This document shows positions 1 through 31,158 of a DNA stretch of 31,158 bases, in pieces. Positions within the stretch are counted from its first letter, which is position 1. Every line of letters starts with the position of its first letter. The notes beneath the pieces were generated by a model. That model searched no databases, was not told the origin of the DNA, and worked only from the letters and a program-made list of their open reading frames with translations. The translations under genes and the position numbers were made by a program. The stretch comes from a virus. The DNA is taken from positions 1 to 31,158 of the IMG/VR virus record IMGVR_UViG_3300009423_000019; one strand, written 5' to 3'.

Positions 1-2
1 GT

Positions 3-41
3 AACCAAGAACTCAAAGACAGAGGATACAACATCTTATGA
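3..41 (+). CDS. C-terminal end of an upstream gene (partial)
   Basis: The third frame is open from the window edge and ends NQELKDRGYNIL at a TGA that overlaps the next start as ATGA (38-41). The overlap is the same style seen elsewhere in this genome, which favours this frame over the first frame, which also stays open to 45. Only 12 residues are visible, so no function can be given. Confidence 0.4.
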   Translation, partial: NQELKDRGYNIL

Positions 42-304
42 GTGAAGAATTTATGCGTGTAACTGTAAACGACAAAGAGTTTGTCGTGATGAAGCAAGTA
101 ACGGCCGAGACTGATAAATCCCGTACATTCCGATTTACAACTGAAGTTGATGGTAAGGAGCGTGGGTTTACATCAACGCTTGAATCTAGTTTTGAAGAAA
201 CTATGATGAGAGAGCATGGACTAAACGCTGAAGAAGAATTAATGCTAATATTAGAGTATGAATTCAAAGCTGAACTACAGAAATTTGTTGACAACCCCGT
301 CTAA
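38..304 (+). CDS. Small acidic protein of unknown function
   Basis: An 88-residue protein starts at ATG 38, with GAGGAT about 9 bases upstream, and ends at TAA. It is acidic and mixed alpha/beta in appearance, with no membrane segment, signal peptide or cysteine motif. I do not recognise the family. It overlaps the upstream gene by 4 bases and precedes the recombination nuclease genes, so it is probably part of the early replication/recombination operon. The last codons overlap the -35 box of the promoter that serves gp47. It looks real because of its position, ribosome site and codon use like its neighbours. Confidence 0.7.
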   Translation: MSEEFMRVTVNDKEFVVMKQVTAETDKSRTFRFTTEVDGKERGFTSTLESSFEETMMREHGLNAEEELMLILEYEFKAELQKFVDNPV

Positions 305-315
305 CCTGTTATAAT
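288..315 (+). promoter_or_regulatory. Host-type (sigma70) early promoter for gp47-gp46
   Basis: TTGACA at 288-293 and TATAAT at 310-315, separated by 16 bases, are both perfect consensus hexamers. The start codon of gp47 (342) lies about 20 bases downstream of the expected transcription start. The -35 box lies inside the end of the preceding small gene. This suggests early transcription by unmodified host RNA polymerase. Confidence 0.8.
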
Positions 316-341
316 CATTATATTAATTTGAGGTCGCACTC

Positions 342-1361
342 TTGACAAACTTATTTAAACATGCTGCATGTTTCACAGACGTCCACTTTGGTAACAAAAA
401 TAATAGCCGACAGCACAATATCGATTGCGAAGAATTTGTAATCTGGTTTATTGAAGAAGCTAAGGCTCGTGGTTGTGAAACATGCATATTCTTAGGCGAC
501 TGGCACCATCATCGTGCTAGCGTTAACGTATCAACACTTAACTACAGCGTAAGCAACCTTAAAAAGCTAAGTGAGGCTTTTGAGGAAGTTTATCTGTTGG
601 TCGGCAATCACGACTTGTTCTACAGAGAGAAGCGTGAGATTAACAGTTTCCCTTATGCTGACTTGTTTGGTAATCTGCACATCATTAATGACGACATACT
701 AATACAAGACAACGTTGCACTTGTGCCCTGGCTTGTTGGTAATGAGTGGAAACAGATGACTAAGCTAAAATCTAAATACGTGTTCGGACACTTTGAGCTG
801 CCGCACTTCATGATGAACCAAATTGTGGAGATGCCAGACCATGGTGAACTTAAAAGTGAACACTTTGAGAAACCGGATCTAGTCTTTAGCGGGCACTTTC
901 ACAAGCGCCAAGTGCGAGACAAGATCCATTATTTAGGTAGTCCTTTTGCACATAACTATGCGGATGCTTGGGATGACCAACGTGGAGCCATGTTCCTTAA
1001 CTGGGGAGGTGAGCCTAAATATGTCAACTATGACGGCCCGCGTTACATCCGCCTCAATCTCAGCGACCTGATTGATGCGCCTGAGGACTACCTAAATAGC
1101 AAAACTTATTGTCGTGCAATGCTTGACGTTCCAATTAGCTACGAGGAAGCGAACTTTATTAAAGAGACATTTATGACTCAGTTCACACCACGTGAGCTTA
1201 GTCTTATTCCTGTCAAGAAGGAAGAACTTAGTATGGACCCGGCACAAGATGGTGATTATATTGTAGAAAGTGTTGATCAAATTGTTTACAATCAACTCGC
1301 ATCAGTCGATAGTGAGATGATCAATACTAAGCTGCTGACTGATATATACAAGGACTTATAA
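342..1361 (+). CDS. 47: gp47-like recombination endonuclease subunit (SbcD/Mre11 family)
   Basis: This is the nuclease half of the T4 gp46/gp47 complex, which resects DNA ends for recombination-dependent replication. All calcineurin-like phosphoesterase motifs are visible: TDVHFG (D13, H15), GDWHHH (D53), GNHD (88-91), GHFE (149-152) and GHFH (184-187). The 339-residue length equals that of T4 gp47 as I recall it. The start is a TTG at 342 with GAGGT about 8 bases upstream; the frame has a stop at 324-326, and no ATG lies between it and this TTG. The stop overlaps the gp46 start as TAATG, so the two are translationally coupled, as expected for partners of one complex. Confidence 0.95.
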   Translation: MTNLFKHAACFTDVHFGNKNNSRQHNIDCEEFVIWFIEEAKARGCETCIFLGDWHHHRASVNVSTLNYSVSNLKKLSEAFEEVYLLVGNHDLFYREKREINSFPYADLFGNLHIINDDILIQDNVALVPWLVGNEWKQMTKLKSKYVFGHFELPHFMMNQIVEMPDHGELKSEHFEKPDLVFSGHFHKRQVRDKIHYLGSPFAHNYADAWDDQRGAMFLNWGGEPKYVNYDGPRYIRLNLSDLIDAPEDYLNSKTYCRAMLDVPISYEEANFIKETFMTQFTPRELSLIPVKKEELSMDPAQDGDYIVESVDQIVYNQLASVDSEMINTKLLTDIYKDL

Positions 1362-3133
1362 TGATCAGAATCAAAAACATCACAATCAAGAACTTTATGA
1401 GTGTGGGCAACGTGACCCAAGCTGTAAATTTCCAGGAGGCTGGGCTCACTCTTGTGCTCGGCAACAACCTTGATTTAGGTGGTGATGGAAGCCGTAACGG
1501 TGTTGGTAAAACAACATTAATCAATGCCCTCAGCTATGCGCTATACGGCAATGCCATTACAAACATCCGCAAAAACAACCTAATCAACAAGACCAATAAT
1601 AAGGGCATGTTGGTAACGGTTGAATTTTCAGTGAACAGCATAAACTATCGTGTTGAGCGTGGGCGCAGTCCTAATGTGCTCAAATTCTTGGTAAACGATC
1701 ATGATGCAGTTGAAGAAACTGACGAAGGTCAAGGCGAAATGCGCCTTACCCAGCTAGAGATTGAACGAGTGTTTGGTATGAGTCACATCATGTTTAAGCA
1801 CCTGATAGCACTTAACACCTATAACGAACCATTCCTTGCACTGAGTGCTAACAATCAGCGTGATATTATTGAGAACCTACTAGGTATCACAATGCTGAGT
1901 GAGAAGGCAACAGTGTTAAAAGAGTTGCTCAAAACTACTAAAGATCAAATCAAGGAAGAAGAGTATAGGATCAAGGGCGTAGAAAATGCAAACGAACAAA
2001 TTAACAAAACAATTGACGATTTATGCCGCCGCCAGAGGGTCTGGAAAAAGCGAAATGACGAGACAGTGGTTGATTTGGAAAAGTCAGTCCAAGAATTGGA
2101 ATCACTCGACCTCAAGTATGAGCTGGCTCAGCATGTGGCGCTTGACAGCTATAAGCAAATCAGTTCTGAGTTGGCTGACTATAACAAAGCCGTTGCTGGT
2201 TTCGAGTCCGAAATTCTCAGAGAAAAACGTAACTTTGACCAAGCTCAAAAAGACCTTAAGGCTGCTCAAGACCATAAGTGCTACGCATGTGGGCAAGATC
2301 TCCACGACGACGCCAATATTTCAATCATCGAGAGAAAGTCACAGGCCGTTGAGTCGGCAGAAGTTGCTCAACAAATTGCACAAGAAGCAATCAGTGAAAT
2401 CCAGGATGAAATTCAGGGGCTAACCCTTCCAGATAAAATTCCAGTTACTAAATACGCAACGGCGCAGGAAGCGTATGAGCAACAGAGTCAGCTTACAACC
2501 TTAAAAAGTAAGCTAGATGATACTCGAAATGCTGAAGATCCGTATGTTGACCAGATTCAAAGTCTTGGAAAAACTGGTCTTCAGCCGATAGAATGGGATA
2601 GAATGAATCAACTGCACAACTTGCGTGAGCATCAGGAGTTTTTACTCAAGCTGCTCGTCAACAAAGACAGCTTTATCCGCAAGCGCATCATTGAACAAAA
2701 CCTACAATACCTCAACGGTCGACTCAACTACTACCTCAACAAGCTTGGCTTGCCACATGAGGTTGTATTCCAAAGTGATCTTAATGTAGAGATTACTGAA
2801 CTTGGACGTGAGTTAGACTTTGACAATTTAAGCCGAGGAGAAAGAAATAGGCTGATCCTCGGTCTCAGCTGGGCGTTCCGTGACGTTCACGAAAGCACAA
2901 ATACACCAATTGACTTTATGGCTATCGACGAATTGATTGATAGTGGCATGGACTCAAATGGTGTTGAAAGCGCACTTGTTGTGCTAAAGAAAATGCACCG
3001 TGATCGTGACAAAAACATCTTCCTTATCTCACACCGTGAGGAATTAATTGGACGTGTTAACAACACACTCTATGTTGTAAAAGAAAACGGATTTACCAGC
3101 TTCAGCCCTGACCAGGAGTTTGACATTGAGTAA
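1361..3133 (+). CDS. 46: gp46-like recombination ATPase subunit (SbcC/Rad50 family)
   Basis: This is the SMC-like ATPase partner of gp47. The N-terminal lobe has a Walker A motif (GSRNGVGKTT, 43-52). A long coiled-coil region follows, with a CxxC zinc hook at C307-C310. The C-terminal lobe has the ABC signature (LSRGER, 490-495), Walker B with catalytic glutamate (D518 to E524, with the sequence AIDE) and a switch histidine in ISHREE (H558). At 590 residues it is close to T4 gp46 (about 560). The coil is short compared with cellular Rad50, as in other phage members. It starts at ATG 1361, overlapping the gp47 stop by one base. A host-type promoter for downstream genes lies over its last codons. 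Confidence 0.95.
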   Translation: MIRIKNITIKNFMSVGNVTQAVNFQEAGLTLVLGNNLDLGGDGSRNGVGKTTLINALSYALYGNAITNIRKNNLINKTNNKGMLVTVEFSVNSINYRVERGRSPNVLKFLVNDHDAVEETDEGQGEMRLTQLEIERVFGMSHIMFKHLIALNTYNEPFLALSANNQRDIIENLLGITMLSEKATVLKELLKTTKDQIKEEEYRIKGVENANEQINKTIDDLCRRQRVWKKRNDETVVDLEKSVQELESLDLKYELAQHVALDSYKQISSELADYNKAVAGFESEILREKRNFDQAQKDLKAAQDHKCYACGQDLHDDANISIIERKSQAVESAEVAQQIAQEAISEIQDEIQGLTLPDKIPVTKYATAQEAYEQQSQLTTLKSKLDDTRNAEDPYVDQIQSLGKTGLQPIEWDRMNQLHNLREHQEFLLKLLVNKDSFIRKRIIEQNLQYLNGRLNYYLNKLGLPHEVVFQSDLNVEITELGRELDFDNLSRGERNRLILGLSWAFRDVHESTNTPIDFMAIDELIDSGMDSNGVESALVVLKKMHRDRDKNIFLISHREELIGRVNNTLYVVKENGFTSFSPDQEFDIE

Positions 3134-3148
3134 AAATAGTGCTACAAT
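3120..3148 (+). promoter_or_regulatory. Host-type promoter inside the end of gp46
   Basis: TTGACA (3120-3125) and TACAAT (3143-3148) have an ideal 17-base spacer. The -35 box lies in the last codons of gp46. It would start a transcript near 3155, serving the unknown small gene and the nuclease after it independently of the gp47-gp46 transcript. Confidence 0.7.
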
Positions 3149-3470
3149 TAACCCATGTAAGGAAATTTCCTTATCAAATAATACATCCACGATGAGTGGA
3201 ACCACATATATCCCAACCAGTAACTGGTCCAGTGACTGGAATACAGTTAGTGTAACGGGAACTGGTTTAACGTCTAGTCCTGACCAGACCAGGCAGTATT
3301 GGATCGGAGATGATCCAAATTATTATCACACTAACCCCCAGTATACTGGCACTGACCCAAGGGCAGGTTCAATTACAATTAAAACTTCTGATATTGGTGT
3401 TGAAGATGATACTATATATTCAGGGCGAGGTGTTGGACCAGCATTGGCAGAGATATTAAATGACCTCTAA
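3126..3470 (+). CDS. Unknown small protein between gp46 and a nuclease
   Basis: The protein is about 114 residues and rich in Ser, Thr, Asn and Tyr, with a C-terminal GRGVGPALAEILNDL. I do not recognise it. The start is uncertain. TTG 3126 has AGGAG ending 7 bases upstream, a good ribosome site. TTG 3120 is too close to that site, and ATG 3192 has no visible ribosome site but lies downstream of the promoter at 3120-3148. Its end overlaps the nuclease start by 11 bases. The low-complexity N-terminal half and the switch to the polar composition of structural proteins are unlike the early genes around it. Confidence 0.6.
   Translation: MSKNSATINPCKEISLSNNTSTMSGTTYIPTSNWSSDWNTVSVTGTGLTSSPDQTRQYWIGDDPNYYHTNPQYTGTDPRAGSITIKTSDIGVEDDTIYSGRGVGPALAEILNDL
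3158..3173 (+). promoter_or_regulatory. 16-bp perfect palindrome at the transcription start (operator candidate)
   Basis: TAAGGAAATTTCCTTA is a perfect inverted repeat lying 10-25 bases downstream of the -10 box of the promoter at 3120-3148. A repressor bound here would block initiation or escape; alternatively it forms a small hairpin at the 5' end of the message. No protein in the window can be linked to it. Confidence 0.4.
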
Positions 3471-3969
3471 AAGTAAAGCAAAAGGTGGTGCATGGGAACG
3501 TGACGTCGCCAATTATTTAAGTAATGTATATGACAAACCATTCATGAGGGTTCCAAATAGCGGGGCTTACACCGGCGGCATGAACGCTTTCCGGAAAACA
3601 ACCATGAGTGAGGGTCAAATACGACATATGAAAGGTGACATTGTTCCACCAGATGATTGGAATTTTTTCAATTGTGAGTGTAAGAACTATGCCAGCTTCC
3701 CATTCCATCGCTTACTTTTTAATGAACGAGTACCTCAACTTGAGGACTGGTTAGGACAGATACGTGATGCTGCTGACCCAGGCGACGTAAACATTCTATT
3801 CATGAAGATTACTCGTGTTGGTAAGTTTGTAGCATTTGAAACAACACAACCATTCGTCGCACATCGTGCAGTAACATATATTGACGATGCGACTTGGGAA
3901 TGGAAAATTACAGAGTTCGATAGCTTTTTCGATCTCAATACTACGGCGTTTGCAAAAGCGCACGAATGA
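3460..3969 (+). CDS. PD-(D/E)XK nuclease, Holliday-junction-resolvase-like
   Basis: This 169-residue protein has the active-site layout of archaeal/RecU-type junction resolvases and related PD-(D/E)XK nucleases: an N-terminal KGGAWERDVANYL helix with E13, then R30-VPNSG, GDIVPP with D60, and CECKNY with E73-x-K75. The catalytic lysine and acidic residues are all present. It sits directly after gp47/gp46, so a role in cleaving branched recombination intermediates is likely, perhaps doing the job of T4 endonuclease VII (gp49), which belongs to a different fold. The family is clear; the exact substrate is inference. The start ATG overlaps the preceding gene, which suggests coupled translation. 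Confidence 0.75.
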   Translation: MTSKSKAKGGAWERDVANYLSNVYDKPFMRVPNSGAYTGGMNAFRKTTMSEGQIRHMKGDIVPPDDWNFFNCECKNYASFPFHRLLFNERVPQLEDWLGQIRDAADPGDVNILFMKITRVGKFVAFETTQPFVAHRAVTYIDDATWEWKITEFDSFFDLNTTAFAKAHE

Positions 3970-4292
3970 TTGCCTTTGGACTTTAGGCATAAAAACTGAA
4001 AGTCTACTGAACGGCTAATATAGGCTAATTGAGACCACCTCCAGAACCCTGACCATAGCGACCCCGCAAAATGCCTTGAGAAGGCGCAACTTAACCATTG
4101 CGTTGACAGAACTGGCATGTCGCAGTCATCTACGCACTGGTTTGACACCCAGAAAATGAGTAAGCTCTTCTGACAATTGAAACTTACAGGCAGCGTCGTG
4201 TTATCATAACAGCACTCCGTGGTCCCGCGTTGAGAGTAGAATGTAAAAGGGTATCGCTCAACCGCCCTTAACCTGGCTATACAAGGTTTTTC

Positions 4293-4301
4293 TGTTATGA
4301 T
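4293..4301 (+). promoter_or_regulatory. Extended -10 promoter candidate for a structured RNA
   Basis: TGTTATGAT fits the extended -10 pattern TG-n-TATnAT and lies just upstream of the run of hairpins that starts at 4305. The -35 region 17 bases upstream (CTGGCT) is poor, which extended -10 promoters tolerate. Confidence 0.35.
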
Positions 4302-4304
4302 GTG

Positions 4305-4405
4305 GCTCGTTACGACGAGTTGGTGACGGTAAATGCCGACAGCTTAACCATGCTTAGCCGATTTCAGGCTAAGTGTGGTTATTGGTTCTGGTAAATAGCC
4401 AATAG
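4305..4405 (+). ncRNA. Candidate structured RNA: four consecutive hairpins
   Basis: Four stems follow each other almost without gaps. They are CTCGT-TACG-ACGAG (4306-4319); GTTGGT with GCCGAC (4319-4340); a 15-bp stem at 4345-4359 and 4367-4381 with a 7-base loop; and ATTGGTT with AGCCAAT (4381-4403). Adjacent stems share one border base, so borders would breathe or stack. Several pairs are G-U only when read on the + strand (two in the 15-bp stem, two in GTTGGT/GCCGAC), which favours + strand transcription. The boundaries of the RNA are unknown and it may extend over much of 3970-4597. No known class is recognised. Confidence 0.45.
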
Positions 4406-4597
4406 TAAGCTTCGCCGTATATTAAAGCTTTTAATCACGATATAATATACATTTTCTAAACCAAAAAACATGTTGAGAGCAAATCGAATCGGAATGAAAC
4501 GAAGTGGAATGGAGATGAGAGATGCGATGCAACAGATAGTCCGAAGGACTATCCAATAGGATGAATTTATATTACGGTTGACGGAGTTCTGCCTTAA

Positions 4598-4891
4598 TTA
4601 TCGAGATTCTGATCTAGTTGGCGCAGGTCCTTGTGGACCATTAACTTGTCCTGGTGTCATTTTCATTTGCTTTTGTTTATTAGGATCGCTTGCTGCTACC
4701 TTTTCTTCCAAAACCTGTAAAAGTATTTTGCGTTCATTATGACTCATATGCACGAGGTCAGCATACGGCATGGATGCAGCAATACTAAGTTGCATTAATG
4801 ATTTAGTTAACTTGTCACGTTCACTGTCATAACGCTCAACTATCTCGACTACCTCGTGATATTCAGTAGTTTTGGCTAGTTGAGATCGAAA
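4598..4891 (-). CDS. 51: gp51-like tail/baseplate assembly extension, expressed by -1 frameshift
   Basis: This frame is open from inside the end of the hub gene (a stop in this frame lies at 4904-4906) to TAA at 4598. Entered by a -1 shift after TTT at 4891-4893, it adds 97 residues to the first 278 of the hub protein, giving about 375. The added part is charged and helical, for example ERYDSERDKLTKS, then MPYADLVHMSHNERKILLQVLEEKV, and ends in a Pro/Gly/Gln-rich tail. An internal ATG at 4795 could give a 65-residue product but has no ribosome site. Position and size suggest the T4 gp51 role (catalyst of hub assembly); the frameshift arrangement matches the G/GT-type tail-assembly chaperones of other phages. 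The gp51 name is tentative. Confidence 0.65.
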   Translation of the reverse strand, partial: FRSQLAKTTEYHEVVEIVERYDSERDKLTKSLMQLSIAASMPYADLVHMSHNERKILLQVLEEKVAASDPNKQKQMKMTPGQVNGPQGPAPTRSESR

Positions 4892-4897
4892 AAATTT
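4835..4897 (-). promoter_or_regulatory. Programmed -1 ribosomal frameshift signal
   Basis: On the minus strand the hub gene reads GCA AAT TTT TTC, containing the slippery heptamer A AAT TTT (4897-4891), which fits X XXY YYZ. Six bases later a stem starts: CTCAACTA (4884-4877) pairs perfectly with TAGTTGAG (4842-4835). An inner 5-bp stem, ACTAC (4870-4866) with GTAGT (4852-4848), lies in its loop. The zero-frame stop TAG (4878-4876) begins inside the 5' arm. Heptamer, spacer and stem all match established -1 frameshift sites. Confidence 0.8.
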
Positions 4898-5724
4898 GCA
4901 GGGTCAAAATTCACCTCCATTGTATTTTCTGTTTTACATGATTCACACACGAATTTAAAAGTTCGATCAATTGTTTCAGCACTAATAGTAGCTAATTTAT
5001 CTCTAATCAGCTTATATTCAGGCGCTTTGATTTTGTTTAGCCATTCGTCAATAAACGTTTGGTCAGACACTTCATCTTGGTTTGGTAACAGAATTTTGAT
5101 AATAGATTCACGTGCAATACTAAATAATTCATTGGCACTCAACTTAACATCATTAGTCATCTTATCTTGTAATCTCGCAAGTAATTCTGATTGATCAGAA
5201 TTAACATGTGATTGTAATTGTCGCGCGGTCCGCTGGATACTAAGCATGTAATCATTAAGTCTGTTTTGGCTTTTGATTGAGTATGGCTTTATATGCACCA
5301 TTAACTCGCCAACTTTAACAACATTGTCCTCTGGAATTGATTTCATTGTGCTTAAAATTTGTGTTAAGTCAACGCCATAATTTTCAATGTTGCTACATTT
5401 TTTACATTTAGCCTCAACTTGTAAATCTTTACTATAAGTTATAACTCGTAATGCGAGTAACAATACATCTAAGTCAGGCTTAGGTATTTCGTTTGCATCT
5501 TTTATGCCAGGCACAGTACGTTGCAACACTTTAACAAGACTTTCATTGTTAAGTAGTCCATCTGGGTTTTGAAAATGCAACTCGTCAATAGCGTTCATTG
5601 GAAATACTTCAATTTCATCATCCGCTGACATGCGCGGGCGCTCTGAGTAAAATCTACCTTGACTTGGAAGTTTAACGTACATACCTGTCTGGGTATAAAA
5701 TTCTGATAGTGGATTATTTGTCAC
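4876..5724 (-). CDS. 26: gp26-like baseplate hub protein (T4_baseplate family)
   Basis: This 282-residue protein resembles the T4 gp26 family: an N-terminal KLPSQGRFY (18-26), an EIEVFPMNAIDELHF segment (37-51), and a region with LALRVITYS (90-98). Two Cys pairs, CKKC (107-110) and CESC (260-263), could bind a metal together. GTG at 5724 is preferred as start: AAAGGAT lies about 7 bases upstream and a late promoter lies at 5768-5775. Longer starts further upstream would begin ahead of that promoter. The gene is opposite to its right neighbour, the tape-measure-like gene. A frameshift signal near its end makes a longer fusion product. T4 gp26 is about 208 residues, so this one is longer. Confidence 0.85.
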   Translation of the reverse strand: MTNNPLSEFYTQTGMYVKLPSQGRFYSERPRMSADDEIEVFPMNAIDELHFQNPDGLLNNESLVKVLQRTVPGIKDANEIPKPDLDVLLLALRVITYSKDLQVEAKCKKCSNIENYGVDLTQILSTMKSIPEDNVVKVGELMVHIKPYSIKSQNRLNDYMLSIQRTARQLQSHVNSDQSELLARLQDKMTNDVKLSANELFSIARESIIKILLPNQDEVSDQTFIDEWLNKIKAPEYKLIRDKLATISAETIDRTFKFVCESCKTENTMEVNFDPANFFDLN

Positions 5725-5738
5725 TGCTTGATCCTTTT

Positions 5739-5746
5739 GATAAATA
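5739..5746 (+). promoter_or_regulatory. T4-type late promoter (+) for the tape-measure-like gene
   Basis: GATAAATA differs from the T4 late consensus TATAAATA at one base and lies 49 bases upstream of ATG 5796. It faces the minus-strand element at 5768-5775, so the two transcripts would overlap at their 5' ends. Confidence 0.65.
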
Positions 5747-5767
5747 CAATATAAGCTTGGGTATATG

Positions 5768-5775
5768 TATTTATC
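5768..5775 (-). promoter_or_regulatory. T4-type late promoter (-) for gp26/gp51-like genes
   Basis: On the minus strand this reads GATAAATA, identical to the facing plus-strand element. It lies 43 bases upstream of the GTG start at 5724, which supports that start choice. Confidence 0.65.
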
Positions 5776-5795
5776 CATAATAAAAGTAGTATATA

Positions 5796-7967
5796 ATGGC
5801 AAATATTGAAATTCCTATAGGCACGACTGGCGAAGTATTTAAAGTACCACAGTGGGCAACTGAAGAAACTCAACAAGATATTTTGGCTGCACTCAGCCCT
5901 GAAAGTCCAGCTGGCAAGAAAAAAGCTAAAGCTGAAGGCGATGCAACAAAAAGTATTGGTAACCTTAGCAAGGCGGCAACAGACACAAAGGAAAAATTTA
6001 AAGGTTTAGGTAAAACTGCTGAACGAGTGGGCGGCAAGCTTGAGGGCATTGAAGCAAGTGCAAAGAGCGTAACAGATGGACTACTTGGTGTTGTCGGCGG
6101 AATGGGCGCACTAGGCGGCGCCGCTGGTTTTGCTGCTGGTACATTTGATGCATTTGTTGATGCGCAAGTTTCTGCTATTCAAAGTGGTTTTAGTTTTAGT
6201 GATCAACTTATTGAAAGCCGTAAAGAACTAGCAAATATTGGTCTTAATTTTACTCAATTTAGTACAATACTTGCAAATAATGGTGATGCATTGCGCAGCT
6301 TAGGTGTGACTGGTGCTGAATCAGCTACAAGGTTTAAAGACCTCGTAATGGTGACCCGTGATATGACTGATCATATGGGCAATTATGGGTATGTAAGTGA
6401 AGAAATAGCGGGCCAGCTTGCTGAATTAACTGGTACTCTTGTCAAAGCAGGTATAACTGGTGACGAATTATTTGGCGGCGCGGCTGATAGCTTTACTATC
6501 TTAAACAGAGAAGTGCTTGGATATGCGCGTATTACTGGTCGCAATTCACGTGACATGATGCGTAACCGCGCCGCTGTTGACGCCGATCCTATGTTTATGA
6601 GCATGATGGGTGAATTTGGCGCAAGTGGTATTACCGCAGCCCAAGGTATGACTGATATGGCAACCGCCACATTTGGAGAGGCAAGTTCTGGTATTATTGA
6701 AATACTTAAAGCTGCTACTGTTGAAGCTAAGACAGGCATGCCTATGATGAGCGCAGAAATGATGGCCACATTGGAAATGACAGGATTAAGGGAGTTCGTC
6801 ACACAGTATGGTAAAGATATACTTGCCGCTGCCGGTGATTCTGAAGCCGCTGCTAGAGTCAATAGAGACTTCGCCTTCAATACGTCCAAACACCTGCAAG
6901 AACAAGAAGTGTATATAAGAGAACAATCCCAAATTTTCAACGCTGGTGGCGTAGCCGGACCATTAGCAGCTGAATTTGGACTATTAATGCAAGCCGTTGT
7001 AGAGAGCCGATTAACGGCCGCCGCTGCAAATGACCCAGGACGCGCCACAAACTTTGCAGAGACTATGGATGATACAACAGAAAAATTAATTAGTTTCCGT
7101 AATGAACTAGAAGTGTTCCTTCAAAATCTTAGAGCAGGCGTATTAGCAGCATTTGGTGTTGAAGATTTTGTAGCACTTGACACTCTTGATTTTGAAAAAT
7201 GGGGGCGTGAACTTAATACAATAATAGAAGATATGTTAGCCTGGAAAGAATACTTGTTTGGTGATGATGGTATAGGTGTTGCAACTATAGTCGCAGGTAT
7301 AGCTGCTTTATGGATAGCACCAGCTGTTATCGCAGCCATGGTAGCTGGAATTTCAAGTTTGTTTGCTGCTAAAGCCCTTACGACCGCCCTAACTGCTGGT
7401 GCAGCGACGACAGCCGCAACAGGCACAGCAGCTGGAACTGGTATGGCTGCAAGGGCCGCCGCCGCAGGCCGCGGCGCACTAAACTTAGGAAAAAAAATTC
7501 CTGGTTATGGTACTGCTATTGCTGCTATTATGGGGATGGCTGATGAAGAATTTATCGAAGCTGACTTTAACTTAATATCACGTAGCCTATTAGGTATTAC
7601 TGAAGCATTATTAGAAGTTGGTGATATTGGCGCAAACCTTGTTACTGGTGCTGCAGGAGTAGTTGGTATAGGTCCAGGGTATGATAACGACTTAGATATG
7701 AGTCAAGCAATGAGAGATTATGCAACCGCACCACACGAACCAATTCCTGCATTTGATCCAGCGTCCCAACGTATAGATAGCAATCATATGATTATTCAAG
7801 GTGCACAAACACAACAAGATGGATCAATTCAAACAGACATAAATGCAGATAATGCCTGGCGTCACGGAAGCCGCGGCGAGGAATACTTGCGGCAATTGAC
7901 ATCAGCTATGGAAGAAGGCAATCGCCTTATGCGTCGTCAACTTGACGCAATCGAAAATAATGGCTAA
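5796..7967 (+). CDS. Tape-measure-like tail protein (gp29-type role)
   Basis: The 723-residue protein is Ala/Gly-rich and mostly helical. A polar N-terminal coil region (about 50-85) is followed by a Gly/Ala hydrophobic patch (about 90-115). A long helical middle leads to a strongly hydrophobic stretch (about 490-545) with small residues, and a charged C-terminus ends in EEGNRLMRRQLDAIENNG. Hydrophobic segments in a long helical protein beside tail-assembly genes are typical of tape-measure proteins. If it spans the tail at about 1.5 angstrom per residue the tail would be near 110 nm, similar to T4. Direct similarity to T4 gp29 could not be judged by eye. A late promoter lies at 5739; the ribosome site (AAAAGTAG) is weak. 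Confidence 0.6.
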   Translation: MANIEIPIGTTGEVFKVPQWATEETQQDILAALSPESPAGKKKAKAEGDATKSIGNLSKAATDTKEKFKGLGKTAERVGGKLEGIEASAKSVTDGLLGVVGGMGALGGAAGFAAGTFDAFVDAQVSAIQSGFSFSDQLIESRKELANIGLNFTQFSTILANNGDALRSLGVTGAESATRFKDLVMVTRDMTDHMGNYGYVSEEIAGQLAELTGTLVKAGITGDELFGGAADSFTILNREVLGYARITGRNSRDMMRNRAAVDADPMFMSMMGEFGASGITAAQGMTDMATATFGEASSGIIEILKAATVEAKTGMPMMSAEMMATLEMTGLREFVTQYGKDILAAAGDSEAAARVNRDFAFNTSKHLQEQEVYIREQSQIFNAGGVAGPLAAEFGLLMQAVVESRLTAAAANDPGRATNFAETMDDTTEKLISFRNELEVFLQNLRAGVLAAFGVEDFVALDTLDFEKWGRELNTIIEDMLAWKEYLFGDDGIGVATIVAGIAALWIAPAVIAAMVAGISSLFAAKALTTALTAGAATTAATGTAAGTGMAARAAAAGRGALNLGKKIPGYGTAIAAIMGMADEEFIEADFNLISRSLLGITEALLEVGDIGANLVTGAAGVVGIGPGYDNDLDMSQAMRDYATAPHEPIPAFDPASQRIDSNHMIIQGAQTQQDGSIQTDINADNAWRHGSRGEEYLRQLTSAMEEGNRLMRRQLDAIENNG

Positions 7968-7970
7968 ATA
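7963..7970 (+). promoter_or_regulatory. Possible late promoter for the portal gene
   Basis: GCTAAATA overlaps the stop codon of the tape-measure-like gene and lies 25 bases upstream of the portal start. It keeps the TAAATA core of the other late elements but differs at the first two bases, so it is weaker evidence. Confidence 0.4.
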
Positions 7971-7994
7971 GAAGCAAATAGGATAATAAACATA

Positions 7995-8909
7995 ATGTCA
8001 TGGAAAAAACACTTCCAAACCTACAATGGCACACAAAGCCCGATTAGTGGTGACGCCCGCAATCGTGACCGTAACACATCTACACGATTCCAAAGCTGGC
8101 TACCTGAAGTATATGTAGGTCAGCCTAACCGTCTTGAGCGATATGTACAGTATGATCAGATGGATATGGACAGTGAAATTAACACTGCACTAGATACAAT
8201 TGCTGAATTTTCAACACAACAAGACGAAGAAACAGAAACTCCATTTAAAATCAAATGGAATGATAGCCCAACAGAGACTGAAAGCGATGTGTTAGCAACA
8301 GTACTCAAGCAGTGGTGCCGCGTTAATGACTGGAACCGTCGTCTATTCAATACATTCCGCAACACAATCAAATACGGCGACCAGCCTTTTGTGCGTGATC
8401 CAGAAACTTGGAAACTGTTTTATGTTAACCCAAGCGATGTTATGCGTGTTATTGTTGATGAAGCAAATGGTAAAGAGCCAGCACAATACATCCTTAAAAA
8501 CCTTGATCCAAACTTCCAAACTTTGACAGCAACTACCCCGCAAGGTAGTTCTGGATATGCAGGGGCAGGAATTAGCCCAAGCACAATGGTCAACAGTACA
8601 CAGAACCGTAATATGGGACAGGTGAACGCTGCATCAGGAATGAACAGTGATGTAGAACACCAAGTAGATGCTAAACATGTTATTCACATGGCACTGACTG
8701 ATGGAATGGACATGAGCTGGCCTTTTGGTAACAGTATTCTAGATGCAGTATTCAAAACTTACAAGCAAAAAGAACTACTTGAAGACAGTATTATCATTTA
8801 CCGTGTACAACGTGCACCTGAGCGCCGCATCTTCTACATTGACGTAGGTGATATGCCAGCGCACCAGGCTATGAGCCATGTTGAGCGTGTTAAAAACGAG
8901 ATCCACTAG
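7995..8909 (+). CDS. 20: Portal vertex protein gp20, N-terminal part up to an in-frame amber codon
   Basis: The portal forms the dodecameric ring through which DNA enters the head and to which neck and tail attach. This part is 304 residues and has typical T4-superfamily portal sequence: RYVQYDQMDMDSEINTALD near residues 49-67, WNRRLFNTFRNTIKYGDQ, then RVQRAPERRIFYIDVGDMP and HVERVKNEIH. It starts at ATG 7995, with AGGAT upstream, and is stopped by TAG at 8907-8909. The same frame continues without interruption into the rest of the portal (to 9707), so the two parts together equal one 570-residue protein, close to T4 gp20 (about 524). No insertion or base slip is needed, only one codon change. 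Confidence 0.9.
   Translation: MSWKKHFQTYNGTQSPISGDARNRDRNTSTRFQSWLPEVYVGQPNRLERYVQYDQMDMDSEINTALDTIAEFSTQQDEETETPFKIKWNDSPTETESDVLATVLKQWCRVNDWNRRLFNTFRNTIKYGDQPFVRDPETWKLFYVNPSDVMRVIVDEANGKEPAQYILKNLDPNFQTLTATTPQGSSGYAGAGISPSTMVNSTQNRNMGQVNAASGMNSDVEHQVDAKHVIHMALTDGMDMSWPFGNSILDAVFKTYKQKELLEDSIIIYRVQRAPERRIFYIDVGDMPAHQAMSHVERVKNEIH
8907..8909 (+). other. In-frame amber codon in the portal gene
   Basis: The sequence reads ATC CAC TAG CGC CGT ATC, in frame with portal coding on both sides (KNEIH-stop-RRIPSRTGGGSN). One C-to-T change of a CAG glutamine codon would produce it. The base after the stop is C, a context known to weaken termination. TAG ends three other genes here (gp26, the 431-residue protein, a LamG fibre), so it is not generally reassigned. 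Confidence 0.85.
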
Positions 8910-9707
8910 CGCCGTATCCCAAGTAGAACGGGTGGCGGTAGCAACATGATGGACGCACAATATAACCCGCTTTCAATCATGGAAGACTATTTCTTCGCAC
9001 AGACAGCGGAAGGACGTGGATCAAAAGTTGATACACTGCCCGGCGGTGATAACCTAGGCGATATTGATGATCTCAAGTTCTTTAACAACAAACTTGCAAG
9101 AGGTCTACGTATTCCGTCAAGCTACCTACCTACTGGTCCTGACGATGGAACTGCAACATTTAATGATGGGCGTGTTGGTACTGCCTTTATTCAGGAATAT
9201 AGGTTCACACAATACTGCCAGCGTTTGCAACGTATGGTACAGCCAACATTTGATAAAGAGTTTAAGATGTTCCTCAAGCATCGTGGATATTCAATTGATT
9301 CTAGCCAGTTTGAACTAGACTTTGTAGAGCCACAGAGCTTTAGTGATTACAGAGAAATTGAAATCAACGGAGCCCGCGCTGGTGTCTTTGGTCAGTTGGA
9401 AGGAATTGACTATATGAGTAAGCGATTTGCACTCAAGAAATATCTACAATTGAGCGAGGATGAAATCCTTGAAAATGAAAAGATGTGGAAGCAAGAAAAC
9501 CCAATTAAGGATGTCGCTGGCTCCGGTGTTGATAATGATGAATTTAGCGACTTGGGTAGTGTAGGCGTCCAAGGCGGTGCTGATGGAAGTCTTGATGACT
9601 TTGAGGCAGATCCAGATGAATTTGGTGATGATGAGCTAGCAGATACAGCTGGTGATGAAGGCGAATCAGCAATTAGCGGTGCTGAGGGAGAGGATGAAAC
9701 AAGATGA
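8910..9707 (+). CDS. 20: Portal vertex protein gp20, C-terminal part after the amber codon
   Basis: This is the in-frame continuation of the portal. It carries a highly typical portal block, ending in EDYFFAQTAEGRGSKV, then LPGG and GDIDDLKFFNNKLARGL, then IPSSYLP (about 9000-9130), followed by the wing/crown helices and a very acidic C-terminal tail (about the last 60 residues). If read alone, translation could start at ATG 8946 or 8949, but GGTGGCGG upstream is in coding sequence and is not a convincing ribosome site. A separately started fragment could not build a normal portal ring. The stop TGA overlaps the next start as ATGA. Confidence 0.85.
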   Translation, partial: RRIPSRTGGGSNMMDAQYNPLSIMEDYFFAQTAEGRGSKVDTLPGGDNLGDIDDLKFFNNKLARGLRIPSSYLPTGPDDGTATFNDGRVGTAFIQEYRFTQYCQRLQRMVQPTFDKEFKMFLKHRGYSIDSSQFELDFVEPQSFSDYREIEINGARAGVFGQLEGIDYMSKRFALKKYLQLSEDEILENEKMWKQENPIKDVAGSGVDNDEFSDLGSVGVQGGADGSLDDFEADPDEFGDDELADTAGDEGESAISGAEGEDETR

Positions 9708-9916
9708 AAAGCAGAGAATTCTTAAAAGAATATTATGATGAGAAGGACGACAACTATATGACGGTTAATATTGACCATCACCGCCGTCCACGTATTACAT
9801 TGCGCCACTTGCAAAAGCTGCGCAAAACACGAAGCATTGAAGATCTGGAGCAAAAGCAGAGAATCGATGACGTAGCATATATCTACGGGCGCCCAGACGC
9901 TGAAGCTGATCTTTAA
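9704..9916 (+). CDS. Small basic protein of unknown function in the head module
   Basis: A 70-residue protein overlaps the portal stop by 4 bases. It is rich in Arg, His, Asp and Glu (IDHHRRPRITLRHLQKLRK), so it is helical and charged. In T4 this place between gp20 and gp21 holds the small prohead core genes 67 and 68, but this sequence lacks the strong acidity of gp67 and I cannot assign it. Being locked into the portal reading by the overlap suggests a role in head assembly. Confidence 0.65.
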   Translation: MKSREFLKEYYDEKDDNYMTVNIDHHRRPRITLRHLQKLRKTRSIEDLEQKQRIDDVAYIYGRPDAEADL

Positions 9917-9925
9917 GGGTAGGCT

Positions 9926-11221
9926 ATGCGTTTTATTGAATTTGGATTATTTGAAGGCTATAAAGAAGTCACACAGAAGTTTTCACAGGATAATGATCCT
10001 GCGGCAGTTAAAGACGTTATAACAACATATCGCGATCTTGTCAACCGAAATCAAGTTCAAGGCAACGAAAGAAATATTGACTGGTGGGGCAAGCAAGGCT
10101 GGGGACAGTTTGAAAAGTTTGTTACAGCTAAGAGTCAACAGTCAAGTCAAAACCAACAGAAAAAACGCTCAAAGACTGGAAAAAGTCATAACCTTGCAGA
10201 AACAAATGAATGGCTGGTTGTAATACCGCTTGACAAGGACGCAAGTTGTTTTCACGGCAAAGGCACTGACTGGTGTACTACAAAGCCAGCACACGACTAT
10301 TTTGAGCAGTATTTTAGAGACAACAGCATAACTTTAATCTACTTTTTACACAAGCAAACAGGCAAGAAATGGGCTGCCGCAGTACACTTGGACACAGATC
10401 ACATTGAATGGTTTGACATAAATGATAGAGAAATCAATATAAGAACGTTTTCAAGCCAAAGCGGCATCTCTGTTGAAACTGCGCAAAAATATATTGATAT
10501 GGTATTAGATAAGTCTTCAGACGCTTCTAAGAAAGCTGGCTCTGCACGTGAAATAATGGTAAAAGACTTGCAAACACTTGAGCAACTTCTTGATGATTTT
10601 CAGGATGCTGGCGGCGGCAAGCGTTCCGTGGAAATCGAAACACTATTGCTAAAAACAAAACATAAAGAGTTGTTACTCAAATACATCCGGTTGCTTTCAA
10701 AAGGTCCTATAGAGTTTGATCAAAATATGCAAACACTGATAGCAACACAAGCCGGATTCGGACTGAAAAAGATTGCAAATCTAACTGAAAAGACAGTAAG
10801 AATTGCGTTAAAAAATAGCCCAGATGCACTCGATTGGATTATAGATGCAGCACCAGAAATGACTGCAGAAATTTTTACTCAAGATCCATCAACTATTCCA
10901 GACATACATGAAGTAAGACGAATCGAGGATATACCTCCAAGATTTCAAGAAATCTTTATAAACGCGGCAGGGATATGGGCAGTTGCGTTTGGTAATGATC
11001 TTGATCCTAAGCTTAAAGAGAAAGCCAATGCATCCCTCAAAAAATGGTTTAAAGACAACCCAGAAATCGTAGCCGTTGTTACAGAACCTGGGTTAACTGA
11101 TCTAAAATGGATGGACGAGTTGACACAAGAAAAAAATCAAGCAGCCGTCGACAGATTCGGCGGTGACGCGTATGAAGTTATGACACGAGATTTAAAGATA
11201 CTCACGCCGAACGATATGTAG
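9926..11221 (+). CDS. Unknown 431-residue protein with a GKGTDWCTT domain, inside the head module
   Basis: The start ATG has AAGGGTAGG upstream. Residues about 93-170 form a compact domain, EWLVVIPLDKDASCFHGKGTDWCTT, then FEQYFRDN, then a beta-rich ITLIYFLHKQTGKKWAAAVH and a closing WFDINDREI. I have seen GxGTxWCT-type domains in other phage proteins without known function. A Gln/Lys/Ser-rich linker (70-88) precedes it, and a helical, repeat-like C-terminal half (about 205-431) follows. No T4 head gene has this sequence. The position between portal and core protein suggests a packaged or head-assembly-associated protein, or a late-transcribed passenger. The stop is TAG. Confidence 0.75.
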   Translation: MRFIEFGLFEGYKEVTQKFSQDNDPAAVKDVITTYRDLVNRNQVQGNERNIDWWGKQGWGQFEKFVTAKSQQSSQNQQKKRSKTGKSHNLAETNEWLVVIPLDKDASCFHGKGTDWCTTKPAHDYFEQYFRDNSITLIYFLHKQTGKKWAAAVHLDTDHIEWFDINDREINIRTFSSQSGISVETAQKYIDMVLDKSSDASKKAGSAREIMVKDLQTLEQLLDDFQDAGGGKRSVEIETLLLKTKHKELLLKYIRLLSKGPIEFDQNMQTLIATQAGFGLKKIANLTEKTVRIALKNSPDALDWIIDAAPEMTAEIFTQDPSTIPDIHEVRRIEDIPPRFQEIFINAAGIWAVAFGNDLDPKLKEKANASLKKWFKDNPEIVAVVTEPGLTDLKWMDELTQEKNQAAVDRFGGDAYEVMTRDLKILTPNDM

Positions 11222-11368
11222 AAGATTACTTAGTCAGGTAGGCCACCGAATTAAAACACACTTTTTGCCCTTTTTCATGCCTTTTTACAAGGTAAGGCAC
11301 TTTGTTTTGTAAATACACTTGAAGTAATGCAAAACAGTGCCCCATGAGGGGTATTTAGGAGTGTGATA
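11222..11368 (+). promoter_or_regulatory. Leader of the acidic core protein gene with late-like element and hairpin
   Basis: TGTAAATA (11308-11315) is a weak match to the late promoter pattern. A hairpin, TGCCCC-ATGA-GGGGTA (11338-11353), ends 3 bases before the AGGAG ribosome site at 11357-11361 and could influence its use. T-rich repeats (CTTTTT twice) and a TGCCTT/AAGGCA inverted repeat at 11278-11299 lie upstream. A terminator is not evident. Confidence 0.35.
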
Positions 11369-12262
11369 ATGACAAAATCAAAACTAGAAAAAGTGCTTGA
11401 GTACATGGTAAATGGCGAGAAAGACCTCGCTAGCGAAATGCTACATGAGCACATCATTGAATCAGCACGCGAGATCTATGCAGATCTTGCTGAAGAAGAT
11501 GAAATGGTAGAAGAAGAGCTAGAGCTAGACGAAGACGAAGATCTTGACGACGAAGATGACGAAGACCTTGACGAAGCTTTCCGTGACGATAACTCAAGCG
11601 GCGACTTTGAAGACGATTTGGACTCAATGGAAGACGAACTAGAAACTGAAGAGTATTTTGGTGAGAATGGCGATGAGGAAGAAGAGGACGACGAAGCTAT
11701 GGACGACCTAGAAGGCGAAATGGACATGGATATGGACATGGACATGGATGCTGAAATGGGCGACGACATGGGCGGCGAAGGCGACGCAGAAAATGCTATG
11801 CAGAACGTTGAAGATGCTATGGACGAACTTAAGGCTGTTTTTGCAGACCTTATTGGTGACGACATGGGCGACGAAGAAGGCATGGATGATGATGTTGCTG
11901 ACGAATTCGACGACATGGAAATTGGCGACGAAGTTGAGGACGACGAGTCCGATGACGACATGGAAGAAAGCTTTTACGAAGAAGACGACCTAGAAGAAGC
12001 AGCAACGCTTAAGAAGCACGCTGTTACTATGAAGGGCGACGACGACGGTAAAGCATCACCATTGAAGCAAAATCAACCAAACATTAGCGACAAAGGCAAA
12101 GCAGTAAACTTTGCTGGCGGTAGCGATGAAAAAGGTGGTAAAGGCGATTCAGCTAAAAAGATGAATGTAACTGGACCACAAGAACAAAAGGGTAAGATGG
12201 ACAAGAAAGTTTCTAAGCCATCCAACTCAAGTGCTAAAGCCAAATCTAATATTGGCAGCTAA
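11369..12262 (+). CDS. Extremely acidic prohead core protein (gp67-like)
   Basis: ATG 11369 is preferred, 7 bases after AGGAG. The 297-residue protein has three parts. A short helical N-terminus (1-45, KLEKVLEYMVNGEKDLASEM) resembles the start of small core proteins. A long Asp/Glu/Met stretch (about 46-205) includes the MDMDMDMDMD repeat. The C-terminus is basic and Lys/Ser/Gly-rich (about 211-297). The boundary carries L-E-E (208-210) followed by A, a match to the gp21 cleavage pattern L-x-E. T4 gp67 is a small acidic prohead core protein cut by gp21 to an internal peptide, so a similar fate is inferred. It stands directly upstream of the protease gene. Homology to gp67 is by architecture only. 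Confidence 0.7.
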   Translation: MTKSKLEKVLEYMVNGEKDLASEMLHEHIIESAREIYADLAEEDEMVEEELELDEDEDLDDEDDEDLDEAFRDDNSSGDFEDDLDSMEDELETEEYFGENGDEEEEDDEAMDDLEGEMDMDMDMDMDAEMGDDMGGEGDAENAMQNVEDAMDELKAVFADLIGDDMGDEEGMDDDVADEFDDMEIGDEVEDDESDDDMEESFYEEDDLEEAATLKKHAVTMKGDDDGKASPLKQNQPNISDKGKAVNFAGGSDEKGGKGDSAKKMNVTGPQEQKGKMDKKVSKPSNSSAKAKSNIGS

Positions 12263-12274
12263 AGGAAACGATTG

Positions 12275-12910
12275 ATGTTTAAACCACTACGAGAAGTAAT
12301 TGCACCGGATGCAGCGAAAATTACCACTGAAAGCCATGACGACGGCAAAGGTGGTAAGGATCTCTACATGCAGGGCATTTTCATCCAAGGTGATAAACGC
12401 AATCAAAATCAAAGAGTTTATCCCGTTAATGAAATCGCAAGCGCCGTAAAGACGCTTAAAGAAAAGATTAACGGGGGATACTCAGTCCTTGGTGAAGCAG
12501 ATCATCCTGATGATCTCAACATTAATATCGACCGCGTTTCACACGCAATTGTTGACATGGATATGCGTGGCAATGACGGTATTGGTAAACTAAAAATGTT
12601 GCCCACTCCGATGGGCAATATATGCAAAACACTACTTGAAAGTGGTGTAAAGCTCGGAGTCAGTTCACGTGGATCTGGCAACGTTGATGGTTCTGGCAAT
12701 GTGTCAGAATTTGAAATTGTTACAGTTGATATCGTAGCAAACCCAAGTGCACCAGATGCATACCCGGACCCGATTTATGAGCAAATCATGAATCACCGAC
12801 GTGGCAGCACATTTTGGGACGTAGCAGAAAGCGTTAACCATGATTCCAAAGCACAGAAGTATCTCAAAGAAGAGATGATTCGATTTATCCAAGACCTAGG
12901 GAGAAAATAA
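12275..12910 (+). CDS. 21: Prohead core protease gp21
   Basis: This serine protease lies inside the prohead core and cleaves scaffold and capsid proteins during head maturation. The 211-residue length matches T4 gp21 (212). Visible features are NQRVYP (45-50), GEADHPDD with the likely catalytic H77, and GVSSRGSG (128-135) with the nucleophile serine in the SS pair, followed by the VDIVANPSAPDA segment. ATG 12275 is chosen over TTG 12272 because it lies 7 bases after AGGAA. It sits between the acidic core protein and the scaffold, the order expected for the T4 head module. Its gene has 12 bases of spacing from the preceding stop and 2 bases to the next start. Confidence 0.93.
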   Translation: MFKPLREVIAPDAAKITTESHDDGKGGKDLYMQGIFIQGDKRNQNQRVYPVNEIASAVKTLKEKINGGYSVLGEADHPDDLNINIDRVSHAIVDMDMRGNDGIGKLKMLPTPMGNICKTLLESGVKLGVSSRGSGNVDGSGNVSEFEIVTVDIVANPSAPDAYPDPIYEQIMNHRRGSTFWDVAESVNHDSKAQKYLKEEMIRFIQDLGRK

Positions 12911-12912
12911 CA

Positions 12913-14034
12913 ATGCCTAAGTCATTTAATGAAATTCTCGGCAGCGACGTTCTAAATGAAGAACTTCAGTCAGAACTAAATGAGGCGTTTGAAGCACGTA
13001 TTGCTGAAGAACGCGAAACACTGACAGCTGAATTGCGTGAAGAATTTGCAGGACGTTATGAAAATGACAAATCGCAGATTGTAGAAGCAATGGACGCTAT
13101 GTTGTCCGAAGCCATCAAGACTGAGCTCGAAGAGTTCGCTCAAGATAAAGCAAAGGTTGCTGAAGACCGTGTTCGTTATAAGCGAGCGGTTAAAGAGCAC
13201 ACTAAAATGCTTGAAGGTTTCCTAAACGAAGTTCTTGCAAAAGAAATTCGTGAGCTGCGCGGGGATCGCAAAACACAAAAGGCTAATTTTGGTAAGCTAG
13301 AAGAGTTTGTTCTCAAGCAGCTATCCAAAGAACTAAACGAATTCCACGATGACAAACGTGCTCTAGCCGAGCAGAAAGTCAAAATGGTTCGCGAAGGTCG
13401 AAAAGTTATTGAAGAAGCAAAGCGTAACTTCGTTAAGAAGGGTGCTGCGCAACTCGAAACCATGGTAGAAGGCGTTATGCGCAAAGAGCTAACTGCTCTA
13501 CGTGAAGACGTACAATCTGCTAAAGAAAACGAGTTCGGACGTAAGATTTTTGAAACATTCGCAAGCGAGTTTATGACTAGCACACTGAGTGAATCAACTC
13601 AGGTTGCAAAACTTGCAAAAGAAATAATGAACCTTAAGCAGAAAGTTGCAGAGTCTAACGATGCAATGACTACTAAGGATCAACAGCTCACTGAAGCACG
13701 ACGTAAAGCTAAGATCGCAACTGATCTCAGCGAGCGTAAGCAAATTATGAGCGAAATGCTTGGACCTCTAAACAAAGGCCAGAAAGAACTAATGGGAACA
13801 CTACTTGAGTCCGTCAAAACTGCACAGTTGAAGATGGCTTATAAGAAGTACCTCCCAAGTGTACTTTCAGAAGATGCTAATGTGAAGACACAGGCAACAA
13901 CAAAGGCTAAACTCACCGAAAGCCGTGGTAATACACGTTCAGTAAACGGTGATAAAGTCAACAAGGGCGCAGTGCAAGATGCACGTAGCTCAGCTGATAT
14001 TATTGAACTAAAGAAATTGGCAGGACTTAGCTAA
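12913..14034 (+). CDS. 22: Prohead scaffold (core) protein gp22
   Basis: A 373-residue, almost wholly helical, highly charged protein with heptad-like spacing, typical of the T4 gp22 scaffold that fills the prohead and is later degraded by gp21. It is longer than T4 gp22 (about 269). Several L-x-E protease-type sites occur, including LTES near residue 338, the same four residues as the predicted site in the capsid protein. The C-terminus ends in a short helix SADIIELKKLAGLS, which in scaffolds commonly contacts the shell. The ribosome site GGGAG lies in the last codons of gp21. Confidence 0.9.
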   Translation: MPKSFNEILGSDVLNEELQSELNEAFEARIAEERETLTAELREEFAGRYENDKSQIVEAMDAMLSEAIKTELEEFAQDKAKVAEDRVRYKRAVKEHTKMLEGFLNEVLAKEIRELRGDRKTQKANFGKLEEFVLKQLSKELNEFHDDKRALAEQKVKMVREGRKVIEEAKRNFVKKGAAQLETMVEGVMRKELTALREDVQSAKENEFGRKIFETFASEFMTSTLSESTQVAKLAKEIMNLKQKVAESNDAMTTKDQQLTEARRKAKIATDLSERKQIMSEMLGPLNKGQKELMGTLLESVKTAQLKMAYKKYLPSVLSEDANVKTQATTKAKLTESRGNTRSVNGDKVNKGAVQDARSSADIIELKKLAGLS

Positions 14035-14046
14035 AGGAAAAAGAAA

Positions 14047-15207
14047 ATGGCAGACGTTCTATTTGAAAACTGGGCAGCAACCAAAGGTGCACTCACCGAC
14101 GGTCTAACCGGTAATAAAAAAGCAGTGATGGAGACTGTGCTTGAGAATACTAAGCGCGGACTTACAGAATCTGCATCCATCGGCGCAACATCCGCTGGTA
14201 ACATTGCGACACTTAACAAAGTGATCCTACCTGTTATCCGCCGTGTTATGCCTACAGTGATCGCAAACGAGCTAGTTGGTGTTCAGCCAATGACAGGCCC
14301 AGTTGGTCAGATCCACACACTTCGCGTTCGTTACGCGGAAACTTATGACTCAGCAGTAGCAGGCGATGAGGCACTTAGCCCATTTGCAATTGCAAGCGGT
14401 TACTCTGGTAATGCAGCAACCAACCGTGCTGACGCAACTTCAATTCTTGAAGGTCAAGCAGGTCGTAAACTAAACATTCAGGTCCTAAAGCAGACCGTCG
14501 AAGCAAAAACTCGTAAGCTCAGCGCACGTTGGACTTTTGAGGCAGCGCAAGACGCACAAGCTATGCACGGCCTAGATGTTGAAGCAGAAATCATGGCAGC
14601 ACTTGCTCAAGAGATTACTGCTGAAATCGACCAAGAGATCATTGCATCTCTAGTTAGCCTAGCAGGCGCGACAGCTGGTACATATGACCAGAACGCGGTA
14701 TCTGGTACAGCAACATTTGTTGGTGACGAACATGCAGCACTTGCAGTTCTAATTAACAAAGCAGCTAACGACATTGCATCACGCACACGTCGTGGCGCTG
14801 GTAACTGGATGGTTGTATCACCTACAATCCTTACAGTTCTCCAGGCAGCAACTACAAGCGCGTTCGCTCGTACAACTGAAGGTCCTTTCGAGGCACCAAC
14901 AAATACGAAGTTCGTTGGTACACTAAACGGCTCTATGCGTGTTTATGTTAACCAGTATGCATCAGACGATAACATCCTTATCGGCTACAAAGGTTCAAAC
15001 GAGACAGATGCAGCGGCGTTCTATTGCCCATACATCCCTCTAATGAGCTCAGGCACAGTGCTTGACCCAAGCACATTCGAGCCAGTAGTTAGCTTCATGA
15101 CACGTTACGGCTATGTAGAACTAAGCAACCAGGCTTCATCTCTTGGTAATGCAGCAGACTACCTTGCAGCAATCGCTGTTACAACTGCAAACCTAAGCTT
15201 CACATAA
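14047..15207 (+). CDS. 23: Major capsid protein gp23
   Basis: The 386-residue protein is recognisable as T4-type gp23 by NKVILPVIRRVMPTVIANEL then VGVQPMTGPVGQIHTLRVRY near residues 57-97 and by its place after gp21-gp22. The N-terminal propeptide is predicted to end at LTE (39-41) before SASIGATSAGNIA, matching the gp21 L-x-E rule; this leaves a mature shell protein of about 345 residues. It is much shorter than T4 gp23 (521), probably lacking the surface insertion domain of T4. The ribosome site is AAAGGA. A strong terminator follows the gene, consistent with very high expression. Confidence 0.95.
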   Translation: MADVLFENWAATKGALTDGLTGNKKAVMETVLENTKRGLTESASIGATSAGNIATLNKVILPVIRRVMPTVIANELVGVQPMTGPVGQIHTLRVRYAETYDSAVAGDEALSPFAIASGYSGNAATNRADATSILEGQAGRKLNIQVLKQTVEAKTRKLSARWTFEAAQDAQAMHGLDVEAEIMAALAQEITAEIDQEIIASLVSLAGATAGTYDQNAVSGTATFVGDEHAALAVLINKAANDIASRTRRGAGNWMVVSPTILTVLQAATTSAFARTTEGPFEAPTNTKFVGTLNGSMRVYVNQYASDDNILIGYKGSNETDAAAFYCPYIPLMSSGTVLDPSTFEPVVSFMTRYGYVELSNQASSLGNAADYLAAIAVTTANLSFT

Positions 15208-15230
15208 GTTTTAGGACTATAAAGATAATG

Positions 15231-15258
15231 GAACCGGCCCTAGGGCCGGTTCTTTCTT
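15231..15258 (+). terminator. Rho-independent terminator after the capsid gene
   Basis: GAACCGGCCC (15231-15240) pairs perfectly with GGGCCGGTTC (15243-15252), followed by TTTCTT. The two-base gap means the inner pairs open to make the loop. It ends the head module transcript 24 bases after the gp23 stop. Confidence 0.9.
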
Positions 15259-15337
15259 GATTAAAATACTGGTTACGCTTCCACGCCGTCCTAAAATAAT
15301 GGACCCACATACTGTTTAATATACCTTCACTATAAGC

Positions 15338-15345
15338 GATAAATA
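15338..15345 (+). promoter_or_regulatory. T4-type late promoter for the fibre operon
   Basis: GATAAATA, identical to the elements at 5739 and 27401, lies 28 bases upstream of the first fibre gene and downstream of the gp23 terminator, so the fibre genes form a separate late transcription unit. Confidence 0.65.
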
Positions 15346-15373
15346 TCAGGAAGTCAACAGGAATCTGAACTCA

Positions 15374-17056
15374 ATGCCAATTAATATGGATCACCGCCAA
15401 AATATCATTGTTACAGATGATGGCCTATTAGACTTTAATATGACTGGCGGTATATCGATTCCAGTAGGTACAACAGGGCAACGCCCTGGATCTCCTATTG
15501 CTGGTCAGATGCGTTACAATTCCTCGCTTGGTAAATTTGAAGGATATACATCAACTTGGGATACAATTGGTGGAGCAGTTCCAGTGCAGGACGACGGCGT
15601 GTCGGTTGTAGCGGAACCTACGGCCTTTAACTTTACTGGACTAGCTGTTTCTGTTACAAACGTTGGCGGCGTGGCAACAGTTAACGTGCCCGGTAATACT
15701 ACATCTGTGACACCTATTATACGTGACTCAGCTGTAACATGGAAAGATGGATTAACTACAACTTGTCCTATACCAGGCACGGCGGTCGCTGGCGACTTAA
15801 TGATTATCGTAGCTACAGGGGCCTGGTCGCCGATTCCACCAGCTGGGTGGACCACACTTGTTATTCTGACTCAAAATAATCATTTAGGTAGGGCAATGTC
15901 AAAAGTGCTTGACGCCGGAGATATAACTGCAACCGAAGTTTCGATTACTTGGTCTGGAAACTTTGAACATACTTATTCGGTCGTTGTGTTTGAGGGAGAA
16001 TGGAGCGTAGGTGGCGCTGAAGTTACAGGTACCACATCTACAGTTGCTTCGCTTAACCAGCCCGTAACGATTCGTGAAATCGGAAACAAAGCAATTCTAG
16101 TAGGCGCAAACCGCGCTTCAAATTCAAATAATGATGCAGACATCGGAACAGAAATTGCTACAGGAGGAAGCACAAATGCCAGTGCAGCCATTTATGAACT
16201 TACTGAAACAGCAGGCGGCGCCTTTAGCTATAATTGGACATATTCTGTTTCTGGCGCAGCGTCATCATGGTATATCTCAATTGACCCGACGGTAACGTCA
16301 GGAGTGGCAGTTGGGGATTTATATGATGCAGATACAACTTCAACGCCTCCTGCCACAGGAGATGCGCTTATATGGAACGGAGCAGCCTGGGTTCCTGACA
16401 ATGCTGTGACATTGAACACAACAAAGCTTGACGGTATTGCAACTGGCGCAAACCTCTATGTTCACCCAAGCGACGGAGTTGATCCGGGCGCCGCATTAAC
16501 AGGTGCAAACGTATTTTCCGACATAACAGTAAATGCGGCAGGTCACGTAACTGGTTCAACAACAAGGGCAATTACAGGTTCCGATATAGGAATTAATAAA
16601 GCATATGTTGACGCATTGAATGTTGATGCGGATACAATTGACAGTCTCAATAGTTCAGCTTTTGTGCGTTCCGATATAGATGACTTTGTGGGCGGCGTGC
16701 TTTCGTTTAACAGTACATTTTCTCTTAACACCGCCGCCCTTCAAATTTCAACTCTTGCGCAGACAACACTTACTAGCTTTAACAAGGGTGTTTACGGCTG
16801 CGGAAAATTCTTAATTCAAGCGACTGACACTATAACAAGCGAATTACACATAACAGAACTGCTAGTGGTACATGATGGAACAACTGCTAGCGCAACTGAA
16901 TACGGTATTATCCACACTGGCGCATCACCTTTGGCAACATATGATGTTAGTGTTAGCGGAAATGATATTCTCGTGCTTGCAACTTCAGCAAGCGCCTCTT
17001 TCACTGATTACAAGGTTACTGAAATATTAGTATTTGGATATAGTGCTGGCCCATGA
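15374..17056 (+). CDS. Tail fibre / adhesin protein with modular repeats
   Basis: A 560-residue Thr/Ser/Ala/Gly-rich beta-type protein. The N-terminus (1-75, ending in NSSLGKFEGYTSTW) is like attachment domains of fibres, as in RPGSPIAGQMRYN. Residues about 112-303 form a domain with GDLMIIV, PPAGWTTL and a closing WYISIDP; the same layout occurs in the LamG fibre at 17763. Residues about 345-440 are typical fibre repeats (KLDGIATGANLYVHP, INKAYVDALNVDADTID). The C-terminal 100 residues may be the tip or a receptor-binding domain. It is the first gene of the fibre operon and overlaps the next by 4 bases. The exact structure (long, short or side fibre) cannot be told. Confidence 0.75.
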   Translation: MPINMDHRQNIIVTDDGLLDFNMTGGISIPVGTTGQRPGSPIAGQMRYNSSLGKFEGYTSTWDTIGGAVPVQDDGVSVVAEPTAFNFTGLAVSVTNVGGVATVNVPGNTTSVTPIIRDSAVTWKDGLTTTCPIPGTAVAGDLMIIVATGAWSPIPPAGWTTLVILTQNNHLGRAMSKVLDAGDITATEVSITWSGNFEHTYSVVVFEGEWSVGGAEVTGTTSTVASLNQPVTIREIGNKAILVGANRASNSNNDADIGTEIATGGSTNASAAIYELTETAGGAFSYNWTYSVSGAASSWYISIDPTVTSGVAVGDLYDADTTSTPPATGDALIWNGAAWVPDNAVTLNTTKLDGIATGANLYVHPSDGVDPGAALTGANVFSDITVNAAGHVTGSTTRAITGSDIGINKAYVDALNVDADTIDSLNSSAFVRSDIDDFVGGVLSFNSTFSLNTAALQISTLAQTTLTSFNKGVYGCGKFLIQATDTITSELHITELLVVHDGTTASATEYGIIHTGASPLATYDVSVSGNDILVLATSASASFTDYKVTEILVFGYSAGP

Positions 17057-17766
17057 CCGTATTTTATAGTCCAAGTATAGCACGAAGCGGATTGGTTGCA
17101 TACTATGATGCAGCGAACGTAAAGTCATATCCAGGTGCAGGGGCATCATGGGCAGATATGACTATAAATGGCAACAATAGCACATTATCGGGCAGCCCAA
17201 CATTTTCTAATGGCACACTTTATTTTCCAGCAGCCGATGCTGGAGTAGATGTGCCAGACGTTGCTGATATAAGATTATCAGATGCAACATTTTCTTTTTG
17301 GTTTAAGTTAGACAACATAGCAAGTGATCATGATTTATTGAATAAAGGAAATCATAATACAAACGAACCGTGCTTAATATGGTTTGATCCTGTAGTAGGC
17401 GGCGGAGATCTCGGTGTAGGAAATGTAAACTGTATCTCAGCAATGGCGTATGATGGTGCAACACAACATTGGATCTCAACAGATTCTAATACTATAGCCG
17501 CTGAAACGTATTACAATGTCGTTGTGGTTTTAGAGCCTAGTTCCAATCTATTATCAATATACATAAATGGTATTTTAGCAAAAAGCAATACTAAAACATA
17601 CAGTGGAATACGAAATATAAATACTACCTTTAAACTTTGCATTGCAGGAAATAGCATCAATCATCTAGTTGGAGAAATGAATATATTTTCAATGTATAGT
17701 AGAGCATTAACAGCAACCGAAATATCCCAAAATTTCGAGGCAACTCGCGGGAGGTACGGCATATGA
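17053..17766 (+). CDS. LamG-type (concanavalin-like) lectin-fold fibre protein
   Basis: The 237 residues form one jelly-roll domain of the LamG/concanavalin superfamily: GLVAYYDAANVKSYPG at 13-28, then SWADMTINGNNSTLSG, FSFWFKLDN, YYNVVVVLEPSSNLLSIYIN, and a C-terminal SRALTATEISQNFEATRGRYG. Such domains bind sugars and are common in phage receptor-binding proteins. It is the simplest, uninterrupted member of three neighbouring paralogs. Start and stop overlap both neighbours (ATGA). The last codons, encoding RGRYGI, contain GGGAGG, which is the ribosome site of the next gene. Confidence 0.75.
   Translation: MTVFYSPSIARSGLVAYYDAANVKSYPGAGASWADMTINGNNSTLSGSPTFSNGTLYFPAADAGVDVPDVADIRLSDATFSFWFKLDNIASDHDLLNKGNHNTNEPCLIWFDPVVGGGDLGVGNVNCISAMAYDGATQHWISTDSNTIAAETYYNVVVVLEPSSNLLSIYINGILAKSNTKTYSGIRNINTTFKLCIAGNSINHLVGEMNIFSMYSRALTATEISQNFEATRGRYGI
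17104..17135 (+). repeat. DNA repeat shared by two LamG genes, copy 1
   Basis: A 32-base stretch (from TATGATGCAGC to TCATATCCAGG) recurs at 17814-17845 with only two mismatches. It encodes the YDAANVKSYPG segment at the first strand of the LamG fold. Confidence 0.7.
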
Positions 17767-19463
17767 GTTTAGGACATGGCACATCAATTGTAAGGTCTGG
17801 TTTGGTCGCACATTATGATGCAGCAAGCGTAAAGTCATATCCAGGACCAGTGGGAGAGTCACTAGGTCCAAATGTAGTAACGTACAGCGGAATTTCTGTT
17901 GTAGAATCTCACTCTGCTACAATGACCGCAGCAACCGATACCACTGTTACCTTCTCCACCACTCTGGAAGAAGGTGACGTCGTTGTTGTATTTCGAGGAT
18001 GGGGATCATTTGACGGTCTGCCGATAACAAACCCAGCAGGTTATACTCAATTTTACTTTGCTACCCCTACCCCTCGTTTTCAAGGCGACTACAAGCGAAT
18101 GGGCCCAACTCCAGACACGTTTGTTGATGTAGCAGCCGCGTCAGCATCTGCTACAAGCGTGGGCATAGTCTACGTTTTGCGCGGGGTTGACCCAGATACG
18201 TTTCTCGATACCACACCCACGCTTTTTAACGGGTTTATTTCAGCTGACCAGACCCCTTCCCCATCAATTACACCAGTCACTGATGATGCGTTGATAATTG
18301 CCTTCGGAGGTTTCTCAGTTAGTCCTGCAACAACTACTAACTTTCCAACTGGGTACACAAACACAGAAGAAGCTACAATCGCCGGCGGCACTACTCTATC
18401 CGGCGCAGTCAAGCTTCTCTCGGGTGGTAAGGACGTAGTTGAAACCCCAAGCGGTTTTAGCTGGGCAGGCCTAACCAACGCCGTTGCCGCTGTAACTATA
18501 GCAGTTAGACCATATAGACCACTGGATGCTGTCGACGGGGCAGTATTAAATGTATTGAGAGACGGAGTTAGTAACGATACTATTGCACTTGGTCCAGTGG
18601 AAGCAGGTAAAAAATATCAACTACAAGTTGTGATCTCTGCTTATAGAGGTACAACTAGCGCATCATTTCGTATCGCAGGAAACGGGTCCAACGTTACTCC
18701 GGCTATTGGAATTGGTGCCGCAGGAACTTTTAGTTATGATTTTATTGCTGATGTAACTGGAACCTTGTCAATAAATGGTGATAATACTGGCACGGATTTA
18801 GACGTTGATTTTGTAACAGTAAAGGAAATAATCATTCCTAATTATTGGTATGACCTGTCAGGAAATGGAAATACTGGCACGCTGGTAAATGTCCCAACTT
18901 ATAGTTCTGCTGAAAATGGCGGAATTGTTTTAGATGGTTACAATGATTATTGCACTATACCAGATTCACCATCAATAGATATAACAGGAACAAGTATCAC
19001 GCTTGAAGTAGTTTCTAAAAATAATAATTTGGCAAGCGCGGCGCACGGAGATGGATTAATTTGTAAAGGATCAGGTACTAATGATGGAGCATATGAGATA
19101 CTACTAATACCAGTTGGTTCGCAAAATAAAGTATTTTTTAGATGTAATACCATGGGAAACTATACACCAGGAACTATTCTTATGGATTTAAATGTTCCAT
19201 ACTGTATAACGTGTGTTCTTGATAATAGGTATATGAGAATCTACATAAACGGTGTAGAAGATGGAGCAGGAATACTACAAGCAAATGCATTAGTTTCATC
19301 TACAAGAGCATTGGTATTCGGGACAAGAGAACTACATACAGGATCCACTAGTGTAAGCGCAACTAATGGAACTATATATTCTGCAAAAGTTTATAATAGA
19401 GCATTAACAGCGACAGAAGTTTTACAAAACTTTGAAGCAATTCGCGGAAGGTACGGAATCTAA
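17763..19463 (+). CDS. LamG-type fibre protein with inserted domains
   Basis: At 566 residues, this is the second LamG cassette. Residues 1-30 (SIVRSGLVAHYDAASVKSYPG) and about 358-566 (YWYDLSGNGNTGTL to SAKVYNRALTATEVLQNFEA) together make one LamG fold like the 237-residue neighbour. Between them about 325 residues are inserted. The first insert (about 48-245) has GDVVVVFRG, NPAGYTQF and a run similar in layout to the middle domain of the fibre at 15374. The second (about 250-355) is a beta-sandwich-like carbohydrate-binding-type region (GKKYQLQVVISAYRG). It is translationally coupled to both neighbours. Function: host surface recognition, inferred from fold and place. Confidence 0.75.
   Translation: MSLGHGTSIVRSGLVAHYDAASVKSYPGPVGESLGPNVVTYSGISVVESHSATMTAATDTTVTFSTTLEEGDVVVVFRGWGSFDGLPITNPAGYTQFYFATPTPRFQGDYKRMGPTPDTFVDVAAASASATSVGIVYVLRGVDPDTFLDTTPTLFNGFISADQTPSPSITPVTDDALIIAFGGFSVSPATTTNFPTGYTNTEEATIAGGTTLSGAVKLLSGGKDVVETPSGFSWAGLTNAVAAVTIAVRPYRPLDAVDGAVLNVLRDGVSNDTIALGPVEAGKKYQLQVVISAYRGTTSASFRIAGNGSNVTPAIGIGAAGTFSYDFIADVTGTLSINGDNTGTDLDVDFVTVKEIIIPNYWYDLSGNGNTGTLVNVPTYSSAENGGIVLDGYNDYCTIPDSPSIDITGTSITLEVVSKNNNLASAAHGDGLICKGSGTNDGAYEILLIPVGSQNKVFFRCNTMGNYTPGTILMDLNVPYCITCVLDNRYMRIYINGVEDGAGILQANALVSSTRALVFGTRELHTGSTSVSATNGTIYSAKVYNRALTATEVLQNFEAIRGRYGI
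17814..17845 (+). repeat. DNA repeat shared by two LamG genes, copy 2
   Basis: Second copy of the repeat at 17104-17135, with two mismatches in 32 bases, encoding YDAASVKSYPG. It marks the point after which this gene carries a domain insertion that its neighbour lacks. Confidence 0.7.
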
Positions 19464-21310
19464 TGGTTGCAATAGTAGGACCAAATTCAGCAAACAACGG
19501 ATTAATATTCGGTTATGATATGTTGAATACTGGTAAGTCTTTTCAAGGAGAACCTTACGTTAACGGTTTTATAGATGACGGGCAAGGTACCAATGCCCCG
19601 TGGACCCCAAGTGGAGGCGGCGAAACTTTTATTGAGCCAAGTTTAACATTCAGAGGTCGTAAAGTACATTATGTTGCCCCGACCAGCAACAGTATTTCTA
19701 TGGGTAGCCCTTATTTAGATACTACTACTGCGCCTTACAATAGCTGGACTCTAGAAGTGTTCGTAAAACGTGTTGATGGTCTACCTATCACAGAAACAGC
19801 AAGAGCCATTGTTTACTTAACGGGTAATCTTAACAGTGTTCTTAACCACGATCCTGTTGCATTAATTGCAGTTGAAGATGGTTGGTACCAAGTCATTGAC
19901 ACTGCCACTCTTCCAACCCCTGGCAATCTATTCCTAGTAGGATTATCTAGTTTTTTATCTAACGTTCCACTTTATGTAGCTGATTGGAAAGTAGAACCAG
20001 CTACGTTAGCTACTTCTACTTGGAAACCAAGCGGCTCAAGGAGTAATACAGAGGCATTAAATGATATATCTGTAAATGATCAAACAATTACGGACGTGAA
20101 TATAGCATATAATGTAGATAACACATTTAGTTTTGATGGAGCAGGATATTGGGACTGTGGCGTAGTGCCCGGACTTGATTCATCCTTAACAGAACTCACA
20201 GTTGAAGCATGGGTAAAACCAGGCTTTCAAGGACTTAATATGATAGCCGAGAATGGTACAAGTTTTAGTGCTAATACGTTTTATTTGGCTCAGGAAAATG
20301 CTTCCAATTTCACTTTCGAAGTTTACGGTGGAACAGGCACTGGTTATGATGCAGTTGCAAATACGTCTGGGTATACAGCTGGCAATTGGTATCATTTAGT
20401 TGGCACCTGGGCAGCAGGAGAGAAAGTAGAACTCTTTCAAAATACCAACTTCACAAATGCTGATCAATCATCTCCTACAATACAACCGACGGTGCAGGAT
20501 GGTAATACAAGTTTACAAGTAGGAACAAGGCCAGGCCCATCGTTACAATATACAGGAGAAATTCCAATTTTTAGAATTTATAATCGAAGACTAACATTCA
20601 GAGAAGTATTTGAAAACTATCATGCAGACCGAAGGAAATTTGGATTGAATAATGCAATGTATCCTGTATTTATTCCAGGCAATCAGCCGTTTGACGTTAC
20701 ATTGAACCCAAATGATAAGAGTGATGAAGTTGTACTGTCTAATGGAAACCTAACTGCTGGTCGACTTGTTTCTCCTGCCCTCAAGTTCTACAATATGGCC
20801 CGCGCCACATTAGGTCGAAGTTCTGGTCTATGGTATTTTGAATTCAAACATACTGCTGGTAGCAACACTACTACCGGCGGATTTTCATCTGCTGGCAGCA
20901 GCATTAATGACTATGTTGGACTCCGAACAGGGGCAGTTGGAATTGGTGGAAGCGGCAATGTAGCACCCGGATCCGGCGGCCTATACTCAGGTGTTTCAGG
21001 CTTTGGATTAAATGGTGTTGGTAGATGTGCAATTAATTTAGATAGTGGAAGAGCGTGGTTTGCATCCAATGGAAATGCTTGGTTAAACACCCTGGCTGGT
21101 ACACACAATCCGGATACCTTAACAGGCGGCGTGACTTGGAACGGCTGGTCAGCGTCCGATACATACTACCCAGCTGTCGCTCCAAGGAGGGATAGCAGCC
21201 AAGAAATAACCGTTTACTTCGGCCTCGCAGATTTTACATATGCACCTCCAACAGGGTTTCTAGCATGGAATGATAATGGTCCAATTACTGAAGATATAAA
21301 TAGATCCTAG
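19463..21310 (+). CDS. LamG plus SPRY-like fibre protein
   Basis: A 615-residue modular protein. Residues 1-30 (NSANNGLIFGYDMLNTGKSFQG) are the LamG start shared with the two preceding genes. About 30-190 is an inserted beta-rich domain ending in VADWKVEP. About 196-390 is the LamG body (FSFDGAGYWDCG, LTVEAWVKPG, FRIYNRRLTFREVFENYHAD). About 395-605 looks like a SPRY domain (GLWYFEFKH, YVGLRTGAVGIGG, CAINLDSGRAWFASNG, FTYAPPTGFLAW), a protein- or glycan-binding fold found in phage tail fibres. The start overlaps the preceding stop as TAATG. It ends in TAG, right beside the late promoter of the next gene. Confidence 0.75.
   Translation: MVAIVGPNSANNGLIFGYDMLNTGKSFQGEPYVNGFIDDGQGTNAPWTPSGGGETFIEPSLTFRGRKVHYVAPTSNSISMGSPYLDTTTAPYNSWTLEVFVKRVDGLPITETARAIVYLTGNLNSVLNHDPVALIAVEDGWYQVIDTATLPTPGNLFLVGLSSFLSNVPLYVADWKVEPATLATSTWKPSGSRSNTEALNDISVNDQTITDVNIAYNVDNTFSFDGAGYWDCGVVPGLDSSLTELTVEAWVKPGFQGLNMIAENGTSFSANTFYLAQENASNFTFEVYGGTGTGYDAVANTSGYTAGNWYHLVGTWAAGEKVELFQNTNFTNADQSSPTIQPTVQDGNTSLQVGTRPGPSLQYTGEIPIFRIYNRRLTFREVFENYHADRRKFGLNNAMYPVFIPGNQPFDVTLNPNDKSDEVVLSNGNLTAGRLVSPALKFYNMARATLGRSSGLWYFEFKHTAGSNTTTGGFSSAGSSINDYVGLRTGAVGIGGSGNVAPGSGGLYSGVSGFGLNGVGRCAINLDSGRAWFASNGNAWLNTLAGTHNPDTLTGGVTWNGWSASDTYYPAVAPRRDSSQEITVYFGLADFTYAPPTGFLAWNDNGPITEDINRS
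21295..21302 (+). promoter_or_regulatory. Exact T4 late promoter element
   Basis: TATAAATA is identical to the T4 late consensus and lies in the last codons of the LamG/SPRY gene, 50 bases upstream of ATG 21352. A second, weaker ACTAAATA follows at 21313-21320. Confidence 0.7.
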
Positions 21311-21351
21311 ATACTAAATACTAACAATAGCCTATTTGGGGACAGTGAACC

Positions 21352-23037
21352 ATGGCAAACGATAAGAAATTTATAGTCAAAAACGGCTTGACTACACAGA
21401 ATGTATCATTTGTCGATGATATCACAACCCCCGTAAACACCATTACGGCGTCTATGTTAGGCACCGATTCGCTATCATTTTCAGGTGACAGCGGGCAGTT
21501 GTTTAGTATTACAGATAGTTTAACTGGCACAATATTTGCTGTTAACGATATCTCTGGTGTACCCAGCATTGAAGTAGATGACGACGGTACAATACGTCTC
21601 GCTGAAATTGTTGGCAACGTCCTAATAGGTACAGCAACAGACAACGGCACAGATCGACTACAAGTTGCTGGTGCTATAACTGCAACAGAACGTGTGATTG
21701 GTTCAAACACTCGTTCAACGAATTATGTTTATATAAATGTCAACAGCGCAACTGGCGTTGCTAACCCAGTTGACCCTGAAGGTACATCTGCCCCATTTGA
21801 TACAGTTGAAAACGCAATTACGTGGGCAGAGACAACATACGTTGGCATAAACAGCCTCGATCTTGAGGTAGCAGCCGGAACATACAACATTGGTGCGAAC
21901 CTCACTCCACCAGTCAATTGCACCACCTTCACACTTTATGGCGCCGGTATAGGTACTACAATTTTAAACTTTGACCGTTGCCTCGGCGGAAATAATCAGC
22001 TTGCTATGTTCTATAATATGACTGTTAACACTGGTCTCGCTGCCCTCGCACCTGCCGGCAACACCCAAATTGGTAGACTTTACCTTTACGATGTTACTTG
22101 GAATACGCTAGGACGCATATTCACTGGAGGCGGTTCAATTGTAAATTGGGGGTATTCGGGATCAGTAATACAAAACTCAACAATTACTGCTACATGGGAT
22201 AGTGCATCATCCAGAATAGTATATTACTGTTCTGGGAATTTACGGTTGAATGGTGTAGTAACCATTTCCGTCACTAACTCAGTAACTAATAATGGAACCA
22301 ACGCCAACGATGTAATCAGAGTTGACGGCGGCGTCCTAGCCGCGGAAGACAGTGCAACTCTTAACATACAAGATGAACTTGCCAGCACACCAGTTGCAGG
22401 CCTTATTAATTTAGTATATGGTGCTTCATATGCTGAAGGCACAGGAGTTACAGTTACAAACGGTACATTTGTAACAACTGACGCAACAGGAGCAACACTA
22501 CGTGATTTGAGCAGTGGCACAACTACATTTACAAACAAGACATTTGATGCAAATGGTACAGGCAACTCTATTACCAATATTGATTTGTCAGCAGATGTTA
22601 TTGGTAACCTGCCTGTTACAAACCTTAACTCTGGCACAACAGCAAGTGCTACAACATTCTGGCGTGGCGACGGAACATGGGCAACGCCAGCAGGTAATTT
22701 TTACGACGTATCGTCTGGCTTTGAAGCCATACCAACCTCATCACAGATCCTTGAAAAGATCATGATTGCTCGAACATTAGAATTCCCTGCTAACTTCGTA
22801 GGGTCGATTGGCAATATTGATACAAACCCAACAGCATCATTTGCCATAGATGTCCAAGACGATGGTGTTTCGATCGGAACCATAACAATTGGAACCGGTG
22901 GTGCCTTCACCTTTGTAACTGCTGGAGGGACTATTCAGACTGTAGCAGTTGGTTCTGTCCTATCCTTCATAGCCCCAGCATCTGTAGATGCCACGGCGGC
23001 ATCAGCAATATGGACCCTTCTCGGGAGCGCAAGCTAA
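21352..23037 (+). CDS. Tail fibre protein with beta-helix-like middle
   Basis: A 561-residue protein. It begins [15 protein letters not shown], an N-terminal motif I associate with fibre proteins of T4-like marine phages, then repeats such as [20 protein letters not shown]. Residues about 120-370 contain short beta-rich turns ([41 protein letters not shown]) typical of a right-handed parallel beta-helix as in phage tailspikes. [20 protein letters not shown] and [11 protein letters not shown] (about 430-450) are common fibre-tip linkers. No catalytic residues for a depolymerase can be identified by eye. The stop overlaps the next start as TAATG. Confidence 0.75.
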
Positions 23038-24452
23038 TGCTCTTCAGAAGACCTAGATATGTGTTTGCTCCTACGCCTGCGGCTACAAGTGTAGTAGAGA
23101 TAGACCTTTCCGCATCCCCAACTCAAGCGGATTTTGACATCGACGTCACAGACTGCGACATCCTTGAAGTCTACTTCTTAGCGGCGTTGCAGAGTGCGGC
23201 TGCGACATCACCTGCTCTTCTGTTTTCTACAGATGGTTCAACTTACATCAATGGGGCGTCGACATACGCAAACGGTGTAAACACAGCTACTACTATATCA
23301 GATACCGACCTTCCCTTCGTGGGGAATGGTCTGAGCGGCGGCGTGCACTACGGCGGCTTCACACTATTTGGATTCCTAGCTGGTCATAGAACTGGGGCGG
23401 TGGGCGGAACCATTTATGATGGGGCTAGTAACACCGTCGAAATCTTTTCAGGAGAACTTAACGCCACGACAGAAGTAATGAAAATTCGTCTAGGGTTAGT
23501 AGCAGACTGGGGCGCCACCGGAAAGATAATTCTTAGGAAAAGCAATGTGGTATCACAAACAATATCTACTCGTGACTGGACTGTTGACACCTCAGGAACG
23601 GATGGTCTTACTTTCTCCGGAAAGCACAAAGCCTATTTGACCACACGTGACAACAGAAACGGCCGCCTTGAATACCGTGTAGGGACGGCAGGCGGTATTC
23701 AAGGCGGCAACATCTACGCAGACGGTATCTTTGCGTCCAGTGGTGTTGCTTCTTACAGAAACTTCCTAAACACTTCATTAGATAACACGACAGGAAAAAA
23801 TGCTATTGCTACTGCAATTAGTGGACTTTCAGGCGGGCAGCAGGGGTGGATTTCGCACACCGACGGCGGCTACGGATTAACATATGGACTTTCCTTCCCC
23901 GCAGCGGAGGTAACAGGAATCTTCCCGCACGAATGGGATGATGCCACTGGGTATAGTGCTGGAACAGCGCAGGTACTTGCAATTGAAATGACATCGCAGT
24001 CTGAGGAACTGGTTACAACTGCTAGTTCCCAGACCACAATAGAATTCAATGTTGCTGGCTTTAATGAAGCAGCCATAACCACGCCAGAAACTTTTGGAAC
24101 ATCGCTTGCTGATACGATTTTGGTCCAAATATCTACGAACAACAAAAGTTCATGGATCACAACTGACTACATATGGTATCAATATCTGGGCACCCTCCAA
24201 GACGCTCAGATCGGAGCATATGGCCTGCCCGCTGTAACCATAAATACTTCTGGAGTAATAATGCTCCGAGGCATCGCCGCCGGTGAACCTTTCCATACAT
24301 TCAGTGTTGGGGGAGGTACATCTGGAATCAGGGGTGGAGTTGGGATGCACAAGACGAACCTTGACGCCATTACAGACGTCCGTCTTATTTGTTTGGGTGG
24401 AGAGTCATTCACTGATGCAGCGACCATAAGATGTATGCGGTCAACATACTGA
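23037..24452 (+). CDS. Fibre or fibre-associated structural protein
   Basis: The start is taken at ATG 23037, which overlaps the previous stop (TAATG) and has GGGAG upstream; the frame is open 9 codons further but that part lies in the coding end of the previous gene. The 471 residues are beta-rich with Gly/Thr/Ala repeats (SVVEIDLSASPTQADFDIDV, GHRTGAVGGTIYDGAS). The first third (about 1-200) resembles phage domains that describe a surface feature with VEIDLS and W-T-V-D strands. I do not recognise the fold. As the last gene of the fibre operon it may be a distal fibre part or an assembly factor. Its stop is 6 bases from the convergent Nudix gene. Confidence 0.65.
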   Translation: MLFRRPRYVFAPTPAATSVVEIDLSASPTQADFDIDVTDCDILEVYFLAALQSAAATSPALLFSTDGSTYINGASTYANGVNTATTISDTDLPFVGNGLSGGVHYGGFTLFGFLAGHRTGAVGGTIYDGASNTVEIFSGELNATTEVMKIRLGLVADWGATGKIILRKSNVVSQTISTRDWTVDTSGTDGLTFSGKHKAYLTTRDNRNGRLEYRVGTAGGIQGGNIYADGIFASSGVASYRNFLNTSLDNTTGKNAIATAISGLSGGQQGWISHTDGGYGLTYGLSFPAAEVTGIFPHEWDDATGYSAGTAQVLAIEMTSQSEELVTTASSQTTIEFNVAGFNEAAITTPETFGTSLADTILVQISTNNKSSWITTDYIWYQYLGTLQDAQIGAYGLPAVTINTSGVIMLRGIAAGEPFHTFSVGGGTSGIRGGVGMHKTNLDAITDVRLICLGGESFTDAATIRCMRSTY

Positions 24453-24458
24453 AATAAA

Positions 24459-24881
24459 TTAAAGTTGATCTACAATAGTTCGTATCTTGCTGAGAATGCG
24501 TGGATTTTGTAAAACAAGTTTAGCGCCCGGATGCAACGGAACAGGGTATCTATCATAGTTAACCCAAGCGTAACCTTCGCTTTCATCATTTATAATAGGA
24601 GTAAATTCCTTAGGCACAGTAGCAAGAAATGTATCATATTCAAACGATTCGTCATTGCTTACCATCTTGTGTATAGGATAAAATTTAGTGATGTCCGGAA
24701 GGAAGCCTAATTCTTCCTCAAGCTCACGTTCGATTGTTTGAACTGGCAATTCATCATTTTCAGAACTGCCGCCCCAAAATCCCCAATAGTTTTTATTCCT
24801 GCGGTCTGGTGCTCGTAGTTGTAAAAGAATGCGTTTAGTATCTTCACTAAGAAGAATACAGCCGCTAGCTTTTAGTGTCAT
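24459..24881 (-). CDS. Nudix hydrolase
   Basis: The 140-residue protein has a complete Nudix box, G38-x5-E44-x7-R52-E53-L-x-E56-E57-x-G59-F60, so it should hydrolyse a nucleoside diphosphate linked to another group; it also has an N-terminal beta strand (ASGCILLSE) and a W-rich GFWGG before the box. Substrates of phage Nudix enzymes include oxidised or capped nucleotides and ADP-ribose-like compounds; the sequence does not tell which. The start ATG has AAGGAT upstream, in the gap after the gp15 stop, so it is translated as the last gene of the gp14-gp15 operon. Enzyme genes are unusual at such a place in a late structural operon. Confidence 0.92.
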   Translation of the reverse strand: MTLKASGCILLSEDTKRILLQLRAPDRRNKNYWGFWGGSSENDELPVQTIERELEEELGFLPDITKFYPIHKMVSNDESFEYDTFLATVPKEFTPIINDESEGYAWVNYDRYPVPLHPGAKLVLQNPRILSKIRTIVDQL

Positions 24882-24890
24882 ATTGTATCC

Positions 24891-26228
24891 TTAGATGTAT
24901 AATCTAAACCATCCTTCTCTATAAGTACCTTCATAACTATTCTGCCAAAATCCGCCAGTCCATTCGAACTGGTCAGTTGTGGCAGTGTTGGTAACATAAT
25001 CTGTGCCGTCATTTGCGCTTGCGTCAAAGCTGACAACCCAATTTGCTCCATTATATTCAATGATGTCATTTGCGGATGCATCAATAGTTCCCCAAGTGCC
25101 TCCATCAGGAACCTCGTCTAATACCAAATATCGTTGCCCACCTGCGGCGGCTGCAAGTGTACCGTCACCAGGATAGTTTTTCTGTGGGTTGATGATAGCG
25201 TCTACGTCGCCCTGAGTGTTAGTAGGTAGTGTATCAGGATCAATTGTAACAATCAATCGTCCGGTATCATTCAAATCATATGCAATTGTGCCGATAACGT
25301 CGTTGCTAGGGTCTGTTACGTCCCCGCCCTGTCGCAGCCTGATCTGGCTGATACCAGGGCGTATCTCACCGTATGCATCAAACACGTCAGTTTTCCAATT
25401 ACCATTTGCGTCAATACCACCACTGTCAAGCAATGTAGCAAAACCATTTTCATAACGAATAAAATAGTCTTCTAGTGTTGTAACAACAAAATCAGAATTG
25501 GTACCTGTTAATGCATCTACTGTCCATGTGTCAAAATCCGCTAAGTCTAATGTGTGTACTTGTGTTAGAATGGTTTGGATAATGTTCATGCGTTGCACAC
25601 GAACTGGTGGGTTGATGTAGATTGGAATATCAAATTGCAGCGTAGCAACATCAATTATAGTATCAGCACCACCAGGTAAGCTACGGCTGGACCATGTTGT
25701 TGATGTTAATTCACAATATGTCAAACTAGACCAGTCTAGTGGATTTTGGTTAAGGTGTAGGTTAATACCAGGATTGAAAAGAACAAGAATCTGTTCAAGC
25801 AATTGAAACTTCTGATCTGTATTACTAGTCCATACATCAACATTCATTCGTAGCACATAAGGAACAGGCTGGTAACGTGTTACATCATAGCTCTGTCCTG
25901 GCTCGTCAGTATAGTCATGTGCAGCTTCATCAAACTTCTTTTCAATTACCTGAAGTGTTTCTTCAAATTGTGGGTAACGACGTAGTTCTGGATTCATCTC
26001 TAGGTTGTTGACATAGCAACTGATAAATGGTACAGTGTTGAGTGTGTTCTCAGAATTCTCTTTAAGAATGTGTCCAACTTGACGACTCATGTCTCCATAA
26101 CGTGCAGGCACAGTTGAGTATATAGGATTGCTCTGCTCATCAAAGCCTTTTTGTACAGTAAAATTACCGAATATACGGATAAACTGTAGGATGTATTTGC
26201 GAATCTGATCGTCGTAAAAATATTGCAA
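24891..26228 (-). CDS. 15: Tail sheath terminator/stabiliser gp15
   Basis: T4 gp15 caps the finished tail tube and sheath. The N-terminal part (about 1-235) fits it: FYDDQIRKYILQFIRIFGNF at 4-23, VPARYGDMSRQ, VPFISCYVNNLEMN, LRMNVDVWTSNTDQKFQLLE and FDIPIYINPPVRV. The C-terminal part (about 240-445) is absent from T4 gp15 (272 residues) and consists of Asp/Asn/Gly-rich beta repeats with NGANWVVSF-like units. The start is TTG at 26228 with GGAG 8 bases upstream; this start gives a length agreeing with the T4 N-terminus. It is 3 bases from the gp14 stop, hence coupled. Confidence 0.88.
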   Translation of the reverse strand: MQYFYDDQIRKYILQFIRIFGNFTVQKGFDEQSNPIYSTVPARYGDMSRQVGHILKENSENTLNTVPFISCYVNNLEMNPELRRYPQFEETLQVIEKKFDEAAHDYTDEPGQSYDVTRYQPVPYVLRMNVDVWTSNTDQKFQLLEQILVLFNPGINLHLNQNPLDWSSLTYCELTSTTWSSRSLPGGADTIIDVATLQFDIPIYINPPVRVQRMNIIQTILTQVHTLDLADFDTWTVDALTGTNSDFVVTTLEDYFIRYENGFATLLDSGGIDANGNWKTDVFDAYGEIRPGISQIRLRQGGDVTDPSNDVIGTIAYDLNDTGRLIVTIDPDTLPTNTQGDVDAIINPQKNYPGDGTLAAAAGGQRYLVLDEVPDGGTWGTIDASANDIIEYNGANWVVSFDASANDGTDYVTNTATTDQFEWTGGFWQNSYEGTYREGWFRLYI

Positions 26229-26231
26229 CTG

Positions 26232-27368
26232 TTATGCTCCGAAGTTTGCAGTCCAAATAGCTATAGATGGTGGTATTCCGTTAGTAACGTTTTCCAGGTC
26301 TTCCTGGGTACCAATAACACCTTCACCAAGTATGCGGGCGTCATCATAGTCAGCACGTGGTGGAATTGCTTCACTAATGCTCTGTCTGCTTGGATAGAAG
26401 TTGCCTTTAGCAACATCTTCCTCAATGTTATTTACAAAGGTTGACGCGTTAAAGGTTCTGTCGCTCCAGGTCTTGTCATCAATGTTGTCGTATAGTCTGA
26501 CCCAACGCAAGTCACGATATACAAAAAGACGATTTGGTTGGAAGTCAGTGCGTATAAAGAAATCACCCTGGTTAGGTACTGATGGGAAGTTTCCGCCTGT
26601 TGCGATAGTTTCACCTGCATCCCATGTATATCCTTCAGCATCCACATAGTTATGTAGATGTGTAGTAAGTGCAGTGCCTCCACCAATCGGATCGTCCTCT
26701 GTCGCGCTTGCGACAATAGCATCAGTAATGTCCATCTCTTTGCTGAATGTGCTAAAGATGTTAGCCATACTGCCTTCATCTGCACCTTGTCCGAGGATAT
26801 CATCAAACTCCTGGCTGTCAGTAATTGGTTCTAATTTAACACGCCAAATATGAGGCCACCAAGAAGCACTAAAGCCCTCGCCACCTTTGTTACCATCACC
26901 TACAGCGTAAAACTTAGGAATAGGCGGGCTGTCTGCATTGAGTCCATAATTATCAATCAAATGTGGCAACTCAATAACGTCACCACTTATTAGTTTTCGA
27001 CCTAGCATTTCTACCATTTCATTTAGATGAAAGGTCATGTACAGCGTGTCGTTAGTGAGGAATAGACCAAACTGAGTAAGATCAAAGTCATTATCACTTA
27101 CGTTGTAAACACCGCGCATATCGTAAACATTCATATCATATTTACGGTCACGGTTTTCTAACAACAGCAAGTCCTGTATGGTTGTTTCGTTTATAATGTC
27201 GTCATATGCTGGCTTGGTAGGATCATCCTGGTTAGGTGCATCCTCTGGTCCAATATACTTGTGTACTAGAGCTCCAACGCCACCAATATGAAATTGCTCA
27301 CGAATCGTGCGGTCAAAGAATTTATAATCATTAGTTTTGTTAGGGGACCACATTGAGATACGAGGCAT
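26232..27368 (-). CDS. 14: Neck protein gp14
   Basis: With gp13, gp14 closes the filled head and joins head and tail. Similarity to the T4 family is clearest at YDMNVYDMRGVYNVSDNDF and the stretch FHLNEMVEMLGRKLISGDVIELPHL (about residues 77-142). The 378 residues exceed T4 gp14 (about 256); the extra C-terminal part (about 255-378) has PNQGDFFIRTDFQPNRLFVY followed by RDLRWVRLYD, a small beta domain that recurs in phage structural proteins, and ends with a Pro-rich tail. It starts at ATG 27368 with AGGAA upstream and a CATAAATA late element at 27385-27392 on the same strand. Confidence 0.85.
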   Translation of the reverse strand: MPRISMWSPNKTNDYKFFDRTIREQFHIGGVGALVHKYIGPEDAPNQDDPTKPAYDDIINETTIQDLLLLENRDRKYDMNVYDMRGVYNVSDNDFDLTQFGLFLTNDTLYMTFHLNEMVEMLGRKLISGDVIELPHLIDNYGLNADSPPIPKFYAVGDGNKGGEGFSASWWPHIWRVKLEPITDSQEFDDILGQGADEGSMANIFSTFSKEMDITDAIVASATEDDPIGGGTALTTHLHNYVDAEGYTWDAGETIATGGNFPSVPNQGDFFIRTDFQPNRLFVYRDLRWVRLYDNIDDKTWSDRTFNASTFVNNIEEDVAKGNFYPSRQSISEAIPPRADYDDARILGEGVIGTQEDLENVTNGIPPSIAIWTANFGA

Positions 27369-27384
27369 CGGAATTCCTTTCTAG

Positions 27385-27392
27385 TATTTATG
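27385..27392 (-). promoter_or_regulatory. Late promoter (-) for gp14-gp15-Nudix
   Basis: CATAAATA on the minus strand lies 16 bases before the gp14 start. It is back to back with the plus-strand element at 27401-27408, so gp13 and gp14 diverge from one short control region. Confidence 0.55.
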
Positions 27393-27400
27393 GTGTCAGC

Positions 27401-27408
27401 GATAAATA
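27401..27408 (+). promoter_or_regulatory. Late promoter (+) for gp13
   Basis: GATAAATA is identical to the elements at 5739 and 15338 and lies 20 bases upstream of the gp13 start at 27429. Confidence 0.65.
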
Positions 27409-27428
27409 GAAACAATAGGAGTATGATG

Positions 27429-28169
27429 ATGAGCCGCAGCAGAATCACAAAAGAAATTGAGCTAAGATTAGGTGGACAGATGGTTGACGTTGAACTCGAC
27501 CCTGAACACTATGAGTTGGCAATTGACAAATCGTTAGAAAAATATAGACAGCGCAGTGAGAACGCGGTTGAAGAAAAGTTTGTTGATCTTCAAATTGTAA
27601 CTGATACAAACCTGTACACCCTACCAGAAGAGATTATTGACATCAAGGACATTTATCAGCGTTCAACTGGTGGTGTACTTAACCAGGGTGTTGAATTTGA
27701 ACCATTTGGCGCACAGTACATCAACACTTATTTAGGTCCATTAGCTAGCGGACAAAGCGGCGGACTTGCGACCTATGAATTCCTACAACAGCATTTGGAA
27801 TTGATTGGTAGAATGTTTGGTTATGAGTTTCAATTTACTTGGAACCGTACAAAACACCAACTAATGATACATCGCCGCCCACGTCGTGATATTGTGGTTT
27901 ATTTACATTGCTATGCATATCGTGAAGAACTAGACCTATTTGCTGACCACCGCGCCTTCCCTTGGATTAAAGATTATGCTCTAGCACAGAGCAAGCTTAT
28001 GCTAGGTGAGGCTCGTGGTAAGTATGCAACGGTAGCTGGACCTCAGGGTGGTACAACACTTAACGGAGAGCAACTCAAAGCTGATGCGCTCAACGAACTT
28101 GCGCAATTAGAAGAAGATATCAAACTCTTCAAGGACGGCGGCGCAGGTCTAGGCATTATTATCGGATAA
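27429..28169 (+). CDS. 13: Neck protein gp13
   Basis: A 246-residue protein of the T4 gp13 family, a head-completion and neck protein. Supporting blocks are IELRLGGQMVDVELDPEHYE, LAIDKSLEKYRQRS, the W-I-K-D-Y-A segment (FPWIKDYALAQSKLMLGEAR) and the C-terminal GKYATVAGPQGGTTLNGEQL. Three in-frame ATG codons follow each other (27423, 27426, 27429); 27429 is chosen because it lies 7 bases after AGGAG, while earlier in-frame starts reach back over the late promoter. T4 gp13 is longer (about 309). It is transcribed away from gp14, its neck partner. Confidence 0.87.
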   Translation: MSRSRITKEIELRLGGQMVDVELDPEHYELAIDKSLEKYRQRSENAVEEKFVDLQIVTDTNLYTLPEEIIDIKDIYQRSTGGVLNQGVEFEPFGAQYINTYLGPLASGQSGGLATYEFLQQHLELIGRMFGYEFQFTWNRTKHQLMIHRRPRRDIVVYLHCYAYREELDLFADHRAFPWIKDYALAQSKLMLGEARGKYATVAGPQGGTTLNGEQLKADALNELAQLEEDIKLFKDGGAGLGIIIG

Positions 28170-28183
28170 ATGTCACTTTTTGC

Positions 28184-28227
28184 TTGACAAACCATGGCAC
28201 TTTGCTTATAGTACAAGAGTAAGCAAA
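28184..28227 (+). promoter_or_regulatory. Early promoter with inverted repeat across the start site (copy 1)
   Basis: TTGACA (28184-28189), a 17-base spacer and TATAGT (28207-28212) make a strong host-type promoter. An inverted repeat, TTTGCTTA (28201-28208) and TAAGCAAA (28220-28227), straddles the -10 and start region. ACTTTGCT and GAGTAAGCAA recur at nearly the same positions in the promoter at 28753-28795, so these are probably shared operator or regulator sites. Confidence 0.7.
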
Positions 28228-28237
28228 GGAATTTGAT

Positions 28238-28693
28238 ATGAACAATGATCTTTTTGAAAGCCCAATTCACACTGCAAAAGATGTGCAGCGGTTTATCTAT
28301 GCTGGCCGTGCGTTGTTCACCATTGTTAGTAAAAAGACTGGTGCCCGCTTTACCTTCCGCGTAAAGTCAAATCACAAAAGCAAAGATGGACGTATACACA
28401 AGCCTATACAGTTTGTACAGGTTCTAAGTGGCACTGACAATGAAAATAGTTATAGCTACTTAGGTTATTTGAGCCCACACAGTAAGGGTAAACTCAACCC
28501 TGGCAACAAAGGTAAGCCTGACGCATTAAGCTTTCAATCACTGAACTGGCTTCTAGGTCACTTGGAAACTGATAATATGCCTGAGCAGGTGGAATTTTAC
28601 CATGCAGGAAAGTGTGGCGCTTGTGGTCGGACGTTGACTGTACCTGAGAGCATTGAAACTGGACTTGGTCCTGTATGCGCAGGTCGGCAGTAA
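28238..28693 (+). CDS. Early protein with C-terminal zinc-binding DUF6011-like domain
   Basis: A 151-residue protein. The last 30 residues hold H122, C126-x-x-C129, GRTLTVPESIETGLGPVC and C147, matching the pattern of DUF6011 domains as I know it (CGxCGRxLT...S...GxGPxC), likely a small zinc site. The remainder (1-120) is basic with ITL/GRALFTIVSKKTGARFTFRV beta strands that could bind nucleic acid; this is speculative. The gene has its own strong early promoter and AAGGAA ribosome site, so it is likely made right after infection. The function is unknown. Confidence 0.8.
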   Translation: MNNDLFESPIHTAKDVQRFIYAGRALFTIVSKKTGARFTFRVKSNHKSKDGRIHKPIQFVQVLSGTDNENSYSYLGYLSPHSKGKLNPGNKGKPDALSFQSLNWLLGHLETDNMPEQVEFYHAGKCGACGRTLTVPESIETGLGPVCAGRQ

Positions 28694-28702
28694 TGTCAAT
28701 CA
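28693..28702 (+). repeat. Inverted repeat, left arm (ATGTCAATCA)
   Basis: ATGTCAATCA here and its exact complement TGATTGACAT at 28750-28759 form a 10-bp inverted repeat with 47 bases between. The right arm includes the -35 box of the promoter at 28753. It lies in the 117-base gap between two early genes and may be an operator pair or a weak hairpin. Confidence 0.45.
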
Positions 28703-28752
28703 CAAAATTTGTAACCTATTGAATCCCAAGGAAACAAAGGTGCATTTTATGA

Positions 28753-28795
28753 TTGACATCACCAATGTACTTTGCTAGATTGTATGAGTAAGCAA
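28753..28795 (+). promoter_or_regulatory. Early promoter with shared regulatory motif (copy 2)
   Basis: TTGACA (28753-28758) and TAGATT (28776-28781) have a 17-base spacer. ACTTTGCT (28769-28776) and GAGTAAGCAA (28786-28795) repeat the motifs of the promoter at 28184, with the two parts shifted by one base each. The -10 is weaker, so this promoter may be helped or controlled by the shared sites. Confidence 0.6.
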
Positions 28796-28810
28796 TAGGA
28801 GATAAAGAAC

Positions 28811-29185
28811 ATGATGACGCTAGATACAGCAGTTGACTTCCTGATCGAAAACATTAAAGCTGATTACTTGAACTGGACGCTAACATGCGCCCGCCGCAAA
28901 GCAGCAAAAGGCGAAGGCAACGATGGCCTTACCAACATTAATGAAGAAATGATTGCAGAGTTCAACGGAAGCCTAAGCGCCAAAGCTGGTCGCAAGTACA
29001 TCAAAATTGTGCGTGAGCGCGGTGGCGTGTGGGGCTTTATCGTAGCCACTGACAATGATGCAAAATTCCCGAAGGGCACAATCCTCAAAGCTGCTGGATG
29101 GGCTGCACCAGCCCGCAATCACAGCCGCGGCAACGTCCTAACTGGCGGGTACACTGTACAGTGGACTGGCCCACTGTACATGTAA
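28811..29185 (+). CDS. Early phage protein of unknown function
   Basis: A 124-residue protein starting at ATG 28811 (AGGAG upstream; ATG 28814 is also possible). It carries RKYIKIVRERGGVWGFIV, then a block GTILKAAGWAAPARNHSRGN that I have seen in small proteins of other phages without known function. The centre is basic and Gly/Ala-rich. It is the first gene of a run of short, tightly packed early genes served by the promoter at 28753. Phage proteins from such clusters often modify host processes, but nothing specific can be read here. Confidence 0.75.
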   Translation: MMTLDTAVDFLIENIKADYLNWTLTCARRKAAKGEGNDGLTNINEEMIAEFNGSLSAKAGRKYIKIVRERGGVWGFIVATDNDAKFPKGTILKAAGWAAPARNHSRGNVLTGGYTVQWTGPLYM

Positions 29186-29195
29186 AGGAATAGAA

Positions 29196-29357
29196 ATGGC
29201 AAATAAAGTTATCAAAAAGCTTCCAAAGCCACGCAACGAGTTTGCAACGGCGGTCCGTGATCCAAACGGTCCGTTCCGCCCGAAGACTATTCCGAACAAG
29301 CGTGAAGAAAAGCTTCCCCGCAAGCGCAAGCATAAAGGTATCAACAATGAAACTTAA
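29196..29357 (+). CDS. Very basic 53-residue early protein
   Basis: The start ATG has AAAGGAA 5 bases upstream. The product (MANKVIKKLPKPRNEFATAV to RKRKHKGINNET) is rich in Lys, Arg and Pro, with a PRKRKHKG run near the end; it has no hydrophobic core and may be a nucleic-acid-binding tail or disordered peptide. It lies 10 bases after the previous stop and overlaps the next start by 11 bases. The tight packing and ribosome site support it as real despite its size. No family is recognised. Confidence 0.7.
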   Translation: MANKVIKKLPKPRNEFATAVRDPNGPFRPKTIPNKREEKLPRKRKHKGINNET

Positions 29358-29571
29358 GATTGAATTCGAAATAGATCTTACTGCATTGATCGAAACATGG
29401 GCAGATGACATGAACATGAGTGATGAGGATGTAACGACGATCGTTGCTGATCCAGCGTTCAAGAAGTATGTCACAGAAATGTACGAATCCAACGAAGATA
29501 TCTGGGCCCACATAGATGAATACATTGAAGAATCCATCGACGACCGTCTTGGAATCAACAATGAAGTTTGA
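29347..29571 (+). CDS. Small acidic early protein
   Basis: A 74-residue acidic, helical protein (MKLKIEFEIDLTALIETWAD to EESIDDRLGINNEV). The start ATG 29347, with AAAGGT upstream, is preferred; the frame is open about 100 bases further upstream, but that would read the basic protein's sequence out of frame. It overlaps the preceding basic gene by 11 bases and the following gene by 11 bases, and both junctions read ATCAACAATGAA. The pairing of a strongly basic and an acidic small protein is notable; interaction is a guess. Confidence 0.65.
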   Translation: MKLKIEFEIDLTALIETWADDMNMSDEDVTTIVADPAFKKYVTEMYESNEDIWAHIDEYIEESIDDRLGINNEV

Positions 29572-29818
29572 TGATCCTCGAGCAAAACGTGTAGATGAAC
29601 TGATAACTGCGATGTTTTTGGAGGTCCGTGAAATTGATCGTTCACAGCCTGACCTTTGTGCCTCCGCCAAAATGCGTGGATTTCTTGCCTTCTTTATTCA
29701 TTCACTATATATAAACTTAGAAGATGGTAATAGGCTTGAAGACTACTTTGTTGCGTCTCTCGATCGATTTATTGAAGAGCTCGGCGAGGAAGCAGTCATG
29801 GAGAAACTTAAATCATGA
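29561..29818 (+). CDS. Small early protein of unknown function
   Basis: An 85-residue helical protein (MKFDDPRAKRVDELITAMFL to LGEEAVMEKLKS). The start ATG 29561 lies in the shared junction sequence ATCAACAATGAA, with GGAATC as ribosome site. The end overlaps the next start as ATGA. Its C-terminus, EEAVMEKLKS, resembles TALMEKLQSGIA at the end of the following protein, so the two may be distant paralogs from a duplication. Confidence 0.65.
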   Translation: MKFDDPRAKRVDELITAMFLEVREIDRSQPDLCASAKMRGFLAFFIHSLYINLEDGNRLEDYFVASLDRFIEELGEEAVMEKLKS

Positions 29819-30069
29819 CAGAGGAAGAACAAAACGAACTTGATCTAAGTCGTATGTTGGAAAAGCGCCGCCAAGCTTTTTCACATCTAGAAGAGTTTAA
29901 AGAATGGCATGGTATGGATAAGACCCGATCTGGAACACAGATCCTACTGCTAGGGCTTTACCGTGATATAATGCGCGGCACTGAAGAAGAAGTCGACTAT
30001 CTAATTGAAAGCCTGCAAGAGCAGAACAATACAGCTCTTATGGAAAAATTACAGAGTGGAATAGCCTAA
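29815..30069 (+). CDS. Small early protein, possible paralog of its upstream neighbour
   Basis: An 84-residue helical, charged protein (MTEEEQNELDLSRMLEKRRQ to TALMEKLQSGIA) starting in a 4-base overlap. It shares a similar length, predicted helices and the MEKL(K/Q)S end with the 85-residue protein before it. No known domain is visible. A host-type promoter begins right after its stop, marking the end of this operon. Confidence 0.65.
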   Translation: MTEEEQNELDLSRMLEKRRQAFSHLEEFKEWHGMDKTRSGTQILLLGLYRDIMRGTEEEVDYLIESLQEQNNTALMEKLQSGIA

Positions 30070-30073
30070 GCAC

Positions 30074-30102
30074 TTGCTTTTATGGTAATATTGTGCTATA
30101 AG
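30074..30102 (+). promoter_or_regulatory. Host-type promoter for the dNMP kinase gene
   Basis: TTGCTT (30074-30079), a 17-base spacer and TATAAG (30097-30102) precede the kinase start by 22 bases, with TGGAG as ribosome site. It lacks the ACTTTGCT/GAGTAAGCAA motifs of the two other early promoters. Confidence 0.6.
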
Positions 30103-30124
30103 TGTTGGATACTCTGGAGAATCA

Positions 30125-30751
30125 ATGACAAGAAAAATAATTGGAATCTGTGGCTTTATCGGATGCGGTAAAGGCACAGTAGGCGACATACTCGTTGAAG
30201 AATATGGTTTTACTAAACTTAGCTATGCAGATCGCCTAAAAGATACGGCTGCAACAATGTTCGGCTGGGACCGCGATATGATTGAGGGTGATACCCCTGA
30301 AAGCCGTGAGTGGAGAGAAACACCTGAACCATTTTGGACGCAAGAGCTAGGATATGATGTAACACCTAGACTGGTCATGCAGCGTATCGGTACAGACTGT
30401 ATGCGTAAGGGCTTCGATAACCGTGTCTGGACGTTGTTCGTCAAGAAAACCCTTCTAGACAATCCCAATACAGATTACGTGATACCAGACGTTCGATTTT
30501 TTAACGAGCGTGACCTTGTTCGTGACATGAGTGGACAAGTTTGGCGAGTTAAAAGAGGCAATGATCCAGACTGGGTAGCTAGTGCTATATCAGATAATCG
30601 CTATGATACAACATGGATGGACGATTATCCAGATGTTCATGAGAGTGAATGGCGCTGGCTAGATTATGCATCAGAGTTTGATCGTGTTATTCCGAACGAT
30701 AGTGGTCTTAAAGAGCTTCAAGCAGAAGTATTTAAAATAGTCAATCGTTAA
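30125..30751 (+). CDS. 1: Deoxynucleoside monophosphate kinase (T4 gp1-like)
   Basis: A 208-residue P-loop kinase that phosphorylates deoxynucleoside monophosphates for phage DNA synthesis. The P-loop is G10-FIGC-G15-K16-G17-T18, followed by LSYADRLKDTAATMFGWDRD (base/nucleotide-binding region), RLVMQRIGTDCMRKGF and VIPDVRFFNERDLV with a probable catalytic Asp/Arg segment, then a lid-like WRVKRGND. T4 gp1 is about 241 residues. It stands with its own early promoter beside the tail sheath gene, which is a late gene, so transcription units of different timing meet here. Confidence 0.88.
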   Translation: MTRKIIGICGFIGCGKGTVGDILVEEYGFTKLSYADRLKDTAATMFGWDRDMIEGDTPESREWRETPEPFWTQELGYDVTPRLVMQRIGTDCMRKGFDNRVWTLFVKKTLLDNPNTDYVIPDVRFFNERDLVRDMSGQVWRVKRGNDPDWVASAISDNRYDTTWMDDYPDVHESEWRWLDYASEFDRVIPNDSGLKELQAEVFKIVNR

Positions 30752-30762
30752 CTACGTAGTTA
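30749..30762 (+). terminator. Palindrome at the end of the kinase gene, possible weak terminator
   Basis: TAACTACGTAGTTA is a 14-bp perfect palindrome that overlaps the stop codon (30749-30751). As RNA it would make a 5-bp stem with loop ACGT followed by TTTGCG. The stem is AT-rich and the U-run short, so termination would be weak. Confidence 0.3.
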
Positions 30763-30794
30763 TTTGCGTAACCACCCTAGATAAGTAGTCACCA

Positions 30795-30802
30795 AATAAA
30801 TA
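30795..30802 (+). promoter_or_regulatory. Late promoter for the tail sheath gene
   Basis: AATAAATA matches the T4 late pattern at seven of eight positions and lies 39 bases upstream of the sheath start. Confidence 0.6.
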
Positions 30803-30841
30803 CTGGCAGAGCAGAAACTAAGCTTTGACAGGAGATTATAC

Positions 30842-31158
30842 ATGGCTACTCTAGTATCACCAGGTGTGGACGTCACTATTACAGACGAAAGCGCATACGC
30901 AAGCCCAGGAACGGGCACTATACCTCTCGTTGTCGTTGCTACAGCACAAGATAAAACAGATCCAACAGGCACAGAAACTGATGGCATCGCAAAATACACC
31001 AAGTCAGCAAACGCTGGTCTTGTTGTGCCTGTAACATCACAACGCGAACTAACACAATTCTTTGGAGACCCAACATTTGCAAGCACAGAAGGTGCAGAGA
31101 CAAGTGAATATGGTCTTCTAGCAGCATACAGCTACCTAGGACAGGGCTCACAAGCTTA
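30842..31158 (+). CDS. 18: Tail sheath protein gp18 (N-terminal part, cut by window edge)
   Basis: The first 105 residues fit the contractile tail sheath of T4-type phages: MATLVSPGVDVTITDESAYAS is the N-terminal strand that links sheath subunits, and a segment of the form VPVTSQRELTQFFGDPTF followed by GLLAAYSYLGQG is characteristic of the family. The ribosome site is AGGAG 6 bases upstream. T4 gp18 is 659 residues, so most of the gene lies outside the window. The tube protein gp19 would be expected next. Confidence 0.92.
   Translation, partial: MATLVSPGVDVTITDESAYASPGTGTIPLVVVATAQDKTDPTGTETDGIAKYTKSANAGLVVPVTSQRELTQFFGDPTFASTEGAETSEYGLLAAYSYLGQGSQA

Follow-up and report, generated by a model that had tools for sequence, protein, structure and literature searches.

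An In-Frame Amber Codon in the Portal Gene of a T4-Type Phage Contig: A Probable Isolated Nonsense Change

Results

The sequence analyzed, here called the window, is a whole viral contig from IMG/VR, 31,158 bases long; it is a fragment of a T4-type phage that carries genes for the portal, prohead protease, major head protein and tail sheath, together with other structural genes. The gene of the T4-type portal (gp20) spans 571 codons on the plus strand (7995–9707). It starts with the ATG at 7995 and is interrupted only by a TAG at codon 305 (8907–8909), after which the same frame is open again from 8910 to the TGA at 9705–9707. Both halves match Portal_T4 and phrog_213; the upstream part matches positions 3–233 of the Pfam Portal_T4 profile (PF07230; E 1.5e-49), and the downstream part matches positions 238–433 (E 9.7e-51). 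Because the two halves match adjoining profile positions, this is one portal gene broken by one codon, with no disruption of the frame, in agreement with the initial annotation, which had described a single amber codon in an otherwise intact gene with conserved portal sequence on both sides. The window and the sibling contigs described below each contain only one portal copy.

If the TAG terminates translation, the portal open reading frame ends after 304 amino acids (7995–8909, plus strand). The TAG aligns with approximately residue 310 of T4 gp20, whose clip domain comprises residues 279–358 (PMC4493910). The stop thus falls inside the clip domain, which binds the packaging motor, and closes a frame that is intact through this domain in all relatives. 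Ending at this position, a portal protein would be missing the remainder of the clip, one half of the stem, the crown and part of the wing. Downstream of the TAG, an in-frame open reading frame that starts from an ATG (8946–9707, plus strand) encodes the rest of the portal, and has no clear ribosome-binding site.

TAG terminates three other called genes in the window, at 4876–5802 (minus strand), 9926–11221 (plus strand) and 19463–21310 (plus strand), and each of these codons is soon followed by further stops in the zero frame. The terminal TAG of gene 9926–11221 lies within a few residues of the ends of homologues with 48% identity, and that of the gp26-like gene (4876–5802) is at or near the position where its homologues end in TAG or TAA. 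Coding density reaches 93% under table 11, and only one in-frame TAG is found in conserved genes. The sequence evidence thus shows that TAG is a normal stop codon in this phage and contradicts its general reassignment. The initial annotation had reasoned in the same way, from at least three other genes closed by TAG and from the zero-frame stops after the gp26-like gene, and its conclusion is confirmed. Where relatives of the gp26-like gene or of gene 9926–11221 seemed to contain internal stops, the alignment had overrun the gene, either upstream of its true start or at its final stop codon.

The end of the gp26-like gene has a feature of its own. The terminal residues and stop, NFFDLN-TAG, immediately follow a slippery heptamer, T TTT TTC (4894–4888, minus strand), and the -1 frame past the TAG stays open for 92 more codons (region 4598–4900, minus strand), which show about 45% identity to the corresponding region in relatives. 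The sequence AAATTTTTTC is identical in four relatives (L105–L108), in two of which it directly precedes a TAG. This arrangement has the appearance of a conserved programmed -1 frameshift that would yield a gp26-gp51-like fusion, comparable to the lambda G/GT tail chaperones.

Two other IMG/VR contigs belong to the same phage population as the window, with a sequence identity of at least 99.9%. Contig 3300009074_000009 aligns to positions 1–15,634 (15,634 bp) with 9 differences, and contig 3300025577_000083 aligns to positions 7,277–25,625 (18.3 kb) with 8 differences and one 117-bp duplication. Base 8907 is C in both siblings, giving CAG, and T in the window. A protein search of IMG/VR with the portal returned 70 other loci, of which 65 cover codon 305; all 65 encode Gln at this codon (CAA or CAG), and none of their portals has an internal stop. 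After later loci were added and the two siblings left out, a non-redundant set of 41 distinct local sequences around the codon was obtained, with CAA in 29 and CAG in 12. An exact scan of IMG/VR for the local sequence, with N at the first base of the codon, returned only CAG. A degenerate scan for TAR at codon 305 revealed no other portal stop, its one chance match (L084) lying outside any portal frame. On these comparisons, made in a collection search that may omit records very near the window, the TAG is private to the window contig. Among the GTDB genomes searched, the only relative was a portal of 60% identity on a contig assigned to a Gammaproteobacteria MAG (L104; NZGL01000008.1), a weak hint on the hosts of this phage group that is too little to name a host.

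In the stretch common to the three contigs, three sites are private to the window, all on the plus strand: 8907 (TAG stop; CAG Gln in the siblings and Gln in the outgroups), 10187 in gene 9926–11221 (CAT His; TAT Tyr in the siblings and outgroups), and the synonymous site 10738 (CTG; CTA in the siblings). Two of the sites can be polarized, and at both the window holds the changed state with a non-synonymous effect (Q to stop, Y to H). About 3% of random substitutions in these genes would create a stop codon. Over 11683–25625, the differences between the window and 3300025577_000083 (23696, 24657 and 24660) are all synonymous. This pattern fits errors, or very young deleterious or unselected mutations, on the window side, the numbers being small. 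The window contig is not an error-ridden assembly, because no other conserved gene is broken in it. The two further private sites suggest that the window may be a genuine separate haplotype, so that the T at 8907 could be real.

Two neighbors of the portal gene also vary. Gene 9926–11221 (phrog_17056) is present in only two (L004 and L016) of the close portal relatives whose flanks were examined, and occurs in two copies in each of two other viral contigs. Between the portal and protease genes, gene 11363–12262 encodes a very acidic product; here, 3300025577_000083 carries the in-frame tandem duplication of 117 bp (11555–11682), with an 11-base near-repeat at its bounds, which is either real variation or an assembly artefact.

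The base that follows the TAG is C, which opens an Arg codon shared by about half of the relatives; at this position, 21 of the 41 distinct sequences have C and 20 have A. Since this split is already present among the relatives, the C context predates the stop and was inherited, and does not constitute evidence of selected leakiness. The initial annotation was correct about the C, which it took for a leaky context. RNA folding of the 100 bases downstream of the TAG gave a structure no better than that of shuffled sequences (z -1.06).

Scans for tRNAs covered 31 kb of the phage and a further 22 kb upstream from one sibling contig, the genome being incomplete. Neither the window nor either sibling contig yielded a tRNA, and hence none yielded an amber suppressor; Rfam gave the same result for the window. 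The suppressor tRNA with a CUA anticodon that the initial annotation had proposed to look for was thus not detected in this sequence. Four close large relatives (G004–G007) have no tRNA above the family cut-off; a weak match in G006 overlaps an ARAGORN tmRNA call and was rejected as a suppressor. The distant relative G009 does have tRNAs, with no CUA anticodon among the loci read.

Discussion

Programmed readthrough, producing two portal forms, was one option of the initial annotation, and a TAG with C after it is sometimes held to be a weak stop context. A programmed site would be common to close kin, and this stop is shared with no relative, not even with contigs 99.9% identical. The C belongs to an inherited Arg codon, the next base varies between relatives, and the downstream RNA structure is not unusual, so that the proposal is contradicted and readthrough is very improbable. 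We assign an equally low probability to a split portal, in which translation would stop at the TAG and restart at the ATG at 8946, with the two pieces assembling together. An in-frame ATG-ATG does occur 12–13 codons after the TAG and opens a frame of 253 amino acids; on the other hand, it lacks a clear Shine–Dalgarno sequence, the break would lie within the domain that contacts the packaging motor, and no relative is split at codon 305. The reading of TAG as Gln throughout the phage (table 15) agrees with the residue that the relatives have at this codon. Phages that use table 15, crAss-like phages and others, have numerous in-frame TAGs and a coding density that is low when table 11 is applied, and they often encode a Sup-CTA tRNA (PMC11210395), the amber suppressor tRNA being present in about half of the phages recoded from TAG to Gln (PMC11210395). 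The window resembles them in having TAG where relatives have Gln, and differs from them in its single in-frame TAG in conserved genes and its high coding density; no Sup-CTA tRNA was seen in the part of the genome that the window and its siblings cover. Genes of the window are closed by TAG at homologous C-termini, with several in-frame stops beyond. The probability of a table 15 code is practically negligible.

Suppression of a genuine TAG in a viable phage deserves more weight. Portals are essential: a T4 gene 20 amber mutant forms plaques on a suppressor host and none on a non-suppressor host (PMC7136217). Unless the TAG were suppressed, a genome that carries it should therefore be inviable. 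Laboratory gene 20 amber mutants are like the window in that a TAG in the gp20 portal gene is lethal without a suppressor (PMC7136217); they are unlike it in being deliberate and located in the N-terminal whisker, whereas the present change is a natural or technical C-to-T at a Gln codon of the clip domain in a distant relative. With a host or phage amber-suppressor tRNA that inserts Gln or another residue, a full-length portal would be made. The perfectly kept frame after the TAG and the functional appearance of the rest of the contig are compatible with this, and a suppressor tRNA could be encoded elsewhere in the incomplete genome or in the host. The kept frame is, however, uninformative, because the siblings are nearly identical, and these retain CAG. 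Other in-frame TAGs in conserved genes are absent, and the tRNA scans of the window, its siblings and the relatives covered were negative for a suppressor. Suppression is therefore rated improbable. Slightly less credence still is given to a wild T4-type lineage with a real portal amber, host-restricted or conditionally expressed beside its CAG siblings, that would live on natural suppressor hosts or by an unseen suppressor tRNA. Of the three options in the initial annotation, the Gln codons of the siblings and of all relatives favor an error of CAG over programmed readthrough and over an amber phage that grows on a suppressor host.

The TAG is thus very probably an isolated C-to-T nonsense change that serves no selected function, being either an error in the consensus or a defective allele that is rare. 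A single C-to-T substitution would have converted CAG to TAG at an invariant Gln codon of an otherwise ordinary T4-type portal gene, and the TAG would have entered the consensus of the window contig while being absent from the remaining contigs sampled from this population. The C-to-T transition is the commonest kind of change, both among spontaneous mutations and among those caused by DNA damage or by errors of PCR. In a population, a lethal allele is held close to the mutation frequency, so that its chance appearance in a consensus is unlikely unless coverage is very low; a technical cause is therefore ranked first, a real defective allele second and real suppression after them. We consider it probable that the T is a technical consensus error, through C-to-T damage, PCR error at low coverage or the selection of a minor variant by the assembly. 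That the allele is genuine and rare, carried by a defective genome that would yield a portal fragment of 304 residues cut in the clip domain, is possible and rather unlikely. We infer this preference for a technical over a real origin, and also that the truncated portal would have no function.

The closest parallel is provided by sporadic nonsense variants and consensus errors in metagenome contigs, which are likewise single, private C-to-T changes absent from near-identical contigs, and nothing sets the TAG of the window apart from them. A search of the literature on base errors in metagenome assemblies found nothing specific. As a biological feature, the TAG is either ordinary or artefactual. 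When an essential gene of a phage shows a lone stop in a metagenome contig, caution is called for, and contigs of the same population should be compared before recoding is invoked. If the TAG were real and tolerated, this would be a conditional-lethal phage of natural origin, and would provide evidence that amber-suppressor hosts exist in nature.
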